A stretch of DNA of 64,000 nt, taken from Bosea sp. 685 (lineage in GTDB: Bacteria > Pseudomonadota > Alphaproteobacteria > Rhizobiales > Beijerinckiaceae). This document shows positions 1-64,000 of this stretch, one piece after another. Below the pieces are notes generated by a model that searched no databases, was not told the origin of the DNA, and saw only the letters and a list, made by a program, of their open reading frames with translations. The position numbers and the translations under genes were made by a program. Numbering within the stretch: position 1 is the first letter of the stretch; the number at the start of each line of letters is the position of its first letter. The DNA lies in the NCBI RefSeq assembly GCF_031884435.1, contig NZ_CP134779.1:4526001-4590000 (forward strand), read 5' to 3'.

Positions 1-215
1 TCGCGGACATCAACCATCAGCGGCAGGCATTGCCCGCCGGCCGCCTCGATCTCGGCGGCGGCGGTATAGATCGTGCCCGCGAGCTTGGGATGCGGCTCGG
101 CCGTCTTGGCGGCGATGGTGACATTGGCACCGTCGCGCGCGGCCTTGAGCGCGATGGCGAGCCCGATGCCGCGCGAGCCGCCGGTGATGAACAGCGTCTT
201 GTTCTTGAGCGACAT
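1..215 (-). CDS. SDR family oxidoreductase, N-terminal part (runs off the window)
   Basis: The gene starts at ATG 215 behind a GGGAGGT ribosome site and leaves the window at base 1, so only about 71 residues are visible. They show a Rossmann start, TGGSRGIG at about residues 11-18, followed by a segment with AAKTAEPHPKL, which is typical of HSDL2-like short-chain dehydrogenases. The substrate is unknown. The upstream SDR gene ends 12 bases before this start, so the two are probably cotranscribed. Confidence 0.85.
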   Translation of the reverse strand, partial: MSLKNKTLFITGGSRGIGLAIALKAARDGANVTIAAKTAEPHPKLAGTIYTAAAEIEAAGGQCLPLMVDVR

Positions 216-227
216 GACTGACCTCCC

Positions 228-1085
228 TCAGGCTGGAATGGTGAAGCGGTCCGGCTGCGTGCCGTCCCGATCGGTGAAGCCATAGGCGCGGGCGAGATCG
301 GCGACATGCAGCACCTGGCCGGCATGGCGGGCGACATCGGGATCGACTGCCAGCGCCGCGACCGCGCGGCCGGCATAGAGCGGGCTCTCGGTCGTCTCCT
401 CCGCCATGCCGGCATCGGTGACGCGCTCGGTCAGGACATGGCCGGGAGACAGGCCCAGCGCCGTGACGCCAAAAGGCTTGAGCTCGTGGCCCATCGCCAA
501 AGTCAGGCGGTTCATCGCCGTCTTGGCGAGATCGTAGAAAACATCGCCGAGATAGCCGCCGGCCGTGTCGAAGCTGACCGTGACGATCATGCCTTTGCGC
601 ATCTGCACCATGGCGGGCGCGACCGCCCGCGCCAGCAGCAATTGCGCATAGACGCCGCTCTCGAAATTCTGGCCGAGCCTTGCCACCGGCCGGCGCCAGA
701 ACGGCGCGCCGAATTGCGAGCCATCGGGATAGCGCTCGCCATCATAGCCCTCATTGCCGCCCCAGACGGCATCGACCACGCAGTCGAGCCGACCGAAGCG
801 GCGCAAGGCCCAGGAGACCAGCGTATCGACCTCGCGCTCCTGCGTGTGGTCGCAGCGATAGGGATGGCCCCTGCCGCCGGCGGCCTCGACCTCACGCGCC
901 GCATCCTCGAAGGTCTCCTGGCGCTGGTCGGTGCGCGGGCCGGCCTCGCTCGAACGCCCGGTGACGATGACGGTCGCGCCGGCTTCGCCCAGCGCCCTGG
1001 CGATACCGCGCCCAAGCCCGCGCGAGGCGCCTGCGACGAGGCAGATGCGGCCTGCGAGCGGTTGAGTCGCGCTATCCTGATTCAT
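228..1085 (-). CDS. SDR family oxidoreductase (DHRS1-like)
   Basis: A 285-residue short-chain dehydrogenase. The NAD(P)-binding glycine motif GASRGLG lies near residues 19-25 and a TGRSS segment near 42 favours NADP(H). The inserted stretch around residues 110-140 resembles DHRS1-like SDRs rather than the compact classical type. The active-site Tyr would be in DVFYDLAKTAMNR, where YxxxK appears as YDLAK. Substrate cannot be inferred. It precedes the partial SDR gene by 12 bases on the same strand. Confidence 0.85.
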   Translation of the reverse strand: MNQDSATQPLAGRICLVAGASRGLGRGIARALGEAGATVIVTGRSSEAGPRTDQRQETFEDAAREVEAAGGRGHPYRCDHTQEREVDTLVSWALRRFGRLDCVVDAVWGGNEGYDGERYPDGSQFGAPFWRRPVARLGQNFESGVYAQLLLARAVAPAMVQMRKGMIVTVSFDTAGGYLGDVFYDLAKTAMNRLTLAMGHELKPFGVTALGLSPGHVLTERVTDAGMAEETTESPLYAGRAVAALAVDPDVARHAGQVLHVADLARAYGFTDRDGTQPDRFTIPA

Positions 1086-1168
1086 TGCGAGACAACCCGC
1101 TTTTGCGCTGGCGGGGTCCAGCTTGATGCACTAGAGCAGCCCTCCCCCGAAAACGAGCGAGGCGAGCC

Positions 1169-1966
1169 ATGGATGCAAGCGAGGTTGCCGCCTGCTGGGA
1201 GGCCAATGCCGAAACCTGGACGCGCCATGCGCGCGCCGGCTACGATTTGTACCGCGACGCCCTGAACACGCCGGCCTTTATGGCCAACCTGCCCTCCGTC
1301 ATCGGACTTGCGGGCCTCGATATCGGCTGCGGCGAAGGCTTCAATACCCGCAAGCTCGCTGAAGCCGGCGCCGCGATGACCGGCATCGATATCGCGCCCA
1401 GCTTCATCCGCCATGCGCAGGAGGCCGAGGCTGCAAGGCCGCTCGGCATCACCTACCGCCTCGCCGACGGCATGGAACTGCCCTTCGCAGATGCCAGCTT
1501 CGATTTCACGACGGCCTTCATGTCGCTGATGGACATGCCGCGTCAGGACCGTGTCCTGGCCGAGGCCGCCCGCGTGCTCAAGCCCGGCGGCTTCCTGCAA
1601 TTCTCGATCCTGCATCCGTGCTTCGCCATGCCCTCCCGCAAGGTTCTGCGCGACGAGCACAAGACCGTGCTGGGGATCGAGGTTCGCGAGTATTTTCGCG
1701 CCACCGACGGCGAGATCGAGACCTGGCGCTTCGGGGCCGCGCCCGAGCATGAGAAGGCCAAGGTCGAGCCGTTCAAGGTGCCGCGCTTCCACCGCACGTT
1801 GAGCGAATGGGTCAATCTCATCATCGCGGCAGGCTTCGCCGTCGAGCATATGCACGAGCCGACCGTGGACGAGGCGACCGCCAAAGCGGAACCCTATCTC
1901 GCGGATACGCGCGTCGCGCCGCTGTTCCTGCATATGCGGGTGCGCAAGCCAGTGAGTTCCGGCTGA
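1169..1966 (+). CDS. Class I SAM-dependent methyltransferase
   Basis: A 265-residue protein with the seven-strand methyltransferase fold. Motif I is DIGCGEGFNTRKLA at about residues 51-64, an acidic end of strand 2 is GIDIAPSF, and a late motif is VLKPGGFLQFSILHP. Start ATG 1169 follows GCGAGGCGAG. It is transcribed away from the SDR pair. The small-molecule substrate is unknown; UbiE/Methyltransf_11-type enzymes are the nearest group. The C-terminal third (HEPTVDEATAKAEP) is usual for this group. Confidence 0.85.
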   Translation: MDASEVAACWEANAETWTRHARAGYDLYRDALNTPAFMANLPSVIGLAGLDIGCGEGFNTRKLAEAGAAMTGIDIAPSFIRHAQEAEAARPLGITYRLADGMELPFADASFDFTTAFMSLMDMPRQDRVLAEAARVLKPGGFLQFSILHPCFAMPSRKVLRDEHKTVLGIEVREYFRATDGEIETWRFGAAPEHEKAKVEPFKVPRFHRTLSEWVNLIIAAGFAVEHMHEPTVDEATAKAEPYLADTRVAPLFLHMRVRKPVSSG

Positions 1967-2065
1967 GCGGACGCCATCGTCAGTCCGGGGCGCTCCACAG
2001 AAGAGCGCCCCAAAATCCGTCCTGCTCGGGAGAGGGTTCCCCGCGCCTCTCTTGCGCGGCCTGCG

Positions 2066-2147
2066 CTTCTGGGTTCCGGGCTCGCCGCGGAGTTTATCCT
2101 TGGGCCGATCGAAGATCGGACCCGAGGGCGGCGCCCCGGAATGACAG
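2066..2147. repeat. Intergenic palindromic repeat, partial copy
   Basis: Contains the CTGGGTTCCGGGCTCGCC module and ends in CCCCGGAATGACAG, the two conserved halves of an element also seen at 7662-7812 and 8961-9110. Here only about one arm is present. It fills the gap between convergent genes, where such elements often lie. Confidence 0.7.
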
Positions 2148-2163
2148 CGGGACAGGTTCAAAC

Positions 2164-3939
2164 TCACGCCGCGAAGACTGCGTCGGCGTCCTCTACCGCG
2201 CCGGCGCCTTCCGTCACCGCCAATTCCAGCGCCGGGGCTTCGGTGACGACATGCTCGGCGAAGAAGCGGGCCGTGGCGACAGCCGCCGCGCCGTTCTCCT
2301 CGGAGCGCATGGCGAGCGCCTTCCTGGCGAGGCCGGTGCCGCCCTGCGCCAAGGCGAAGAGCTTGAGATAGGGCGTCGCACCGGCGAGCACCTCGCCCGG
2401 CTTGGCGCCCATCGTCGCCAGCATCCAGTCGGTGGCGCGCTCCAGGGAATCGACAGCGGCCTTCAGCCGGGCTGCGCTGTGGCCAAAGCCCGGCGTGTTG
2501 GCGCCCTCGACCTCGCCGACCACACCGCGCATCTCGCCGATCAGCGCCTTGACCGCCTTGCCGCCGGAGAGCGGCAGCTTGCGCAGCACGAGGTCGATCG
2601 CCTGGATGCCGTTGGTGCCCTCATAGATCGTGCAGATGCGGGCATCGCGCAGATGCTGGGCGGCGCCGGTCTCCTCGATGAAGCCCATGCCGCCATGGAT
2701 CTGCACGCCGGTCGAGGCGACATCGATGCCGATATCGGTGGCATAGGCCTTGGCGACGGGGGTGAGGATCGCGGCGCGCTCGCTGGCAGCCTTGCGCCTG
2801 GCCTCGTCGGTCTCGCGATGGCTGCGGTCGAGCGCTGCGGCGACCATATAGGAGATGGCGCGGGCGGCTTGCGTCTTGGAGCGCATGTCCATGAGCATGC
2901 GGCGGACATCGGGATGCACGATGATCGGACTCATGCCGGAGCCCTTGGGTGCGTCGAGCGCCGCACCCTGGCGGCGCTCCCCGGCGAAGGCGAGCGCCTG
3001 CTGATAGGCGCGCTCGGCAATGGCGACGCCCTGCAGCGCGACATTGAGGCGGGCATTGTTCATCATCGTGAACATGCAGGCGAGGCCGCGATTCTCCTCG
3101 CCGATCAGCCAGCCGACCGCGCCATCCTTGTCGCCATAGGCCATGGAGCAGGTCGGCGAGGCGTGGATGCCGAGCTTGTGCTCGATGCCGGAGCAGCGCA
3201 GGTCGTTATGGGCGCCGAGCGTTCCATCGGCATTGACGAGATATTTCGGCACCAGGAAGAGCGAGATGCCACGCGTGCCGGGAGGGGCATCGGGCAGGCG
3301 CGCGAGGACGAGATGGATGATGTTCTCCGTCATCCCATGCTCGCCATAGGTGATGAAGATCTTCTGGCCGGTGATGCGGTAGGTGCCGTCGCCGGCGCGC
3401 TCGGCCTTGGAGCGCAGCGCATTCAGATCGGAGCCCGCCTGCGGCTCGGTCAGGTTCATCGTGCCCATCCACTCGCCCGAGACGAGTTTTGCCAGATAGG
3501 TCTGCTTGAGATGGTCGGAGCCATGGGCGTGAACGGCCTCGATCGCGCCGATCGTCAGCAGCGGCCCGAGCGCGAAGGCGAGCGAGGCCGAGTTCCACAT
3601 CTCGGTGCAGGCCGATTGCAGCAGCGTCGGCAGGGCCTGGCCGCCATAGGTCTCCGGACCCGGAAGTGCGTTCCAGCCGGCTTCCGCCCAGGCCTTGTAG
3701 GCTTCCTTCCAGCCCGGCGGCGTGGTGACGACGCCGTCCTTCAGGGTCGAGCCATGGCTGTCGCCGATGCGGTTGAGCGGGGCGATCACGTCTCCGGCGA
3801 ATTTCGCCGCCTCTTCCAGCACGGCATCGGTGAGGCCGCCGTCGAGCTCCGGCGCGAGCCCCTCCGCGATCAGCCCGTCGAGGCCGGCGACATGGCGCAA
3901 GGTGGCGATGATGTCCTCGACCGGGGCGCGGTAGCTCAT
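2164..3939 (-). CDS. Acyl-CoA dehydrogenase, DmdC-like long type
   Basis: About 591 residues, the length of the long acyl-CoA dehydrogenases with an extra C-terminal domain (3-methylmercaptopropionyl-CoA dehydrogenase DmdC and relatives). The N-terminus MSYRAPVEDI is characteristic of that group. FAD/acyl-CoA dehydrogenase signatures include MNLTEPQAGSDLNALR, TYGEHGMTENI and the C-terminal QIHGGMGFIEETGAAQHLRDARI. I chose ATG 3939 over the in-frame ATG 3963 because AGGGAGAA lies just ahead of it. Expected reaction: FAD-dependent alpha,beta-dehydrogenation of an acyl-CoA. Real DmdC activity is not shown by sequence alone. Confidence 0.88.
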   Translation of the reverse strand: MSYRAPVEDIIATLRHVAGLDGLIAEGLAPELDGGLTDAVLEEAAKFAGDVIAPLNRIGDSHGSTLKDGVVTTPPGWKEAYKAWAEAGWNALPGPETYGGQALPTLLQSACTEMWNSASLAFALGPLLTIGAIEAVHAHGSDHLKQTYLAKLVSGEWMGTMNLTEPQAGSDLNALRSKAERAGDGTYRITGQKIFITYGEHGMTENIIHLVLARLPDAPPGTRGISLFLVPKYLVNADGTLGAHNDLRCSGIEHKLGIHASPTCSMAYGDKDGAVGWLIGEENRGLACMFTMMNNARLNVALQGVAIAERAYQQALAFAGERRQGAALDAPKGSGMSPIIVHPDVRRMLMDMRSKTQAARAISYMVAAALDRSHRETDEARRKAASERAAILTPVAKAYATDIGIDVASTGVQIHGGMGFIEETGAAQHLRDARICTIYEGTNGIQAIDLVLRKLPLSGGKAVKALIGEMRGVVGEVEGANTPGFGHSAARLKAAVDSLERATDWMLATMGAKPGEVLAGATPYLKLFALAQGGTGLARKALAMRSEENGAAAVATARFFAEHVVTEAPALELAVTEGAGAVEDADAVFAA

Positions 3940-4086
3940 GAAATTCTCCCTGGAAGCCCGCATATCCTGCCTGATCGGCGGATGCGGATCTGCTTTTGAC
4001 GTTGCCGCGATGTTAGCGAGGAACTATCCCCGACGCCACGCGCGACCTTCGTCATGCGTTCGCGTCTGCAGCCTGCTGCGAATATA

Positions 4087-4100
4087 GTTTATATCTAAAC
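4087..4100. promoter_or_regulatory. Candidate operator dyad between divergent genes
   Basis: GTTTATATCTAAAC is a 5-bp inverted repeat with a 4-base centre in an AT-rich patch of an otherwise GC-rich intergenic region. It lies between the acyl-CoA dehydrogenase (leftward) and the Sua5/TsaC gene (rightward), 16 bases before the latter's GTG. It could bind a regulator of either gene; nothing here identifies the protein. Confidence 0.35.
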
Positions 4101-4115
4101 CATCTGAGGTCAATC

Positions 4116-5093
4116 GTGCCCGATCAACGCGTCACGCAGCGGCTGGACGACAGCGAGGCCGGCATCGCCTCTGCCGCCGCATTGCTGTGCGCCGGCAAGC
4201 TCGTGGCGCTGCCGACGGAGACGGTCTACGGGCTGGCGGCGGACGCGACCTCGGGCGCAGCGGTCGCCGGCATCTACGCCGCCAAGGAACGGCCGAGCTT
4301 CAACCCGCTGATCGCGCATCTGCCCGATCTCGCTGCCGCCCAGCGGCAGGGCCTGTTCGACGCCAATGCCTTGGCGCTGGCGCGCGCCTTCTGGCCGGGC
4401 CCGCTGACGCTGGTGGTGCCGGTCTCGAGCGGCTGCAGCGTCAGCGAGCTGGCGCGGGCGGGGCTTGCGACGCTGGCGCTGCGCGTGCCGTCGCACCCGG
4501 TCGCGCGGGCGATCCTGCAAGCGGCGGGGCGGCCGATCGCTGCCCCCTCTGCCAACCGCTCCGGCCGGGTCAGCGCCACCAGCGCCGCGCATGTGCTGGC
4601 CGATCTCGATGGGCGCATCGATGCGGTGCTCGACGGCGGCCCGACCAAGGTCGGCGTCGAATCGACCATCGTCGCCTGCCTCGATGGTGCGCCGCGCCTG
4701 CTGCGCCCCGGCGGCGTGCCGAGCGCCGCGATCGAGGGCGTGATCGGGCGCTCGCTCGTGCTTGCCGGCGAATCCGGAGCCGCACCGATCTCGCCGGGTC
4801 TGCTGGCCTCGCATTATGCTCCCGCCGCCGGCGTCAGGCTCGACGCGGAAGGGCCGCGCGATGGCGAGGCCTGGCTCGGCTTCGGGCCCGAGCCAGCCAC
4901 GCTGTCGCCGGCGACGCTCCAGCTCAATCTCAGCCCGGCGGGCGATCTCATGGAGGCCGCAGCGAACCTCTTCGGCTATCTGCGCCAGCTCGACATGGCC
5001 GCGCCAGCGACCATCGCCATCGCGGCGATCCCGTTGCATGGGCTGGGCGAGGCGATCAACGACCGACTGCGGAGAGCCGCCGCGCCGCGCTGA
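4116..5093 (+). CDS. tsaC: L-threonylcarbamoyladenylate synthase (Sua5/TsaC/YrdC family)
   Basis: A 325-residue protein that makes threonylcarbamoyl-AMP from threonine, bicarbonate and ATP, the first step of t6A37 modification of ANN-decoding tRNAs. The YrdC domain fills the first 200 residues, with LPTETVYGLAADA (about 33-45), KERPSFNPLIAH (about 59-70) and SANRSGRVS. The C-terminal segment with SPGLLASHYAP is the Sua5-specific extension, so this is the long Sua5 form. The start is GTG 4116 with GAGG 7 bases upstream. Confidence 0.93.
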   Translation: MPDQRVTQRLDDSEAGIASAAALLCAGKLVALPTETVYGLAADATSGAAVAGIYAAKERPSFNPLIAHLPDLAAAQRQGLFDANALALARAFWPGPLTLVVPVSSGCSVSELARAGLATLALRVPSHPVARAILQAAGRPIAAPSANRSGRVSATSAAHVLADLDGRIDAVLDGGPTKVGVESTIVACLDGAPRLLRPGGVPSAAIEGVIGRSLVLAGESGAAPISPGLLASHYAPAAGVRLDAEGPRDGEAWLGFGPEPATLSPATLQLNLSPAGDLMEAAANLFGYLRQLDMAAPATIAIAAIPLHGLGEAINDRLRRAAAPR

Positions 5094-5177
5094 CGCGACG
5101 GCGTTTTCGAGCAAGCATCATCTTGCAATGCTGCAAGATATCGGCTTGGGTTCCTGTTCCGATGGGGCAGGAACACA

Positions 5178-6083
5178 ATGAATTCCAATCTCGCCTGGGA
5201 CGATTTCCGCCTGATCAAGGCGATCACCGACCATGACGGGCTGACGGGCGCGGCCAACGCGCTCGGCGTCAATCATTCCACGGTCTTCCGCCGCCTCGGC
5301 CAGATCGAAGAGCAGCTCGGCCTGCCTTTGTTCGAACGCCGCAAGACCGGCTATGTCGCGACCGTCGCCGGCACCGAAATGTCGGCGCTTGCCAACCGCA
5401 TGGACGAGGACGTCACCGCCTTCGGCCTGCGCCTGGCGGGGCGCGATGTCGCGCCGTCGGGCGAAGTGCGCGTGACCACGACCGACACGCTCTATCTCAA
5501 TGTCCTGCTGCCGATCTTCGCCGCCTTCCGCCTGGCGCATCCCTTGATCCGCCTCGACATCGTCATCGGCAACCAGACGCTGAACCTGTCGAAGCGCGAC
5601 GCCGATGTCGCGATCCGCGCCAATGACTCGCCGGGCGAGACCCTGGTCGGGCGCCGGCTCGCGACCCTGAACTGGGCGATCTATGGCCGCGCCGGAGACG
5701 GGCTGACGCCGGCCGAGCAGGCCGATCCGAAAGCGCTCTTCCAGCGCGATTGGGTCGCGCTTGGCGACCAGCTCGGCTATGTGAAGGCCGCCCGCTATGT
5801 CCGCGAGCGCGTCGCGCCCGAGCGGATCGCCTTGAAGAGCTCGGCCGTGCTGGGCATGACCGAAGCGGTCGAGCAGGGCTTCGGCATCGGCCCCCTGCCC
5901 TGCTTCATCGCCGATCAGCGGCCGGGCCTGATCCGCTTGATGCCGCCCGACCCGGAATTTTCGACCGGCCTGTGGATCCTGACCCATCCCGATATCCGGC
6001 ACGCGCCAAGGGTGCGCGCCTTCATGGATTTCTGCGGCAACGAACTGGCGAAGAAGCGCGGGCTGATCGAGGGGATGGGGTAA
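5178..6083 (+). CDS. LysR family transcriptional regulator
   Basis: A 301-residue LysR-type regulator. The winged helix-turn-helix is at about residues 5-65 (LTGAANALGVNHSTVFRRLGQIEEQLGLPLFERR), followed by a linker helix and a periplasmic-binding-like effector domain. The target is unknown; the family often regulates a divergent neighbour, but the gene to its left is codirectional. ATG 5178 follows CAGGAA. Confidence 0.9.
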   Translation: MNSNLAWDDFRLIKAITDHDGLTGAANALGVNHSTVFRRLGQIEEQLGLPLFERRKTGYVATVAGTEMSALANRMDEDVTAFGLRLAGRDVAPSGEVRVTTTDTLYLNVLLPIFAAFRLAHPLIRLDIVIGNQTLNLSKRDADVAIRANDSPGETLVGRRLATLNWAIYGRAGDGLTPAEQADPKALFQRDWVALGDQLGYVKAARYVRERVAPERIALKSSAVLGMTEAVEQGFGIGPLPCFIADQRPGLIRLMPPDPEFSTGLWILTHPDIRHAPRVRAFMDFCGNELAKKRGLIEGMG

Positions 6084-6116
6084 TGCCGTCCGACGGAAGA
6101 CCGCTTCAAGCCAGCC

Positions 6117-6145
6117 TTGAAAGATGGCACTTTATCACGTACATA
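6117..6145 (+). promoter_or_regulatory. Candidate sigma-70 promoter of the toxin-antitoxin pair
   Basis: TTGAAA (6117-6122), a 17-base spacer and TACATA (6140-6145), about 20 bases ahead of the toxin start at 6164. Spacing is ideal and both boxes are near consensus for this GC-rich genome. Confidence 0.45.
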
Positions 6146-6163
6146 CCAATGATGTGGTGATGG

Positions 6164-6431
6164 ATGGTCGGCGCTGCGGAATTGCCTCCTGTTCCGGTTG
6201 TCTTCTACCGCACGCAAATGGGAAACGAGCCCGTTCGCGATTGGCTTCGGGACCTCGACACGGATGACCGCCGGGCGATCGGTCTCGATTTGATGCGTGT
6301 GCAAACCGGCTGGCCCATCGGCATGCCGTTGTGCCGTTCGCTTGGAGCGGGGCTCTGGGAGTTCCGTTCGAGCCTGCCGATCGGCTGATCTTGAATTGGC
6401 AAGGACGAGAGCAAGGGAGATTGGCCCATGA
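6164..6431 (+). pseudogene. RelE/HigB-type (Gp49-like) toxin with an internal deletion
   Basis: The first frame from ATG 6164 gives 74 residues with the HigB/Gp49 pattern VVFYRTQMGNEPVRDWL and ending GLWEFRSSLPIG before TGA at 6386-6388. The usual C-terminus of the family (ADLELARTRAREIGP, stop) is still readable in another frame from 6384 to 6431, and its TGA overlaps the antitoxin ATG as in an intact pair. What is missing is the middle, about 25-30 codons that normally hold the VLFxxxxxxxxLLHGFxKKT core. The toxin is therefore probably inactive. Confidence 0.75.
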
Positions 6432-6712
6432 CGAAGCCATGGTTCGAAGGATCGTCCCTGGACGAATTTCTCAAGGAAGAGGGCGTCTATGACGCGTTCA
6501 AGGCGATCGCGGAGAAGGAGGCCATCTCCTGGCAGCTTACCGAAGCGATGAGGGCTCAGAACCTATCGAAGACGCGGATGGCCGAATTGATGCACACGAG
6601 CCGGACGCAGGTCGACAAGCTGCTCAACCCCAAGGACGGCAACGTCACGATCGAGACCTTGCGCAAGGCCGCCGCCGTTCTCGGCAAGCGGGTCGAGTTC
6701 AAGCTGGTTTGA
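6428..6712 (+). CDS. HigA-like antitoxin, XRE-type helix-turn-helix
   Basis: A 94-residue protein with a helix-turn-helix near residues 37-75 (AMRAQNLSKTRMAELMHTSRTQVDKLL), the usual form of antitoxins paired with Gp49-like toxins. Its ATG overlaps the old toxin stop (ATGA), so the two were translationally coupled. With the toxin deleted it is an orphan antitoxin. It would bind DNA and may still repress the operon promoter. Confidence 0.85.
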   Translation: MTKPWFEGSSLDEFLKEEGVYDAFKAIAEKEAISWQLTEAMRAQNLSKTRMAELMHTSRTQVDKLLNPKDGNVTIETLRKAAAVLGKRVEFKLV

Positions 6713-6872
6713 TCGCCGAAGCCACGGCGATAATCGTACTGGCCGTCGGGCCGAATCCAGGGCACCATCTCCAAGCTCGCGCAACTGGCGCTGCAAGGTG
6801 GATCACCACCGGGGAGCGCGAGCCTCGCTGCCGCGCGCCTGGGCTCTCTCACCCCGTTCCGGAGACGCCCCC

Positions 6873-7547
6873 ATGCATGTCGTGATGCTGCTTTATCCCC
6901 GCCTGACCCAGCTCGACCTGACCGGCCCCTTCGAAGTCTTCGCCCGCTTCCGCGAGCTCGAACTGCATCTGGTCTGGAAGACGGCGGAGCCGGTCAGGGA
7001 CGGCGGCGGCCTGACGATGCTGCCGAGCACGACCTTCGCGGCCTGCCCGCAAGCCGACATCCTGTTCGTGCCCGGCGGCCCCGGCCAGGCCGCGCTGATG
7101 GAGGATGAGGAGACGCTCGCCTTCCTGCGCCGGCAGGCTTCGTCGGCGCGCTATGTCACTTCCGTCTGCACCGGCTCGCTGGTCCTGGGGGCGGCTGGCC
7201 TGCTCAAGGGCTACCGCGCCACATGCCATTGGCTCTCGCTGCCGCAGCTCGGTTTGTTCGGCGTCGAGCCGGTGGCGGAGCGCGTCGTTCGCGACCGCAA
7301 CCGCGTCACCGGCGCGGGCGTGACCTCAGGCATCGATTTCGCGCTCAGCCTGATGGCCGATGTCTTCGGGGAGGAGCGCGCCCGCAAGGTCCAGCTCCAG
7401 ATGGAATACGACCCGCAGCCACCCTTCCCCGGCGGCTCGCCGGCAAGCGCTCCGCCCGAGTTGGTCGCTGCTGTGACGCAGGACGCGGCGAAGTGGCTGA
7501 GCGACCGGGAACAGATCGCGCGGCGAGTGGCTGCCACCCTGGCCTGA
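6873..7547 (+). CDS. DJ-1/PfpI family protein, isonitrile hydratase-like
   Basis: A 224-residue class I glutamine amidotransferase-like protein. The nucleophile elbow is SVCTGSLVLGAAGLL with Cys at about residue 95, followed by a conserved CHW and GAGVTSGIDFAL. These patterns match cyclohexyl-isocyanide hydratase and its relatives, which hydrate isonitriles to N-formamides; AraC-associated DJ-1 domains look similar. ATG 6873 is chosen because GGAGA lies 7 bases upstream. An in-frame start at 6798 would add 25 residues unlike the family. Confidence 0.82.
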   Translation: MHVVMLLYPRLTQLDLTGPFEVFARFRELELHLVWKTAEPVRDGGGLTMLPSTTFAACPQADILFVPGGPGQAALMEDEETLAFLRRQASSARYVTSVCTGSLVLGAAGLLKGYRATCHWLSLPQLGLFGVEPVAERVVRDRNRVTGAGVTSGIDFALSLMADVFGEERARKVQLQMEYDPQPPFPGGSPASAPPELVAAVTQDAAKWLSDREQIARRVAATLA

Positions 7548-7661
7548 ACCAGAGCCTTGCCAGGAAAAATCGGGTGCCGGTTTCTCGCTTGGGCAATGCT
7601 ATCGACACCCAGAAGCGATCAGACTGACCGCCTTCAGCGCTGAGCGACGGCGTTACTCTCT

Positions 7662-7812
7662 GCCGTCATTCCGGGGCACGCCGAAGGCGTGAGCCCGGAA
7701 CCCAGAACCGATGCGCATCCTCGTGAAGCGAACAGGCTTCCAGTGCCTTCTCAAGCAGCGGCATCGGCTCTGGGTTCCGGGCTCGGCCCTGCGGACCGCC
7801 CCGGAATGACGG
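7662..7812. repeat. Long intergenic palindrome (full copy)
   Basis: The gap 7548-7852 holds no gene. It contains an element with GCCGTCATTCCGGGG at one end and CCCCGGAATGACGGC at the other, and internal CCGGAACCCAGAACC and CTCTGGGTTCCGGGCTC arms. Transcribed, it would form a long branched hairpin. A second full copy is at 8961-9110. Confidence 0.85.
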
Positions 7813-7852
7813 CGGAGCCTCAGCCATAAATCAGCGTCAAAGGCCGTCGGTA

Positions 7853-8839
7853 TCACCCCACCTCGACGACGACCCGCCCGCGCACCTTGCCCTCGATGAT
7901 CGCCTTGCCGGTCTCGATCACGCTCTCCAGCGGGATTGTGGTGGTGATCTTCGCCAGCGCGTCGCGATCGAGATCGGTCGCGAGCCTTGCCCAAGCCTCG
8001 AGCCGGCGCGGTTTCGGGCACATCACCGAATCGACGCCGAACAAAGCGACGCCGCGCAGGATGAAGGGCATGACGGATGTCGGCAGGTCCATGCCCTGCG
8101 CCAGTCCGCAGGCGGCGATGGCGCCGCCATATCTGGTCATCGACAGCAGATTAGCGAGCGTGTGCGAGCCGACCGCGTCGACACCGGCGATCCAGCGCTC
8201 CTTGCCGAGCGGGCGGCCTGCGACCGATAATTCGTTGCGGTCGATGATCTCGGCCGCGCCCAGGCTCTTCAGATAGTCCGCCTCCTCGGGCCTGCCAGTC
8301 GAGGCGATGACATGCCAGCCGGCCTTGGCAAGCAGCGCGATCGCGACCGAGCCGACGCCACCGGCGGCACCCGTCACCACGACCGGACCGTCAGCCGGCT
8401 TGAGGCCATGCTTCTCCAGCGCCAGCACACAGAGCATCGCGGTGTAGCCGGCGGTGCCGATCGCCATCGCCTCACCCGGGTTCATGCCGGCCGGGAGCGG
8501 CACCAGCCAATCGCCCTTGACGCGGCTCTTCTGGGCGTAGGCGCCCAGATGCGTCTCACCCGTGCCCCAGCCATTCAGGATGACGAGGTCGCCCGGCTTG
8601 AAATCGGGGTGGTCGGAGGTCTCGACCCGGCCGGAAAAGTCGATGCCGGGGATCATCGGCCAGCGCCGCACCACCGGGGCCTTGCCAGTGATGGCGAGGC
8701 CGTCCTTGTAGTTCACCGTCGAATGCGTGACGCGGACGGTGACATCGCCCTCCATCAGATCGCTCTCGGCGAAATCGCTGAAGGCGAGGTTGGGGCCAGT
8801 CTCGCCCTTGGTCGCGACAAGGGCCTTGAACGTGGTCAT
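7853..8839 (-). CDS. acuI: Acrylyl-CoA reductase (NADPH), AcuI/YhdH family
   Basis: A 328-residue medium-chain dehydrogenase/reductase without zinc ligands. The signature [12 protein letters not shown] at about residues 42-53 and [10 protein letters not shown] are typical of AcuI/YhdH. The nucleotide-binding motif is [13 protein letters not shown]. AcuI reduces acryloyl-CoA to propionyl-CoA, a detoxification step in 3-hydroxypropionate and DMSP metabolism. ATG 8839 is supported by AGGAGGAG directly upstream; the frame stays open further but without a good site. Confidence 0.9.
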
Positions 8840-8960
8840 GCGGCGTCTCCTCCTGAAGGTTTTGTGCAGGAGATACGCGCCGCGCCGCATGGGGCAAGCC
8901 CGCACGACGTGCGCCTTTCGTCAGACTGCGTTGGAAGGCCGTGTCATTACGATCGCCGCC

Positions 8961-9110
8961 GCGTCTTTCCGGGGCGGCCCGCAGGGCCGAACCCGGAACC
9001 CAGAACCGATGCAACAGGGAATCGAGCACCGTCATCGGCCGCGCTTATGTCGTAACCACCTGCGGTTCTGGGTTCCGGGCTCGCCGCTGCGCGGCGCCCC
9101 GGAATGACGG
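8961..9110. repeat. Long intergenic palindrome (second full copy)
   Basis: Occupies most of the 298-base gap between acuI and the MFS gene. It starts GTCTTTCCGGGG and ends CCCCGGAATGACGG, with the same internal CCGGAACCCAGAACCGATGC and GGTTCTGGGTTCCGGGCTC modules as 7662-7812, but a different loop. Confidence 0.85.
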
Positions 9111-9137
9111 CTGAGGTTCCGAGCGAACTCTGCGGCG

Positions 9138-10388
9138 TCACGCCGGCTGCGCCAGCGGCCGCTCGACGGCCTTTTCGATGATCGGCAGGTTGATCAGGGC
9201 CGAGGCGATGCCGAGTGCGATCGAGAGCCACCAGACGATCTGGTAGGAGCCGGTCGCCTCGTAGAGCACCCCGCCGAGCAGCACGCCGAGGAAGCCGCCG
9301 ACCTGATGCGAGAAGAAGGCGAAGCCATAGAGCATCGCCATGTATTTCGTGCCGAACATCAGCATCACCAGCGAGGAGGTCGGCGGGATGGTGGAGAGCC
9401 AGAACAGGCCGATGACGGCGCCAAAAGCCAGCGCTGTCGCGGGACTCGGCGGCAGCAGGATGAAGGCGGCGATCGCGACCGAACGGCCGAGATAGATCCA
9501 GGCCAGCAGATGGCGCTTGGGCATACGCGTCGAAAGCCAGCCCGAGCAGAGCGAGCCGACCGCATTGGCGAGCCCGATCACGGCCAGCGTCCAGCCGCCG
9601 ACCCAGGCCGCCATGCCGACATCCTTGAGATAGGCCGGCATATGGGCGGTGATGAAGGCGAGCTGGAAACCGCAGGTGAAGAAGCCGAGCACGAGCAGGA
9701 CATAGGAGCGGTGCTTGAAGGCCTCCGTCAGCGCCTGCTTGATCGACTGTCCCGGCAGGTTCGCGGTCGCGCTGGGCTGGATCACGCCGTCCTTGCGCGT
9801 CGCCAGCATGAAGGCGAAGGGCATCACCAGCAAAACCGAGCCGGCGAAGACGACGAGCGCCTGATGCCAGCCGATCTGCTCGATCAGGATGTTGCCGATC
9901 GGCGGGAACAGGAACTGGCCGAAGGAGCCCGCCGCCGTGCCGGCGCCAAAGGCCATCGGCCGCCAGGATTCGGGCAGGAGCTTGCCGAAGGCGGCGAGCA
10001 CGAGGTTGAAGGAACAGGCCGAGAGGCCAAAACCGATCAGCACGCCGGCGCCCAGATGCAGGGTCAGCGGCGTGGCGGCATAGGCCATCACGACAAGGCC
10101 CGCCGCATAGAGCACGGCGCCGAAGCAGAGCACGCGCACCGTGCCGAAACGGTCTGCGACCGCGCCCGCGAAGGGCGCGCCCAGGCCCCAGAGCAGGTTC
10201 TGGATCGCGATTGCGATACTGAAGGTGTCGCGGCCCCAGCCGAATTCCAGCGTCATCGGGATCTGGAACAGCCCTGCGCTGGCGCGCGGGCCGAAGGTGA
10301 TCATGGCGATCAGGCAGCCGGCGGCGACGATGACCTCCGGAGCGTAGCTGCGCGTGGACTTTTCGCTCGTGGCAGGCTCAGCGCTCAT
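9138..10388 (-). CDS. Major facilitator superfamily transporter
   Basis: A 416-residue membrane protein with 12 predicted membrane segments in two halves. The loop 2-3 motif GAVADRFGTVRV near residues 75-86 is the MFS signature. The overall pattern (GPRASAGLFQIPMTLEFGW after helix 1) resembles the oxalate/formate antiporter-like or monocarboxylate-type MFS carriers. The substrate is not predictable. It stands alone, on the same strand as acuI but separated from it by a palindromic repeat. Confidence 0.88.
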   Translation of the reverse strand: MSAEPATSEKSTRSYAPEVIVAAGCLIAMITFGPRASAGLFQIPMTLEFGWGRDTFSIAIAIQNLLWGLGAPFAGAVADRFGTVRVLCFGAVLYAAGLVVMAYAATPLTLHLGAGVLIGFGLSACSFNLVLAAFGKLLPESWRPMAFGAGTAAGSFGQFLFPPIGNILIEQIGWHQALVVFAGSVLLVMPFAFMLATRKDGVIQPSATANLPGQSIKQALTEAFKHRSYVLLVLGFFTCGFQLAFITAHMPAYLKDVGMAAWVGGWTLAVIGLANAVGSLCSGWLSTRMPKRHLLAWIYLGRSVAIAAFILLPPSPATALAFGAVIGLFWLSTIPPTSSLVMLMFGTKYMAMLYGFAFFSHQVGGFLGVLLGGVLYEATGSYQIVWWLSIALGIASALINLPIIEKAVERPLAQPA

Positions 10389-10574
10389 AGTCGGTCTCCG
10401 GGCGGGGATCGATGATGTGTGGCTGCACGCTAGCCCCGATCCGCGCGGCGCAACAACGCCTTTTCGTGGCGTTGCGCATCACAGGCCTACATAAGCGAGC
10501 CGGCAAGATCATGGGCGAACCAGCAAAAGCCGAACCATTGCGGGTCTCATTAACCGCTGCTCAACCCTACCGGG

Positions 10575-11927
10575 GTGATAACGGCGTGGCGCGAATGCGC
10601 GCTGTTGTCCGGGTCATGTGGAGTAGCAGGTCAGGTGCGTTTGCGCAGGCGTACGAGGCGGATCGGTTCGCTCGGGGTGAAATGGGCCTTGGCCACGGTG
10701 GCGCCATGGGCGCTTTCGGCTGGCGTTCTGGTCTCCTTCACCGCCTCGGCCGGCCAGAATTACGGCCCCGACTCGCTGCCCTATTCAGCGATCCAGCGCG
10801 CCGCGCCCGCTTTCGATTCGGCGCTTGAGGAAGGCCCCTCGATGCTGGTCGCGGGCAGCGCCTTCCGGCTGCCCGGCGTTGCCCTGTCCTCGGCGATCCG
10901 GCAGGCGCATCTCTCCTTCGACGACCCCGAACGGCTCGTCGCGATCGATCCGCGCCAGCCCCGCGACGACATGAAACATTCGGTCTCGGGCTTCCCGGAG
11001 GTCGACCGCACCGCCAAGGGCGATCCGCTGCCCGGCCTGCGGCCAGGCCTCTCAGTGCTGCCGGCGGGCGAGCTTGAACGCGTCGTCTTCGGCGACACCC
11101 AGCCCCGCCTGATCTCGGGCGGCTTCTCGCTCGACGCCCAGCGCGCGGCGGAAGCCGTCGACGGGCCGCAGATCGGTTTCGAGCCGTCGGCGAATGAGGA
11201 AGGGCTGACCGACCCGGCGATGGCGGACGCCTCACCGAGCTCGCAGCACCGCCTGATCACCTCGCCGCGCCAGGCCGAATTGCATCTGGAAAGCATCGAC
11301 GGCTCGACGCCATCCGTGTCCGGGCGCGCCGCCAGCAGTTCCTCGACGCCATCCGTGCATTACAATGTCGCGACGCTCGCCACGCCGGTCTCACCCGCGC
11401 CGCCTGCGGCGCTGACGCGACCCAATCTCGTCGCCAAGGCACCGAACGCGACCAGCACCATCGGCAAGGGCGATCCCGGCCCGCAGATAAGCTATGCCGG
11501 CCTGATCGCTCCGGGCGAGACGGCGCGCCAGCAGCGCTGCCTGGCGGAGGCGGTCTATTTCGAGGCGCGCTCGGAATCGAATGAGGGCCGCGCCGCCGTG
11601 GCGCAGGTCGTGCTCAACCGGGTCAAGAGCGGGCTCTACCCCGACAATGTCTGCGGCGTGGTCTACCAGAACGCCAGCCGCTACCTCGCCTGCCAATTCA
11701 CCTTCGCCTGCGAGGGCAAATCGCTGCGCATCACCGAGCCCGCGCCCTGGCACGACGCGGTCCGCATCGCCCGCGAGGTCTATGAAGGCACGACCTATCT
11801 GCCAGAGGTCGGCGGCTCCACGCATTATCACGCCAACTATGTGCGGCCCTATTGGGCGAAGAAGCTGAAGAAGATGGACACGATCGGCCAGCACGTTTTT
11901 TATCAGCTGCGGCCTGGGCAGACTTGA
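10575..11927 (+). CDS. Cell wall hydrolase, SleB family
   Basis: A 450-residue protein. An N-terminal membrane anchor (about residues 36-58) is followed by a long low-complexity linker, and a C-terminal SleB/Hydrolase_2 domain covers about residues 315-445: CLAEAVYFEARSESNEGRAAVAQVVLNR with the catalytic-type Glu, ending in GSTHYHANYVRPYWAKK. SleB-type enzymes cleave peptidoglycan glycan strands. GTG 10575 is the most upstream start; GTG 10677, just before the anchor, is a good alternative. The prophage is inserted only 7 bases after its stop and leaves it intact. Confidence 0.85.
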   Translation: MITAWRECALLSGSCGVAGQVRLRRRTRRIGSLGVKWALATVAPWALSAGVLVSFTASAGQNYGPDSLPYSAIQRAAPAFDSALEEGPSMLVAGSAFRLPGVALSSAIRQAHLSFDDPERLVAIDPRQPRDDMKHSVSGFPEVDRTAKGDPLPGLRPGLSVLPAGELERVVFGDTQPRLISGGFSLDAQRAAEAVDGPQIGFEPSANEEGLTDPAMADASPSSQHRLITSPRQAELHLESIDGSTPSVSGRAASSSSTPSVHYNVATLATPVSPAPPAALTRPNLVAKAPNATSTIGKGDPGPQISYAGLIAPGETARQQRCLAEAVYFEARSESNEGRAAVAQVVLNRVKSGLYPDNVCGVVYQNASRYLACQFTFACEGKSLRITEPAPWHDAVRIAREVYEGTTYLPEVGGSTHYHANYVRPYWAKKLKKMDTIGQHVFYQLRPGQT

Positions 11928-11929
11928 GG

Positions 11930-11934
11930 GCTGC
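11930..11934. repeat. Target-site duplication, left copy
   Basis: GCTGC directly ahead of the prophage's first base. The same five bases follow its last base at 53638-53642. Five base pairs is the duplication made by Mu-type transposases. Confidence 0.85.
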
Positions 11935-12086
11935 TGTGAAACGAAGCATCACATGGCAATGGCAGGGCTTAGGCGGGATTAACCGGGATTAAGCGGGATC
12001 AGCCGGAAAGTGGCGTGATCTCAAGGGCGTAGCAGGAGGCCAAAAGGCACGGCGCGCCAATCCATTGCCATTTGATCTTTCGCTCG
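11935..12086. other. Left attachment end with transposase-site repeats
   Basis: The first 27 bases match the inverted right terminus at 20 of 27 positions, including the whole ATGGCAATG block. Next come three tandem decamers at 11971-12000 with consensus AAsCGGGATT. A further site CATTGCCATTTGATCTTTCG lies at 12063-12082 in the opposite orientation to the terminal one. By analogy with Mu these would be L-type MuA sites. Confidence 0.75.
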
Positions 12087-12414
12087 ATCTGCAGGCCAAA
12101 AGGCCGAATGCATGAGATGCATAATAATGCATACGCGCTAAGTGCTTGAAATCCCGTCACAGCGCTCGCCGGAACTGTCACGATTTTCCTGAGTGACGCG
12201 CGTTTGCATGACAGTTAGGAAAAGCGACGCAATTTCAATGCGTTCGGCCAAAATACCCATCGATCGGCCGCGCGGCCAACTGTCACGACAAATGACCCTT
12301 CAATTCCACTTCAACGGCTCGATCATCGCCTCGGATATCCTAGGATTCTCGGCCTTCGAGGCTGCTCGCTCCGGTGATATAATCCGCATAACGCATCAGA
12401 CGCGAGCCGGTCCA
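12087..12414. other. Left-end non-coding region with repeated motifs
   Basis: No convincing gene. Three ATGCAT hexamers start at 12108, 12117 and 12127, about one helical turn apart; the last two form ATGCAT-AATA-ATGCAT. AACTGTCACGA is repeated at 12173-12183 and 12278-12288, with an inverted TGACAGTT between them at 12209-12216. TATAAT at 12378-12383 is a good -10 box for the small gene at 12415. This is where Mu carries its enhancer, but no protein can be assigned. Confidence 0.5.
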
Positions 12415-12633
12415 ATGTCGACAGAATCCTTGGAGGGCACGGTCTTGAGGCTGGCCCATCACTACAGCGATCCTGAAGACCTCCTGAAGGCAGTCCGCAA
12501 GGCTCATCCTGATGCGTCGAAGAAGGACATTATCCATGCGGTCTTTGCCACGATGATCGACGCAGCAGGGAGCAATGACGGCATCGCTCGTCGGCTACAT
12601 GGGCTCGCGATGAACCATCGCGGCGACGAATGA
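12415..12633 (+). CDS. Small hypothetical protein, left-end prophage
   Basis: Seventy-two residues starting MSTESLEGTVLRLAHHYSDPEDLLKAV, mostly helical and mildly acidic, with no motif I recognise. The start is ATG 12415, 32 bases after a TATAAT box; the frame is open further upstream through the repeat region but without a likely start. Its place between the prophage end and the repressor suggests an accessory gene. Base composition is lower in GC than the structural genes. Confidence 0.5.
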   Translation: MSTESLEGTVLRLAHHYSDPEDLLKAVRKAHPDASKKDIIHAVFATMIDAAGSNDGIARRLHGLAMNHRGDE

Positions 12634-12688
12634 TCGGCCGATCGCAAAACAAGACCTGCTGACATCTGATTGTTCGCGCTACATTGGA

Positions 12689-12937
12689 TCATCGCCTAGG
12701 ATAAGCGCCAGATGGTGTCTTCAGTGGCACCGCGACGCTGACATTCTCGGACGACGGTCGCGTGCCGCAGCGCTCGCATCTCAGCCGCAGGTGCAGCTCG
12801 GCGATGCGATCGCTTCCCAGCAGACCAGGCAGCAGACGCCAAGGGATCTGCTTCATCACCCGGCAAGGCTCGCAACGTACCTGCAGGCTCGATAGGCCGG
12901 CGACGATCGCCTCATCGACAGTTCGGAATGTGGTCAT
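12689..12937 (-). CDS. Small four-cysteine (zinc-ribbon-like) protein
   Basis: Eighty-two residues from ATG 12937, which follows TCAGGTG. Two CxxC pairs, RCEPC at about residue 22 and RCERCGTRP at about residue 53, bracket a PWRLLPGLLG segment. Such knuckles usually bind one zinc. I recall similar small proteins in Hyphomicrobiales genomes but no function. The region lies antisense to its neighbours on both sides. Confidence 0.6.
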   Translation of the reverse strand: MTTFRTVDEAIVAGLSSLQVRCEPCRVMKQIPWRLLPGLLGSDRIAELHLRLRCERCGTRPSSENVSVAVPLKTPSGAYPRR

Positions 12938-13053
12938 GACGCGCACCTGACGCGCACAGCCCGAACCGGCCCATAGGCCCTCGGCTCGACGCCACGTGTC
13001 AGCAGCTGACGCATATCCCCAGTATCCTCATGCCATGGCATAAGGCTCACAAT

Positions 13054-13068
13054 GTTCTTGTTCTGTTC
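13054..13068 (+). promoter_or_regulatory. LexA (SOS) box, alphaproteobacterial type
   Basis: GTTC-N7-GTTC (GTTCTTGTTCTGTTC) is an exact match to the alphaproteobacterial LexA consensus. It overlaps the -35 region of a promoter whose -10 box is TATAGT at 13086-13091, 66 bases upstream of the start at 13134. LexA would repress the next gene and DNA damage would induce it. Confidence 0.7.
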
Positions 13069-13133
13069 TAGTTTTCAAGCTTTCCTATAGTCAGCCCTGG
13101 CGCCAGAGACCGGGGCAACAGGAGAGTGTCGGC

Positions 13134-13442
13134 ATGAGTAAGCGCGCCAGAAAGCAGCCTGAAGCCGGTCAGGTGACCTACTTCGTGGTCCAAACCTATG
13201 TTGCGAATGCAAAAGGCCTGATTGCCGAGGAGCCCAAGCCGGCGACGGGGCATGACCACGCGTTGCGGCTGTTCGAGCGCTACAGGGACATCAGGGCTGG
13301 CGTCGTCGCCTTCTCACGCACGGGCGATCCGACCACGGGCGATTGGGCCGACGCCGTCATCCTAGCCCGCCACGGCAAGGTGCCAGCCGAGATCGACCTC
13401 ATGGAGCCCTATGAGGCCGACGAGTGGGAGAAAGTGGCGTAG
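13134..13442 (+). CDS. Hypothetical protein under an SOS box
   Basis: One hundred and two residues; ATG 13134 is preceded by AGGAGAG. The core TYFVVQTYVANAKGLIAEEPKPATGHDHALRLFERYRDIRAGVVAFSRTGDPTTGDW looks like a compact alpha/beta fold, but I recognise no family. It sits under an apparent LexA box within the prophage's left-end accessory region, so it is likely made on DNA damage, when the prophage would be induced. It converges with the membrane-protein/repressor unit. Confidence 0.7.
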   Translation: MSKRARKQPEAGQVTYFVVQTYVANAKGLIAEEPKPATGHDHALRLFERYRDIRAGVVAFSRTGDPTTGDWADAVILARHGKVPAEIDLMEPYEADEWEKVA

Positions 13443-13474
13443 ACAGCAGGCGGCGGCCCCAGGCCGCCGCCTTT

Positions 13475-13825
13475 TCAAGCCGCTTGCGGAATTGCGGCCG
13501 GCCGCTTGCCGAACAGAGCCAGGATACCGCCGATGAACGCGAGCGCCATGAAGATGGCGACAAACGTTCCTCCAAGCACCGCCCCGGCCAAGGCGCATAT
13601 GATCAGCAGGACGCCAGGGATCCGCGAAGACGCGCCCATGCACACCGCTCCGAGCACTATGGTCAGGAACGAAAAGCCGACCCCGCCCCAGCCGAGCATG
13701 ATGACCGTCTTCGCGTCCTTTGCTTCGACGGCTGAACCGAGGCCGCCGATCAAGAGCGTCGCAAATGCCGCGATTACAGCAAAGATGCCGGCGACCAGTG
13801 CAATAATTCCACCTGCCTTTTTCAT
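13475..13825 (-). CDS. Small membrane protein cotranscribed with the repressor
   Basis: One hundred and sixteen residues with four hydrophobic segments (about residues 5-28, 42-62, 70-88 and 90-108) and an N-terminus MKKAGGIIALVAGIFAV. Its start overlaps the repressor stop (ATGA), so it is made with the repressor from the lysogenic promoter. Membrane proteins expressed in the lysogenic state often act in superinfection exclusion; that role here is inference. Confidence 0.75.
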   Translation of the reverse strand: MKKAGGIIALVAGIFAVIAAFATLLIGGLGSAVEAKDAKTVIMLGWGGVGFSFLTIVLGAVCMGASSRIPGVLLIICALAGAVLGGTFVAIFMALAFIGGILALFGKRPAAIPQAA

Positions 13826-14508
13826 ATCTCACCCCCTGCCCAAACGAGTTTTCCTGCAACCCTCAGCGCCTCCGCATCGGGCGGGGCGAGTTGCTCATCC
13901 GGATAGACCGGATTGTCCGAAATCAGCTGAATCGCCCCATTCCAGCCCAGACGCACGCGCTTGGCGCGGACATCGTTACCGACGATCAGAATATAGACGC
14001 CTTCATCACTGGCGCGGGTATAGCTCACGTCAATCAGTCCGATAGATCCATCCCGGAAAGTTGGGAGCATGCTATCGCCGCGCAGCTCCAGAAAGCGGGC
14101 GTACTGCTCCCTGAGCCGGTACCGCTGAAGCAAGGGACGCGGAAACGGCAGCCTCCTGATTTCGTACGGGCGGCCATTCTCAATTCCACTTCCAGCGCTG
14201 GCGACCACATCCAGCAGCGGAATCATGACGACATCATCATCCAGATCTGGGTGGGCAATAGACTGCTCCATCACAAGTGGCCGATTTGCAGCCCCAAGAA
14301 TGAGGTAATCGGTAGTCACACCGCATGCCTGGGCAATCAATCCAATTCGAGTGGCCGGCGGTTCTGACTGCTGACGGCAATAGCGATCGAGCGACGTGAC
14401 CGGGATGCCGGTACGCTTTGCGATTGTTGGTCGCCCGCCTGCCCGCTCGATGGTGTCGTCGAGTCGTCGCGCCAGATCTGCTGCTTCCTCGCTCAGAATT
14501 AACTCCAA
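13822..14508 (-). CDS. Phage repressor, helix-turn-helix plus S24 (LexA/CI-like) peptidase domain
   Basis: A 228-residue CI/LexA-type repressor. The N-terminal helix-turn-helix (about residues 25-60) has PTIAKRTGIPVTSLDRYCR. The C-terminal S24 domain has Ser146 in RGDSMLPTF and Lys183 in RAKRV as the catalytic dyad, and Ala105-Gly106 in VVASAGSG is a likely self-cleavage site. It should hold the lytic promoter shut and be cleaved in response to RecA filaments. Mu's own repressor lacks this domain, so induction here probably follows the SOS response. It is divergent from ner, with the operator between. Confidence 0.92.
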   Translation of the reverse strand: MELILSEEAADLARRLDDTIERAGGRPTIAKRTGIPVTSLDRYCRQQSEPPATRIGLIAQACGVTTDYLILGAANRPLVMEQSIAHPDLDDDVVMIPLLDVVASAGSGIENGRPYEIRRLPFPRPLLQRYRLREQYARFLELRGDSMLPTFRDGSIGLIDVSYTRASDEGVYILIVGNDVRAKRVRLGWNGAIQLISDNPVYPDEQLAPPDAEALRVAGKLVWAGGEI

Positions 14509-14519
14509 AACTCGCGATA

Positions 14520-14557
14520 CATCAGATCTGAGTTGACATGATCAACCACATCTGATG
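14520..14557. promoter_or_regulatory. Nested dyad operator between repressor and ner
   Basis: CATCAGAT (14520-14527) and ATCTGATG (14550-14557) form a perfect 8-bp inverted repeat centred at 14538.5. Inside it, GTTGA (14532-14536) and TCAAC (14542-14546) form another centred at 14539. TTGACA at 14533-14538 is a rightward -35 box, so a protein bound here would cover the early promoter. On the other strand TTGATC with a 17-base spacer to ATGTAT could serve the repressor gene. Confidence 0.6.
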
Positions 14558-14626
14558 TTCTGCCCACAAGCGTCACCCACAAGTGTGGTTAACACGGCAA
14601 ATTCGGCGTGGCGAGACGGGACACCT

Positions 14627-14875
14627 ATGGCGAGCAATTGGACCAAACAGCAGATCCTTTTCGCGCTCCGCGAGCGTGGAACCACTGCGGCCGAACTGGC
14701 CTCCAAGGCGCAGATGAGCCGGTTCACCGTTTATGGCGGCCTGGAGCGCCCTTACCCCAAGGTTCACGACCTCATTTCTGAGGCGCTGAGCATGCCACGT
14801 CAGGCCATCTGGCCGGAATTCTACGACGCCAACGGCGAGCGCAGCGGCCTGATCAGCAATCCGAGGGCTGCCTGA
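14627..14875 (+). CDS. ner: Ner-like helix-turn-helix regulator
   Basis: Eighty-two residues from ATG 14627. WTKQQILFALRERGTTAAELASKAQMSRFTVYGGLERPYPKVHDLISEALSMPRQAIWPEFY is the Ner/Nlp/SfsB pattern, including the closing IWPxxY. In Mu, Ner is the first early gene and turns down both the early and the repressor promoters. It is the first rightward gene after the operator, and its stop overlaps the next start (TGATG). Confidence 0.88.
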   Translation: MASNWTKQQILFALRERGTTAAELASKAQMSRFTVYGGLERPYPKVHDLISEALSMPRQAIWPEFYDANGERSGLISNPRAA

Positions 14876-15756
14876 TGGATCTTCTCGCCGCTGTGACGGC
14901 CGGCTCGCCGATGTTCTTGGCTGACCTGGCCGTAATCGACACTAGTGATCGGCTGCGTCCGGTCACATCTGAGAATGCGCAGCTGACCGCCGCGTCCATG
15001 AGCGAGACCGGCCAGATCGCTCCCATCGTGGTGCGGGTGCACCCCACCGGCAATGGCCTCAAGCTGATAGCAGGTGGTCGCCGCTGCGCCGGCGCAGCCA
15101 TTCTCGGTTGGGAGCAGATTGCGGCCGTTCTGGTGGAATGCACCGACGACGAGGCGCGCCTGATCGAGATTGATGAGAACCTTGCCCGCGAGGAGCTGAA
15201 CCCACTCGATCGGGCTTACTTCCTGGCAGAACGCAAACGCGTCTACGAGGCGCTCAACCCCGAGGCCGGGCACGGCAAGGCGAAGAAGCCGAAGACCGAA
15301 AAAGGAAAAGTGGCAAACTTGGCCACTTTTCTATCCTTCGCCAAAGACGCAGCCAAACAGACTGGCCTCGCTCCCCGCACGATCCGCCTCGCGTGTCAGC
15401 TTGCTAATTCCCTTTCTCCCGACGCGGTCGCGCTGATCCGGGGCAAGGATATCGCCCGCAACCAGTCGCAGCTGCAGGCACTCGCCGCGCTCGAACCGTC
15501 CGACCAGGTCAAGGTCGCACGCGAGATTGCGGAGGGCCGAGCAGCCAATTTCGCCAAGGCTCGCGTCAGCGCCGGCATGGTTCCAGCCGGCGGCGTTGTT
15601 CGTGCAGTCGAGACGCCGCTGATGAAGATGGAGCCGATCGTGTTCCGCATGTCGCTCTCCGAGCTGCAGGCGCTCTACGGCATGGTCGGGGGGCGCATCG
15701 CGGCGCTCACGCCAGCTCCCAAGCCCGCCAAGGTCAAGAAGGGCTCCAACGCGTGA
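14875..15756 (+). CDS. ParB-like nuclease domain protein
   Basis: A 293-residue protein with an N-terminal ParB/Srx domain (about residues 20-110: GQIAPIVVRVHPTGNGLKLIAGGRRCAGAAILGW, then DENLAREELNPLDRAYFLAERKRVYE) and a helical region that in ParB binds DNA (about 145-220). ParB-like genes just upstream of MuA are common in Mu-like phages of Alphaproteobacteria. Possible roles are phage DNA segregation or regulation. It ends in a GTGA overlap with the transposase start. Confidence 0.85.
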   Translation: MDLLAAVTAGSPMFLADLAVIDTSDRLRPVTSENAQLTAASMSETGQIAPIVVRVHPTGNGLKLIAGGRRCAGAAILGWEQIAAVLVECTDDEARLIEIDENLAREELNPLDRAYFLAERKRVYEALNPEAGHGKAKKPKTEKGKVANLATFLSFAKDAAKQTGLAPRTIRLACQLANSLSPDAVALIRGKDIARNQSQLQALAALEPSDQVKVAREIAEGRAANFAKARVSAGMVPAGGVVRAVETPLMKMEPIVFRMSLSELQALYGMVGGRIAALTPAPKPAKVKKGSNA

Positions 15757-17924
15757 AGCTCTGGCTGACCTCCTCCGAAATCGCCGAACTCGCATTGCCC
15801 GGCATGCCGGCGACACGCCAGAACGTCGTCGCCATGGCCGAGCGCGAGGATTGGGCGCGCTTCTCGGCCTGGTGCCGGCCGCGCGCCGGTCGCGGCGGCG
15901 GGCTGGAGTATCACATCAACTTGCTGCCGGTAGCGGCGCGCATGGCCTATCTCGGCGCTGATGCACCTCAGCCACCGGCCGGAGAGGCGCTCCAGGCGGC
16001 ACCGGAGCCGCCGCCTGGCACCGCGCGCGCCGCCACGCTGCAGCTCGATGCGCGCCTTGCCGTTCTCGGCGCGCTCAAGGCCTTCCTGCGCTCAGCCGAC
16101 ATGAAGCAGACGCTGGCCATCGGCCATTTCGTCGACCTCTACAACCTCGACCGCATCGACGTACCGACCTGGGCGCGGGCGCTGTTGCCCCGGCTAGCGC
16201 CCCGTACTGTGCTGCGCTGGTTCGCCGCCGCCAAGGACGGCGAGACCGAGCGCCTGGCGATCGACAAGGGGGCAGCCCGGCGCGGCCAGGGCGTGCTCGA
16301 CGCCGCTTTCGACGGCGAGATCAAGCATTTCGCCATCGCGGTGCACTCCTTCAATGATCTTTATACAGCGCGACAGCTCCACGAGACGCTTCAGCAGGAG
16401 TTCGGCGCGCGCCTTGCCGCGATCGGGCTATCTTTGCCCGGCCTGCGCGCCTTTGAGATGAAATTTCAGGCCTGGAAGCAGGAATTCAGCGCCGGCCTGC
16501 TGCAGATGATGGACCCGGACGGGTTCCGCTCGAAGATGCGGGTCTCGGGCTCCTATGCCCATATGGCGCCGCATCTCAATGCGCTCTGGCAGATCGACGC
16601 CTCGCCAGTCGATGCGCTCTGTGTCGATGGTCGGCATTCGATCTATGTCTGCATAGACATCTGGTCGCGCCGCATCTCGCTCTTCGTCTCGAAGACGCCC
16701 CGTTCGGAAGCGGTTCAGCTCCTGATGCGCAAGGCGATCCTTGCCTGGGGCGTGCCTGACGCGGTGAAAACCGACAACGGCTCGGACTTCGTCGCCCGCG
16801 CCACGGTGCGCCTGTTCGCGAAGCTCCAGATCGAGGCAATCCGGTCGGATGCCTTCGCGCCATGGCAGAAGGGCGTCGTCGAGCGCAACATCCGCACCTT
16901 CCAGACCGATTGCTCGCGCATGCTGCCCGGCTTCGTCGGGCACAGCGTCGCGCATCGCAAGAAGATCGAGGGACGCAAGGCCTTCGCCCAGCGTCTCGGC
17001 CAGGACGAGGCCGCTGCCTTCTCCGTCTCGATGACGGGCGAGGAGCTGCAGGCGATCTGCGATCACTGGGCCGCCGACATTTACGCCCATCACGAACATG
17101 GCGGCATCGGCAGGATGACGCCCTTCGCTCGCGCGGCGTCCTCGACACGCACGATCCGCACCGTCGATGCAGACGCGCTCGCCACGCTGCTGATGCAGGC
17201 GCCCGATGCCCACGGCCTGCGCCGCTACGGCAAGGAGGGCGTGCGCGTCGCCGGCTTCCACTACCTGGCGCCAGGCATCCTGCCTGGAGAGACCGTCTTC
17301 GTGCGGATGGACCCGGCCGACGCCGGAACCGTCTGGCTCTTCGACGAAACAGGCGAAACCTTCCGGGCCAGGGGCCGCAATGCCCGACTGGCCAATATCG
17401 ATCCTGCCGAGCTGATCGCAGAGACGAAGGCCGCGCAGAAGCGGCTCATCGACGAGAGCATGGTCGATGTGAAGGCCATGGCGAAGAAGCGGGTGACGAA
17501 GAGCACCGTGCTGGAACACCGGCTGGCGCTGGCCGCCGAGAAGTCCAGCAACCTCGTCGCTTTCCCACAGCGCTCCGAGATCCACACCACGCCCGCGCTG
17601 GATGCCGGACTGGAGATCGCGGCCATGCGCCGGGGTGATGCACCGATTGCAGCGCCGCTCTCTGACGCCGCCGCCAAGGTCCACCGCGAGTTGCTGGAAG
17701 CGCCGGCCATCGCCGCCCGTTCGGACGGCAAGGTCACGGCACTGCGCCAGTCGGAGACACCGCGCCAGCGCTTCCGCAAGGCCATGGCGATTGAGGCCGC
17801 CATCGCTGCCGGAGAGCCTGTCGCGACCGAACAGGCGCTCTGGCTCGGCTCCTACCAGACGAGCGGTGAATACCGCTCGGAACGGGACTTCCACACCGAA
17901 TTTGGAGAGGCGGCGTCGCGTTAG
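15753..17924 (+). CDS. Mu-type transposase A (MuA)
   Basis: A 723-residue DDE recombinase that cuts and joins the phage ends. The N-terminus is a Mu-type DNA-binding domain (about 1-65). The catalytic core has Asp282 (WQIDASP), Asp341 (KTDNGSDF) and Glu377 (GVVERNIRTF) in the correct order and spacing. After it come the Mu transposase beta-barrel domain (about 500-560) and a C-terminal tail that in Mu contacts MuB and ClpX. The start is GTG 15753, overlapping the ParB-like stop. It acts on the terminal repeats at 11935 and 53637. Confidence 0.95.
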   Translation: MKLWLTSSEIAELALPGMPATRQNVVAMAEREDWARFSAWCRPRAGRGGGLEYHINLLPVAARMAYLGADAPQPPAGEALQAAPEPPPGTARAATLQLDARLAVLGALKAFLRSADMKQTLAIGHFVDLYNLDRIDVPTWARALLPRLAPRTVLRWFAAAKDGETERLAIDKGAARRGQGVLDAAFDGEIKHFAIAVHSFNDLYTARQLHETLQQEFGARLAAIGLSLPGLRAFEMKFQAWKQEFSAGLLQMMDPDGFRSKMRVSGSYAHMAPHLNALWQIDASPVDALCVDGRHSIYVCIDIWSRRISLFVSKTPRSEAVQLLMRKAILAWGVPDAVKTDNGSDFVARATVRLFAKLQIEAIRSDAFAPWQKGVVERNIRTFQTDCSRMLPGFVGHSVAHRKKIEGRKAFAQRLGQDEAAAFSVSMTGEELQAICDHWAADIYAHHEHGGIGRMTPFARAASSTRTIRTVDADALATLLMQAPDAHGLRRYGKEGVRVAGFHYLAPGILPGETVFVRMDPADAGTVWLFDETGETFRARGRNARLANIDPAELIAETKAAQKRLIDESMVDVKAMAKKRVTKSTVLEHRLALAAEKSSNLVAFPQRSEIHTTPALDAGLEIAAMRRGDAPIAAPLSDAAAKVHRELLEAPAIAARSDGKVTALRQSETPRQRFRKAMAIEAAIAAGEPVATEQALWLGSYQTSGEYRSERDFHTEFGEAASR

Positions 17925-17985
17925 CGCCTGCCCAAAAGAAGCTCCGGCGAACCGGGGCTCAGTTGATCTGATCGAGGGATCGAAT

Positions 17986-18756
17986 ATGTCGAACGTCACG
18001 GACTACAAGCCCAAGGGGACGCTGGCGCCGCTCAAGAACGTGGCGTCGATGCTGACCCTGGCGACGCGCCTGATCGAGCGTTCGCCGCATCTGCCGGGGC
18101 TCGGCTGCTTCAGCGGACCATCGGGCTACGGCAAGAGCTGGGCCGCGATCTACCTGCAGAACAAGAAGGACGCCCTGCGCGTCGAGGTCGGCGAGAGCTG
18201 GACCAAACTCACCCTGATCAAGGCCATCCTGCGCGAGCTGGGTGTCAACGAGCCCAAAGGCACGGTCGCCACCCTCACGGAGGCCGCGATCGAGCGCCTG
18301 TCGCGCCCTGGCCACCCGCCGCTGCTGATCGACGAGGCGGACCGCCTGGTCGACAAGGGCTTCATCGAGATCGTCCGCGAGATCCATGAGGCCTCGCAGG
18401 TTCCGATCATCCTGATCGGCGAGGAAGAGCTTCCCGGCAAGCTCGCCCGCTCGGAGCGCACCCATAACCGCGTCTTGGCTTGGCAGCTTGCCCAGCCCTG
18501 CGATCTCGAAGACGCGATGCTGCTGGCGCAGCTCTATGTGCCGGGCTGGCTGACGATCGCCGATGATCTGCTGGACCATCTCCGGAACAAATCCCAGGGC
18601 CGCGCCCGCCGTATCTGCAGCAACATCGACAACGTCATCGAATGGGCGCGGGTCCGGGGCCTGAAGAGCGCGGAGCTGAAGAGCTACGACGGCCCGATCG
18701 ACACGGGCGAGCCGCCGAAGCGCTCAGTCCTCGGCGTCTCACGGAGGGCGTCATGA
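17986..18756 (+). CDS. MuB-like target-capture ATPase
   Basis: A 256-residue AAA+ ATPase. Walker A is GPSGYGKS at residues 44-51 and Walker B is LLIDEAD at 113-119. The N-terminal helix-turn-helix of Mu's own MuB is missing, as in many shorter MuB homologues. MuB binds DNA with ATP, delivers targets to MuA and confers target immunity. ATG 17986 follows GAGGGA. The gene starts 61 bases after MuA and its stop overlaps the next ATG. Confidence 0.92.
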   Translation: MSNVTDYKPKGTLAPLKNVASMLTLATRLIERSPHLPGLGCFSGPSGYGKSWAAIYLQNKKDALRVEVGESWTKLTLIKAILRELGVNEPKGTVATLTEAAIERLSRPGHPPLLIDEADRLVDKGFIEIVREIHEASQVPIILIGEEELPGKLARSERTHNRVLAWQLAQPCDLEDAMLLAQLYVPGWLTIADDLLDHLRNKSQGRARRICSNIDNVIEWARVRGLKSAELKSYDGPIDTGEPPKRSVLGVSRRAS

Positions 18757-19373
18757 AGCGCGCCGTTCCCAACCCGCTGCCGCAAGGGCCGCAGCACTAT
18801 TGGAAGCAGATGGTGGCCTTCACCCGCCAGGGCGGCTTCACCATCACCGAGATCCACAAGGCTTCCTCGGTCCGCGCTCGCAGCACGATCAAGTCCTACG
18901 TGCTCTTCTGCGCCGAGCAGGGCCATATCGAACTGGTCGGCGAACGCCCGACCGAGAAGAACCGCACCGCCGGCATCTACAAGGTCTGTAACCTGCGGGC
19001 CGAAGCGCCGGTCCAGCGCCGTCCGGATTTCACCGGCGAACGTGGCCGGCGCTGCCAGCAGCTTTGGACCGCGATGCGGGCGCTGCGGACCTTCACGGTG
19101 CGCGATCTCGCCATCGCCGCCGCGACGGACACTGTCGACATATCCGAGCCGACCGCGCGCACCTATGTCTTCGCGCTCTCCAAGGCCGGCTATCTCGTCG
19201 AGATAGGCCGCCGGAAGCAGCGCGGCGTCCAGGCTCACTGGAAACTCATGCCGGGGTTCAATACCGGCCCGCTGTGCCCCGCCACGACGAAGCACGGCAC
19301 CGTCGTCTTCGACCGCAATTTGGGGCGGGTCGTTAACCCTAACGCCTCGGAAACCACCGGGAGGGCGGCATGA
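18753..19373 (+). CDS. Early phage protein with two winged-helix-like halves
   Basis: A 206-residue protein. Two similar blocks, FTITEIHKASSVRARSTIKSYVLFCAEQGHIELVGE (about 28-65) and FTVRDLAIAAATDTVDISEPTARTYVFALSKAGYLVEIG (about 107-145), each look like a winged helix, so this is probably a tandem DNA-binding protein. It sits directly after MuB with an ATGA overlap; conserved proteins occur at this place in alphaproteobacterial Mu-like phages. Its target is unknown. Confidence 0.75.
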   Translation: MKRAVPNPLPQGPQHYWKQMVAFTRQGGFTITEIHKASSVRARSTIKSYVLFCAEQGHIELVGERPTEKNRTAGIYKVCNLRAEAPVQRRPDFTGERGRRCQQLWTAMRALRTFTVRDLAIAAATDTVDISEPTARTYVFALSKAGYLVEIGRRKQRGVQAHWKLMPGFNTGPLCPATTKHGTVVFDRNLGRVVNPNASETTGRAA

Positions 19374-19768
19374 ACCGCGGCCCTATCTCCGGCAGGGGCT
19401 CGAAGGTCGATCCTGTCGCCAAGGCGCAGGCCGCCTGGGGCGAGGCGATGCCAAAGGAGGTGCTGGCGCTGGCCGAGGCCTGCCGTGCGGCAACGGCCTC
19501 CGCCATCGCCGCACGGCTCAATTACTCCGACGCCGTCATCAGCCAGACGCTGGCCGGCACTTATCGCGGCGACCTCAACAAGGTCTTCGCCACGATCCGG
19601 GGCGCCCTGATGGGCGAGGTCGTCATGTGCCCGGTCCTCGACGAGATCGGCAAGGACCGCTGCCTCTCCGAACAGGGCAAGCCCTTTTCAGCCACCAGCT
19701 CGACCCGCGCCCGGCTCTTCCACGCCTGCAAAACCTGCCCGTCCCGCCAACAGAAGGACTCCGCCTGA
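19370..19768 (+). CDS. Early regulator-like protein with C-terminal cysteines
   Basis: One hundred and thirty-two residues. The middle (ATASAIAARLNYSDAVISQTLAGTYRGDLNKVFATIRGALMG, about 43-84) reads as a helix-turn-helix. The tail holds four cysteines, VMCPVLDEIGKDRCLSEQ and FHACKTCPSRQ, which could bind zinc or an iron-sulfur cluster. It overlaps the genes on both sides. A DNA-binding role in early control is inference. Confidence 0.7.
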   Translation: MNRGPISGRGSKVDPVAKAQAAWGEAMPKEVLALAEACRAATASAIAARLNYSDAVISQTLAGTYRGDLNKVFATIRGALMGEVVMCPVLDEIGKDRCLSEQGKPFSATSSTRARLFHACKTCPSRQQKDSA

Positions 19769-20010
19769 TGTTCTCGTCAGCTTGCAAGCTGCTGGCCCTC
19801 ACCATGGCCGTGTTCGGCCCCTTCTTCGCGGGCGTCATGTACCACCTGGTGCGTCAGCCCGAGGTCTACGCCTTCTTCCTGGCGTTCGGTATCATGCTCG
19901 GCCTCGCCGGCATCCTGGGCTTCGCCTCCTTCGAGCGGCAGGAGCGCCGCCAGCACCAGGCGCACATGGCCATTGGCCGTGGCTTCTGGCGCACCGGCAG
20001 CGAGGGCTGA
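19768..20010 (+). CDS. Small membrane protein, early region
   Basis: Eighty residues with two membrane segments (about 5-27 and 34-52) and a charged tail FERQERRQHQAHMA. The start is ATG 19768 with TGATG overlap to the previous gene. No function is known; small membrane proteins of this kind occur in the early operon of related phages. Confidence 0.65.
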   Translation: MFSSACKLLALTMAVFGPFFAGVMYHLVRQPEVYAFFLAFGIMLGLAGILGFASFERQERRQHQAHMAIGRGFWRTGSEG

Positions 20011-20014
20011 GCCG

Positions 20015-20431
20015 ATGGAGCCCAAGCCCCTCTCCGCCGATCTCCGCGAGCTGCGCGATCTCTTTCGGCGCTATGTCGGCTCGCATCAGCGGCCGACGAT
20101 CGACGCCTGCCGCGAGCTGACTGCCTCGCTCTCCCTCCTGGCCGAGAAGGCCGACCGCCTTGAGGCGCGCGCCCAGAACGCCGCCGAGATGGAGGCGATT
20201 GCGCGCGACCTCGACATCGTCGCCAGCGCCGCGCTTTCACCCTCGCTTCAAGAGGCCTTGAAAGCCCAGCAATTCGAGATCCAGCGCGGGCTGGATCGCG
20301 GCGAGCCGGAGCATGTCTCGCGTCCCCGCCTCGCTGCGCTCTCCTCGCAGATTGGCGATAGCAACGTCGTCACCTTCCCAATGGCGTCGCGCCAGCGCGC
20401 CGCCTTCAGCGATGGTGGGGACGCGGCATGA
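20015..20431 (+). CDS. Hypothetical early phage protein
   Basis: One hundred and thirty-eight residues from ATG 20015. The first 90 residues are strongly helical and coiled-coil-like (LRELRDLFRRYVGSHQRPTIDACRELTASLSLLAEKADRLEARAQNAAEMEAIARDLDIV). No recognisable domain. It starts 4 bases after the membrane protein and overlaps the DnaA-like gene by an ATGA. Confidence 0.65.
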   Translation: MEPKPLSADLRELRDLFRRYVGSHQRPTIDACRELTASLSLLAEKADRLEARAQNAAEMEAIARDLDIVASAALSPSLQEALKAQQFEIQRGLDRGEPEHVSRPRLAALSSQIGDSNVVTFPMASRQRAAFSDGGDAA

Positions 20432-20913
20432 GCGAGCGCCACGTCACTCTCGACATCATCGTCGCCGCCGTCAGCGCCGTGACCGGCATCGACCGGCGCG
20501 ACATCATGGCCGAGACCCGTGTGAAGGACGCCGCGCGGGCTCGCTTCGCGGTCTACTGGCTCGCGGAAAAGATGATCGACATCAGCAGAGCCGCGCTTGG
20601 CCGGGCGTTGGGTGATCGCGACCACAGCACGATCATCTTGGGGATCGCCCGCGCCGAAGAGCTCCGGGCGCAAGACATCGAGTTCCGGCAAACCACCGAT
20701 CTGATGCTCGGCACCCTGCTCGCGATCGAGAAGCACGGCCTGCTGCGCCTTGCCCAAACCGTCGATCCCGTGGCCACCGCCCAGCGCGTGTTGAGCCATC
20801 CCACGCGCGAGGCCGTCCGCGTCTCGGCACACGAGATCATCGCGCTCTGCGAGGCCGTTCTCGCGGACGCCCCCACCACATCCCCCGAACAGGAGACCGA
20901 CCATGCAGCTTGA
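20428..20913 (+). CDS. DnaA domain IV-like DNA-binding protein
   Basis: A 161-residue protein. Residues about 8-75 match the C-terminal DNA-binding domain of DnaA: VTGIDRRDIMAETRVKDAARARFAVYWLAE, then GRALGDRDHSTIILGIARAEEL, which contains the GxRDHST signature of the DnaA-box-reading helix. There is no AAA+ domain, so it cannot melt origins itself. It might bind DnaA boxes on phage or host DNA and tilt replication during lytic transposition; that is inference. Confidence 0.85.
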   Translation: MSERHVTLDIIVAAVSAVTGIDRRDIMAETRVKDAARARFAVYWLAEKMIDISRAALGRALGDRDHSTIILGIARAEELRAQDIEFRQTTDLMLGTLLAIEKHGLLRLAQTVDPVATAQRVLSHPTREAVRVSAHEIIALCEAVLADAPTTSPEQETDHAA

Positions 20914-21658
20914 GACTGCGCTTCTCGTCGATTCGACCGATCCGATGTTGCAAGAGGCGATCGAGAAGGTCCGCGCCGCCGGCCTCCAGGTTCTGCCGAT
21001 CGGCGCCGAGATCGAGTTCACCAAGCCCATTGTTACCGCTGGCACGATCGAGGTCGGCGGCGGGAGCTACATGCGCGACGCCAAGGGCTCGCTCATCCCG
21101 ATCGAGAACATCCGCGCGGCCGATCAACTCGAAGACGAGACGGTCCGCAAGATCATGGCATTCGCCGAGGATCTGTCTGCCCAGATCAGGCGCTTCAGGG
21201 AGCACACCTTCGCCGATCTGAACGGTGTCCATGCGCTCTACCAGCAAGACTACGGCGCCAAAGCCGGCGGCGAGAAGGGCAACGTCACCTTCCAGACCTT
21301 CGACGGGCTGAAGAAGGTCCAGGTGCAGATCGCGAACCTGATCGAGTTCGGGCCGCAGCTGCAGCAGGCGAAGGCGCTGATCGACGAGTGTTTGAAGGAG
21401 TGGGGCGCGGAAAGCCGGCCCGAGATCCGCGCGCTGGTGAACCGCGTCTTCAACGTCGATCAGGCCGGCCAGATCAACAAGGCCGAGCTGTTCTCGCTGT
21501 TGCGCATGGAGATCCTCGACGAGCGTTGGGTCAGTGCCATGAAGGCAATCCGCGACGCCATCCGGATCACCGGCACGAAGGAATATGTCCGCTTCTACAT
21601 GCGCTCGCGGCCGAACGACGAGTGGCGTGCCGTCGCCATCAACATCGCAGCGGCGTGA
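20903..21658 (+). CDS. DUF3164 family protein (Mu early region)
   Basis: A 251-residue protein matching the DUF3164 pattern: YMRDAKGSLIPIENIRAADQLEDETVRKI near residues 52-81 and the closing TKEYVRFYMRSRPNDEWRAVAINIAAA. DUF3164 proteins are near-universal in the early operons of Mu-like phages; their function is unknown. The start lies 11 bases inside the preceding gene. Confidence 0.88.
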   Translation: MQLETALLVDSTDPMLQEAIEKVRAAGLQVLPIGAEIEFTKPIVTAGTIEVGGGSYMRDAKGSLIPIENIRAADQLEDETVRKIMAFAEDLSAQIRRFREHTFADLNGVHALYQQDYGAKAGGEKGNVTFQTFDGLKKVQVQIANLIEFGPQLQQAKALIDECLKEWGAESRPEIRALVNRVFNVDQAGQINKAELFSLLRMEILDERWVSAMKAIRDAIRITGTKEYVRFYMRSRPNDEWRAVAINIAAA

Positions 21659-21665
21659 GGGCGAC

Positions 21666-21977
21666 ATGGACAAAGCGCAGAACGAGCAGATCGCGGCCGA
21701 GCTGAACGCCCTGTCGCTGGCGACAGCGGTGCGGGCGGTGGAGGCGATCGAAGGACTGCAGCAGCGCTATTCGTCTGTCGTCGCTCTCGACATTGCGGTG
21801 CAGGCGCTGCTCACGGCGGCCGTCTCTCTGCTCAGGACCGGAGAAGCCCAGGGCTTTCAGGTCGACGTCGAACGAGCCGCTCGGGCCGGCATCGAGAACA
21901 TCCTCAAGCTCAATGCCCGTCATCATCAGCGGCGCCCGGACGGATCGTTCGATCCGGCTGGCGCGGCGTTCAACTGA
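21666..21977 (+). CDS. Hypothetical early phage protein
   Basis: One hundred and three residues starting MDKAQNEQIAAELNALSLATAVRAVEAIEGL, mostly helical, with a hydrophobic middle (VALDIAVQALLTAAVSLL) that is probably a buried helix rather than a membrane span. It lies 7 bases after the DUF3164 gene on the same strand. I recognise no family. Confidence 0.6.
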   Translation: MDKAQNEQIAAELNALSLATAVRAVEAIEGLQQRYSSVVALDIAVQALLTAAVSLLRTGEAQGFQVDVERAARAGIENILKLNARHHQRRPDGSFDPAGAAFN

Positions 21978-21987
21978 GGGCGCTTCA

Positions 21988-22224
21988 ATGAACCTTCACA
22001 ACATCCTCAACACCGATTTCGACCGGCTCGTCCTGGCGCCAGAAGATTTCCCGAAGAACGCGCTGATCCGGGTCGCCACCTTCGACCACGAGCAGGGCGA
22101 GGTGTCCTTCAAGGCTCGCGTCGTCGGCCCGTCCTCGGCCTCGCACCTGCGCATCCGCACCGACGACGGGCTCGTCTTCGCGGTGCCGGCCGGCGACTGC
22201 GACCTGATCGAGGGGGACGCGTGA
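21988..22224 (+). CDS. Hypothetical small early phage protein
   Basis: Seventy-eight residues from ATG 21988 (MNLHNILNTDFDRLVLAPEDFPKNALIRVATFD). The alternating hydrophobic pattern of the second half (VSFKARVVGPSSASHLRIRTDDGLVFAVPAGDCDLIEGD) suggests a small beta-barrel. It ends in a GTGATG overlap with the next gene. No known function. Confidence 0.6.
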   Translation: MNLHNILNTDFDRLVLAPEDFPKNALIRVATFDHEQGEVSFKARVVGPSSASHLRIRTDDGLVFAVPAGDCDLIEGDA

Positions 22225-22457
22225 TGGCCCAGCTGCGCGCCTTCACGCGCCCCGAGGAGCGCGCCCTAGTCAAGCTCCATGCGCTGCTGGGCCAGACCCA
22301 GCTCGACATCACGCGCGACCGGCCCTCGATCTATACGCGCCTGGCCGACAACGGCCTGGCCGCCATCACCACAGTGCGCCGTCAGAAGCGCGCCAGGCTC
22401 ACCGCGACGGGGCGGTACTTCGCCGAGTTGATCGCGGCGCGGGAGACGCGGTCATGA
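22221..22457 (+). CDS. Hypothetical small early phage protein, possibly DNA-binding
   Basis: Seventy-eight residues if GTG 22221 is used, 77 from ATG 22224. It is basic, and LADNGLAAITTVRRQKRARLTATGRYFAELI resembles the recognition-helix and wing part of a winged helix. No family is recognised. It overlaps the genes on both sides. Confidence 0.55.
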   Translation: MMAQLRAFTRPEERALVKLHALLGQTQLDITRDRPSIYTRLADNGLAAITTVRRQKRARLTATGRYFAELIAARETRS

Positions 22458-23146
22458 CCCCGCGCGAGCGCCTCCGGGCCAAGATCGCCGCCCTGCAGGC
22501 GAAGACGGCTGCGGCTGGTTGCACCGAGGCCGAGGCCATGGCTGCAGCCGCTGTGGCGGCTCGCCTCATGGCGGAGCATGCCTTCGACCAGGCCGACATC
22601 GAGATGACCGAGGCGACAGCGCCGGATAGCTCGACCAGGACGACCAACCGCACCACCTGGCGCGACAAGGTCTCTGGGGCGATCGCCCTCGTCACCAACT
22701 GCGCCTGGCTGATCCGCACCAATGACGGCGACGTGCTCTTCGTCGGGCGCGAGCCGGGTCCGGACATCGCAGCTTATCTGCGCGACGTGTGCTTCCGCGC
22801 GGTCGAGCGTGCCCTGCGCGAGTTCAAGGAGACGCCGTTCTACCAGCGCCGCCGCAAGCTCTCGACACGGCGCCAGGCTGCCGCCGATTTTGTCGAGGGC
22901 ATGGTGCTACGGCTGACAGTCCGGCTCCTAGAGCTGTTCCGGTCGGTGCGCGATGACGATGCCCGCGCAGCCGCCAAGCAGGCACTGGCAAAACGAGCCG
23001 GCACCACCGTCTCGATCACGATGAAGGAGCGGAAGGAGCGCTATTCCGCTGCTGGCGGTGCGGGCTGGCGCGCCGGCGCCGATGTCGGCCTGCACCATGG
23101 CGTCGCCGGCACGGCCGCGCCGAAGCAGATCGGGAGCGGCTCATGA
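22454..23146 (+). CDS. DUF2786 domain protein
   Basis: A 230-residue protein. Residues 1-45 (RERLRAKIAALQAKTAAAGCTEAEAMAAAAVAARLMAEHAFDQADI) match DUF2786. The rest (VFVGREPGPDIAAYLRDVCFRAVERALREFKET, then RQAAADFVEGMVLRL) is the conserved partner domain of that family. DUF2786 proteins occur in many phages, including Mu-like ones, without a known role. Confidence 0.82.
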   Translation: MTPRERLRAKIAALQAKTAAAGCTEAEAMAAAAVAARLMAEHAFDQADIEMTEATAPDSSTRTTNRTTWRDKVSGAIALVTNCAWLIRTNDGDVLFVGREPGPDIAAYLRDVCFRAVERALREFKETPFYQRRRKLSTRRQAAADFVEGMVLRLTVRLLELFRSVRDDDARAAAKQALAKRAGTTVSITMKERKERYSAAGGAGWRAGADVGLHHGVAGTAAPKQIGSGS

Positions 23147-23463
23147 CCGCGCCCAAGGTCTCCCTCTCCCAGCAGGCCGAGGCGGTGCGCTTCGCCGAGA
23201 CGCGTCAGCGCTCCCTGGCTTGCGGCGGCACAGTGCGCGGCGAGCGCTCGAAGTCTGTCGAAGAATTCGACATCGTGCGCCTCGGTGCCGCCGCCCGCAC
23301 GCTGGCGCTGTTCTCGCAGAACGAAGACGAGCTACGCGCCTTCCTGCAACTGCCGGCCGAGGCCCGCCAGGCCGTCCTGCAGCACGGGCCAGCGCTGGCC
23401 GAGATCTGCATGGAGCTCGCGATATGCGAGGCCACAGCCAAGGCTGGAGGGCCGGTGCGATGA
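23143..23463 (+). CDS. Hypothetical early phage protein
   Basis: One hundred and six residues, helical, with LRAFLQLPAEARQAVLQHGPALAEICMELAICEATAKAGG at the end. It overlaps the DUF2786 gene by an ATGA. It is the last early gene before an antisense insertion; the next rightward gene lies 664 bases on, whereas its neighbours overlap. Confidence 0.6.
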   Translation: MTAPKVSLSQQAEAVRFAETRQRSLACGGTVRGERSKSVEEFDIVRLGAAARTLALFSQNEDELRAFLQLPAEARQAVLQHGPALAEICMELAICEATAKAGGPVR

Positions 23464-23465
23464 GT

Positions 23466-24065
23466 TCAGGGCGTACCAGAAACGTTCAAGGCACGGATGG
23501 CGTGAAGTGCTTCGGACTGGAACGCATATGCGGTAATGGCCATTACACCGAGAACGCCATCGCAGCCCCTTCCGCGATAGAGCGCCTGAATCAGAACATT
23601 CAGCGCACCGAGCATTACATCCAAAGTCTGGTCATCAACCTTTCCAGTCTTTGGCGGTTTGCGCCGAAGCTCCCCGACCCAAGAAAAATTGGCCCTAGAC
23701 AGAGCCCCAAAGCTGACACCTGCCGGATAGCCGTGGGCGATTGCATTGCGGTATTCGGCCACTTTTTTAGCGATCTCCGCAAAAGCCTCAATGGACGGCA
23801 GCCAATTCGGGTCGAGAAGAGGCTGTGCCAGTTTGGTGAATTCATCGATCCGTTGGGTCGGCGTAAGGCGATCCGTCGCTGGTATGGCCCCCGAAACAAC
23901 TGGTGCACCCATCTCCCACAACGTGAGCTCCAGCTCATGCTCGAAGACGGCCCATGCCATCGTCAAAACACCCACTTTCGTCAGCTGTTCGCGCGAGTAC
24001 TCGTGGCGAGAGAGGAAAATATTGAGCAGTTCTTCTGGTTCGAGGGGCGCCGGAATCGAGCTCAT
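23466..24065 (-). CDS. Antisense accessory protein with an HEPN-like R-x4-H motif
   Basis: A 199-residue protein on the opposite strand to the whole early operon, in DNA of visibly lower GC than its neighbours. VGVLTMAWAVFEHELELTLWEMG (about 31-53) is a helix, and KVAEYRNAIAHGYPAG places Arg106 and His111 in an R-x4-H arrangement, the hallmark of HEPN ribonuclease domains. I cannot name the family. Position, strand and composition mark it as a moron with its own promoter, active in the lysogen. A defence or superinfection role is inference. Confidence 0.75.
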   Translation of the reverse strand: MSSIPAPLEPEELLNIFLSRHEYSREQLTKVGVLTMAWAVFEHELELTLWEMGAPVVSGAIPATDRLTPTQRIDEFTKLAQPLLDPNWLPSIEAFAEIAKKVAEYRNAIAHGYPAGVSFGALSRANFSWVGELRRKPPKTGKVDDQTLDVMLGALNVLIQALYRGRGCDGVLGVMAITAYAFQSEALHAIRALNVSGTP

Positions 24066-24127
24066 GACTTCCTGTCAGCCTCAACGGATCTGTTTCGTCT
24101 TCCTTGTTGTCGCATTGGCGGGCTCGC

Positions 24128-24358
24128 GTGACCATGGCCGCCTTCGCCACACGTCGTCCTGGGCCGTCCGACGCTGCCGCCATCTCGGCGCTGCTGGCGC
24201 GAGGCGAGCTGGCCGAGATCGACGCGGAGCGCGCCCGCCTGGAGGGCGTCATCGCCAGCATCCTGCCGCGCCGCTCAACCATCATTGAAGACCGCTTGAA
24301 GCAGCTGACGCGCAAGCGAGTCGAACTGGTCGCGGCGATCGCGAGGGCCACGCGATGA
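24128..24358 (+). CDS. Hypothetical small early phage protein
   Basis: Seventy-six residues from GTG 24128 (74 from ATG 24134). A predicted coiled coil (ELAEIDAERARLEGVIASILPRRSTIIEDRLKQLTRKRVELVAAIA) makes up most of it. It resumes the early operon after the antisense insertion and ends in an ATGA overlap with gemA. Confidence 0.55.
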   Translation: MTMAAFATRRPGPSDAAAISALLARGELAEIDAERARLEGVIASILPRRSTIIEDRLKQLTRKRVELVAAIARATR

Positions 24359-24744
24359 GCCATCCCGCCATGCTCGCCAAGATCCATATCGCCAAGAAGG
24401 AACTCGCGCTCCAGGACGCCGAGTATCGGGCGCTGCTTAAGCGCGTCGCTCGGGTCGAGAGCGCCAAGGATTTGAGCGACAAAGCTGCCGCCGCCGTCAT
24501 CGCCGAATTCAAGCGGCTTGGCTGGCAGCCGAAAGAGTCGACGCGTCCACCGGCCGAGCGCGCCGAAATCCGCATGATCTACGCCTTATGGGGCGCGCTG
24601 CATTCCGGCCCGCTCGATCCCAAGGCCCTGCGGACCTGGACAAAGACCCGCTTCACCGTCTCGGCGCCGGAGTTCCTGAAGCCCGCCCAGGCGCGCGAGG
24701 CGATCGAGCAGCTCAAGGCCTGGCAGAAGCGGGTGCGGGGATGA
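24355..24744 (+). CDS. gemA: GemA-like regulatory protein (Mu gp16, DUF1018)
   Basis: A 129-residue protein of the GemA/Mor-operon family: KIHIAKKELALQDAEYRALLKRV at 10-32, IAEFKRLGW at about 50, and LWGALHSGPLDPKALRTWTKTRF near 80. In Mu, GemA affects host gene expression and DNA topology late in early transcription. The genes on both sides overlap it. Confidence 0.88.
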   Translation: MSHPAMLAKIHIAKKELALQDAEYRALLKRVARVESAKDLSDKAAAAVIAEFKRLGWQPKESTRPPAERAEIRMIYALWGALHSGPLDPKALRTWTKTRFTVSAPEFLKPAQAREAIEQLKAWQKRVRG

Positions 24745-24977
24745 TCAAGGTTTCAGACCACGCCCTGGTGCGGTTCCTGGAGCGCTCCGGCGCCATGCAG
24801 TTCAACACCCTGCGGGCCTCGATCGCCGCGTCGCTGGAGCGCGCTGCGGCTGCGGCCGAGCTGCTCGGATCGACGAACTGCGTCATCGTTGCGGACGGCC
24901 TGAAATACGTCATTGAGGACGGCATCCTGGTCACAGTGCTCGACCAGGACATGCGCGTGCGCCGGAGGCGGCGATGA
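24741..24977 (+). CDS. Hypothetical small phage protein
   Basis: Seventy-eight residues starting MIKVSDHALVRFLERSGAM, then a strand-rich end LGSTNCVIVADGLKYVIEDGILVTVLDQDM and an arginine-rich tail. The pattern SDHALVRFLER near the N-terminus recurs in short phage proteins, some of them RelE-like in fold; I do not assign a function. It lies between gemA and mor, overlapping both. Confidence 0.6.
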   Translation: MIKVSDHALVRFLERSGAMQFNTLRASIAASLERAAAAAELLGSTNCVIVADGLKYVIEDGILVTVLDQDMRVRRRRR

Positions 24978-25345
24978 CGCATCTGCCGCCGCCGACTGAC
25001 GATATCGCCGGGCTCGTCGAGGCGATCGGCGCCGAGGCCGCGCTCCGGCTGTTCGAGCAGCGCGGCGGCACAAGGCTCTATGTCGCGAGCCCAGAGAAGG
25101 GCGACGCAATCGTCGAGATGCTGGGGCTTGACGCAGCCACCCGTCTGCATGCGAAATATGGGCGCGGCGACATGCGCGTCCCGCTTGCCCGCTCCTGGCG
25201 GGTGCTGTGCTACATCGCCATAGGGCTCTCCGGCCCGAAGGCGGCCCTGAAGGCCGGGTGCACAGAGAAGAACGTGGCGGCGATCCTGAAGCGCCACGGC
25301 CGGCCCGCCATCCAACAGCTCGACCTCTTCGCCAGATCGGCCTAA
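24974..25345 (+). CDS. Mor-like transcription activator
   Basis: A 123-residue protein with the Mor/C layout: DDIAGLVEAIGAEAALRLFEQRGGTRLYVAS at 9-39 (dimerisation part) and a C-terminal helix-turn-helix, GLSGPKAALKAGCTEKNVAAILKRHG at about 83-108. In Mu, Mor turns on the middle promoter and C the late promoters. Only one such gene is seen here, so it may do both jobs. It is the last gene before the lysis block and is followed at once by a hairpin. Confidence 0.8.
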   Translation: MTHLPPPTDDIAGLVEAIGAEAALRLFEQRGGTRLYVASPEKGDAIVEMLGLDAATRLHAKYGRGDMRVPLARSWRVLCYIAIGLSGPKAALKAGCTEKNVAAILKRHGRPAIQQLDLFARSA

Positions 25346-25364
25346 CGCCCCCTCTGAGGGGCGT
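25345..25364 (+). repeat. Repeated hairpin, copy 1 (before lysis genes)
   Basis: ACGCCCC-N6-GGGGCGT, perfect 7-bp stem with a six-base loop, beginning at the last base of the mor stop codon. There is no T-run. Copies 2 and 3 are at 33197-33218 and 46171-46190. The 83 bases from here to the endolysin hold no gene and are the position of Plys in Mu. Confidence 0.7.
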
Positions 25365-25447
25365 GCCGCGTCGCGATCCCAGCGCGCATCTTCGGCGGGA
25401 ATTCCGGGATCGGACGATCCGGAAGCTTATCCCAGCCGGAGGCCCGC

Positions 25448-25996
25448 ATGCTCCCCGCCCGCTTCGCTTTTCTCGCCTCGCTTACGCCGCCTGTCTGGCT
25501 CGCGCGGGCAATCGCGGAACTTGGCGTCTCCGAGGTCTCCGGGCCGAAGTCCAACGCGCGCATCCTCGACTATCGCAAGCTCGGCAAGACCCCGCTCGGT
25601 GGTGATGATGGCGCGGTGCCGTGGTGCGCCATCTTCGTCAACGCCATGCTGGAGAAGGCCGGGGTGCCCGGCTCGGCCAGCGCCATGGCGCGCTCCTATG
25701 TAAAGCATCCCGGCTTCACCAAGCTCGTCGCGCCGATGCTCGGCTGCATCGCGGTCAAATCCTCCAATCGTGGCGCAGCCTCCGGCCATGTCGGGTTTTA
25801 TGTCGGCGAGGATGCCACCTCGATCCAGCTGCTCGGCGGCAATCAGAACGACCAGGTCAATTTCAGCGCGTTCCGTAAGGGCGAGTTCGTCGGCTTCTAC
25901 TGGCCAAAGGGCCAGCCTTCACCGGCCGCACCCTATGACCGACCGGTCATCCTCGGCGGCGCTCCTACCAAGGTCGCGGCGGTCCGGGAGGCCTGA
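25448..25996 (+). CDS. Endolysin-like protein, TIGR02594/CHAP-type
   Basis: A 182-residue cysteine amidohydrolase-like protein: Cys60 in VPWCAIFVNAMLEKAG, His114 in SGHVGFYVGE and Asn132 in LLGGNQNDQVNFSAF form the expected Cys-His-Asn set. This family serves as phage endolysin. A weakly hydrophobic N-terminus (residues 1-20) might be a signal anchor. It is the first gene after the mor hairpin, heading the lysis block. Confidence 0.85.
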   Translation: MLPARFAFLASLTPPVWLARAIAELGVSEVSGPKSNARILDYRKLGKTPLGGDDGAVPWCAIFVNAMLEKAGVPGSASAMARSYVKHPGFTKLVAPMLGCIAVKSSNRGAASGHVGFYVGEDATSIQLLGGNQNDQVNFSAFRKGEFVGFYWPKGQPSPAAPYDRPVILGGAPTKVAAVREA

Positions 25997-26001
25997 TCGT
26001 C

Positions 26002-26382
26002 ATGGGCGAGGCGAAGCGCCGGCAGGCGGCCGGGCACATCCCCGGTCATATCGATCGGCCCCGGCACGGAGCAGGGGCCTGGGTCTATTGGGCCTGGCTT
26101 GCGATCTTCGTCGCTGTCGCGGCGCTTTCGGCCTGGCTGTCTCCGGCTCGCGCGGCATCGGGCGTAGCGCCGACCTGGGTGATTGCGGTCACGCTTGATT
26201 GGTGGGTTCTCCCGCTCATCGTGACCGGTATCGCGTTCCTCTGGCATGTCTGGATGCACGTTGGTGAAGGCAGCGCGTCTGGATATTCCGGGATTGGCCA
26301 TGCCTTCGGACAGTTGCTCACGCTGTCCGCCGCAACGGTTGTGTCGCTATTTGCCTGGCTGGGATGGGCCGTCTTGCGATGA
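26002..26382 (+). CDS. Holin-like membrane protein
   Basis: One hundred and twenty-six residues with three hydrophobic segments (about 27-47, 55-77 and 100-123) and a charged N-terminus MGEAKRRQ. Location just after the endolysin suggests a holin or antiholin. Its stop overlaps the next start (ATGA). Confidence 0.65.
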   Translation: MGEAKRRQAAGHIPGHIDRPRHGAGAWVYWAWLAIFVAVAALSAWLSPARAASGVAPTWVIAVTLDWWVLPLIVTGIAFLWHVWMHVGEGSASGYSGIGHAFGQLLTLSAATVVSLFAWLGWAVLR

Positions 26383-26639
26383 CCGATCTGATCAAGCCGA
26401 AGCGAAGCTTTAGCCGCATCACAGTGATCGGCACCCTGGTGCCGGCCTGGCTCGCGATCGGCTGGTCGATCTGGCACAGCGTCGCGATGGCGCAGGTCGT
26501 GGTGCCGCTCATGGTCGTACTGATCGCCTCGGTGATCGGCGTCTATCAGGGCGTGGGCCATTTCGATCTTCGCAGCCAGCTCAGCGCGGGCGCCAGGCCG
26601 CCCCGCGCGCCGCGTGCGGCCAAGGCGGAGGCAGGTTGA
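26379..26639 (+). CDS. Small membrane protein of the lysis block (holin candidate)
   Basis: Eighty-six residues from ATG 26379 with two membrane segments (about 17-36 and 40-60) and a basic tail SQLSAGARPPRAPRAAKAEAG, the usual make-up of a class II holin. It overlaps its neighbours on both sides. Which of the two membrane proteins is the true holin cannot be told from sequence. Confidence 0.65.
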   Translation: MTDLIKPKRSFSRITVIGTLVPAWLAIGWSIWHSVAMAQVVVPLMVVLIASVIGVYQGVGHFDLRSQLSAGARPPRAPRAAKAEAG

Positions 26640-27025
26640 TGCTGACGACGCTGCTGGCAAAGACCGGGCTGGGCAAGACGGCGATCGCCGCCCTGGCGGG
26701 GGCCGCGCTGCTCGCACTCGCGACCCTTGGCGCCTGGGGCGTGATGCACGCGATCGGCGCCATGGTCAGCGAAGCGGCGGCGACCGCCAGGGCCGAGCGT
26801 GACGCCCATTGGCGCGCCGAGATCGCCGCCTCGAACGTCGCGGTCCAGGCCGCGCGAGCCGAGCAGGCTCTGCGCGTTGCCCAAGCCGAGGCTGTCGCCG
26901 GCGAGCAGACGGCAAAGCTTCAAACCGAGTTGACCGAACTGGAGAAGGCGAATGCGGCCCTGGCTGGTGGCGATCGTTGCGGGGTTGGGCGCGATCGCGT
27001 CCGCCTGCTCAACGGCGCCCGTTGA
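26639..27025 (+). CDS. Inner-membrane spanin (Rz-like)
   Basis: One hundred and twenty-eight residues from ATG 26639: a membrane anchor at about 14-40 and a long helical periplasmic part (AAATARAERDAHWRAEIAASNVAVQAARAEQALRVAQAEAVAGEQ). This is the usual shape of an i-spanin. It links with the nested lipoprotein encoded from 26952 to fuse the inner and outer membranes at lysis. Confidence 0.8.
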   Translation: MLTTLLAKTGLGKTAIAALAGAALLALATLGAWGVMHAIGAMVSEAAATARAERDAHWRAEIAASNVAVQAARAEQALRVAQAEAVAGEQTAKLQTELTELEKANAALAGGDRCGVGRDRVRLLNGAR

Positions 27026-27227
27026 ACCGACCGTGAAGACGGAATTCGTCAGGCCCGCCGTGCCCGCCTCGGCGCGGAAGGTCTGCGCCGACCCTGTCGC
27101 GATTCCCGATCGCGACATCTCGGCGGAGGAGACCACCAATCTGTGGGGACGTGACCGCACGTCGCTGCGCAGCTGCGAGATCCGGCGGGCCGCCGCCGTC
27201 TCGGCGATCGACGGAGCGATGCCTTGA
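26952..27227 (+). CDS. Outer-membrane lipoprotein spanin (Rz1-like), overlapping Rz
   Basis: Ninety-one residues with a lipoprotein signal, MRPWLVAIVAGLGAIASAC, lipobox ending at Cys19, then a proline-rich start STAPVEP. Its first 74 bases lie inside the Rz-like gene in another frame, the classic overlapped Rz/Rz1 arrangement. At 72 residues the mature protein is longer than lambda Rz1. Confidence 0.85.
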   Translation: MRPWLVAIVAGLGAIASACSTAPVEPTVKTEFVRPAVPASARKVCADPVAIPDRDISAEETTNLWGRDRTSLRSCEIRRAAAVSAIDGAMP

Positions 27228-27583
27228 ACGACGTGATGAACTTTCTGCAGCAATACGGCACCGTGCTCGTGCTGATCAGCCAGGCCGCGATCGTCGCGAT
27301 CGGCTCGAAGTTCGTCACGCGCACCGACCATGAGCGGGCGATCTCGTCTCTCGACGGCAAGTTCGTCCGTGCCGTCGAGAAGATCGACAAGGTCGAGGAC
27401 CGGGTAGCCGCGCTCGAAAGCGAGTTCCGGCACCTGCCGGACCGGGGGTCGGTCCACACCATCCAGCTCGCCTTGGAGAGCGTGAAAGGCGAACTGAAGG
27501 CGATGGGCGAGCAGCTCAAGCCGGTCGCGGCGATCTCCGACCGGCTGCAGGAATTCCTCCTCGAACAGGCGAAATCCCGATGA
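27224..27583 (+). CDS. DUF2730 family protein (Mu gp25-like)
   Basis: One hundred and nineteen residues: an N-terminal membrane segment (about 9-28) and a coiled coil (KFVRAVEKIDKVEDRVAALESEFRHLP, later SVKGELKAMGEQLKPVAAISDRLQEFLL). DUF2730 genes lie between lysis and terminase genes in Mu-like phages. The probable start is TTG 27224, overlapping the Rz1 stop; ATG 27236 is an alternative. Confidence 0.8.
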   Translation: MNDVMNFLQQYGTVLVLISQAAIVAIGSKFVTRTDHERAISSLDGKFVRAVEKIDKVEDRVAALESEFRHLPDRGSVHTIQLALESVKGELKAMGEQLKPVAAISDRLQEFLLEQAKSR

Positions 27584-27876
27584 GCATGGACCGTCTCATC
27601 CGCGAGGAAGGCCGGCTGATCATCCTGCGCGGCCTGGAGGAGCAATCGGATGGGCGGCTCAACTCCGAGCTGCTGCGCCAGGTGCTCGAATCCTACGGCA
27701 TCACCAAGTCGCGCGACTGGGTTCATGACGAGCTGAACTTCCTGAAGGAGATGGGCGCGATCGGCGTCATCGTCGCCGGCACTGTCCGCGTCGCGACGCT
27801 GACCGCCAAGGGCAGCGACCATGTTCACCGCCGCATCGTCATAGAGGGCGTGAAGCGTCCGAGCCGGGAGGCCTGA
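27580..27876 (+). CDS. Mu gp26-like winged-helix protein
   Basis: Ninety-eight residues: RLIILRGLEEQSDGRLNSELLRQVLESYGITKSRDWVHDELNFLKEMGAIGVI is a winged-helix fold, ending in VATLTAKGSDHVHRR. Homologues occupy the gp26 place in Mu-like phages. The function is unknown. Confidence 0.78.
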   Translation: MSMDRLIREEGRLIILRGLEEQSDGRLNSELLRQVLESYGITKSRDWVHDELNFLKEMGAIGVIVAGTVRVATLTAKGSDHVHRRIVIEGVKRPSREA

Positions 27877-27878
27877 CC

Positions 27879-28442
27879 ATGGCGCGCCCGAGCGGCCGGC
27901 TCTCCTCGATCGACCTCGTACCCGATCTCGCCCAGGACGATATCGTCTGGGCGATCGGCGAGCTGAACCAGCGCCAGCGCACCCAGGCCGACATCCTGTT
28001 CGAGCTGAACGATCGCCTGGGCACCAAGGGCGTCGAGCCGATCTCGTCGTCGGCCTTCAATCGCAAGGCGCTGAAGCTGCGCGCCGCGCAGATCCGGCTC
28101 GCCGAGGCGCGCCACATCTTCACCGGCATCGCCGACCAGTTCACGCCGGAGAAGGTTGACGAGAATTCGATCGTGCTCGGCGAGTTTATCAAGATGCTCG
28201 TCTTCGAGCTGGCCCAGGCCGATGCGCAGTCGACGAAGGGGGCCATGGAGCTAGCCCGCGCCTTCCATGACACGATCAAGGGACAGGCGATGTCGAGCGC
28301 CCGCCGCTCCAAACTGGACGAGGACTACAAGCAGAAGACCGCCGGCGCGCTCGCCGCCGTCGCCAAGAAGGCCGGCCTGTCGAAGGAGCGCGTCGCCGAG
28401 CTGCGTGACGAGTTCCTCAACCTGGCGGAGAAGCGCTCGTGA
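27879..28442 (+). CDS. Terminase small subunit-like, DUF3486 (Mu gp27)
   Basis: A 187-residue protein. SSIDLVPDLAQDDIVWAIGELNQRQRTQADILFELNDRLGTKGVEPISSSAFNRKALKLR is the DUF3486 signature; the N-terminal part reads as a helix-turn-helix. It is expected to bind the phage left end and start headful packaging with the large subunit. Its stop overlaps the GTG of the large subunit. Confidence 0.85.
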   Translation: MARPSGRLSSIDLVPDLAQDDIVWAIGELNQRQRTQADILFELNDRLGTKGVEPISSSAFNRKALKLRAAQIRLAEARHIFTGIADQFTPEKVDENSIVLGEFIKMLVFELAQADAQSTKGAMELARAFHDTIKGQAMSSARRSKLDEDYKQKTAGALAAVAKKAGLSKERVAELRDEFLNLAEKRS

Positions 28443-30124
28443 GCGCCCTGCCGCAGGAGGATTTCAAGGTCGGCCGCGCCATCACGGCGGAGGAGTGGAA
28501 GGCGCTCCGCGAGGAATCGCTCTACGGCCTGCCCGAGGCCCTGCGCGAGCTGCCGCGCTCCGAGATCCTGCTCGGCTACCAGAAGCGCTCGATCCGCGCC
28601 CGCCTGTCGCACGAGGTCACCTTCATCGAGAAAAGCCGCCGCACCGGCCTGACCTGGGCCTTCGCCTCGGATGCTGTCCTGGTCTCGGCCGCCGATCATT
28701 CCGCCGGCGGGATGGACACCTTCTACATCGGCTACAACCTCGAAATGGCGCGCGAGTTCATCGACGTCTGCGCCATGTGGGCCAAGCTCTTCGCCAAGGC
28801 CGCGGTCGAAAGCGGCGAGTACCTGTTCGAGGATCTCGACCCGGCAACAGGCGAGACCCGCCAGGTCAAGGCCTTCCGCATCCGCTTCTCCTCCGGCTTC
28901 GAGATCGTCGCGCTGCCGTCGCGCCCGCGATCGCTGCGCGGCAAGCAGGGCTATGTCATCATCGACGAGGCCGCCTTCCATGACGATCTCGCCGAGCTGC
29001 TGAAAGCAGCCATGGCGCTCCTCATCTGGGGCGGGATGGTCGTGGTGATCTCGACCCATGACGGCGAGGCCAACACCTTCAACCAGTACGTCAAGGACAT
29101 CCGCGCCGGCGTCTTCGACTACGGCATCGTCCGGATCGATTTCGACGAGGCGCTGCGCGAAGGGCTCTATCAGCGCATCTGCCAACGCAAGGGCGAGGAC
29201 TGGACGGCCGAGGGCGAGGCGGAGTGGCGTTCCAAGATCATCGCCCATTACGGCCAGGGCGCCGACGAGGAGCTGTTCTGCATCCCCTCCGAGGGCTCGG
29301 GCGTCTGGCTGCTGCCAGCCGTCATTGAAGCCAATATGAAGGCCGAGACAAAGGTCTTGCGCTGGGAGATGCCGAGCGCCTTCGCCGCCTGGCCCGCCCG
29401 GCTGCGCCGCGAGGCCGCGCAGGCCTGGCTCGATCAGCATGTCGTCCCGCAGCTGCACCGCATCCTGCCGGACAAGCCCAGCTTCCTCGGCGAGGATTTC
29501 GGGCGCATCTCGGACCTCAGCGTGATCTGGCCAGTGCAGCTCGCCCAGGGCATGCATCGGCACACGCCGTTCGTCATAGAGCTGCGCAACATCCCCTTCG
29601 ACGAGCAGGAGTTCATCCTGTGGTGGGTGATCGACCATTTGCCGCGCTTCGGCGCCGGCGCGCTCGATGCCGGCGGCAACGGCGCCGCGCTCGCCGAGCG
29701 CACTGCCCAGCGCTACGGCATGGAGCGGATCGCGCAGATCAAGTTCACCGTCGATTGGTATCGCGCGAATATGCCGCTGCTGAAGCAGACGCTGGAGGCG
29801 CTCGGCATGGACGTCCCGAAGGACGTCGATGTCGGCAACGATCTGCGCATCGTCAGGATGATCGACGGCATCGCCCGGCTGCCACGCGTTCGCAATGCGG
29901 AGAAGGGTGAAGGCGCCGCCGATGGCAAAAAGAAGACCCGCCACGGCGACGCGGCCATCGCGGCGGTGCTGGCGCATTTCGCCTCGCTGATGCCGGTGGT
30001 GAGCTTCGCCTATCAGGCGGTCACCGGTGGGGCGCCGGGCCTCGGCGTGACCGGCGCCGGCGGCAGTCCGTTCGCCGATCACTCGATCGGTTCAATGACC
30101 CCCTCTCTGAGAGGACGCCTCTGA
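28439..30124 (+). CDS. Terminase large subunit (Mu gp28-like)
   Basis: A 561-residue packaging ATPase/nuclease. The Walker A-like loop is IEKSRRTGLTW (63-73) and Walker B is YVIIDEAAF with Asp176 and Glu177. The C-terminal RNase H-like nuclease begins near GEDFGRISDLSVIW. It packages DNA by the headful mechanism from a cut in host DNA beside the prophage. GTG start overlapping the previous stop. Confidence 0.92.
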   Translation: MSALPQEDFKVGRAITAEEWKALREESLYGLPEALRELPRSEILLGYQKRSIRARLSHEVTFIEKSRRTGLTWAFASDAVLVSAADHSAGGMDTFYIGYNLEMAREFIDVCAMWAKLFAKAAVESGEYLFEDLDPATGETRQVKAFRIRFSSGFEIVALPSRPRSLRGKQGYVIIDEAAFHDDLAELLKAAMALLIWGGMVVVISTHDGEANTFNQYVKDIRAGVFDYGIVRIDFDEALREGLYQRICQRKGEDWTAEGEAEWRSKIIAHYGQGADEELFCIPSEGSGVWLLPAVIEANMKAETKVLRWEMPSAFAAWPARLRREAAQAWLDQHVVPQLHRILPDKPSFLGEDFGRISDLSVIWPVQLAQGMHRHTPFVIELRNIPFDEQEFILWWVIDHLPRFGAGALDAGGNGAALAERTAQRYGMERIAQIKFTVDWYRANMPLLKQTLEALGMDVPKDVDVGNDLRIVRMIDGIARLPRVRNAEKGEGAADGKKKTRHGDAAIAAVLAHFASLMPVVSFAYQAVTGGAPGLGVTGAGGSPFADHSIGSMTPSLRGRL

Positions 30125-31740
30125 TGCCGCGCCTGTCGAAAACCCTCGGCCCCGATGGCGAGCGCGTCGATATGGATCTCCTCTTTGGCGAGCCGGAGGC
30201 GGCGCCGCAGCTCTACGGATATCGGCAGGCGACCTCGACCCAGCATGTCGACGGGCTCACTCCCTGGCGGCTTGCGGCGATCCACCGCGCCGCCGCCGGC
30301 GGCGAGCCGCAGGCCTGGCTTGAGCTTGCCGAGGATATCGAGGAGCGCGATCCGCATTACCTTTCCGTCCTCGGCACCCGGCGGCGTTCCGTCACGCAAT
30401 TGCCCGCTACTGTCGAGGCGGCAAGCGACGCGGCCGATCATGTCGCGCATGCCGAGTTCATACGCGCCTGGCTGAAAGAGGGCGTTCTCGACGACTGCCT
30501 GTTCGACGTGCTCGACGCGATCGGCAAGGGCTTCTCGGTGATGGAAATCGAATGGTCGAGCACTCCCAGCATGATCGTGCCGGCCGCGATCCTCTATCGG
30601 CCGCAGCGCTGGTTTACTTTCGATCGGATCGACGGCGAGACGCCGCTCCTGCGCGAGGGCGCGACCGGTCAACCGCTCTCGCCGCACAAGTTCCTGGTTC
30701 ACCGCCACAAGGCCAAGAGCGGCTTGACCATCCGATCGGGGCTGGCGCGTGTCGCGTCCTGGTCATGGATGATGAAGGCCTTCACGGCGAAGGACTGGGC
30801 GATCTACGCCCAGAACTACGGCATGCCCGTGCGTGTCGGGCGGTACGACCAGATGGCGACCGATGCCGACAAGGCGATCCTATGGCACGCCGTCGCCAAT
30901 ATCGCCGGCGATTGCGCCGCGATCCTGCCGAAGGGCATGGAGATCGAGTTCGTCGGACTGAAGGACACGGCTAAGGGCTCCGGCGGGGAACTCTACCAGA
31001 ATCGCTGCGACTGGCTCGATCGCCAGGTCTCCAAGCTCGTGCTGGGGCAGACCACGACGACCGATGCCGTCAGCGGCGGCCATGCCGTCGCCAAGGAGCA
31101 TCGTCTCGTCCAGGAGGATATCGAGCGCTCCGACGCGCGCATGCTCTCGACGACGATCAAACGTCAGCTGATCCGCCAGATCATCGCCTTTAATTTCGGG
31201 CCGCAGGCGGCCTATCCGAACTTCCACATTGGGCGGCCTGATGAGGTTCCGCTCAATGATGTCGTCAACGCGATTGAGAAACTCGGGCCGCTCGGGCTCA
31301 CGGTCGAGGTCAGCGAGGTCCGCGACCGGCTCGGCTTTTCCGATCCCGCGAAGGCCAAGGGCGGAAATGCCGGCGATGCCGAGGTTATCGGCGGGCGGGT
31401 GCCAACGCCGACGCCGCCCGCCAAGCCGGCGCCGCTCGACCTGACGCGCCATCTGGTCTCGCGCCATGCCAGCTCTCCCGAACCCGAGTTGGTCGACGCC
31501 CTGACGGAACAGGTTGCGCTCGATGCCGCCGGGGCCATGGCAGGGATGACCGACGAGATCCGCGCGGCCTTCGATGCCGCCAGCGACCTGAATGATCTTG
31601 CCCATCGGCTCTCGCAGATGAGCCTGGATCCGAAGGCCCTGGCCGAGGTCATGGGGCGCGGCCTGGCGCTCGCCCATCTCACCGGCCGGGCGGCCCTCCT
31701 CGAGGAAATCGGCGGACCCCGTGGCGGCCAGCGCAGCTAG
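30124..31740 (+). CDS. Portal protein, DUF935 family (Mu gp29)
   Basis: A 538-residue portal protein. Signatures include EEDIEERDPHYLSVLGTRRRSVTQLP-like (about 70-100), LHKFLVHRHKAKSGLTIRSGLARVASW and KDWAIYAQNYGMPVRVGRYD. It forms the dodecameric ring through which DNA enters the head. The start overlaps the terminase stop (TGATG). Confidence 0.9.
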   Translation: MPRLSKTLGPDGERVDMDLLFGEPEAAPQLYGYRQATSTQHVDGLTPWRLAAIHRAAAGGEPQAWLELAEDIEERDPHYLSVLGTRRRSVTQLPATVEAASDAADHVAHAEFIRAWLKEGVLDDCLFDVLDAIGKGFSVMEIEWSSTPSMIVPAAILYRPQRWFTFDRIDGETPLLREGATGQPLSPHKFLVHRHKAKSGLTIRSGLARVASWSWMMKAFTAKDWAIYAQNYGMPVRVGRYDQMATDADKAILWHAVANIAGDCAAILPKGMEIEFVGLKDTAKGSGGELYQNRCDWLDRQVSKLVLGQTTTTDAVSGGHAVAKEHRLVQEDIERSDARMLSTTIKRQLIRQIIAFNFGPQAAYPNFHIGRPDEVPLNDVVNAIEKLGPLGLTVEVSEVRDRLGFSDPAKAKGGNAGDAEVIGGRVPTPTPPAKPAPLDLTRHLVSRHASSPEPELVDALTEQVALDAAGAMAGMTDEIRAAFDAASDLNDLAHRLSQMSLDPKALAEVMGRGLALAHLTGRAALLEEIGGPRGGQRS

Positions 31741-31884
31741 CAACCTGGGCTTCACGCTTAACGCGCTCGTTCAAATGGTTTTGAAACGCCTGGGCGGCCG
31801 TCTCGGAATTTTCCGGGGCACAGCCGCACTCGGCGCTCGCGGGCCTGTACGGCCTTCCGTGAGGCTCGGGATCGGAGCGGCGCC
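31741..31884. other. 144-base gap between portal and head morphogenesis genes
   Basis: Non-coding by appearance, and unusual in an operon where neighbours overlap. It has an imperfect inverted repeat around 31770 (TTCAAATGGTTTTGAA). No start/stop pattern supports a small gene. The start of the next gene is GTG 31885 with GGAG 7 bases ahead. Confidence 0.5.
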
Positions 31885-32613
31885 GTGACCGACTACAGCT
31901 CCACGACCCAGGCCTTTGATCTGCCGTTCGACGAGGCGATCGACTACCTGCGCCAGAAGGTCAACGCAACATCTGAGACCTGGACCGATCTCTGGCAGAG
32001 GGCGAACGCCAAGGGCTTCACCGTCGCCGGTGCGACCACGGACGCGCTCGTCGACGATTTCCGCCGCGAGGTCGAGCGTGCGCTCCAGGAGGGCACGACG
32101 CTCGACGAGTTCCGCAAGGGCTTCGATCGCATCGTCGAGAAGCATGGCTGGCAGCATACCGGCCGGCCGGGTTGGCGCTCCCGTGTCATCTACGAGACCA
32201 ATCTGTCGATGGCCTATTCGGCCGGCCGCTACGCCCAGCAGACCGAGCCCGAGACGCTCGCCGCTTTCCCGTACTGGCAATACGTCCATTCCGGCGCCAA
32301 GCATCCGCGCAAGCAGCATCTCGCCTGGAACGGCATGGTGCTCCTGGCAACCGATCCGTTCTGGGAATGGGCCTATCCGCCCAATGGCTGGGGCTGCGGC
32401 TGCAGGGTGCGGCCGATCTCGGACCGCACCCTGCGCATCCAGGGCCGGGGCAGTCTCGATGTCGCGCCGCCGCGCATTCCGACCACGATCGTCAACAAGC
32501 GCACCGGCGAGGTGCTGCATGGCAGCCAGGGGGTCGATCCCGGCTTCGACTACAATCCAGGCATGGTCTGGCGCGACGCGAAGCCCTCCGCCGTGCCCGG
32601 CCTGACGGATTGA
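31885..32613 (+). CDS. Head morphogenesis protein, SPP1 gp7/Mu gp30 family
   Basis: A 242-residue minor head protein. The core SRVIYETNLSMAYSAGRYAQ (about 95-115) and the closing FWEWAYPPNGWGCGCRVRPIS (about 158-178) are typical of the Mu F/SPP1 gp7 family. It is shorter than Mu's own gene F product. It probably enters the head with the DNA. Confidence 0.87.
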   Translation: MTDYSSTTQAFDLPFDEAIDYLRQKVNATSETWTDLWQRANAKGFTVAGATTDALVDDFRREVERALQEGTTLDEFRKGFDRIVEKHGWQHTGRPGWRSRVIYETNLSMAYSAGRYAQQTEPETLAAFPYWQYVHSGAKHPRKQHLAWNGMVLLATDPFWEWAYPPNGWGCGCRVRPISDRTLRIQGRGSLDVAPPRIPTTIVNKRTGEVLHGSQGVDPGFDYNPGMVWRDAKPSAVPGLTD

Positions 32614-32620
32614 AGTTCCA

Positions 32621-33160
32621 ATGACCGGCGTCGTCCTGAACACCCGCATGGACATCTCCGAGGCCCAGGCCGGCTTTGCCCGGCTCGGCGCGGTGATGGC
32701 GGACACCAGGCCGGTGATGCGCGCGATCGGGACGGGCCTCGTCACCTCGACGCAGGATCGCTTCGACGCCGGTCATGATCCCGACGGCGCCGCCTGGAAG
32801 CCGCTGAACCCGGTCTACGCGGCCGGCAAACGCGGCCCCGGCATCCTGCGCGAGCGCGGCATGCGCGGCGGCCTGCAGGGCTCGATCACCTATCGCGCCG
32901 GCAGTTCGGAGGTGCAGGTCGGCACCAACAAGATCTATGGCGCGATCCAGCACTTCGGCGGCACCATTCTGCCGAAGGGCGGCGGGCGCCTGGTCTTCAA
33001 AATGGGCAACCGCGTGGTCCACGCCCGCTCGGTCACTTTGCCGCCGCGCCCTTATCTCGGGATCAGCAGCTCGGACCAGGTTATGATCCTGGATGTTGTC
33101 GAAGGCGCTCTTGCCCGCGCGGTCACTTCCGGGTCATCATCGGTGACGCGTCGGCGCTAG
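32621..33160 (+). CDS. Virion morphogenesis protein (Mu gpG-like tail completion)
   Basis: A 179-residue protein: PVMRAIGTGLVTSTQDRFDAGHDPDGAAWKPLNP (about 31-64), then SITYRAGSSEVQVGTNKIYGAIQHFGG, the phage virion morphogenesis (gpG) pattern; the end PRPYLGISSSDQ is the usual closing motif. It joins head and tail. Confidence 0.88.
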   Translation: MTGVVLNTRMDISEAQAGFARLGAVMADTRPVMRAIGTGLVTSTQDRFDAGHDPDGAAWKPLNPVYAAGKRGPGILRERGMRGGLQGSITYRAGSSEVQVGTNKIYGAIQHFGGTILPKGGGRLVFKMGNRVVHARSVTLPPRPYLGISSSDQVMILDVVEGALARAVTSGSSSVTRRR

Positions 33161-33196
33161 CCCGCGTTCTTTCCAGCCAGATCCGTCGCATTGGCT

Positions 33197-33218
33197 CACG
33201 CCCCCTGGCAGGGGCGTG
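33197..33218 (+). repeat. Repeated hairpin, copy 2 (before protease gene)
   Basis: CACGCCCC-N6-GGGGCGTG, perfect 8-bp stem with a six-base loop, 36 bases after the gpG stop and 34 bases before the protease start. It is followed by GCC, as in the other two copies. Mu has its late promoter PI at the equivalent point. Confidence 0.7.
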
Positions 33219-33252
33219 CCCGACGCCTCGCTGACCCGCCAGATTGGCGGGG

Positions 33253-34374
33253 ATGACGACACGTTCCTCCCTTCACTTTCAGCTCCCGGCCGGCGGTGTT
33301 CCCGAGTGGATTCACCTGATGCCGGCCGGGACTTTTTCCGGGGTGGACGGTCGTGGCCCTTTCACGCTGGAGGCCGCCGATGAAGTGATCGCCACCTCCA
33401 TGGCCGCCGGCAAGCTGACGGTCGACGAGAACCATTCAACCGACAAGGCCGCACCGGAAGGTCGGCCGGCGCCGGCGCGGGGCTGGATCGTTGAGATGCA
33501 GCCCCGCGCCGACGGAATCTGGGGGCGTGTCGAATGGACTGCCTCGGGTCGCGCCCTGATCGAGGACAAGGCCTATCGCGGCATCTCGCCCGTCCTGGTC
33601 GCCGAGAAGGAGGGCGGCCGCGTCGTCAAGCTGCTCCGCGCTGCTCTGACCAACGATCCCAACCTGACCCTGACCACCCTTCATTCAAGGACGCCCGACA
33701 TGGATTTCCTCAGCAAGCTGCGCACCGCGCTCGGCCTGACGGCCGATGCCGCCGAAGACGCCGTGCTGACCGCCGTCACCTCGCATGCCGCGATTGCTGC
33801 CGCCCAGGGCAAGCTTGCCGAGGCTGTCGGTCTCGCGGCTGATGCTGCTTCTGCCGACCTGCTCACCCAGGTCACGGCCCATGCGGCCGATGCCGGCAAG
33901 CTCACGGCCATCTCGGCGCATTTCAAGGCAGCGGGTCTCGACCTCGCCAAGCTCACCCCGACAGAGCTGCAAACCCATCTCCAGGCGCGCGGCGATGCCG
34001 ACGCGACCCAGCTGCGCCAGACAGTAATCTCGCTGCAGTCGCAGCTGACCACGCTGCAGACCGAGGGCGCGAAGGAGAAGGCCGTCGCCTTCATCGACGC
34101 CGCCATCACCGCAGGCAAGCCGCTCCTTCCGATGCGCGACCACTACATCGGCCGCCACCAGAAGGATCCGGCTGGCGTCGAAAAGGAGGTCGACGCCCTG
34201 CCGTCCATCCATGGCGGCGGCGTCAAGCGTCCGCCGGCCGAGGGGGCGCTGTCGGCAAATGCCACGACGGCCGAAGTCGTCGCTGCAGCAGACCTTCACC
34301 AGGCCGAGCAGGCCAGGAATGGCAACCGGATCTCGTCGACCGACGCGATCCTGCACGTCACCGGGAGACGCTGA
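33253..34374 (+). CDS. Prohead protease with fused scaffold (Mu gpI-like)
   Basis: A 373-residue protein. The first 150 residues are the Mu I-type protease (PEWIHLMPAGTFSGVDGRGPF, VDENHSTDKAAPEG, DKAYRGISPVLV). The rest is a helical scaffold rich in Ala, Leu and Gln. As in Mu, the scaffold part can also be made alone from an internal start. ATG 33253 is preferred to the TTG three codons upstream. Confidence 0.88.
   Translation: MTTRSSLHFQLPAGGVPEWIHLMPAGTFSGVDGRGPFTLEAADEVIATSMAAGKLTVDENHSTDKAAPEGRPAPARGWIVEMQPRADGIWGRVEWTASGRALIEDKAYRGISPVLVAEKEGGRVVKLLRAALTNDPNLTLTTLHSRTPDMDFLSKLRTALGLTADAAEDAVLTAVTSHAAIAAAQGKLAEAVGLAADAASADLLTQVTAHAADAGKLTAISAHFKAAGLDLAKLTPTELQTHLQARGDADATQLRQTVISLQSQLTTLQTEGAKEKAVAFIDAAITAGKPLLPMRDHYIGRHQKDPAGVEKEVDALPSIHGGGVKRPPAEGALSANATTAEVVAAADLHQAEQARNGNRISSTDAILHVTGRR
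33700..34374 (+). CDS. Scaffold protein from an internal start (Mu gpZ-like)
   Basis: An in-frame ATG at 33700 (MDFLSKLRTALGLT) follows CAAGGA with 10 intervening bases and would give a 224-residue scaffold identical to the C-terminal part of the protease polypeptide. This matches the I/Z arrangement of Mu, where most scaffold comes from the internal start. The scaffold would be removed by the protease during head maturation. Confidence 0.65.
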   Translation: MDFLSKLRTALGLTADAAEDAVLTAVTSHAAIAAAQGKLAEAVGLAADAASADLLTQVTAHAADAGKLTAISAHFKAAGLDLAKLTPTELQTHLQARGDADATQLRQTVISLQSQLTTLQTEGAKEKAVAFIDAAITAGKPLLPMRDHYIGRHQKDPAGVEKEVDALPSIHGGGVKRPPAEGALSANATTAEVVAAADLHQAEQARNGNRISSTDAILHVTGRR

Positions 34375-34751
34375 TGAATTCGCCCACCCTCATCAAAACC
34401 TACGTCGCCGGCGCGGCGATCCGGGGGCGCCGCTTCGCGGTGTTCGGTTCGTCCGACACGGCAATGATCGAAGCGGCTGCGGCCACGGACGCCATCGTCG
34501 GCGTCTTCGAGAAGGTCGACGGCGCCTCGGGTGATCGTGTCGATGTCGTCCTCAGCGGCATGACCGAACTCCTGCTCGGCGGCACGGTCGTTCGCGGCGG
34601 TCCGCTGACCTCCGATGCGAATGGCGCGGCCATCGCGGCGGCTCCGGCCGCTGGCGCTAATGCCCGCATCGGCGCCTTTGCCATGGCATCGGGGGTTGCC
34701 GGCGACATCATCCCCGCCCTCGTCCAGCCGGGCCTGATGCAGGGCGCCTGA
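34374..34751 (+). CDS. Head decoration-like protein (DUF2190-like)
   Basis: A 125-residue small protein of repeated short strands: IKTYVAGAAIRGRRFAVFGSSDTAMIEAAAATDAIVGVFEKVDGASGDRVDVVLSGMTELLLGG. This is the pattern of DUF2190/capsid-decoration proteins, and it sits between scaffold and capsid genes as expected. It probably trims the outer shell. Confidence 0.75.
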   Translation: MNSPTLIKTYVAGAAIRGRRFAVFGSSDTAMIEAAAATDAIVGVFEKVDGASGDRVDVVLSGMTELLLGGTVVRGGPLTSDANGAAIAAAPAAGANARIGAFAMASGVAGDIIPALVQPGLMQGA

Positions 34752-34786
34752 TCGCCCTGCAGCCTTAACCGCAACCGGAGCCGTCC

Positions 34787-35749
34787 ATGGCCACTTCCCG
34801 TCCGTTCATCGTCGATGCCGCCCTGTCGGCCATCGCAATCAAGTTCTCCAATCCCGATGTCAGCCTCATCGCCGACAGGGTGCTGCCGCGCCGGCCGGTC
34901 GGCGGTGAGAAGTTCAAATGGCTGAAGTTCCCGGTCGAGGACAGCTTCACCGTTCCCAACACGCTGGTCGGCCGCAAGGGCCGCCCCAACCAGATCGAGG
35001 TCGGCGCCACCGAGGAGGATTCCTCGGTCCTCGACTACGGTCTCGATGACCTGGTCCCGAACTCGGATGTCGATGCCGCCCGCCAGCAGCGGGAGGCAGG
35101 CTTCTCCGTCTACGATCCGGAGGCGCGCGCCACCGAGGTGCTGACCGATCTGGTGCTGCTCGATCGCGAGATCCGTGTGGCCGCCAAGGTCTTCGACCTC
35201 AACACCTACGCGGCATCGCAGCGCGTCACGCTGTCGGGCACGTCGCAGTTCTCGGACATCGTCAACTCTGACCCGATCAACGTCATCAACGGTGCGCTCG
35301 ATTCCACCTTCGTCATGCGCCCGAACAAGATGGTCATCGGCCAGCTCGCCTGGACCAAGGTCCGCTCGCATCCGCACATCGTCAACGCGGTGAAGGGCGG
35401 CAACCTCAACAAGGGGAACGCCACCCGCGAGCAGGTCGCCGAGCTGTTCGAGCTGCAGGAGATCATCGTCGGCTCGTCCTTCGTCAATACGGCGAGGAAG
35501 GGCCAGACGGCGGCGATGAGCCGGGTCTGGGGCAAGCACATCTCGCTGATCTACCAGAACAGCGTCGCCGGGCCTGATGCCGGCATGACGTTCGGCTACA
35601 CCGCGCAGTACGGCAACCGCCTAGCGGGCCGGATCCCGGACTCGAACATCGGCCTGCAGGGTGGCGCCGCCATCCGTGTCGGCGAGCGTGTCCGCGAGAT
35701 CGTGTCGGCTCCCAGCGTTGCGTACTTCATCCAGAACGCCGTCGCCTGA
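34787..35749 (+). CDS. Major capsid protein
   Basis: A 320-residue protein between the decoration gene and the DUF1320 module, where transposable phages keep the major head protein. ADRVLPRRPVGGEKFKWLKFPVEDSF (about 26-51) and SDVDAARQQ/LDREIRVAAKVFDLNTY are typical of the HK97-fold capsids of Mu-like phages. ATG 34787 follows GGAGCC. A strong hairpin follows the gene. Confidence 0.85.
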   Translation: MATSRPFIVDAALSAIAIKFSNPDVSLIADRVLPRRPVGGEKFKWLKFPVEDSFTVPNTLVGRKGRPNQIEVGATEEDSSVLDYGLDDLVPNSDVDAARQQREAGFSVYDPEARATEVLTDLVLLDREIRVAAKVFDLNTYAASQRVTLSGTSQFSDIVNSDPINVINGALDSTFVMRPNKMVIGQLAWTKVRSHPHIVNAVKGGNLNKGNATREQVAELFELQEIIVGSSFVNTARKGQTAAMSRVWGKHISLIYQNSVAGPDAGMTFGYTAQYGNRLAGRIPDSNIGLQGGAAIRVGERVREIVSAPSVAYFIQNAVA

Positions 35750-35774
35750 CGGCTCCCGCGAGGGTGTTCTTGCG

Positions 35775-35803
35775 AAAGCTCCCGCGCCTGGCGCGGGGGC
35801 TTT
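35775..35803 (+). terminator. Hairpin after the major capsid gene
   Basis: AAAGCTCCCGCGCC and its complement at 35790-35803 pair over 14 bases with one G-T wobble; one base separates them, so the real loop is a few bases. It lies 26 bases after the capsid stop. No T-run follows, so it may slow transcription or protect the capsid mRNA end rather than stop transcription fully. Confidence 0.5.
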
Positions 35804-35842
35804 GAAGAGGACCTTCAAACCTCCTTTCAAAGGACCAGGACC

Positions 35843-36019
35843 ATGGCGAAGAAGAGCTACCCGGTGCTCTCCAACATTCTTCACGACGGCGACCATTACG
35901 GGCCGGCCGAGAAGAACAAGGCGATCGAGCTTGAGGAAGACGATGCGGAGGCGCTGATCGCCGCCGGCGTCCTCGGCGAGGGCAAGGCGGTCAAGGAGAC
36001 GCCGGCCAAGACCGCCTGA
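35843..36019 (+). CDS. Small phage protein (Mu gp35-like place)
   Basis: Fifty-eight residues: MAKKSYPVLSNILHDGDHYGPAEKNKAIELEEDDAEALIAAGVLGEG and a lysine-rich end. Too short for many gene finders, but the start has AAGGACCAGG ahead of it and codon use is like its neighbours. The pattern with YxPxxxIELxxxxAxxLIxxGxL is that of the small protein found after the capsid gene in many Mu-like phages. Confidence 0.72.
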   Translation: MAKKSYPVLSNILHDGDHYGPAEKNKAIELEEDDAEALIAAGVLGEGKAVKETPAKTA

Positions 36020-36129
36020 CGAATTCCCAGAGGGCGGTCTGGCACGGCTCGCGAGGCCTCCAGCACCCGATGGGGACGGTTCGACCGTAGGAACCCAGTT
36101 CGCCGCCCGCACACCATTTCGAGAACCCA

Positions 36130-36555
36130 ATGCCCTACGCCACCGTCCAGGACATGATCGGCCGCTTCGGCGAGACGGAGATGCTCCGGCTCTCCTCCGT
36201 CGACGGCCTGCTGCCTGAGACGGTGAGCGAAGCGCCGGTCCAGCAGGCGATCTCGGACGCCGATGCGATCATCGACAGCTATCTCCGCAAGCGCCACAGC
36301 GTGCCGCTGGGCCAGGTGCCGCAGGTGATCACCCGCGCCGCCTGCGTGCTGGCCCGCTACGAGCTGATGACCGGCGGCGATCGCGAGCCGGCCACCCAGG
36401 TCAAGGAAGACCGCAAAGACACGATCGCCTGGCTGGTCAAGATCGCCGAGGGCACCGTCACGCTTGAGGACGTCATCCCGATCGTGGCCAGCTCGACGGC
36501 GCGGACCCAGGATCGCGAGCGCATGTTCGGCGTGTTCGGGGAGCGCGGTCTCTGA
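36130..36555 (+). CDS. DUF1320 family protein (Mu gp36-like)
   Basis: A 141-residue protein: MPYATVQDMIGRFGETEMLRLSS at the start, AISDADAIIDSYLRKRHSVPL (about 40-60) and CVLARYELM (about 75) are the DUF1320 signature. It is probably a head-tail connector. The stop overlaps the next start (TGATG). Confidence 0.87.
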   Translation: MPYATVQDMIGRFGETEMLRLSSVDGLLPETVSEAPVQQAISDADAIIDSYLRKRHSVPLGQVPQVITRAACVLARYELMTGGDREPATQVKEDRKDTIAWLVKIAEGTVTLEDVIPIVASSTARTQDRERMFGVFGERGL

Positions 36556-37136
36556 TGCCCGAACTCGATCCCTTCACCCGGATCTCGACGGCGATCGAGG
36601 ACCGCCTGCGCCTGGCCTTCAAGGCCAACCGCTGGGATTTCCACATCGTGCCGGACCCGCTTTCCGACGCAGAGTTCCGCTCTCTGGTCACGCGCACGCC
36701 GCTGCTGGCGTTGAGCTTCAGGCAGATGAACCCGCCCGACAAGGGCGTCGGCCGCCGCTTCAGCGGCAATCTCGGCATGCGCCTGACCATCGTGGTCAAG
36801 AACCCGAACGGCCGGCAGTACCGCTATCTCGGCGACGCCAAAGGCCCTGGCCTGTTTCCCTCGATGAGCGGCGCGGCCCTGCTCCTGAACGGATTCACCG
36901 TTGCGGATCTCGGCACCATCTTCGTCGGCGCCATCGCCCAGGCCTATGCCGAGGGCTTCCCCGATCTCAACGCCGCGATCGCCACGATCGACCTGACGAT
37001 GCTCGCGACCTTCGGCGACATCCTCGGCGACTTCGAGAACGCCGACGACTTCCTGTCCACCCTGAGCAGCTTCGAGCCCTGGCCCGATCCCGAGCTACAG
37101 CCTCGGGACGAGCCCTACGACGTGAGGACGCCATGA
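36555..37136 (+). CDS. DUF1834-like protein (Mu gp37-like)
   Basis: A 193-residue protein in the gp37 place, beginning ELDPFTRISTAIEDRLRLAFKANRWDFHIVPDPLSDAEF and ending in a proline- and aspartate-rich tail. The middle (GMRLTIVVKNPNGRQYRYLGDAKGPGLFPS) is strand-rich, as in tail-terminator-like folds. Function inferred from position only. Confidence 0.72.
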   Translation: MPELDPFTRISTAIEDRLRLAFKANRWDFHIVPDPLSDAEFRSLVTRTPLLALSFRQMNPPDKGVGRRFSGNLGMRLTIVVKNPNGRQYRYLGDAKGPGLFPSMSGAALLLNGFTVADLGTIFVGAIAQAYAEGFPDLNAAIATIDLTMLATFGDILGDFENADDFLSTLSSFEPWPDPELQPRDEPYDVRTP

Positions 37137-37432
37137 GCGCCGAGACGCGGAAATTCTACAAGGCCGGCGAAGGCCGCACCGTCCGCCGTGAGACCGATGG
37201 CGAGCTGTGGCCCGAGGCGGGCGACTACGCCGAGAACACCCGCTTCACCCGCCGCCGCGTCGACGATGGCGACCTGGTCGAGGCTGAGCCGCCGGCGCAG
37301 CCAGCGGTAGTCGAGGCGCCTGCCGAGCCTGAAGCAGTCGCGCCACCCGTTCCGCCCGCCGAGCCCGAGGCCGGTGCTGAGCCCGCCCGGAAGTCCAGGG
37401 CTGGCAAGACCGCCGGCGACGGCGAAAACTGA
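37133..37432 (+). CDS. DUF2635-like protein with Pro/Glu/Ala tail (Mu gp38-like)
   Basis: Ninety-nine residues. The first 50 (KFYKAGEGRTVRRETDGELWPEAGDYAENTRFTRRRVDDGDLV) carry the DUF2635 pattern. The last 45 are a Pro-Glu-Ala-rich, probably disordered tail ending in basic residues. It lies just before the sheath gene, as in Mu. Confidence 0.75.
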   Translation: MSAETRKFYKAGEGRTVRRETDGELWPEAGDYAENTRFTRRRVDDGDLVEAEPPAQPAVVEAPAEPEAVAPPVPPAEPEAGAEPARKSRAGKTAGDGEN

Positions 37433-37444
37433 GGAGCGCGCCCG

Positions 37445-38905
37445 ATGATCAATTTCAGCGAGATCCCCTATGACTGGCGCGTCCCCGGCACCTATGTCGA
37501 GAACCGCCCGAGCTACGCCAAGCGCGGCCTGATCCCGTTCCCGGCGAGCAAGATCCTGCTCGTCCAGAAGCTGGCCACCGGCTCCGCCGCCGCTGGCGTG
37601 AAATACGAGATCACCCGACCGGAAGAGGGCACGGCACTGTTCGGGGCCGGCTCGGTTGGCCAGCAGATGGTCCGTGCGTTCAAGAAGGCGAACAAAACCA
37701 ACCGCGTCTTCGCCATCGCGCTTGCCGATGATGTCGCCGGCGTCAAAGCGACCAAGACCCTGACGTTCACCGGCTCGGGCGCCGGCACGATCCCGCTCTA
37801 CATCCAGGGCCGGCGCGTGCGCTATGCCGCAACCGCCTCGATGTCGGTGACCCAGCACGCCACGGCTGCCGTCGCGGCGGTCAATGCCGATGCCGACATG
37901 CCCGTGATCGCCACCTCGGCTGTCGGCGTCGTCACCCTAACTGCCAAGCATGCCGGCGAGACCGGTAATCATATCGACGTGCGAACCCGCAAGACCAACG
38001 AGGACGTCCTGCCCGGCACGCTCGCCATCGCGGTCGCCGACGGGGTCGCCGGCACCGGCAATCCCAACGTCCAGACGCTGCTCGACGCCATCGCCAATGA
38101 CTGGTTCACCGACATCGGCATGGCCTGGGACGATGCGACGAACATGACCGCGCTCGCGACCGACCTGGTCCAACGCTATGTGGCGATGGGCAAGAAGGAC
38201 GCCCACGCTTACATCGGCCTGCGCGGCACCTATGGCCAGCTCGGCACCAAGGGCGCGGTGACGAATTCGCCCTTCATGACGCTGATCGGCGCCAAGCGCG
38301 CCTATGAGGCGCCCTGTGAGTGGGCCGCAAGCCTTGGCGGCGTCGCGACCTTCCAGCTCACCAACGACCCAGCGCGCCAGCTGCGCTCGCTCGTCCTGCC
38401 CGGCCTGACCGCGCCCGACGATGTCGACTGCTTCATCGAAAGCGAGCGCGACCTGCTCCTGCGCCAGGGCATCTCGACCTTCACCCGCCTGGTCGACGGT
38501 TCCGTCGTGCTCGAGCGCGTGATCACGACCTACAAGGTCACCAATCTCGGCGTCGCCGACGATGCCTGGCTCGACATCATGATCCCCAAGACCATGACGC
38601 GGATCCGCTACGACTGGTCGGCCTACGTCACCCAGCTCTATCCGCGCCACAAGCTCGCCGATGACGACAGCATCGCCGCCAACAACAACGACGCGGTGGT
38701 GACGCCGCGCCGGATGCGTGGCTCCTGGGCGACCCGCTGCAAGATCTACGAGCGCCAGGCCTGGATTGAGCGTGCCAGCGAGACGGTCGATCAGAGCGTC
38801 TTCGAGCGCGACGAGAGCAACCGCAACCGCATGAACAGCCAGCAGCCCATCATCATCATCGGCAATCTGATGAACCTGATGTCGGCGCTGGAATTCCAGG
38901 TCTGA
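37445..38905 (+). CDS. Tail sheath protein (Mu gpL-like)
   Basis: A 486-residue contractile sheath protein. The start INFSEIPYDWRVPGTYVENRPS, the insertion domain (about 95-190) and the C-terminal RIRYDWSAYVTQLYPRHKLADDD, then a conserved end with IYERQAWIERASETV, are the Mu gpL pattern. It shows that the phage is a myovirus. Confidence 0.92.
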   Translation: MINFSEIPYDWRVPGTYVENRPSYAKRGLIPFPASKILLVQKLATGSAAAGVKYEITRPEEGTALFGAGSVGQQMVRAFKKANKTNRVFAIALADDVAGVKATKTLTFTGSGAGTIPLYIQGRRVRYAATASMSVTQHATAAVAAVNADADMPVIATSAVGVVTLTAKHAGETGNHIDVRTRKTNEDVLPGTLAIAVADGVAGTGNPNVQTLLDAIANDWFTDIGMAWDDATNMTALATDLVQRYVAMGKKDAHAYIGLRGTYGQLGTKGAVTNSPFMTLIGAKRAYEAPCEWAASLGGVATFQLTNDPARQLRSLVLPGLTAPDDVDCFIESERDLLLRQGISTFTRLVDGSVVLERVITTYKVTNLGVADDAWLDIMIPKTMTRIRYDWSAYVTQLYPRHKLADDDSIAANNNDAVVTPRRMRGSWATRCKIYERQAWIERASETVDQSVFERDESNRNRMNSQQPIIIIGNLMNLMSALEFQV

Positions 38906-38955
38906 GGCGCATTCCGCGCCTGGGCCGTAACAATCGAACCGGCGCTTCAAGCGCC
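38905..38955 (+). other. Two small hairpins between sheath and tube genes
   Basis: AGGCGC-N5-GCGCCT begins on the last base of the sheath stop codon (38905-38921), and GGCGCTTCAAGCGCC at 38941-38955 is a perfect palindrome around one central base. They lie in the 67-base gap before the tube gene and may set the relative amounts of sheath and tube mRNA. Confidence 0.4.
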
Positions 38956-38972
38956 CTTGAAAGGAAGCCGCG

Positions 38973-39335
38973 ATGACGCAGGTTCTCGGCATCGTCGACA
39001 TCGTCTGGAAGGGCCGGAACGTCCCGGTCGAGAAGGGCGCCAAGTTCAAGCTCGGCGGCATCGGCAACAAGGCGGTGGTCTATGGCCGCAAGGTCGGCCG
39101 CGCCGGCGAATACATGCAGTCGGAGATCGAGGCCACGACGCCTCTGGAGCGCAACCAGCGTGTCAGCGACCTGTACACCAACGAGGAGGGCGAACTTCAG
39201 GTCGTCTGCGATACCGGGCAGACCTACGTCTTCCCCGACGCCTTCCTCACTGATCTGCGCGAGCTCACTGGCGGCGAGGGCGGCAAGATCGGTCTGAAAT
39301 GGGCCGCCGGCGACTATGAGGAGATCTCGGCGTGA
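38973..39335 (+). CDS. Tail tube protein (Mu gpM-like)
   Basis: A 120-residue tube protein: LGIVDIVWKGRNVPVEKGAKFKLGG at the start and TTPLERNQRVSDLYTNEEGELQVVCDTGQTYVFPDA in the middle, as in the Mu tail tube family. ATG 38973 follows AAAGGAAG. The stop overlaps the GTG of the chaperone gene. Confidence 0.88.
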   Translation: MTQVLGIVDIVWKGRNVPVEKGAKFKLGGIGNKAVVYGRKVGRAGEYMQSEIEATTPLERNQRVSDLYTNEEGELQVVCDTGQTYVFPDAFLTDLRELTGGEGGKIGLKWAAGDYEEISA

Positions 39336-39778
39336 AGACCCTGACCGTAGACCTGACCGACGATGATGTGATCGTCGACGAGACCAGCAGCTCCGCCGAC
39401 GGCGCCGCCTCGACCAATGCGACGATCGGAGACGTTGTCGACGAGACCGAAGACGAAACCTCCAAGAAGGCGAAGCTGCCGGCTCGGGCGCACCGCAACG
39501 AGGACGGCTCGATCACGTTGCCCCTGCTCGGCACGGTGACGCTGACGATCAAGAACGCGGCGGGAACCCGGCAGGAGACCATCAAGGAGCTGACCTTCCA
39601 CGAGATGACCGGCCTCGACATGCGCCTGATCGCCCAGGCTTCGCCGGATATGCAGACGGTGGTGGCGCTGGCGCGTGCGACGCGCATCCCCTCGCCACGC
39701 ATGAACGTCCTCTTCGACAAGATGAAAGGACGTGACGTCACGGCTGCGGCGGCCGTGATCTCGTTTCTGCAGGAATGA
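39332..39778 (+). CDS. Tail assembly chaperone, first frame (Mu gp41-like)
   Basis: A 148-residue protein with a long acidic, low-complexity N-terminus (residues 1-50) and a conserved domain from SITLPLLGTVTLTIKNAAGTRQETIKELTFHEMTGLDMRLIA to the end. In Mu it coats the tape measure during tail assembly. Its 3' end overlaps a second open frame that completes a longer fused form by frameshifting. Confidence 0.82.
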   Translation: MKTLTVDLTDDDVIVDETSSSADGAASTNATIGDVVDETEDETSKKAKLPARAHRNEDGSITLPLLGTVTLTIKNAAGTRQETIKELTFHEMTGLDMRLIAQASPDMQTVVALARATRIPSPRMNVLFDKMKGRDVTAAAAVISFLQE

Positions 39779-39929
39779 GTGGCCGCCCGACTGGCCGCTG
39801 ATAGTCGGGGTCGTTGCCCGATACTACGGCGGTGGCTTCGACAAAGCCGAGGCTCTGACGCTCTCCGAGCTGCGCTGGCAGCACAATGTTGGTGCGGCGA
39901 TCGAAGAGCGGGCCAAACAGGATAGCTGA
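39759..39929 (+). CDS. Tail assembly chaperone extension reached by frameshift (Mu gp42-like)
   Basis: In the frame one base ahead of the chaperone gene, the stretch after 39758 is open to TGA at 39927-39929 and reads NEWPPDWPLIVGVVARYYGG, then FDKAEALTLSELRWQHNVG. It has no start codon of its own and fits the conserved second chaperone reading (ending with the RWQH pattern). It must be reached by a +1 or -2 shift between 39759 and 39778. TCG-TTT-CTG at 39761-39769 allows a Phe tRNA to slip +1 from TTT to TTC. The shift itself is inference. Confidence 0.7.
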   Translation, partial: SRFCRNEWPPDWPLIVGVVARYYGGGFDKAEALTLSELRWQHNVGAAIEERAKQDS

Positions 39930-39944
39930 CGTCTGGAGGGCGGC

Positions 39945-42143
39945 ATGGCCAATCGCGATATGAAGGTCAGCGTTCTCGTCCAGCTGATCGACCGGCTGAC
40001 CGCCCCCTTGCGCGGCATCACGCGCGGCATCGCTGGCATGGCGAACTCGATCGGGGATCTCGGCCGGCGCATCGGCGTAATCGGCGGCGCGCTCGCCGCG
40101 CTCTCCTTCATGCAGCCGATCCAGCAGGCGGCGGCCTGGGACGCCCAGCTGCGCGATATTGCGATCACCGCCGGCAAGACCGGCGGTGCGGTCGAGGAGA
40201 TGATCGCCGAGAGCGGCAAGCGTTACGAGAAGCTTGCGCTGGAGGTCGGCCAGCGTTCCGGGGATCTGGCCAAGGGTGCCCAGCTGCTCGTCGCCTCGGG
40301 CATGGATTCCGGGCTGATCGACAAGCTGATGCCGACAATCGGCCGCGTCGCTACCGCAGCCAACGCCACGATCGAGGACACGGCCAAGACCGCCTTCGCC
40401 CTGTCGGACACGCTGAAGGTCGCGCCCGAGCAGATGGAGGAGGCGATGGGCAAGCTGATCACCGCCGGCAAGCTCGGCCGCTTCGAGTTCAAGAACATGG
40501 CTTCGGAGTTCCCCGGCCTGACCAACCAGATGGCGAAGTTCGGAATCACCGGCATGGAGGCCGTCGAGTCGCTCGGCGCCAGCCTGCAGATCGCGATGCT
40601 CGGCACCGCCAACCCGTCCGAGGCGGCCAACAACCTCAAGAACTTCCTGACCAAGATCAACGCGCCCGAGGCGATCAAGAAGTTCGAGAAGGAGCTGAAG
40701 GTCGATGTCACCGGTGTGATGACCGATGCCGCAGCCAAGGGAATCAATCCGGTCGAGGCGGTGATCCAGAAGATGTCCGACAAGCTGAAGGTGCCGACGG
40801 CCGAGATCGACAAGATCATGAAGAAGGCCGGCGCCTCCAACATGAGCGACAAGGACAAGGAGGCGACGATCCGCAAGCAGGTCGCGCAGCTGATCTCCGG
40901 CACCAAGGTCGGCAAGCTCTATTCCGACATGCAGGTGCTCGACTTCCTGATCCCGACCCTGCTGAACCTGGACAAACTCAAGGACTTCAAGCGCCAGGTG
41001 AAGGAGGCCGGCGTCGACGTAATCGGTCAGGACTTCGAGAGCCGGATGCGCGGTCTCAGCCAGAACATCCTGATGTTCAGCGAGCTGGGTACGCAGGCGA
41101 TGCGGCGGATCGGCCTGGCCTTTGCCTCGAATTTGCCGATGGCGAACCGGGCGTTGACCGCGTTGCTGCAAGCCGTGATGGCGATCGATGCGAAGTGGCC
41201 CGGCCTGATCGACGCGACCCTGTCCTGGGTCGGCGCGCTGCTCCTGCTGGGATCCGCGCTTGCTGTCCTGACTCCGGTGATGTCAGCCTTGGCAGGATTG
41301 ATCGGCGCGCTGGTGTCGCCCTTCGTGCTGGCTGCGGCCGCGATCGCCGGGACGGCCGCCGTCATCTATCGAAATTGGGAAACGCTCGGGCCGTTCTTCT
41401 CGATCCTGTTCGACAGCATCAAGCAGATCGGCAAGGGCTTCGTCGAATTTTGGGAAGGACTGTTTTCGAGCGACTTTGCCCGCGCGGCAGATGGCGCTCG
41501 TGCTGTGTGGGACGGCGTGAAGCAGTATTTCGCCACGGCCTGGCAGATCATCGTCTCCACTTTCCGCCTCGGCGTGGTCGAGATCGACAAGATCCTGGGA
41601 ACGGAGCTGCTCGCCGTCTTCCAGCGGGTCCAAGATGGCTTCTCCGCTGCTTGGGACGCTGTGAAGTCCAAGATGGACGAGGTCGTCGCTTCGTTCAGGG
41701 AGTTCCCCGCCTATCTCGTCGCGACGTTCGGCGAGCTGCCCGGTCTGCTGCAGCAGGCCGGCGCCAACGCCATCCAGGGCCTCTGGGACGGCATGAAGGC
41801 GAAGTTCGACGAGCTGATCTCTTGGTTCAAGGGCAAGCTCGACCAGCTCAAGAGCATGTTGTCGATCGGCGGCGCCATGCCCGGCGCGCCCGGCGGAACC
41901 AATGTCGACCCGATGGGCAACCCTACCGGCGGTTTCAACCCGACCTCTGCGCCAGGTGGCGGCATCGGCGGTTCGAATGGCTTCACCCGCACCGCCGGCG
42001 GGCCGGCCGCCAACAGCAACGTCCAGGTCGGCGGCGTCATCACGGTCCAGGCAGCCGAGGGCACGCGCGTTACCAATATCCAGTCCGAGAATCCGGCCGT
42101 GCCGATCACGCCCAATCGCGGCACCATGCTCGGGCGCGCTTGA
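39945..42143 (+). CDS. Tail tape measure protein
   Basis: A 732-residue protein, mostly helical, with a hydrophobic centre (about 400-470: LIDATLSWVGALLLLGSALAVLTPVMSALAGLIGALVSPFVLAAAAIAGTAAVIYR) and a glycine- and proline-rich end. These features and its place after the chaperone frameshift identify the tape measure. Its length sets tail length. A TGATG overlap leads to the next gene. Confidence 0.88.
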   Translation: MANRDMKVSVLVQLIDRLTAPLRGITRGIAGMANSIGDLGRRIGVIGGALAALSFMQPIQQAAAWDAQLRDIAITAGKTGGAVEEMIAESGKRYEKLALEVGQRSGDLAKGAQLLVASGMDSGLIDKLMPTIGRVATAANATIEDTAKTAFALSDTLKVAPEQMEEAMGKLITAGKLGRFEFKNMASEFPGLTNQMAKFGITGMEAVESLGASLQIAMLGTANPSEAANNLKNFLTKINAPEAIKKFEKELKVDVTGVMTDAAAKGINPVEAVIQKMSDKLKVPTAEIDKIMKKAGASNMSDKDKEATIRKQVAQLISGTKVGKLYSDMQVLDFLIPTLLNLDKLKDFKRQVKEAGVDVIGQDFESRMRGLSQNILMFSELGTQAMRRIGLAFASNLPMANRALTALLQAVMAIDAKWPGLIDATLSWVGALLLLGSALAVLTPVMSALAGLIGALVSPFVLAAAAIAGTAAVIYRNWETLGPFFSILFDSIKQIGKGFVEFWEGLFSSDFARAADGARAVWDGVKQYFATAWQIIVSTFRLGVVEIDKILGTELLAVFQRVQDGFSAAWDAVKSKMDEVVASFREFPAYLVATFGELPGLLQQAGANAIQGLWDGMKAKFDELISWFKGKLDQLKSMLSIGGAMPGAPGGTNVDPMGNPTGGFNPTSAPGGGIGGSNGFTRTAGGPAANSNVQVGGVITVQAAEGTRVTNIQSENPAVPITPNRGTMLGRA

Positions 42144-43483
42144 TGGCGCTGTTCGACGACATCGACGGCCTGCTTCCGGGGCTGATGCCGGCCGCCTGGC
42201 GCGGCCGGCAGTTCTGGATGATCAACGCCAGCGACTCGGTCGGCCGGCGCATCCACCAGGTGCTCTACCCCGGCCTCGACCTGAAGACGCATGACGATAC
42301 CGGTCCGCTCGACGGGCCAATCCGCGTCTCCGGGCTGGTCATAGGCGACGACTATATCGCCCAGGCCGAGGCACTGCGGGCCGCCTTCCGCGCGCCGGGC
42401 CCGGCCACGCTGCTGCATCCCTGGCGCGGGCCGATCCGCTGCGTGCTGTTCCGGCCGGCGACGATCGAGTTTGACGTCCAGGAGCTGCGCGTCGCGCGCA
42501 TCGATGCCGAGTTCGACCCGGTCGGACCCAATGGCCTCGCCGCGATCGGCACCAGCCTGTCGGGCCTGCTCTCGGCGCTGGTCAGCCTCGGTTCGGCCGC
42601 GACCGGCCTGGCAACGGCCGCGCTCTCGGCGACGCCGCTGGCCTATGCGCTGTTCAGCCAGGGCGTCGCGGCGAGCGCCACCATCATCGACCTCGCAGAG
42701 GAATATGCCGGGCGCACGCGCCGCTCGGCGGCGCTGCTGCCGGCGATCGTCGGCGCGCGCGGTGCTTTCACAGTGGCGACTGCGACGGCCGATAGGGCGA
42801 CGTCCGCAGCCCAAATCGCGGCGATCGCTCCCGTGCTTTCAAACGCCTTTGCAGCACCTTTCAAACCCCAGCCCGCCTCCGGCATCGGTCCCGGCGACGC
42901 CGCCCAGGCGATCGCGACGCCACAGCCGCGCGACGGCGCCGCTCTGATGCTTACGATAGCCGCGGACCTTGGTCGGAGGCTGCGGCCGAGCGAGGTAGAG
43001 GCCGTGCCCGGCCTGGCGCCCCTCGACATGACCGCCCAGGCCAGCGGCCGGCCGCCGCGCTCCGTGATCGCTGCAGCCGAGGTCGCCATGCTGATCGAGG
43101 CCGTGCTCCTGGTCAGCACCATCCCCTTCGTCAGTCGGCAGGAAGCGCAAGGCTGGGGCGGCCAGCTCGACGAGGGCTTGCGCCGCGCGGCGACGAGCGT
43201 CGCAGGGCTTGCGGGCGAGGCCGTCTCCCCGGCCGCCGCCCTGTGGCGAGCGCTGGGCGCGACGCGGGCCAGGCTCGCCATCGACCTGTCGGAGACGATC
43301 GGCCGGCTGCCTTCGGTCGAGCGCGTGACGCCGCCTGGTCAGGCCTCGGCGCTGCTGCTCGCACAGCATCTCGCCGGCGACGATCCGGCCGCCGTGATTG
43401 CCTTCGCCAATGACATCGTCACCCGCAACCGGCTGCGGCACCCAGCGACGCTCGGGGTCGGCCCGATCGAGGTGCTACGCTGA
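42143..43483 (+). CDS. DNA circularisation/tail hub-proximal protein (Mu gpN-like)
   Basis: A 446-residue protein. The start FDDIDGLLPGLMPAAWRGRQFWMINASDSVGRRIHQVLYPGLD is the Mu gpN N-terminal domain, which continues to DAEFDPVG (about 125). The rest is alanine-rich and helical. It is a baseplate component; the name DNA circularisation protein is historical. It overlaps the genes on both sides. Confidence 0.85.
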   Translation: MALFDDIDGLLPGLMPAAWRGRQFWMINASDSVGRRIHQVLYPGLDLKTHDDTGPLDGPIRVSGLVIGDDYIAQAEALRAAFRAPGPATLLHPWRGPIRCVLFRPATIEFDVQELRVARIDAEFDPVGPNGLAAIGTSLSGLLSALVSLGSAATGLATAALSATPLAYALFSQGVAASATIIDLAEEYAGRTRRSAALLPAIVGARGAFTVATATADRATSAAQIAAIAPVLSNAFAAPFKPQPASGIGPGDAAQAIATPQPRDGAALMLTIAADLGRRLRPSEVEAVPGLAPLDMTAQASGRPPRSVIAAAEVAMLIEAVLLVSTIPFVSRQEAQGWGGQLDEGLRRAATSVAGLAGEAVSPAAALWRALGATRARLAIDLSETIGRLPSVERVTPPGQASALLLAQHLAGDDPAAVIAFANDIVTRNRLRHPATLGVGPIEVLR

Positions 43484-44739
43484 TGCTGTTGCTGCCGGCA
43501 GTGGATCCGACGCGCCGCGTCGTGCTCGATATCGACGGCCGCAAGCTCGACCAGTGGGTGCGCGTGGATCTCACCCATGATCTCTCCGAGTTGTCCGCGT
43601 CCTTCGAGCTGAGCTTTCGAGACGAGACGCGCTCGATCGAGACCTGGGAGTATGCCACTCCGGTCGCCGGGGAAGGCCCGCTCGACTGGGGCGCGAAATG
43701 CGAGATCTCGATCGACGGCGAGACCTGGCTGATCGGCTGGGTCGACGACGTGCTGCCCGAGGCCGGCAACATGCCCGGCACCGTCACCATCATCGGCCGC
43801 GATATCACCGGCGACCTGGTCGACTGCCCACCCGACCCGCGCGGCAAGCACGAATACCGCGACATCAGCCTGACCGAGTTCGCCGAGAAGCTCTGCAAGC
43901 CCTTCGGCATCAAGGTTCGTGCCGATGTCGATGTCGGACCAAAATTCGACAAATGCGTCGTCGAGGCCGGCGAGACGGTGCTCTCGGCCATCGCCAAATA
44001 TGCCAAGCAGCGCGGCGTCCTGGTCACCACCGACCGCGTCGGTACGCTCGTCATCACCAGATCCGGCCAGGAGCGCGCCGCCGACGATATCGCCTTCCCC
44101 GGCAACGTCACGCGCTCACGCGGCTCCTTTTCGGCCCGCGAGCGCTTCAGCGACTATTTCGTCAAAGGCCAGTCCGAGAAGAACGGCGGCAAACGCGCCA
44201 AGACGGCGGCGCTCGACGCCACAGCCGACCCTCTCGATGCAGCCCCCACTCAGCCGGCGCCGGCGACCGACGCGCCCGAGGACGTCGCCGAAGGCGCCGG
44301 GGCGCTCGTCATGGGTCACGCCCAAGACAAGGAGGTGACGCGCTGGAGGCCGCACATCTCGATGGCCCGGACCAAGGCCAACGCCTTCGACGCCCAGCGC
44401 CAGGCGGAATGGGAGATGCGCACCCGCCGAGGCAAGGGCGACAAGGAGGATTACGTCTATCGCGGTTTCCGCGCGGGGACCGCCAACCAGCTCTGGAAGC
44501 CGAACACGCTTGCGATGGTCAACGACCGCTTTGCCCGGCTCGATCGCGACATGCTGCTGGCCGGCGTGCGGGTCTCCTACAGCCAGCGCGGCGAGGAAAC
44601 CCGACTGCGCATCACCGGGCCTGAAGCCTATGATTTGCTCCCAGAGGCCGATCGCCGCGCCAAGAAAAGCAGCGGCAAGACGAAGGCCTCGGCCAGCACG
44701 AGCGCGGGCAAGCTCGACGGCACCGCGAGGCCTCTCTGA
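43483..44739 (+). CDS. Baseplate hub protein (Mu gpP-like)
   Basis: A 418-residue contractile-tail hub protein. LDIDGRKLDQWVRVDLTHDLSELSASFELSF at the start and the middle ISLTEFAEKLCKPFGIKVRADVDVG with a LysM-like part are typical of gpP/gpD hub proteins. It overlaps the spike gene by a TGATG. Confidence 0.87.
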   Translation: MLLLPAVDPTRRVVLDIDGRKLDQWVRVDLTHDLSELSASFELSFRDETRSIETWEYATPVAGEGPLDWGAKCEISIDGETWLIGWVDDVLPEAGNMPGTVTIIGRDITGDLVDCPPDPRGKHEYRDISLTEFAEKLCKPFGIKVRADVDVGPKFDKCVVEAGETVLSAIAKYAKQRGVLVTTDRVGTLVITRSGQERAADDIAFPGNVTRSRGSFSARERFSDYFVKGQSEKNGGKRAKTAALDATADPLDAAPTQPAPATDAPEDVAEGAGALVMGHAQDKEVTRWRPHISMARTKANAFDAQRQAEWEMRTRRGKGDKEDYVYRGFRAGTANQLWKPNTLAMVNDRFARLDRDMLLAGVRVSYSQRGEETRLRITGPEAYDLLPEADRRAKKSSGKTKASASTSAGKLDGTARPL

Positions 44740-45305
44740 TGAGTGATCCCGAAACCGCCCACGCCTATCGCGGCATCGTGGCCCGCAGCGTCGTCAGGTC
44801 GACCAATGATGCCGGCGGCAGCCAGACCGCCTCGGTCACCACGCATCGCCATGTCGATCGTACGGATGTCGAGATCATCCAGACCTTCGGATTCGCCTCG
44901 CGGTCACCGGACGGTGGTTCGATGATCGTGCTGGCGGTGGGCGGCGACCAGGGCGACCTGGCCGGGCTGCCGATCGCCGCGCCTGGCGCGCGCCTCGGCA
45001 ATCTCAAAAAGGGCGAGAGCGCCCAGCACAACGCCAAGGGCGACCGCGTCCACATCAAGGACGACGGCTCGATCGAGGCGACCTCGACGAAGCGAGTGAA
45101 GTCCAAGGTCAAGACCGTCACCTGCGAGGTGACCGAGGATCGCATCGTCGGCGCGATCGGGACGGGGATAGCTGCGCCGCGTGTCGTGGTGCGGCCGGAC
45201 TTCGTGAAGCTCCGCCTTGGCAACCACTGGCTGGTAGTCAAGGCTGACGGAATCTATTGTTCAGTCGCTCCCGTTGTGGGTGCAGATCCGGAGCCGGCCG
45301 TCTAA
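44739..45305 (+). CDS. Baseplate spike/gpV-like protein (Mu gp45)
   Basis: A 188-residue protein of the Mu gp45 family: VTTHRHVDRTDVEIIQTFGFASRSPDGGSMIVLAVGGDQGD (OB-fold, about 30-72) and a C-terminal repeat of short strands (RVHIKDDGSIEATSTKRVKSKVKTVTCEVTED) that forms the trimeric beta-helical spike. Nine bases after its stop an accessory gene begins. Confidence 0.88.
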   Translation: MSDPETAHAYRGIVARSVVRSTNDAGGSQTASVTTHRHVDRTDVEIIQTFGFASRSPDGGSMIVLAVGGDQGDLAGLPIAAPGARLGNLKKGESAQHNAKGDRVHIKDDGSIEATSTKRVKSKVKTVTCEVTEDRIVGAIGTGIAAPRVVVRPDFVKLRLGNHWLVVKADGIYCSVAPVVGADPEPAV

Positions 45306-45314
45306 GCCGCGATT

Positions 45315-46166
45315 ATGATGCGCGAACCGAAAGAACTGTCGGCTTTGGCCGAGCTTCTCGAACGGACGAAGCAATCTCACGCTGCTCTGGAACACCACTT
45401 CAAACTCAATTTCCCTGACTACACGATCCATCATCGCAAGTTGCTTGACCAGGTGGCGCCGCCATCGCTCAGCGCTTGGAATTTGCCGTCGGCGAAGGAA
45501 TGGGAAGGCCTTACGGCCAACATTTTTCGCAACCTGCAGTCTGTCCTCGAACACCCGACACCGGCACAGCGCGTTATCGCGGCGGGGTTCCTGCCTCACA
45601 GTACAACGCCTGACCTCCCCGAGGGTGACGAATCGACGGTTCGCGACTTCCTTGAGCAGCACTACCGGGACAATTGGCCGGCGGTGCTTGCCGTTTTCGA
45701 AGCTTCAGTCGACGGCTTTCTTCTCGATGAGGAGACCCGTGCAGTGTTCCGCGAGGCACTGGCGACACATGGAGCGGGTCTTTATCGGGCGACCGTGCGT
45801 ACTTTGCTTCCCGAAATCGAGCGCGTGGCACGTCGTCAGTTTGGCATGCCTACCGGGGGGCAGCCTATCCCATCACTCAGAGCGCTATTCCGAGCCATGC
45901 CTCTTTCTGCGTTCGGCGGCATGCGCAACGGGCGCGCTCGCATTATGACGACCTTTCTGAGGCACGTCTGGAAGGAGATATGGACGATCGAGGACCTCGA
46001 GGTAGTTCAGCCTGATGCCGTGCCTAACCGGTCGGCGAGCCTCCACGGGCTCACGTCTTACTCCAGCTTCCAAAACAGCCTGAACACGCTTTTCGTCGTC
46101 GAGTGTGTCTTTGCCATGCTGTCGATTCACCGCAGCCAAACGTTAACGGCCCCTGTCGTCGGCTAG
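45315..46166 (+). CDS. Accessory protein inside the baseplate operon, HEPN-like R-x4-H motif
   Basis: A 283-residue protein with no role in known baseplates, placed between gp45 and gp46, which are neighbours in Mu. GC content is lower than in the genes on both sides. Near the C-terminus, VPNRSASLHGLTSYSSFQNSLNTLFVVECVFAML holds Arg239 and His244 in R-x4-H spacing followed by Gly, as in HEPN ribonuclease domains. The N-terminal half is helical. It is probably an imported moron; whether it uses late transcription or its own promoter is unclear. Confidence 0.72.
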   Translation: MMREPKELSALAELLERTKQSHAALEHHFKLNFPDYTIHHRKLLDQVAPPSLSAWNLPSAKEWEGLTANIFRNLQSVLEHPTPAQRVIAAGFLPHSTTPDLPEGDESTVRDFLEQHYRDNWPAVLAVFEASVDGFLLDEETRAVFREALATHGAGLYRATVRTLLPEIERVARRQFGMPTGGQPIPSLRALFRAMPLSAFGGMRNGRARIMTTFLRHVWKEIWTIEDLEVVQPDAVPNRSASLHGLTSYSSFQNSLNTLFVVECVFAMLSIHRSQTLTAPVVG

Positions 46167-46170
46167 ATTA

Positions 46171-46190
46171 ACGCCCCTCCCGGGGGGCGT
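46171..46190 (+). repeat. Repeated hairpin, copy 3 (before gp46)
   Basis: ACGCCCC-N6-GGGGCGT, perfect 7-bp stem with a six-base loop, four bases after the accessory gene's stop and 35 bases before gp46. It is followed by GCC like the other copies. The accessory gene lies between gp45 and this hairpin. Confidence 0.7.
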
Positions 46191-46225
46191 GCCCCGGGCC
46201 GCGCGCGCGCGACATTGTCGCGCCC

Positions 46226-46690
46226 ATGCCCGCCTTCCTCGACGCCGCCCTAATCTTCGATCCGGAAACGCGCCGCGCCGATCTCCAGCTCGGCGAGGAT
46301 GGCGATATCGTGCTCGACGAGACGCCAGCAACGCCGATGCTGATATCGCTCGGCACCGATCGCCGAGCCGAGCCCGATGATGAATTGCCCGATGGCGTCG
46401 ACGCGCTCAACGCCTCGACCAGCTTCGTCGCCCGCCGTGGCTGGATCGGCGACGCGCTCGATGCGCTCGGCCGCAAGATCGGCTCGCGTATCTGGCTGCT
46501 CAATAGAGCCAAGCAAACCGAAACCACCCGCCGCTTCGTCGAGATCTGGGCGGCCGAGGCACTCGCCTGGGTCCAGGACGAAACCGGTAAGGCAGCCGAG
46601 ATCTCGGCAGAGTGGATCGCCCGCAACACGCTGAAGCTGCGTTGCTTGGTCGACGGCACCGTCGTCGAACTGAAGCGGAGGGTCGGCTGA
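46226..46690 (+). CDS. Baseplate protein gp46-like (gpW family)
   Basis: A 154-residue protein: FLDAALIFDPETRRADLQLGEDGDIVLDETPATPMLISLGTDRRA (1-50), then FVARRGWIGDALDALGRKIGSRIWLL. This is the Mu gp46 pattern. It forms the baseplate wedge with gp47 and gp48. The stop overlaps the gp47 start. Confidence 0.87.
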   Translation: MPAFLDAALIFDPETRRADLQLGEDGDIVLDETPATPMLISLGTDRRAEPDDELPDGVDALNASTSFVARRGWIGDALDALGRKIGSRIWLLNRAKQTETTRRFVEIWAAEALAWVQDETGKAAEISAEWIARNTLKLRCLVDGTVVELKRRVG

Positions 46691-47811
46691 TGCCCTTTCC
46701 GCTGCCGACGCCCGACGAGATCGCCCGCGCCCAGGAAGCCGAGATGGAGGCGGCACTGCGGGCGGTGCGGCCGGAGGCGAGCACCCTCGCCATCGCTCGC
46801 GCGGTGCGCTCCGAGAAGGGCCTCGTCGCCGCCCATGTCCGCACCGACGCACTCGGCCTCTACGAGACCCATCTGCATCTGCGCTGGTGGGGTGATCAAT
46901 ACATGCCCGACACCGCCGAGCTGGAGGCATTGATCCGCCACTCCTCGATCTGGGGGGTGTTCCAGCGGCCAGCGACCAAGGCGGTTGGCTATGCCCAGGT
47001 AACCGGCCTTGCCGGCACCGTCGTCCCGATCGGCTTGCAGCTGCGTACGCCCGGCGGCGTGTTGGTGGAAACGCTGACCGCAGTCGTCTTGGACGGTACC
47101 GGCGTGGGCACGCTCTCGCTCCAGGCCACCGAGGGAGGTGCCGCAGCTAACACAGCCGCTGGCGCCGTGCTGCCCGTGGTGACGGTACTGGTCGGGCTCG
47201 ATCCGCAGAGCGCCACGCTCGACGATGGCGGCCTCGCCGGTGGAGCCGCCGAAGAGACGCCCGGCTCGCTGCTCGCCCGCCTGCTCCAGGTCATCCGCGA
47301 GCCCGGCCATGGCGGCGCCGATTTCGACTACCCGAAATGGGTCCAGGACAGCTTCGCGGCGATGAAGGTCAAGACCGTGCCGAACTGGGTCGGAGCCGGC
47401 AGCGTCGGCGTCGTCGTCGCGATGGTCGAGCCCAATGACGATGAGAACGCACCGCCTGAGCCGCGCGTCCCTTCGGGGGCTGAGATTGATGCCATTTACG
47501 CCCATCTGGAGACGCTGCGCCCGGTCACGGCCGAGCTTTACGTCCTGGCCTATATCCCGCTGGTCCAGGCCTTCAGCGTCAAGCTGACGCCGGACACGGC
47601 GGCCAACCGCGCCGCCGTAACCGCTGCGCTCGCTGACCATTTCGCCCGCGAATCCGAGATCGGCGGCACGATGCCGCATTCGCGTCTGTCGGAGGCGATC
47701 TCGGCCGCCAATGGCGAGTATTCGCATGAGCTGCCCGTGCCGGCCGGTGACATCGTCTGTGCTCCGCGCGAGCTGGCAGAGCCCGGCGCAATCACCTGGG
47801 TGCCGGCATGA
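46690..47811 (+). CDS. Baseplate J-like protein (Mu gp47)
   Basis: A 373-residue wedge protein. LPTPDEIARAQEAEMEAAL opens it, and QVIREPGHGGADFDYPKWV then VEPNDDEN are typical of the baseplate J/gp47 family. ATG 46690 is chosen because it overlaps the gp46 stop (TGATG). Confidence 0.9.
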   Translation: MPFPLPTPDEIARAQEAEMEAALRAVRPEASTLAIARAVRSEKGLVAAHVRTDALGLYETHLHLRWWGDQYMPDTAELEALIRHSSIWGVFQRPATKAVGYAQVTGLAGTVVPIGLQLRTPGGVLVETLTAVVLDGTGVGTLSLQATEGGAAANTAAGAVLPVVTVLVGLDPQSATLDDGGLAGGAAEETPGSLLARLLQVIREPGHGGADFDYPKWVQDSFAAMKVKTVPNWVGAGSVGVVVAMVEPNDDENAPPEPRVPSGAEIDAIYAHLETLRPVTAELYVLAYIPLVQAFSVKLTPDTAANRAAVTAALADHFARESEIGGTMPHSRLSEAISAANGEYSHELPVPAGDIVCAPRELAEPGAITWVPA

Positions 47812-48410
47812 GCCGCACGCCCGACCAGGTCCAGGACGGCATCGTCGCGCTGGCGCCGCGCGGCTGGGTCTGGCCGCATGTCGCCGACAACGCCGACGAA
47901 AGCTTGTTCGAGGCATTGTTCCGCCCGCTCGCCAAGGGCCTCGCCGACATCGAGGCGACGGCCGAGGCGATGCTGGAGGAGATCGATCCTCGCACCGCGA
48001 CACTGCTACTACCCGACTTCGAGCGCGTGCTCGGTCCTGATCCTTGCGGTCGCGATCCTTCGACCATGTCCCTGGAGCAGCGCAGGCAGCTAGCGCATCA
48101 GCGCTGGACCGCGCGTGGCGGCGCTTCGCGCGCCTATTTCATCGCGCTCGCCGCCAAGCGCGGCGTCACCATCACGATCTTTGAGAACCGGGTCTCAATG
48201 GCCGACGCGGCCGTCGCCGGCGACGAACTTATTGAAAGCCCCGAGCAGTTCGTTTGGACCGTCAATCTGGCCTTGCTGGGAGAAACCATCGCCAAGGTCG
48301 ACGACGCCCAATGTGGCGATCTGCTGCTCGACATCATCTTGTCCGACGTCGAATGCGATATCCGGAGGGCGAAACCCGCCCATACCGAAGTCGCCTTCAA
48401 CTACATTTGA
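47808..48410 (+). CDS. Baseplate/tail protein gp48-like (DUF2313)
   Basis: A 200-residue protein: LAPRGWVWPHVADNADESLFEALFRPLAKGLADIEATAEAMLEEIDPRTATLLLPDFERVLGPDPCG is the DUF2313/YmfQ pattern. It lies between gp47 and the fibre, as in Mu. It links the baseplate to fibres. Confidence 0.88.
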   Translation: MSRTPDQVQDGIVALAPRGWVWPHVADNADESLFEALFRPLAKGLADIEATAEAMLEEIDPRTATLLLPDFERVLGPDPCGRDPSTMSLEQRRQLAHQRWTARGGASRAYFIALAAKRGVTITIFENRVSMADAAVAGDELIESPEQFVWTVNLALLGETIAKVDDAQCGDLLLDIILSDVECDIRRAKPAHTEVAFNYI

Positions 48411-48419
48411 GGCGAACCC

Positions 48420-49589
48420 ATGGACCGCATTCTCGGCGCCAATACGATCGACCTGGGTGGAGGTCGGCGCGGGTTCAGGGGCAAGGATACTGTCGCCGGC
48501 GTCCCTGGAACCGAACTGACGGCTGTTTGGCATAATGCCGTCCAGGAAGAGATCGTCCAGGCGGTCGAGGCCGCCGGGCTGGTGGCGAGTTCTGCAGACC
48601 TGAAGCAGCTGCTTCGGACCATTCAGATCTTCGGTGGCTTGCCCTGCACGGCGGGCGGCACAGCTAATGCCTTGACGATCACGCTCACGCCAGCACGAGC
48701 GTCTTGGGCCGAGCTGATCAACGTGCCGTTGCGGATCTTGATCACGGCAACGAATACCGCAGCTGCGGTCCTCGGCGTCACGGGCCTGGCCGGGACGAAG
48801 CCGTTCGTCACCCGATCGGGTGCTGCCGCGGCCCCCGGCGACCTGCTTATCGGCAGTATTGCCCTCGCCATTTACGATGGGACAAACGTTCAGATCCTTG
48901 GGCTGTCCCCCTCGAACCTCCTCGGGGTACCGGCCAAGGGTTCGTTGCTCAACATTCAGATTTTCAAGGTTGCCGGGTCTTTCACCTACACGCCGACTGC
49001 TGGAACGAAATGGATATCGGTACAGGGCGCGGGCGCGGGCGCAGCCGGTGGAGGCAGTCAGAACACGGGCGGCGCCGGCGTGTCAGCCGGCGGTGGTGGA
49101 TCGAGCGGTGCGGTAGGCACCAAAGTTGTCACCGCCGGCGTAGTCGCAACTGCGGTAACCATCGGTGCAGCGGGCGTGGGCTCGCTGGGGTCCGTCGGGG
49201 GGAACGGCGGCGCTACGTCGTTCGGCGCGCTCCTCACCTTACCTGGCGGCGTTGGCGGCAACGCAGGTGCGCTCACAGCGAGCATAGCAGTTTCAGGCGC
49301 AGTCAGTGTGAGCGGGTCGCCTGTCGGGGCGGATTATGGCTCAAGCGGCGGTGGGGCATCACCGGGTCTCAATCTGTCGTCGACCTCGGCCATCAGCGGC
49401 AACGGCGGCTCATCGCCTTTCGGCAGCGGCGGCGGCGGCACCGGGGCAAATGGCACCTACGGCAGTAACGGCGGCAATGCTGGTGGCAACGGCGCTGGCG
49501 GTGGCGGCGGTGTCGGTATCAATGCCGGCGCCACCCTAGGAGGCCCCGGCACCCCCGGCATTCTCATCATCCACGAATACGCAGGATAA
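48420..49589 (+). CDS. Glycine-rich tail fibre/adhesin-like protein
   Basis: A 389-residue protein. The N-terminal 180 residues attach to the tail (GTELTAVWHNAVQEEIVQAVEAAGL is common in fibres). From about residue 200 to the end it is glycine-, serine- and alanine-rich (GAGAGAAGGGSQNTGG and similar) and closes with GTPGILIIHEYAG, a common end of such receptor-binding tips. A glycine-rich, polyglycine-helix-like tip is known in some phage adhesins; that fold here is inference. Confidence 0.75.
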   Translation: MDRILGANTIDLGGGRRGFRGKDTVAGVPGTELTAVWHNAVQEEIVQAVEAAGLVASSADLKQLLRTIQIFGGLPCTAGGTANALTITLTPARASWAELINVPLRILITATNTAAAVLGVTGLAGTKPFVTRSGAAAAPGDLLIGSIALAIYDGTNVQILGLSPSNLLGVPAKGSLLNIQIFKVAGSFTYTPTAGTKWISVQGAGAGAAGGGSQNTGGAGVSAGGGGSSGAVGTKVVTAGVVATAVTIGAAGVGSLGSVGGNGGATSFGALLTLPGGVGGNAGALTASIAVSGAVSVSGSPVGADYGSSGGGASPGLNLSSTSAISGNGGSSPFGSGGGGTGANGTYGSNGGNAGGNGAGGGGGVGINAGATLGGPGTPGILIIHEYAG

Positions 49590-49593
49590 CGAC

Positions 49594-50124
49594 ATGACCC
49601 GATATGCTCACATCCAGGATGGTGTCGTTATCGAGGTGATTGCCGACGACGCCGGGGTTGCCATAGAGGATCGGTTTCATCCGGACTTCGTCGAGGCTTT
49701 GGTTTCCTGCGGCGATGATGTCCTGCAGGGCTGGCTCTACGACGGCAATTCGTTCAGCGCGCCCGCGCCGGCACCGCCACCCAGTAAAGCCGATCTGACT
49801 GCCTATGCCGCTGACCTGCGCTGGCGCAAGGAGGTGGGCGGCATCACCGTCGCTGATGTCCCCGTCGCGACTGACGATCGTAGCAAGATCATGATCATGG
49901 GCGCGCGAGTCGCGGCGATGGTCGATCCCAGCTGGTCGACGACCTGGCATGGAGCCGACGGAGCGACATATCCGCTCGGCGCCACGGCCATCATCGCAAT
50001 CAGCGATGCCGTGCAGATCCATGTCAATACGGGCTTCGCGACCTTCGCGGGCGTCAAGGCCGATATCGAAGCGGGCGAGATCACGACGACAGTCGAGATC
50101 GATGAGGCCTTCGCGGCCGCCTGA
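49594..50124 (+). CDS. Tail fibre-associated protein, DUF4376-like
   Basis: A 176-residue protein. ADLTAYAADLRWRKEVGGITVADVPVATDDRSKIMIMGARVAAM at about 68-111 is the DUF4376 pattern found at the ends of tail-fibre and fibre-assembly proteins. It starts 4 bases after the fibre gene and is the last structural gene. Confidence 0.75.
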   Translation: MTRYAHIQDGVVIEVIADDAGVAIEDRFHPDFVEALVSCGDDVLQGWLYDGNSFSAPAPAPPPSKADLTAYAADLRWRKEVGGITVADVPVATDDRSKIMIMGARVAAMVDPSWSTTWHGADGATYPLGATAIIAISDAVQIHVNTGFATFAGVKADIEAGEITTTVEIDEAFAAA

Positions 50125-50150
50125 TCTGCGGCCGATGGTGACGTGACAGG

Positions 50151-50166
50151 GGAGCCCAAGGGCTCC
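50151..50166 (+). terminator. Hairpin after the structural genes
   Basis: GGAGCCC-AA-GGGCTCC, a perfect 7-bp stem, 27 bases after the last structural gene and before the dam gene. There is no T-run. It marks a boundary between the late genes and the right-end accessory block, where Mu has its mom promoter. Confidence 0.45.
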
Positions 50167-50275
50167 GGCGGCTCAACTTGCAGGGAGCGCCGCCCGACGA
50201 GGTCAAGATCACATCGCCCGTCACGGCGGCCGAGGCCGCGCCAGACGGGACGACGATTCTGGACATCCGCACAAG

Positions 50276-51064
50276 ATGGAATCTGTTCAACCGATCTCCC
50301 CCGTCGCCGGCTATGTCGGCGGCAAGAAGCAGCTCGCCCGCACGCTCGTCGAGCGGATCGGCGCAATCGACCACCAGATCTATGCAGAGGCTTTCGTCGG
50401 CATGGGGGGCGTCTTCCTGCGGCGGGAGACCCGGCCCAAGGTCGAGGTGATCAACGACGCCTCGCGCGATATCGCGACCTTCTTCCGCATTCTCCAGCAT
50501 CACTACCAGGCCTTCCTGGACATGCTGAAATGGCAGCTCACGAGCCGGGCGCAATTCCAGCTCCTGGTCCAGCAGGATCCGGACACACTCACAGACCTGC
50601 ATAGGGCCGCGCGCTTCCTCTATCTGCAGCGGCTGAGCTTCGGCGGGAAGGTCGCCAGCCGGTCATTCGGCATCGACACGGGCGGCCCTGGCCGATTCGA
50701 CGTGACGCGCCTAGTTCCACTGCTAGAGGCCGTGCATGAGCGGCTTTCGGGCGTGTGGATCGAGTGCCTGGGTTGGCAGGCCTTCATCGAGCGCTGGGAC
50801 CGGCCGGGCACGCTATTCTATCTGGACCCGCCCTATTGGGGCACGGAGCACTACTACGGGAAGGGGATGTTCACCCGATCCGAGTTCGAGCTGTTGAGCG
50901 GCGCTTTACAACGGCTTCAAGGCCGCTTCATCCTCAGTTTGAACGACGTGCCCGAGGTGCGCGAGCTGTTCGCCTGGGCGACGATCGACACGGTCGAGCT
51001 GAGCTATCAGGCGGGCGGAGCCGCGAACACGAAGCGGGTACGGGAGGTGGTGATCACACGTTAG
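50276..51064 (+). CDS. DNA N6-adenine methylase, Dam/D12 class
   Basis: A 262-residue methyltransferase: the SAM loop GYVGGKKQL (13-20) and the catalytic DPPY at 184-187 are in the alpha-class order. The recognised sequence is not predictable. Its place between fibres and right end is that of the mom modification gene in Mu, so it probably protects phage DNA from restriction. A second prophage remnant carries the last 45 codons of a related gene at 56062-56206. Confidence 0.9.
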   Translation: MESVQPISPVAGYVGGKKQLARTLVERIGAIDHQIYAEAFVGMGGVFLRRETRPKVEVINDASRDIATFFRILQHHYQAFLDMLKWQLTSRAQFQLLVQQDPDTLTDLHRAARFLYLQRLSFGGKVASRSFGIDTGGPGRFDVTRLVPLLEAVHERLSGVWIECLGWQAFIERWDRPGTLFYLDPPYWGTEHYYGKGMFTRSEFELLSGALQRLQGRFILSLNDVPEVRELFAWATIDTVELSYQAGGAANTKRVREVVITR

Positions 51065-51076
51065 GATGGCTGTGCC

Positions 51077-51859
51077 GTGGACCTCGACTTTTCAGGCTCA
51101 TACCAGAGGCTCGATCGCGCTCGTCATCATATTGATGACCTAGACCGTGCCTTTAGAGACTACACGGCCCGCGATCCCGTCGTCCGAACGGCGTGGCGAG
51201 ACATGAACGACACTCGCTACATGAAAGTTGAAACGATCCTCAGAGAGGCGCCGGTCGAAGATTTCCATGTGATCAGCGGAGACGCAGTTCACAACATCAG
51301 GGTGTCGTTAGATTTGCTCGCCAATTCGCTCTTTCGAAGGGCCGGCGGTCAAATCCGGAAGCCAGATGGCAAGTACGAACAGCTGGCCTTTCCGTTTTCA
51401 AAAAGCCAGGACACGCTCGGCGAGCAAATCAAGAAGTCAAAATTTCACAAGGCCGGACCAGCGGCGGTGCAGCTCTTGAAGCAGCTCGCGCCATATCCCG
51501 GCGGGAATGAGCGCCTCGCTTGGCTGCATGAACTGGATATCGTGCACAAGCATCGTATGCTCGCTCCCGTGTTGGCTCACTTAAAGGCCCCCACCGGAGC
51601 TATCGCGCTACCTCTATCGCGAGACACCAGGCCCAGTTCGCTCATGAGTGGGACATACTTGATCAGTCGCGAGATCCCCGGCTCAGACGCCACCGGAGAT
51701 AATTTGCCGGTTTCGATCGGCTTCATGTTCCCACCCATGGGGCCATTCGATAGTCAGCCCGTGATCGCCGCGCTGAGAGATCTCCATAGTTATGTGCTCG
51801 GTGTAGTCCAACAATTTGCCGAGCTACCCAACGACGGGACTGTGCCAAGCGTGGGCTGA
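51077..51859 (+). CDS. Right-end accessory protein of unknown function
   Basis: A 260-residue protein from GTG 51077, 12 bases after dam. FHVISGDAVHNIRVSLDLLANSLFRRAGG (about 63-91) is a pattern I recognise from uncharacterised bacterial proteins, with His-Asn-x-Arg in a helix, perhaps HEPN-related, but without a clean R-x4-H. HELDIVHKHRMLAP (about 150) is a second His-rich helix. GC is below the structural genes. It belongs to the variable block between dam and the phage end. Confidence 0.65.
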   Translation: MDLDFSGSYQRLDRARHHIDDLDRAFRDYTARDPVVRTAWRDMNDTRYMKVETILREAPVEDFHVISGDAVHNIRVSLDLLANSLFRRAGGQIRKPDGKYEQLAFPFSKSQDTLGEQIKKSKFHKAGPAAVQLLKQLAPYPGGNERLAWLHELDIVHKHRMLAPVLAHLKAPTGAIALPLSRDTRPSSLMSGTYLISREIPGSDATGDNLPVSIGFMFPPMGPFDSQPVIAALRDLHSYVLGVVQQFAELPNDGTVPSVG

Positions 51860-51890
51860 CTGTCATTTCGAACGACATTAGCGGAGGGCA

Positions 51891-52124
51891 ATGATGCGTG
51901 TGAACGGAAACCCGAGAAGGAAACACAGCGTCACCCGCATCAGCGGCGGCACGCGCATCGAGATCGAACAACCCGGCGACCCCGGTCTTTGGCGTGTCGA
52001 TCTGACCGTCAAGCGGATAGGTGATGCCGTTGATCTGCGGATTTTCGACAGTCTCGTCGTCGAACTCACACCGCAAGAGGCGCGCGATCTCGCCCAGGCG
52101 CTCGGTCAGGTCGCGGACGGCTAG
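51891..52124 (+). CDS. Small right-end accessory protein
   Basis: Seventy-seven residues from ATG 51891 with GGAGGG directly upstream (ATG 51894 also possible). It is basic at the N-terminus (NGNPRRKHSVTRISGGTRIEIEQPGD), then strand-rich, ending ELTPQEARDLAQALGQVADG. No family is recognised. It lies 31 bases after the preceding gene and 29 before the SRAP gene. Confidence 0.6.
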   Translation: MMRVNGNPRRKHSVTRISGGTRIEIEQPGDPGLWRVDLTVKRIGDAVDLRIFDSLVVELTPQEARDLAQALGQVADG

Positions 52125-52153
52125 GTACGAGACCAACAGTAGGGAGCGGGATC

Positions 52154-52840
52154 ATGTGCGGGCGGTTTTCGCAGCACTACACCTGGGAGCAAGTCCACGC
52201 CTTCAGCCAGCCGCTGGCGAATGCTTTGCCTCCAGCGCAGGGCAACCTGCCGCCGCGCTATAACATCGCCCCGACGACCCACGTGCACATGATCGTGCCG
52301 ACCGAGGGCGGCCGGGAGTTGCGCAGCGCCCGCTGGTGGCTGATTCCGTCCTGGTGGAAGAAGGGCATCAAAGAGGTGCCCTCGACCTTCAATGCCCGCG
52401 TCGAGACGGTCGATACGAGCCCGATGTTTCGCGACGCCTTCAAGCGCAAGCGCTGCATCGTGCCAGCCTCGGGCTTCTTCGAGTGGACCGGCCCCAAGAC
52501 CGATCGCACACCTCACTACTTCTCGGCCGCAGATAGCGGCCTGCTAGGCATCGCGGGTCTATGGGAGAGCTGGAAAAGCCCCGAGGGCGAGGAGGTCACC
52601 AGTTGCACCATGGTGGTGCGTGACGCCGACGAATGGACCGCGCGTTATCACGACCGCATGCCGTCATTCCTACAGCCCGGCGATTTCGACGCCTGGCTCT
52701 CCGGCTCCGCCGGGAAGGAACTGCTGCGAAAGACGCCGCCGACGCTCCAGGAGTGGGTTGTCGACAAGCGGGTCAACAAGACGGGCCAGGGCGATGACGA
52801 CCCGGCGACGATCGCGCCTTTGAACGAGACCGTGCTTTAG
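52154..52840 (+). CDS. SRAP (HMCES/YedK) family protein, prophage copy
   Basis: A 228-residue SOS-response-associated protein that crosslinks to abasic sites in single-stranded DNA through its N-terminal cysteine. Cys2 (after Met removal), Asn80 (FNARVE), Glu110 (GFFEW) and His166 (HDRMP) are all present. One oddity: the usual RWGLIP reads RWWLIP, with Trp62 for Gly. ATG 52154 must be the start because Cys2 is catalytic. A close homologue lies in the adjacent remnant (54710-55405). Confidence 0.92.
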   Translation: MCGRFSQHYTWEQVHAFSQPLANALPPAQGNLPPRYNIAPTTHVHMIVPTEGGRELRSARWWLIPSWWKKGIKEVPSTFNARVETVDTSPMFRDAFKRKRCIVPASGFFEWTGPKTDRTPHYFSAADSGLLGIAGLWESWKSPEGEEVTSCTMVVRDADEWTARYHDRMPSFLQPGDFDAWLSGSAGKELLRKTPPTLQEWVVDKRVNKTGQGDDDPATIAPLNETVL

Positions 52841-52912
52841 AGACGTTGAAGCAAAACTTCAGGCTGCATTAAAGCCGCGTACCGCTCGTTCGAACTCGTC
52901 GGAGGACTTTCT

Positions 52913-53566
52913 GTGAACAATGCCGAGGCACCAAAGCTTCACCGAGGCGCAGATTCGGCAGAGGAGATTTATCTTGCGGTGGGCATCGCCCTCTCCTGGT
53001 GGGAGGGGTCCGAGGACACACTAATGGGTCTCTTCAAACTGCTCGTGCAGAATGACGAGCCGGTGGCTATTGACGCCTACATCAAGTCGAATCGGGCTGG
53101 TCGAGGCGCCATGCTGCGAAATGCGCTCGTACGGTACGAGCGACGCCTGGAAACGGCGAGCGCCGAGAAAATTCTGAAGGCAATGAAAGCCCTCGACAAG
53201 CTGGCGCCGACTCGAAACGAGATCGCGCACGGTCACTGCTCTCGATTTAAGCAGACTGTGAACGGCACGGTGGTGATGGAGGGGCACTACCTTCTGCCCT
53301 CGTTTAACGAGGCGGGATGGCATGAGCGTTCTCTAAGATACACCCACACGGTGGAGTCCATCACCGCCTTCCGGGCGGACGTTGGAGAGCAACATGCGAT
53401 CCTTCTCAATGCGAACATGGCAATTATCCAAGCCCGCCAAACGGCTCACTTAGGTCGAAACGTCGAGACGCAGTTGGTGTTGAGCATCGTCGATGGTGTT
53501 CGCACGGGCCGCATACCCGAGACAGACGTTCTTGCGCACTTGCAGCGGGTTCAGCCCGGTCAGTAG
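52913..53566 (+). CDS. Right-end accessory protein with HEPN-like R-x4-H motif
   Basis: A 217-residue protein from GTG 52913, with GGAGGAC upstream. LAVGIALSWWEGSEDTLMGLFKLL (about 21-44) is a helix like that in the antisense early protein, and LAPTRNEIAHGHCSRF places Arg101 and His106 in R-x4-H spacing. It is the last gene before the phage terminus, ending 18 bases before the terminal repeat. A toxin or defence role is inference from motif and place. Confidence 0.72.
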   Translation: MNNAEAPKLHRGADSAEEIYLAVGIALSWWEGSEDTLMGLFKLLVQNDEPVAIDAYIKSNRAGRGAMLRNALVRYERRLETASAEKILKAMKALDKLAPTRNEIAHGHCSRFKQTVNGTVVMEGHYLLPSFNEAGWHERSLRYTHTVESITAFRADVGEQHAILLNANMAIIQARQTAHLGRNVETQLVLSIVDGVRTGRIPETDVLAHLQRVQPGQ

Positions 53567-53584
53567 ACCGTCGCGCTAAGAATC

Positions 53585-53637
53585 AATCTGTTGCCATTTG
53601 ATCCTTCGTCCATTGCCATTTGAAACTTCGCGCTACA
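53585..53637 (+). other. Right attachment end, two direct transposase-site repeats
   Basis: Two adjacent 22-base units, TGTTGCCATTTGATCCTTCG and CATTGCCATTTGAAACTTCG with their last bases, end in GCTACA. The final CA and the repeat TTGCCATTTGA match the left end. The 53-base segment recurs inverted at 53670-53722 with two differences. Confidence 0.85.
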
Positions 53638-53642
53638 GCTGC
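53638..53642. repeat. Target-site duplication, right copy
   Basis: GCTGC directly after the terminal CA, identical to 11930-11934. Confidence 0.85.
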
Positions 53643-53669
53643 TCGTCCGGAATAACGGTCCGCTCCAAG

Positions 53670-53722
53670 TGTAGCGCAAAGTTTCAAATGGCAATGAACG
53701 AAGGATCAAATGGCAACAGATT
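53670..53722 (-). repeat. Inverted copy of the prophage right terminus
   Basis: Matches the complement of 53585-53637 at 51 of 53 positions. With the first copy it makes a 138-base palindrome with a 32-base centre. It overlaps the protease stop codon by two bases. Confidence 0.88.
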
Positions 53723-54623
53723 AGAGATTGAGCAGTTCGCTCACCTTTGATCCGGGCACTCCTGCGGACACGATGTCGTGGAGCACGTCGCGGCGCCAAA
53801 CTATTCCTATCTCGGAGATGGCGACTTCGGCCTCGGCCCTCAGGCTGGCTGAGTCCAGTGTTTCGCCGCCGATCTCCTCCTTTGGTAGTCGACCAGAATA
53901 GATCCCCGCAAAAACCTGTGCGGTCCCTTGACCACCTTCCCCGTCGGGCCCAATGGGCCCTTGCGCGAAGGCCGAAGCAATCACAGGCGCGCCCGACATT
54001 CCGCGCGCAGTTCGGCAATCAATCAAAAAGCGCGGGAGATCGAACTGTGGGAGTCCGGGTTCCGTAGCGATTGAGCCCCTCTTATATATTGGGAGCGCGG
54101 CTGTTCCGCCGGTCAGCCCCCAAGGATAGCCAAGCAGGAAAACGTCGTTGGTCACTCGGGGAACAAAGCCGGGTGTGAGGTCGAATACACCCTTATCACC
54201 GACGCACGCAAAAGCCGGTCTAGCGTCTCCAGGTGACCATTCCACTCTGAGCGCTACGACATCGGCTCGATGCCGCCATTTGGGATGCTCAAGCCAGCTA
54301 GGACTTTCGCCATCGGGGTCATTAAGCGGAAACTCGAACTGCATGATCTGCTTCGAGTTGATTGTGTCCGGCCCCAACTGAATGTGCATTCTCGCAACCA
54401 GCTTGGTGGGTACACCGGCAGAGAGACTCATGGAGGGTGCCAGTCGCGATCGGCCCGTGACGATATGCCAGTTGGTCACGAGATATAGGGGGGCGTCAGC
54501 GGCAGCTCGGAACCAGAATGCGGTGCCCGTCTCGATCACTCGCCCCGTCTCGCAGCGGGCCTCTACACGCACCGCAATCAGCGAGGTATTCTCAAACATC
54601 ATCGGAAAGAGCACTGGCGTCAT
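53721..54623 (-). CDS. Trypsin-like serine peptidase, remnant right-end cargo
   Basis: A 300-residue chymotrypsin-fold protein without a signal peptide. The triad is His53 (NWHIVTG), Asp121 (RADVVALR) and Ser210 (RGMSGAPV). Cytoplasmic trypsin-like proteins of this sort are seen in accessory islands and some phage-defence systems. The gene ends on the remnant's terminus and has lower GC than the chromosome. It appears intact. The substrate is unknown. Confidence 0.82.
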   Translation of the reverse strand: MTPVLFPMMFENTSLIAVRVEARCETGRVIETGTAFWFRAAADAPLYLVTNWHIVTGRSRLAPSMSLSAGVPTKLVARMHIQLGPDTINSKQIMQFEFPLNDPDGESPSWLEHPKWRHRADVVALRVEWSPGDARPAFACVGDKGVFDLTPGFVPRVTNDVFLLGYPWGLTGGTAALPIYKRGSIATEPGLPQFDLPRFLIDCRTARGMSGAPVIASAFAQGPIGPDGEGGQGTAQVFAGIYSGRLPKEEIGGETLDSASLRAEAEVAISEIGIVWRRDVLHDIVSAGVPGSKVSELLNL

Positions 54624-54709
54624 TTGTCGGTCCTATCCACGGGGGCTTCTGCACCCCGTTCGTCATCCGCCAGTATTAGTACGGGCTGCATCGGGGAGGT
54701 TCGTACCCT

Positions 54710-55405
54710 TCAGAGTGGGGTGTCGGGGCGCGGTAAGTCCGGCGCGATGGTAGTCGGATCATTGTCTCCCGCCCCCGTTTTATTCACCTTCTTGCCGACG
54801 ACCCACTCCTGAAGCTTCGGCGGCGTCTTGCGCAGCAGCTCCTTGCCTGCGGAGCCGGAAAGCCAGGTGTCGAAGTCGTCGGGCTGAAGGAATGACGGCA
54901 TGCGGTCGTGATAGCGCGCGGTCCACTCGTCGGCGTCGCGCACAACCATCGTGCAGCTGGTGACATCCTCGCCCGCGGGGCTCTTCCATCTCTCCCATAA
55001 ACCCGCAATGGCCAGCAGGTCGCCATCGGCGGCGGAGAAGTAGTGCGGCGTGCGATCGGTTTTGGGGCCTGTCCATTCGAAGAAGCCCGAGGCGGGGATG
55101 ACGCAGCGCCGGCTCTTATATGCGCTTTTGAAGCTGCTCTTCTGGTCAAAATCCTCGACACGCGCATTGAACGTGGCGAATTTGAACTCCTTGGGGCTGG
55201 CCCCTTTGAACCAAAAGGGAATTAAACCCCAGCGAGCACTACGCAGCTCGCGGCCACCCTCGGCTGGGACGATCATGTGGATGTTGGTCGTCGGCGCGAT
55301 ATTGTAGTGCGGCTGGAGATTGCCCTGGCCGGTGGCCAGCGTCAGTGGTTGGCTGAAGGCCTGGATTTGTTCCCAGGTGTAGTGCTGCGAAAACCGCCCG
55401 CACAT
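54710..55405 (-). CDS. SRAP (HMCES/YedK) family protein, remnant copy
   Basis: A 231-residue protein from ATG 55405, the only start that gives the catalytic Cys2. It keeps FNARVE, GFFEW and HDRMP, and has the normal RWGLIP where the other copy has RWWLIP. The middle and C-terminal halves are nearly identical to 52154-52840; the region around residues 68-95 differs most. The open frame extends 26 codons upstream, which I do not count as gene. Confidence 0.92.
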   Translation of the reverse strand: MCGRFSQHYTWEQIQAFSQPLTLATGQGNLQPHYNIAPTTNIHMIVPAEGGRELRSARWGLIPFWFKGASPKEFKFATFNARVEDFDQKSSFKSAYKSRRCVIPASGFFEWTGPKTDRTPHYFSAADGDLLAIAGLWERWKSPAGEDVTSCTMVVRDADEWTARYHDRMPSFLQPDDFDTWLSGSAGKELLRKTPPKLQEWVVGKKVNKTGAGDNDPTTIAPDLPRPDTPL

Positions 55406-55413
55406 GTCGCTTC

Positions 55414-56049
55414 CTACCCGTTGACTGGCTTCACAACACCGGATCGTACGGCCTCGCGGCCTTTTTCCGCATCCGCAAGCCACTTCTCGCGTAAGGCAAC
55501 CAGACGCATGTCATTCTTGGATTTCTGCTTCTTTAGCGCGTCAGCTACCTCCGTAAGCATCTCGTTTGGAGCCAAGCGGTAACGCGTTCTAAAGCGGACT
55601 GCGAGATCCCAGGCCGCAACGCCCAAATTCACGGCTTCAAGGTGCGTCACCCAATAGTCATTGCTCGCCCAATCGGCCCTAACGGCCTCGCTCTGGGCGG
55701 CTTCGATCCGGGTTGGAAAGCCGAGCACTTCAGTGGCCAACGCGCTGTCGCAGGATCGCCAGTCGATATTGGATGGGAATTCAGCGAGCTTTGGCAAATC
55801 CCCTGCGGCAGAAATGCCTTGGATGTCGTGGGCCACGTCGCGGTTGCGGATATGAGTATCGCACGCCGAGACGTAGGCCTCCAAAATGACGGAAACTCGG
55901 ATCGCAACGTAAGTCGCATCAAATTTTCTTTTCCGATTTTCAGTGAAGGAGTCGACGCCCCACTTGATGGTTTGGTTGGCGACGGCTGCAACGACACCGC
56001 CAAAACCCGCGAGTTGCAGAATGCTTACCAGCGACAGGTCGTCCGCCAT
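55414..56049 (-). CDS. Membrane-anchored hypothetical protein, remnant right-end cargo
   Basis: A 211-residue protein. SLVSILQLAGFGGVVAAVANQTIKW (about 5-29) is a likely single membrane anchor; the rest is a helical soluble domain with ACDTHIRNRDVAHDI (about 61-75) and a lysine-rich end. I recognise no family. It lies between the Dam stub and the SRAP gene, the slot that in the main prophage holds 51077-52124. Confidence 0.65.
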   Translation of the reverse strand: MADDLSLVSILQLAGFGGVVAAVANQTIKWGVDSFTENRKRKFDATYVAIRVSVILEAYVSACDTHIRNRDVAHDIQGISAAGDLPKLAEFPSNIDWRSCDSALATEVLGFPTRIEAAQSEAVRADWASNDYWVTHLEAVNLGVAAWDLAVRFRTRYRLAPNEMLTEVADALKKQKSKNDMRLVALREKWLADAEKGREAVRSGVVKPVNG

Positions 56050-56061
56050 GTTGGTCGGCCT

Positions 56062-56206
56062 TCATCGTTTTGAGGAAATCACCACTACTCGTACTCCTTT
56101 CGTGTGCCCCGCGCCGCCTGCCTGATAGCTGGGCCCGACCGTCTGGATCGTCGCCCAGGATAACAGCTCGCGCATCTCGGCTAGGTCGCTCAACCTGAGG
56201 ATGCGG
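56062..56206 (-). pseudogene. C-terminal stub of a Dam-type methylase
   Basis: Reading from about 56206 down to TGA at 56064-56062 gives RILRLSDLAEMRELLSWATI, then QTVGPSYQAGGAGHTKGVR and VVVISSKR. The main prophage's Dam ends LSLNDVPEVRELFAWATID, then TVELSYQAGGAANTKRVREVVITR. The alignment stops abruptly near 56206, which is where the remnant meets chromosomal repeats. Confidence 0.8.
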
Positions 56207-56859
56207 CGGCACCCGCTCCTCCGCAAGTCGCGGCTCGCCTTCGTCCGCCGTCATTCCGGGCAAGCGCAGCGCCGACCCGGAATCCATCGGAGGGCGTCAT
56301 TCTCGGGCTTGCTCCACGACTGTCCGATTTGCCGCAAGCGCCCGATTGAAAAGCTCCGTTCATCGCAGGCTTTCCAGCGGGCGGTGACGGAGAGGACAAG
56401 CGCGGGGAACCCCTCTCCCGGATGGGAGAGGGGCAGGGGTGAGGGTGTGCCCTTTCAGTAGAAGGCGCTGCGGCTCCGGTGCGCCTCGATAACGAGCGGC
56501 GGGCCCTCATCCTGCCCTTCTCCCATCCGGGAGAAGGGTTCCCCGCGCCCTTCATCCAGCGCTTTGCATCACCTTCGCCCGCAATAGGAACTCCACTCAT
56601 CGGCCAAGCCCAACCATGACGCACTTCCACTCCCCGAGCGGCGCGGTTCAGGCGCCCGCGCTATCCACAAGCAAGCCCGCATTCCCTCACATTCGAGCGA
56701 TCCGCTTCACGCCATTTCAACACCCATGAACGCCCGCGGCCTGCCCGGCTTGGTTAATTTTACCTTGTTTGCGCGTTTACCTTGCGTTCATCACGCCGGG
56801 CGGGCTTTCTGATCCCACAAACGGCACGGTGATGCCGCAGGGCTGGTGAGTTCGGATAG
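56207..56859. repeat. Gene-free stretch with palindromic repeats
   Basis: No convincing gene. GTCATTCCGGGCAAGCGC at about 56250 and CCCGGAATCC at 56276 are a short form of the intergenic palindrome. CCCTCTCCCGGATGGGAGAGG near 56410 and its inverted counterpart TTCTCCCATCCGGGAGAAGG near 56520 form further hairpins. The last 250 bases have TTGTTTGCGC-type AT-richer sequence ahead of the secreted-protein gene and probably hold its promoter. Confidence 0.6.
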
Positions 56860-57468
56860 ATGCGTCAGGTTTTCGTCACTTCGGCATTCAGCGCGGTTCT
56901 GCTGCTCGGCGCCCACGCCGCCCAGGCGGCCGATTGCGCCGGCTACTCCTGCCGCCCGGCGCCCTCCTGCCGCGGTTCGGCCTGCTACAACCTCGTGCAG
57001 ACGCCGCCGGTCTACGACACGGTCAGCGAGAGCTATCTCATCCGCCCGGAGCAGACCCAGTCGCGCGTCGTCCCGGCGCAATATGATTACGTCACCGAAA
57101 CAGTGATGATCGATCCGCCCCGCCAGATCCCGCATCATCGCCCGGCGCAGTATTGGAGCGTCTCCGAGAAGGTAATGATCTCGCCCGCCAGCAAGCGCTG
57201 GGAAGTGACCCGCGACGCCTATGGCAACACCACGGGCTGCTGGGTCGAGGTTCCCGCGCAGTACGGCTACCAGCAGCGCACCGTCGAGGTCGCGCCCGCC
57301 ACCATCGATTACGAGACCATCCCCGCCGTCTACACCCAGCGTCAGCGCAAGGTGATGGTGCGGCCGACGCAGGTCCTCCATGAGACGCGGCCCGCGCAAT
57401 ACGCGACCCGCCAGCGCAGCGTTATGGTGAGCCCCGGCTCACAGCGCTGGGAGCGCGCCGGCTACTGA
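56860..57468 (+). CDS. Secreted repeat protein with PAxY...VxVxP units
   Basis: A 202-residue protein with a signal peptide cleaved after AQA at about residue 23, and paired cysteines in ADCAGYSCRPAPSCRGSACYN. The rest is six imperfect units of about 20 residues with the pattern PAxY-x6-VxVxP (TPPVYDTVSESYLIRP, VPAQYDYVTETVMIDP, RPAQYWSVSEKVMISP, and so on). It is probably periplasmic or envelope-bound. Function is not known to me. A clear terminator follows. Confidence 0.8.
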   Translation: MRQVFVTSAFSAVLLLGAHAAQAADCAGYSCRPAPSCRGSACYNLVQTPPVYDTVSESYLIRPEQTQSRVVPAQYDYVTETVMIDPPRQIPHHRPAQYWSVSEKVMISPASKRWEVTRDAYGNTTGCWVEVPAQYGYQQRTVEVAPATIDYETIPAVYTQRQRKVMVRPTQVLHETRPAQYATRQRSVMVSPGSQRWERAGY

Positions 57469-57520
57469 GTTTTTTAGGTTCTAGGTAGACCTCTTCATCA
57501 CGGAAAAGACCACTTCAAAG

Positions 57521-57547
57521 CCCCGGCTCGCGCCGGGGTCTTTTTTT
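57521..57547 (+). terminator. Rho-independent terminator
   Basis: CCCCGGC-TCGC-GCCGGGG followed by TC and seven T residues, 53 bases after the secreted repeat protein gene. It is the clearest intrinsic terminator in the window. Confidence 0.9.
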
Positions 57548-57620
57548 GTGCGGATGCCCTGAGCGGGAGCGCTGCGCTGCTGCGTGGTGACCTGCTGGAG
57601 CTAGAGCAGACTGTCTTGGC

Positions 57621-57766
57621 TCGGAAACACTGCGTCATCCTGGACAAGCCGCGTCAGCGGCGCAGCTCCGGGATCCATCGTAGAGCCGATTCCTTGATTC
57701 AAGAATCTGCCCTACGATGGATCCCGGGACGACCTTCGGTCGCCCAGGATGACGTAGTGTTTCCGA
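57621..57766. repeat. Long intergenic palindrome, second type
   Basis: CGGAAACACTGCGTCATCCTGG at 57622-57643 pairs with CCAGGATGACG-T-AGTGTTTCCG at 57744-57765, one mismatch. Inside, GGGATCCATCGTAG pairs with CTACGATGGATCCC. A fragment of the first type (TTGGGTTCCGGGCTCTTC) lies at about 57838. The stretch 57469-57885 otherwise contains only the terminator. Confidence 0.85.
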
Positions 57767-57885
57767 GCATAAACGGAGTTCTTAAACGCCAGAAGGCGCC
57801 GCGGTTGCAGCGCCTTCTGGATGGTTTCAGTGGTCTTGGGTTCCGGGCTCTTCGGCTCTCGCGATGCCGGATTAACGGCGCCCGC

Positions 57886-58155
57886 TCAGCCCAGTCCGCC
57901 ATTGAGCAGGGCCAACACGCCGACACCGACCACGAAGGCCAGCATGCGCGCGGGCATGCCGATCAGGCTTCCCGGCGAGCTTCTGGTCGCAAGACCTGCG
58001 CCGAGTTCGGCGAGCCCTAGGCCCAGCAGCACCAAGACGAAAGGCGGGAGAGCCGAGGACGCCCCGACCCAGCCCGCCTTGGCAGCGAATGCGACGATGG
58101 CGCCGAGCGCCGCGCCGAGAGCGATGAAGACGAATTCGACCCGCGTGAAGCGCAT
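57886..58155 (-). CDS. Small membrane protein
   Basis: Eighty-nine residues with three hydrophobic segments (about 9-29, 36-54 and 67-88). ATG 58155 is 10 bases after the infA stop on the same strand, so it is probably cotranscribed with infA. No family is recognised. Confidence 0.65.
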   Translation of the reverse strand: MRFTRVEFVFIALGAALGAIVAFAAKAGWVGASSALPPFVLVLLGLGLAELGAGLATRSSPGSLIGMPARMLAFVVGVGVLALLNGGLG

Positions 58156-58164
58156 CGTGTCCCG

Positions 58165-58437
58165 TCAGCGCCGACGGAAGTTCTGATTGCGCGGCGGACC
58201 GCCCGGACCGGGGCCGGCCGTCTTCTGGCGGAAGTTGATGCGGCCGCGATCGAGATCGTAAGGCGACATCTCGACCACAACGCGGTCGCCCGCGATGGTG
58301 CGGATGCGGTTCTTCTTCATCTTGCCGGCCGCATAGGCCAGGATCACGTGGTCGTTGTCGAGCTTCACCCGATAATTTCCGTCGGGCAGCACTTCGACCA
58401 CCGTTCCGTCGAATTCGAGCAGTTCTTCTTTAGCCAT
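58165..58437 (-). CDS. infA: Translation initiation factor IF-1
   Basis: A 90-residue IF-1: [67 protein letters not shown] is the S1-like OB-fold that binds the 30S A site. It is about 18 residues longer than E. coli IF-1 because of a Gly/Pro/Arg-rich tail ([19 protein letters not shown]), a form seen in some Alphaproteobacteria next to rhlE. Translation of the tail is ordinary; its role is unknown. Confidence 0.95.
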
Positions 58438-58519
58438 TCTGTCGTCCTTCGTGTGCCCGTAGGCGCGGGGTCACGGGCGGCCCGTCAGGCCGCCCCACCC
58501 TGCTCTGGCCTGCTGCGCG

Positions 58520-59977
58520 TCAGTTCGCGCGCCGCCGGGCGCCGTTGGTGCGTCGTTGATCTGTTCTTTGCTGCAAGAACGCGACGCCGCCAAGCCCTTC
58601 CTTGGCGGAACCACCGTCTTTTCGCGGCGCAGGCTGTTCGCTGCGCTGCGGGCGGTCGTTGCGGGGAGCGTCATGACGCGCCGCATCCGAACGCTGACCG
58701 CCGCCGGCCGGCTTGGCAGCCTGGGCAGGCTGGGGACGGCCCTGACGGTCACCCTGAGGCCGGCCCTGGTCGCGACCGCCGCCGCCCTGCTGGCCGCGTC
58801 CGCCGCGGCCCTGGTTCTGCGGCGGCTTCTTGGGCGTGCGGCCATCCCAGTACGGCACATCGCCCATCGGCGTGATGGCGACGCGGGTCAGCTTCTCGAT
58901 CGCGGCGAGATCGCCGCGCTCTTCGGGCGTGCAGAAGGCGATGGCGACGCCCGACGCGCCGGCGCGCGCGGTGCGGCCGATGCGGTGGACATAGGTCTCG
59001 GCGACGTTAGGCAGGTCGAACTGAACGACATGGCTGATGCCATCGACGTCAATGCCGCGGGCGGCGATGTCGGTGGCGACCAGGATGCGCAGATCGCCGT
59101 CACGGAAGGAGCCGAGCGCCCGCTCGCGCTGGCCCTGGCTCTTGTTGCCATGGATCGCGGCCGATTTGATGCCCGAGATCTCGAGCTGGCGGACGACCTT
59201 GTCGGCGCCGTGCTTGGTGCGGGTGAAGACGATGGCGCGCTCCATTTCGGGAACGCTCAGGGTCTTGGCCAGCAGCGCCGGCTTCTCGCCGGGGTTGATG
59301 AAGATGACGCGCTGGTCGATCTTCTCGGCGGTGGTCGCGACAGGCGCGACCGAGACCTCGACGGGATCGGTCAGATAAGCCGAGGCGATCTCGCGGATCG
59401 GCTTGGGCATGGTCGCCGAGAACAGCAGCGTCTGGCGCTTCTTGGGGATCAGGGTGGCGATCCGGCGCAGCGCATGGACGAAGCCGAGATCGAGCATCTG
59501 GTCGGCCTCGTCGAGGACGAGATATTCGATCTCGCGCAGCGAGACAGCGCGCTGATCGACGAGATCGAGCAGGCGGCCGGGCGTCGCGACGAGGATATCG
59601 ACATGCTGGCCGAGCGCGCGGATCTGCTTGCCGACGGGCACGCCGCCGAAGACGACGGTCGACTTGATCGTGGTGAACTGGGCATAGGCGCGGATCGAGG
59701 TTTCGATCTGGGCTGCGAGCTCACGGGTCGGCGACAGGATCAGCGCGCGCACCGAGCGCGTCTCCATGCGACGCGGCTGGTTGAGCAGGCGGTGGATCAG
59801 CGGCAGCGCGAAGGCTGCCGTCTTGCCTGTGCCGGTCTGGGCGGCGCCGAGAAGGTCGCGGCCCTCGAGAATGCGGGGAATCGCCTGCGCCTGGATCGGC
59901 GTGGGCGTGGTGTAACCTTCGGAGGCGAGCGCCTTGAGAAGCTGCTCGGCCAGGCCGAGGTCGGTGAATTGAGTCAA
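58520..59977 (-). CDS. rhlE: DEAD-box RNA helicase, RhlE type
   Basis: About 485 residues from TTG 59977. Motifs: Q motif PTPIQAQAIP, Walker A AQTGTGKT, PTRELA, TPGRLLD, DEAD (VLDEADQM), SAT, and HRIGRTAR. The C-terminal 110 residues are Gly/Gln/Arg-rich and probably bind RNA. TTG is chosen because GGAAAG precedes it and TQFTDLGL is the usual RhlE start; ATG 60013 would add 12 unrelated residues. It helps ribosome assembly and cold growth. infA follows on the same strand. Confidence 0.9.
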   Translation of the reverse strand: MTQFTDLGLAEQLLKALASEGYTTPTPIQAQAIPRILEGRDLLGAAQTGTGKTAAFALPLIHRLLNQPRRMETRSVRALILSPTRELAAQIETSIRAYAQFTTIKSTVVFGGVPVGKQIRALGQHVDILVATPGRLLDLVDQRAVSLREIEYLVLDEADQMLDLGFVHALRRIATLIPKKRQTLLFSATMPKPIREIASAYLTDPVEVSVAPVATTAEKIDQRVIFINPGEKPALLAKTLSVPEMERAIVFTRTKHGADKVVRQLEISGIKSAAIHGNKSQGQRERALGSFRDGDLRILVATDIAARGIDVDGISHVVQFDLPNVAETYVHRIGRTARAGASGVAIAFCTPEERGDLAAIEKLTRVAITPMGDVPYWDGRTPKKPPQNQGRGGRGQQGGGGRDQGRPQGDRQGRPQPAQAAKPAGGGQRSDAARHDAPRNDRPQRSEQPAPRKDGGSAKEGLGGVAFLQQRTDQRRTNGARRRAN

Positions 59978-60130
59978 AATAGGTCTTTCCGGACGCCGTG
60001 ACGCAAGGGGCACATGTGGGTATCGGCTGTGCCGCCGGATTGCGTCCGGCCTTGAATATTGGATCTTTCCTGCCGGCGAACCGCTAAGCCACAGCGCCGG
60101 AAGAGGTCTTTTTAGGGTGTCTTTGGAAAG

Positions 60131-60159
60131 CCGGGCGGGCGCGATACGCGCCTGCCCGG
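60131..60159 (-). terminator. Hairpin after cspA
   Basis: CCGGGC-G-GGCGCG, a short loop and CGCGCC-T-GCCCGG form a stem of about 12 pairs with one mismatch, 16 bases past the cspA stop. On the minus strand it is followed by CTTTCC, a weak T-tract. It may separate cspA from rhlE. Confidence 0.55.
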
Positions 60160-60175
60160 TCTATGGTCGTCAGTC

Positions 60176-60385
60176 TCAGGCGACGGCGAGGTTGCCGGCC
60201 GAGGACTTGCCGGTCTTGCGATCGGCGATCAGCTCGTAGGACACGACCTGACCTTCGACCAGCTCGCGCAGGCCAGCCCGCTCGACAGCGGAGATGTGGA
60301 CGAAGATGTCCTGTCCGCCGTTCTCAGGGGTGATGAAGCCGTAGCCCTTGGTGGTGTTGAACCACTTGACGGTGCCCTTATCCAT
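60176..60385 (-). CDS. cspA: Cold-shock protein, CspA family
   Basis: A 69-residue OB-fold protein with both RNA-binding motifs, KGYGFIT (13-19) and DIFVHIS (26-32). It acts as an RNA chaperone. Its position upstream of rhlE on the same strand is common in Hyphomicrobiales. Confidence 0.95.
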
Positions 60386-60595
60386 GGAAGGTAGTCCTTA
60401 CGTTTCAGATCCGCGTATTCGATGAGGCCCAAAGCTCGACGCGCGGACGCCTCGCTCCGGTCTTGTAGTCGATGTGTGGTGGATCTGAATCGTGCCCGCC
60501 GACCGGGGAAGCCCGCGCGGAGGATTGGCCAGAACCCGGCCGCATCTCGTCTTACGTGGGTTGGGCTAGCATAATTTGCAAGCCGGGTCCAGCGC
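60386..60595 (-). promoter_or_regulatory. Gene-free upstream region and probable long leader of cspA
   Basis: There are 210 bases without a gene between the acyltransferase stop and the cspA start, both leftward. Cold-shock genes often have a long structured leader; several short GC-rich stems can be drawn, but I see no named motif. Confidence 0.4.
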
Positions 60596-61813
60596 TCAGC
60601 TCCGGGTGGAAGACGGGAGCACGGAGCGACCACCGGCCCTCCCCGATCTGGCGAGCATCACCGCCAAACCCGCGACCGCCAGATCCGCCCCGCGCGAAGC
60701 GAGCCTCTGCAATGCCGAGAGCGGCCTCTTCAGCAGCCTGAGCAAGGCGAGATGCAGCGCCACCACCACAAACAGCAGCACGGGGAAGAACCAGGGCTCG
60801 ATCTCCGGCAACGATATGGCCTTCAATTCCGGCTGCAGGAAGACCAGGACGAAGCCGTTGATCACCAGGAGATCGAGCGAGCGCCGGCCGATGCCGGCCA
60901 GGAGAGACGTCACACCGAAGAGCGGCGTCACGCCGCCTCCCCTAGGGGTAAAGCGAACCAGCAGCTGCACCAGCGCCAGGGCAAGGGCACAGCCAAGCAG
61001 CCCCGCCGCATAGAACAGCGGCAGGAAGCCGGTTTCCCCGTTGTGCATCCAGACCACGGCCTCGGCCGGCAGATTCGGCGGCGGGCAGAGGCGCACGGGA
61101 TCGAACACGCAGCCGCGATTGGCCAGAGCGAGCCAGGCGAGCAAGGGCGCCAAGGGCAGCACTGCCAGCCAGGCCGGCCGCTTCAACTGCCCGGCCAGCG
61201 CCATGCCGAGCGCGAAGAAGACGAGACCGGTGAACCAGCTCTTCATCAGGAAGGCATTGGGCAGGACGGGGACGAGGAGGCTCGCCAGGGCCGCCAGCGC
61301 GATGACCGCGTAGATCGCCCGGGGAAAGCGGCTGAACACGGCATAGGCGATGAGCCGCACCAGCGCGAGCGAGACGAGGAACCAGACCACGATCGTCGAG
61401 AAATTCCGGCCTTTCAGCATGGCCTCAAAGCCGGAACGGCCGATTTCGAGCAGATTCCCCTCCCCGCCCAACAGCGCGTCCGCGGCCAGGCCGATCAGCC
61501 CCAGCATATGGACGAGATAAGCCAGCAGGATGAGGTAGAGCGAGGTCTTGACGACATTGCGCCAGCCCTTGGCGGGCAGTTTCGCTGCCGCCGCGCCCGA
61601 AACCAGAAAGAACAACGGCATCACGAAGGAGGCCAGCACCTTGTACTGAACGAAGGCCTCGTGAAGGAACACGCCGTCCGGCCGCCTCAGGAAGAAGATC
61701 TCGAGCGCATGGCCATAGAGCACGATCACCATGGCGAGACCGCGCGCGACATCCAGCAGCGCCACGCCCGGCGCTGCCCGCGCCGATGATGAAGCCTGTG
61801 TCGCAGAGAGCAT
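60596..61813 (-). CDS. Acyltransferase-3 type membrane protein
   Basis: A 405-residue protein with 10 or 11 membrane segments. LLDVARGLAMVIVLYGHALE at about 19-38 holds the Arg and His typical of acyltransferase family 3 (OpgC/OafA-like), which acylate exported carbohydrates. FVMPLFFLVSGAAAAK is the second conserved segment. The acceptor is unknown. Confidence 0.82.
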   Translation of the reverse strand: MLSATQASSSARAAPGVALLDVARGLAMVIVLYGHALEIFFLRRPDGVFLHEAFVQYKVLASFVMPLFFLVSGAAAAKLPAKGWRNVVKTSLYLILLAYLVHMLGLIGLAADALLGGEGNLLEIGRSGFEAMLKGRNFSTIVVWFLVSLALVRLIAYAVFSRFPRAIYAVIALAALASLLVPVLPNAFLMKSWFTGLVFFALGMALAGQLKRPAWLAVLPLAPLLAWLALANRGCVFDPVRLCPPPNLPAEAVVWMHNGETGFLPLFYAAGLLGCALALALVQLLVRFTPRGGGVTPLFGVTSLLAGIGRRSLDLLVINGFVLVFLQPELKAISLPEIEPWFFPVLLFVVVALHLALLRLLKRPLSALQRLASRGADLAVAGLAVMLARSGRAGGRSVLPSSTRS

Positions 61814-61929
61814 CGCTCAACCCGGTTCCGCCGCAGATGAGACGAAATTTCCCGCATAGGTTGCAAAATTGCGTTATCAAGAAGCTTGCATTTGCAAGCA
61901 CCCGGCATTTGCGCGCGCTTGGCGTCTTT

Positions 61930-61974
61930 GCAAGTACTGGCATCAGCGCAAGTCCTGGCATCAGCGCAGGTCTG
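61930..61974. repeat. Short tandem repeat, 18 bp, 2.5 copies
   Basis: GCAAGTACTGGCATCAGC, GCAAGTCCTGGCATCAGC and then GCAGGTCTG. The last copy runs into the 3' end of the HAD gene, so the repeat lies across its stop codon. Confidence 0.7.
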
Positions 61975-62689
61975 CCTCCGCCAGCGCGGCAATGAGGGCG
62001 GCCAAACCGCCGAGATCAGCGAGCTTGCCGTAGCGGGCCTGCCCTTGCGGCTCCTGCGCGTGCTCCAGCGCCCAGGTCAGTTCATGGGGGACATGCACCG
62101 CCCAGGCCCCGGCCTGCAGCGCCGGCCAGATGTCCGACTTCAGGGAATTGCCGACCATCATCGCCCGCTCGGCGCCATCGCCATGGCGCGCGAAGATCCG
62201 CTGATAGGTCGCGACCGTCTTGTCGCTGACGATCTCGATTGCGTCGAAGAAGTCGCCGAGGCCCGATTGCGCGAGCTTGCGCTCCTGGTCGAAGAGATCC
62301 CCCTTGGTGATCAGCACGAGCTTGTAGTCACCGGCGAGCACCTCGAGCGTCTCGCGCGCATGCGGCAGGGTCTCGACCGGATGGGCCGCCATCTCGCGGC
62401 CAGCAGTGAGAATCTCGCCGATGACCGCCGCCGGCACCTGGCTTTTCGTGACTTCGATCGCGGTCTCGATCATCGAGAGCACGAAGCCCTTGATGCCGAA
62501 GCCGTAGAAGGCGAGGTTGCGGCGCTCCGCCTCCAGCAGCCGCCCGGAGATCTCGGCCGCCTCGCCATGCTCGCCGAGCAGTGCGACGAAGCGCGCCTCG
62601 GTCAGTTTGAAGAACTGCTCGTTCTGCCAGAGCGTATCGTCGGCATCGAAGCCGATGGTGGTGAGAGTGCGGCCCGCCATGCTTGTCAT
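61961..62689 (-). CDS. HAD family hydrolase
   Basis: A 242-residue haloacid dehalogenase-like hydrolase. Motif I is GFDADDTLW with the nucleophile Asp, motif II is LITKGD (Thr), motif III/IV is MVGNSLKSDIWPAL. The cap is C1-type helical. The second motif-I acid (DADDT) suggests a phosphatase. ATG 62689 overlaps the ArsR stop (ATGA), so the two are coupled. Confidence 0.88.
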   Translation of the reverse strand: MTSMAGRTLTTIGFDADDTLWQNEQFFKLTEARFVALLGEHGEAAEISGRLLEAERRNLAFYGFGIKGFVLSMIETAIEVTKSQVPAAVIGEILTAGREMAAHPVETLPHARETLEVLAGDYKLVLITKGDLFDQERKLAQSGLGDFFDAIEIVSDKTVATYQRIFARHGDGAERAMMVGNSLKSDIWPALQAGAWAVHVPHELTWALEHAQEPQGQARYGKLADLGGLAALIAALAEADLR

Positions 62690-63027
62690 GCCGGCGCCGA
62701 ATTGATGTTCGCAGCCTCTGCCAGCAGAAGATCGGCCAGCGCAGGGAAACGCGTCTGCAATTCCGCGAGACGCAATTGGTTGGTGCGACGGTTGCCGAGA
62801 TCGACCTGGCGGATCAGCCCCGATTCCCTCAGAACGCGGAAATGATGGGTCCGGGTCGCCTTGGTGACCGGCAGGTCGAAGCTGCCGCAATGGCGGATTT
62901 CGTCGGGCGTGGCTGCGAGCGTAAGCACGACCTGGCGGCGCAACGGATCCGCCAGCGCCGCAAAAATCGCGCCCAGCTCGATTTCGCCAATCGCCGGATG
63001 GCCGGTTTCGTCTGGCAAAATGTTCAC
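62686..63027 (-). CDS. ArsR-type winged-helix regulator
   Basis: About 113 residues from GTG 63027. IFAALADPLRRQVVLTLAATP and KATRTHHFRVLRESGLIRQVDLGNRRTNQLRL form the ArsR-family winged helix; no metal-binding CxC is seen. Longer in-frame starts exist at 63075 and 63114, but they would lie upstream of or within the operator and -10 box, so GTG 63027 is my choice. It probably represses itself, the HAD gene and the divergent oxidoreductase. Confidence 0.8.
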   Translation of the reverse strand: MNILPDETGHPAIGEIELGAIFAALADPLRRQVVLTLAATPDEIRHCGSFDLPVTKATRTHHFRVLRESGLIRQVDLGNRRTNQLRLAELQTRFPALADLLLAEAANINSAPA

Positions 63028-63038
63028 CTTTCTCGTCA

Positions 63039-63060
63039 AGGTACGACTTGTATCATACCT
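63039..63060. promoter_or_regulatory. Operator dyad over divergent -10 boxes
   Basis: AGGTACGA-N6-TCATACCT, arms matching at 7 of 8 positions. Two -10-like boxes overlap inside it: TATCAT rightward at 63051-63056 and TATGAT leftward at 63052-63057. An ArsR-type protein bound here would block both directions. Confidence 0.6.
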
Positions 63061-63104
63061 AAATTCATGCGTCATTGCACCGGCATCATTGGAGGCAACA
63101 CCCC

Positions 63105-64000
63105 ATGACCACAAGACGCGCCGCCATCATCAGCGAATTCGGGCCGCCGGACGTCCTTACCATCGAGACACAGACGCTGCCACCGCCAGCCCAGGGCGAG
63201 GTTCGCCTGCGCCAGACGGCGATCGGCTTCAACTTCATCGACATCTACCAGCGCACGGGCATCTACCCCTTGCCGCTGCCGACGGGCCTCGGCTTCGAGG
63301 CCGCCGGCGTGGTCGAAGCGCTCGGTCCGGACGTGGCAGGCCTCAAGCCGGGCGACCGGGTCGCCTATATCAACGCCGGCGTCGGCGCCTATAGCGACCG
63401 GCGCAACGTGCCGGCCGACAAGCTGGTCGCGCTGCCCGACACGGTCAGCAATGAGGCGGCGGCGACCCTGCTGTTCAAGGGGCTGACCGCCCAGTACCTG
63501 CTGCGCAAGACCCATGCGGTCCAGCCAGGCGATCTGCTGCTGGTGCATTCCGCGGCCGGCGGCGTCGGCCAGATCCTGACGCGCTGGGCGAGCGCGCTCG
63601 GCGCGACCGTAATCGGCACGACCGGCTCGCCGGAGAAGCGCGAGGCGGCGCTGGCCGCCGGATGCAGCGCCGTCATCGACCTGACCGATCCTGCCTGGCC
63701 CACGGCCTTTCTCGAAGCCAGCGGCGGGCGCAAGGCCAGGGTGGTCTATGACGCCGTCGGCAAGGACACCTTGCTGCAGTCGCTCGACTGCGCCGCGCCC
63801 TTCGGCCTCGTCGTCAGCTATGGCGCGGCCTCGGGCAAGGCGCCCGCGATCGACCCGGAACTGCTCAACAAGAAGGGCTGCCTGTTCCTGACTAGGCCCT
63901 CGATCTTTCCCCACAATGCCGATGCCGCGAGCTTCCGCGCCAATGCCGCCGATCTCTTCGACGCCATCGCCAAGGGCCATGTGCGGGTCGATATCGGCGC
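63105..64000 (+). CDS. NADPH:quinone oxidoreductase (Qor family), 3' end beyond window
   Basis: From ATG 63105 (GGAGG 9 bases upstream) the frame stays open to the window edge, 298 residues. It begins MTTRRAAIISEFGPPDVL, with GFNFIDIYQRTGIYPLPLP and the nucleotide motif HSAAGGVGQIL, then VVYDAVGKDTLLQSLDC. This is zeta-crystallin/Qor-type MDR, which reduces quinones by one electron with NADPH. It is divergent from the ArsR gene and likely regulated by it. Confidence 0.9.
   Translation, partial: MTTRRAAIISEFGPPDVLTIETQTLPPPAQGEVRLRQTAIGFNFIDIYQRTGIYPLPLPTGLGFEAAGVVEALGPDVAGLKPGDRVAYINAGVGAYSDRRNVPADKLVALPDTVSNEAAATLLFKGLTAQYLLRKTHAVQPGDLLLVHSAAGGVGQILTRWASALGATVIGTTGSPEKREAALAAGCSAVIDLTDPAWPTAFLEASGGRKARVVYDAVGKDTLLQSLDCAAPFGLVVSYGAASGKAPAIDPELLNKKGCLFLTRPSIFPHNADAASFRANAADLFDAIAKGHVRVDIG

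Follow-up and report, generated by a model that had tools for sequence, protein, structure and literature searches.

Two Mu-like phages at one site behind sleB in Bosea sp. 685, and a candidate target selector encoded after muB

Mu, the textbook element, inserts almost anywhere and avoids its own neighbourhood, and the question raised by this locus is how two Mu-like right ends came to face each other across only 32 nt. In the window (the whole stretch of 64,000 nucleotides that was analysed), the right end R of a complete prophage is repeated inverted as R', over 53 nt with 51/53 bases alike (96% complementary), as the initial annotation had described. The best explanation, to which we give a probability of roughly 0.7, is that two phages entered one site 3' of sleB, and that this site was chosen by the protein encoded after muB. 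The features are collected in Table 1.

Table 1. Features of the window that bear on the two facing phage ends
Feature	Position	Strand	Evidence
SleB-like cell wall hydrolase gene, 3' end = attachment site	10575..11927	+	Pfam Hydrolase_2 8.6e-27
Left copy of 5-bp target duplication GCTGC	11930..11934	.	sequence
Complete Mu-like prophage, 41.7 kb	11935..53637	+	TG...CA ends, target duplication, MuA, MuB, terminase, portal, head and tail genes
Left end, two end-motif copies in opposite directions	11935..12082	+	
Repressor	13822..14508	-	PHROG transcriptional repressor 1.8e-34
ParB-like protein	14875..15756	+	PHROG 1.3e-55
MuA-type transposase	15753..17924	+	HTH_Tnp_Mu_1, rve, Mu-transpos_C; PHROG 7.5e-97
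MuB/TniB-like AAA+ ATPase	17986..18756	+	AAA_22 2.3e-15, TniB 1.8e-06
Proposed target selector, 206 aa	18753..19373	+	phrog_2030 1.2e-32; groups phages by insertion site
Dam-type methyltransferase of complete prophage	50276..51064	+	MethyltransfD12 5.4e-20
SRAP of complete prophage	52154..52840	+	Pfam SRAP 7e-59
Right end (R) of complete prophage	53585..53637	+	
32-bp spacer	53638..53669	.	alignment to empty sites of G006, G051, G063
Right end (R') of truncated second phage	53670..53722	-	
Trypsin-like protease, cargo of truncated phage	53721..54623	-	Trypsin_2 2.1e-06; PADLOC PDC-S45 2.8e-19
SRAP of truncated phage	54710..55483	-	Pfam SRAP 1.4e-58
Cargo protein, function unassigned, of truncated phage	55414..56049	-	PADLOC PDC-S67 4.2e-16
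C-terminal stub of Dam gene	56062..56226	-	resembles end of 50276-51064
Host intergenic DNA, far side of truncated phage	56276..56860	+	83-89% identity to three empty sites

The extent of the complete prophage follows from GCTGC, which escaped the first reading and stands on both flanks, its right copy at 53638-53642. The element was assigned as Mu-like by its transposase and ends: it carries a MuA-type DDE transposase, a MuB-type AAA+ target-capture ATPase adjoining muA, phage structural genes within the same genome, TG...CA termini, repeated end motifs and a 5-bp target duplication, a length also found in relatives. The 18-nt end motif occurs twice in each arm (R and R') and twice more near 11942-12082, and its pattern gave six matches in the window against 0.30 expected, a count reached in 0/100 shuffles. 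Random insertion and immunity played no part in the assignment; usual Mu has largely unselected insertion sites and cis-immunity next to its ends (PMC7350765, excerpt), whereas the phages described here have fixed sites and insert beside related ends. The nearest named Mu-like phages are Rhodovulum phage RS1 and Rhodobacter phage RC1 (MuA 36.9% identity); RS1 matches the window prophage in having MuB, DUF3164 and a regulator gene following muB, with gene order preserved, but no ParB-like gene was found in the first 9 kb of RS1.

Past R' lie the leftward genes in the order that had been noted (trypsin-like protease, SRAP, a protein without assigned function, Dam stub), and the view that R' belongs to a second, related phage, as its right end, and that this phage has lost all that stood upstream of its Dam gene, was borne out. 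The search for an empty site in relatives, proposed at the time, found one in the three closest (G006, G051 and G063), where this second phage is absent: host sequence runs to 53653 and resumes at about 56276, so that 53654 to about 56275 is foreign. The 138-bp palindrome found a match over its whole length only in its own genome among 67 Bosea genomes, and its arms in 16/67, own genome included. The spacer is made up of the target duplication, host DNA (53643-53653) and 16 bp without assigned origin (53654-53669). With the complete prophage removed, R' lies 34 bp past the sleB stop, farther than the usual 3-16 bp, and no left ends of remnants were found in 12 right-end islands with up to 8 mismatches allowed.

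The SleB-like protein scores only below the family cut-off of NCBIfam spore_SleB. Phage-type ends lie 3-16 bp past the sleB stop in 16/59 Bosea sequences, some of them inherited, and 14 of these 16 ends are 27-33 nt past the FY codons of sleB. Outside Bosea, right-type ends at sleB were confirmed by tblastn in five genomes, a count that leaves out 9 of the 22 pattern genomes (no SleB by tblastn) as well as G255 and G204 from another set of four, that includes G152, whose likeness is limited to the terminus, and that should be read against a reversed control pattern matching in 11 genomes. Left ends also adjoin sleB, at 25 bp from the stop codon in G128 and at 7 bp in G390, and the divergent G034 has a phage end there with the target duplication TGAAC; in all, such ends occur in several genera and in both orientations, and sleB paralogs are targeted too. 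Exact-pattern scans for the right end in genome and viral contig collections gave no match. When occupied and empty states are placed on the sleB tree, 11 changes are needed, at least 5 of them forced by well-supported branches. Judged from sequence, both phages of the window used one preferred site directly 3' of sleB.

The end-to-end arrangement of two related phages thus comes from insertion of both at one preferred spot, and the oddity under target immunity that had been pointed out dissolves in part. An inert older end, suggested as a way out, need not be assumed: Bosea G023 has a phage, flanked by the target duplication GCGGT, that inserted 2 bp from an older R end with apparently intact motifs. 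The same genome comes near to the expected strain with a full leftward prophage, as its leftward element at sleB has both ends, although the MuA gene is cut short. Other loci, too, had new insertions that hit older related ends, fell inside them or came within about 12 bp, so that cis-immunity does not guard these sites. Random Mu insertion with decayed immunity was rejected because the site is recurrent.

A duplicated phage that was inverted or partly deleted could also have left the facing ends, an origin weighed in the initial annotation, and ends and cargo order are indeed inverted and similar; the GCTGC duplication around the complete prophage is intact, however, and the two SRAP regions, whose inverted alignment has blocks of 78-91% DNA identity, differ overall by about 22% in DNA, which makes this origin scarcely credible. 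That all sleB-side right ends in Bosea go back to one ancient, inherited insertion is very improbable as well. Part of the Bosea remnants were inherited, since the junction behind the Dam stub is spanned by sequence common to G009 and G049, with the sequence beyond that junction also present in G048; for that part we keep the explanation. As the sole cause it was rejected, since the site is empty in the three closest relatives of the window, carriers vary in distance, target duplication and orientation, the R end of G025 is 96% identical to that of the window while its sleB DNA is only 77% identical, and other genera and sleB paralogs are also targeted.

Related phages were found at other fixed sites, namely upstream of serC, upstream of tRNA genes and before a terminase gene, and either the left or the right end adjoins sleB, serC and tRNA genes. 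At serC, phages in three genera, inserted either way round, are 101, 108 and 111 nt from the gene start. The tRNA genes are 72-92 bp away in 6/6 members of one clade of the post-muB protein; G323 and G152, placed in this group by that protein, have right ends 87 bp short of tRNA-Phe and 85 bp short of tRNA-Met, respectively, with site classes defined post hoc and the tRNA prediction not recorded before its check. A third placement failed, as G127, whose post-muB protein is about 60% like that of G089, is not at serC. No shared motif emerged between the sleB consensus and seven other sites, the alignments being equalled by 7-95 of 300 shuffles. Among order-level phages (36 stretches, 33 genomes), left flanks had no sleB, serC or TerS-probe match, and for none of the 33 with the post-muB protein did the nearest neighbour belong to a labelled class, a weak result since many left ends were unlocated. 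When these flanks were compared with each other, the picture was clouded by phage genes.

The protein that best follows the site is the one whose gene start overlaps the muB stop. Over 28 phages, with unclassified ones kept as different sites and with 12/28 having a site seen once or unclassified (often with the left flank alone compared), its similarity separated same from different sites with an AUC of 0.947 (0/400 shuffles as high), against 0.691 for MuA, 0.626 for MuB and 0.660 for the ParB-like protein; two G050 phages were left out because their contig overlap was ambiguous on the site. After G323 and G152 were placed, the AUC rose to 0.977, against 0.780, 0.749 and 0.736, respectively. 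The nearest neighbour was at the same site in 15/16 cases for the post-muB protein, 6/16 for MuA, 9/16 for MuB and 5/15 for ParB, while before these placements, with unclassified phages kept, the counts were 10/14, 4/14, 5/14 and 2/13. With MuA or MuB regressed out, its similarity still tracked the site (0/3000 shuffles), and the reverse did not hold. MuA, MuB and ParB associate with the site too (1, 2 and 4 of 2000 shuffles as high), and the MuB tree and the tree of the post-muB protein both need just 3 changes, the minimum, for the 14 phages labelled first. MuB alone was rejected as the determinant, being weaker than its neighbour, and so was the ParB-like protein, a candidate at first since no such gene turned up in the RS1 stretch, which tracks the site less well. 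G390 shows the contrast: its MuA is 87-88% identical to those of G259, G323 and G287, its post-muB protein only 36-39%, and the sites differ. There are exceptions, as G031 and J070 have proteins of the sleB clade but are sited elsewhere, the two sleB clades are mutually 34-41% identical, and G799 lies near a terminase gene like G064 although their proteins are just 20-25% identical.

Taken together, these comparisons suggest that the post-muB protein would be a swappable target selector, by analogy with TnsD of Tn7. It is predicted to fold as helix-helix-helix-strand-strand, twice over (model mean pLDDT 84.9), from which we infer two winged helices. With these it may recognise conserved codons at the sleB 3' end, insertion following some 27-33 nt beyond the FY codons, and it would recruit MuB, along with the ends bound by MuA, to that site, in the manner of TnsD and TnsC in Tn7. 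Other versions in related phages would lead to serC, tRNA genes or the terminase cluster. A site chosen by sequence would be reused even where a related end is already present, and the older phage would be pushed outward and decay.

The alternative is that the sleB hotspot stems from DNA structure, transcription or a host protein, with MuA and MuB alone explaining the clustering. Pseudomonas phage Ab30, whose 42 hotspots stand 54-61 bp away from a REP-like motif and lack orientation bias (PMC5977238, excerpt), lends it some weight, as does the association of MuA and MuB with the site noted above, yet we consider it unlikely, since near-identical MuA in related hosts goes with different sites, the site follows the post-muB protein more closely and two tRNA placements agreed with that protein.

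Beyond this locus, it seems fairly probable that a large Mu-like group, linked by homology and extending from phages of Hyphomicrobiales as far as the Pseudomonas D3112 group, carries a swappable phrog_2030 selector whose versions direct insertion to the sleB 3' end, the serC leader, the tRNA 5' flank or the terminase cluster, in either orientation and ignoring related ends. If so, Mu-type transposition would possess a protein-guided homing of its own, a counterpart to TnsD/TnsF of Tn7; a family annotated as transcription regulators would supply MuA/MuB with natural target selectors, and one gene would be enough to predict where a prophage lies. Set against textbook Mu, these relatives have fixed, gene-linked sites reused beside kin, and they offer a testable candidate protein.

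Tn7 itself has one fixed orientation at its site. The window family shares with it a fixed attachment site beside a conserved gene, but uses both orientations, inserts repeatedly beside kin and has MuA/MuB in place of TnsAB/TnsC; no TniQ/TnsD-family Pfam match was found in 13 scanned proteins of the complete prophage, the proposed selector included. Fixed sites tied to a conserved gene and modular selectors (TnsD, TnsF, TniQ) are described for Tn7 and Tn7-like elements (PMC10293859, excerpt), as proposed here. CasMu, the CRISPR-directed Mu transposons, likewise combine a Mu-type transposon with homing, but are RNA-guided (PMC10910872, excerpt), in contrast to the candidate DNA-binding protein of the window family. 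Ab30 resembles the window family in that its hotspots keep a fixed distance from a motif and show no orientation bias; the hotspots hold about 5% of its insertion sites, the excerpt names no selector, and insertion of HW12 is described there as mostly random (PMC5977238). As a test of the selector this pair was negative, orf8 being 98.2% identical, so that the hotspot phage and the near-random phage were not separated. In D3112 and Ab30, the gene after B (orf8) is homologous to the proposed selector, D3112 orf8 matching phrog_2030 at 1e-80 and the proposed selector with an hhalign probability of 99.1. The phrog_2030 family currently carries a transcription-regulator annotation.

The inverted pair of phage ends in the window is real, and each arm carries two 18-nt motifs which occur again at the left end of the complete Mu-like prophage. 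This prophage, 41.7 kb in size and including genes for MuA, MuB, repressor, terminase, portal, head and tail proteins, lies directly behind sleB, and its right end (R) faces an inverted right end (R'). As the initial annotation proposed, R' heads leftward cargo of a second, truncated phage (protease, SRAP, unknown protein, Dam stub), and the search of relatives suggested there found the site empty in the nearest ones (G006, G051 and G063; G-numbers denote compared genomes, C-numbers their contigs). There is good support for reading the window as a case of site-specific insertion.

Features of the window
Feature	Position	Remark
sleB, SleB-like cell wall hydrolase gene	10575-11927	3' end is the proposed attachment site
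Prophage left end	11935	7 bp beyond the sleB stop codon; GCTGC immediately before
Proposed target selector gene	18753-19373	Start overlaps muB stop
Phage gene	52913-53566	Resembled by eye by the gene behind C2:2321318
Prophage right end R	53585-53637	GCTGC immediately after
Foreign DNA	53654 to about 56275	By alignment to the empty sites of G006, G051 and G063
Part of spacer between host DNA and R'	53654-53669	16 of 32 bp; no match to empty sites or phage end
Inverted right end R'	53670-53722
Truncated-phage cargo	53721-54623, 55414-56049	Match to candidate defence families PDC-S45 and PDC-S67
Dam remnant	56062-56226	C-terminal part alone
Intergenic repeats	56246-56319, 56400-56548	At or beyond the right junction; copies elsewhere in own genome

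The same genome has a third right-type end at C2:2321318, distant from sleB, with a capsid-like gene approximately 5 kb beyond the gene behind it; the window phage proteins gave no tblastn match in that region.

With the palindrome as query, ends were found in 16 of 67 Bosea genomes (own genome counted), and with sleB as query it can be seen that many of them adjoin sleB. We retrieved and inspected 59 sequences behind sleB, calling phage-type ends by eye, and 16 had one: in 13 it is right-type, in 2 it is left-type, and the window has both types. Three of the 16 (G047, G049 and G064) are degenerate. The ends lie 3-16 bp from the stop codon and, in 14 of 16, 27-33 nt from the conserved FY codons near the sleB 3' end (37 and 40 nt in the remaining two). 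Mapped on the sleB tree, occupancy requires 11 changes, and well-supported branches force no fewer than 5 of these. The junction behind the Dam stub is common to G009 and G049, and the sequence beyond it to G048 too; since some remnants are inherited, the 16 occupied sites do not equal 16 events. The C-terminal part of Dam alone, with differing breakpoints, is kept in the sleB remnants of G002, G009, G031, G039, G047, G048, G049 and G012 as in the window, and this repetition is partly due to common descent.

Target duplications accompany other insertions at this site. The sleB prophage of G034 (MuA 49% identical) has TGAAC on either side, with the stop codon inside the duplication, and in G050 ACGAG stands at sleB on one contig and again at a right end on a second. 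G025 and G016 have left ends behind paralogs of sleB as well. Outside Bosea, tblastn confirmed right-type ends at sleB in G152 (likeness limited to the terminus), G287, G293, G304 and G233, while left ends were found in G128, at 25 bp, and in G390, a metagenome-assembled genome with a listed contamination of 7%. G390 (C9 and C204) has a sleB that lacks a phage end as well as a further piece of sleB in which a left end occupies the corresponding position. In G233, TGACG before R' at sleB is the reverse complement of the pentamer that flanks the left end of the MuA-bearing phage on another contig, and because these flanks agree we took the two as one phage.

Insertion beside related ends recurs. 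Behind sleB in G023 the order is GCGGT, right end, phage, left end, GCGGTGT and an older right end, the newer phage having inserted 2 bp from the older end. A G052 prophage with duplication CAACG lies inside an older degenerate right end, and in G014 an older right-end stretch starts at most 10 bp outside a right end (0 of 2000 shuffles as high in each case). Flanks of 11 other non-sleB insertions gave no older-end match; 26 of 500 shuffles equalled the best of them. Pairs of left ends face each other across 5 bp in G233, 2 bp in G152 and, as a weak case, 7 bp in G323, with no such case among the remaining left flanks compared. For E. coli Mu, no insertion was observed less than 1.5 kb outside the ends early after induction (PMC7350765), and for Ab30 insertion into phage copies is reported at 0.4% (PMC5977238).

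Of 397 family genomes, 30 contained the phage family according to a MuA profile search, and further shared sites came from comparing left flanks with each other, phage genes ignored, together with a tRNA gene scan. Phages lie upstream of serC in G089 and G157 (gene identity of the latter from NCBIfam), of tRNA-Phe in G287 and G082, and of tRNA-Met in G259 and G257. A G025 right end also lies upstream of serC, 45 bp ahead of the Rfam serC leader; the ends in these serC cases stand 101, 108 and 111 nt from the start of serC. The serC site of G052 has a left end too, which by visual count is roughly 100 nt away from the start codon and whose first 27 nt are identical to the left end of the phage found elsewhere in G052. 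In G064, G065 and, for its second phage, G050, the phage sits where a small gene begins; these loci look alike on visual inspection, and in G064 a terminase gene follows. Phages of G064, G065, G050 (C43), G360, G144 and G799 are located within or close to putative terminase or prohead protease genes that belong to a different phage-like cluster, which may be a gene transfer agent; the terminase label of G064 is from Pfam, the others being tentative or given by eye.

To see which phage gene tracks insertion site, we compared several phage proteins with it by tree and by identity, initially for 14 labelled phages, with 14 others excluded (sites seen once or unclassified).

Agreement of phage proteins with insertion site (NN, nearest neighbour at same site; shuffles as high, of 2000, after relabelling)
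Protein	NN, 14 labelled	Tree changes, 14 labelled	AUC, 28 phages, unclassified kept as different	NN, unclassified kept	AUC, relabelled	NN, relabelled	Shuffles
Selector	14/14	3 (minimum 3)	0.947	10/14	0.977	15/16	0
MuB	9/14	3	0.626	5/14	0.749	9/16	2
MuA	4/14	8	0.691	4/14	0.780	6/16	1
ParB	4/13	6	0.660	2/13	0.736	5/15	4
Next downstream gene	6/14	7

The proposed selector, a 206-aa protein encoded directly after muB, follows the site most closely. Among the 28 phages, the pairs against it mainly combined G323 or G152 with members of the tRNA group. To test this we inspected the right flanks of these two phages: tRNA-Phe lies 87 bp away in G323, and tRNA-Met lies 85 bp away in G152. As relabelling came after the test, the earlier values (selector AUC 0.947) are the unaided ones. 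MuA, MuB and ParB also carry some site signal, since few shuffles reach their values. In these sequence comparisons the correlation behind the putative selector role is strong, and two out of three predictions were borne out; G127, predicted in advance from its selector to be at serC, was not there.

In Tn7, TnsD binds the glmS end, and Mu uses a wide range of insertion sites. The portions of the surveyed literature consulted (including PMC5977238, PMC7350765, PMC10293859, PMC11656645, PMC8705779 and PMC10910872) describe no target selector protein of a Mu-like phage and nowhere name sleB as a phage site. In D3112 the gene after B is a homolog of the proposed selector, and this homology could connect the selector concept to the hotspots reported for Ab30; HW12, described in PMC5977238 as mostly random, nevertheless has a protein 98.2% identical to its Ab30 counterpart, so any such link is tentative. 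The proposed selector matches phrog_2030, annotated as a transcription regulator, and its predicted model (from 17 sequences; mean pLDDT 84.9, pTM 0.58) contains two helix-helix-helix-strand-strand units, which we read as putative winged helices.
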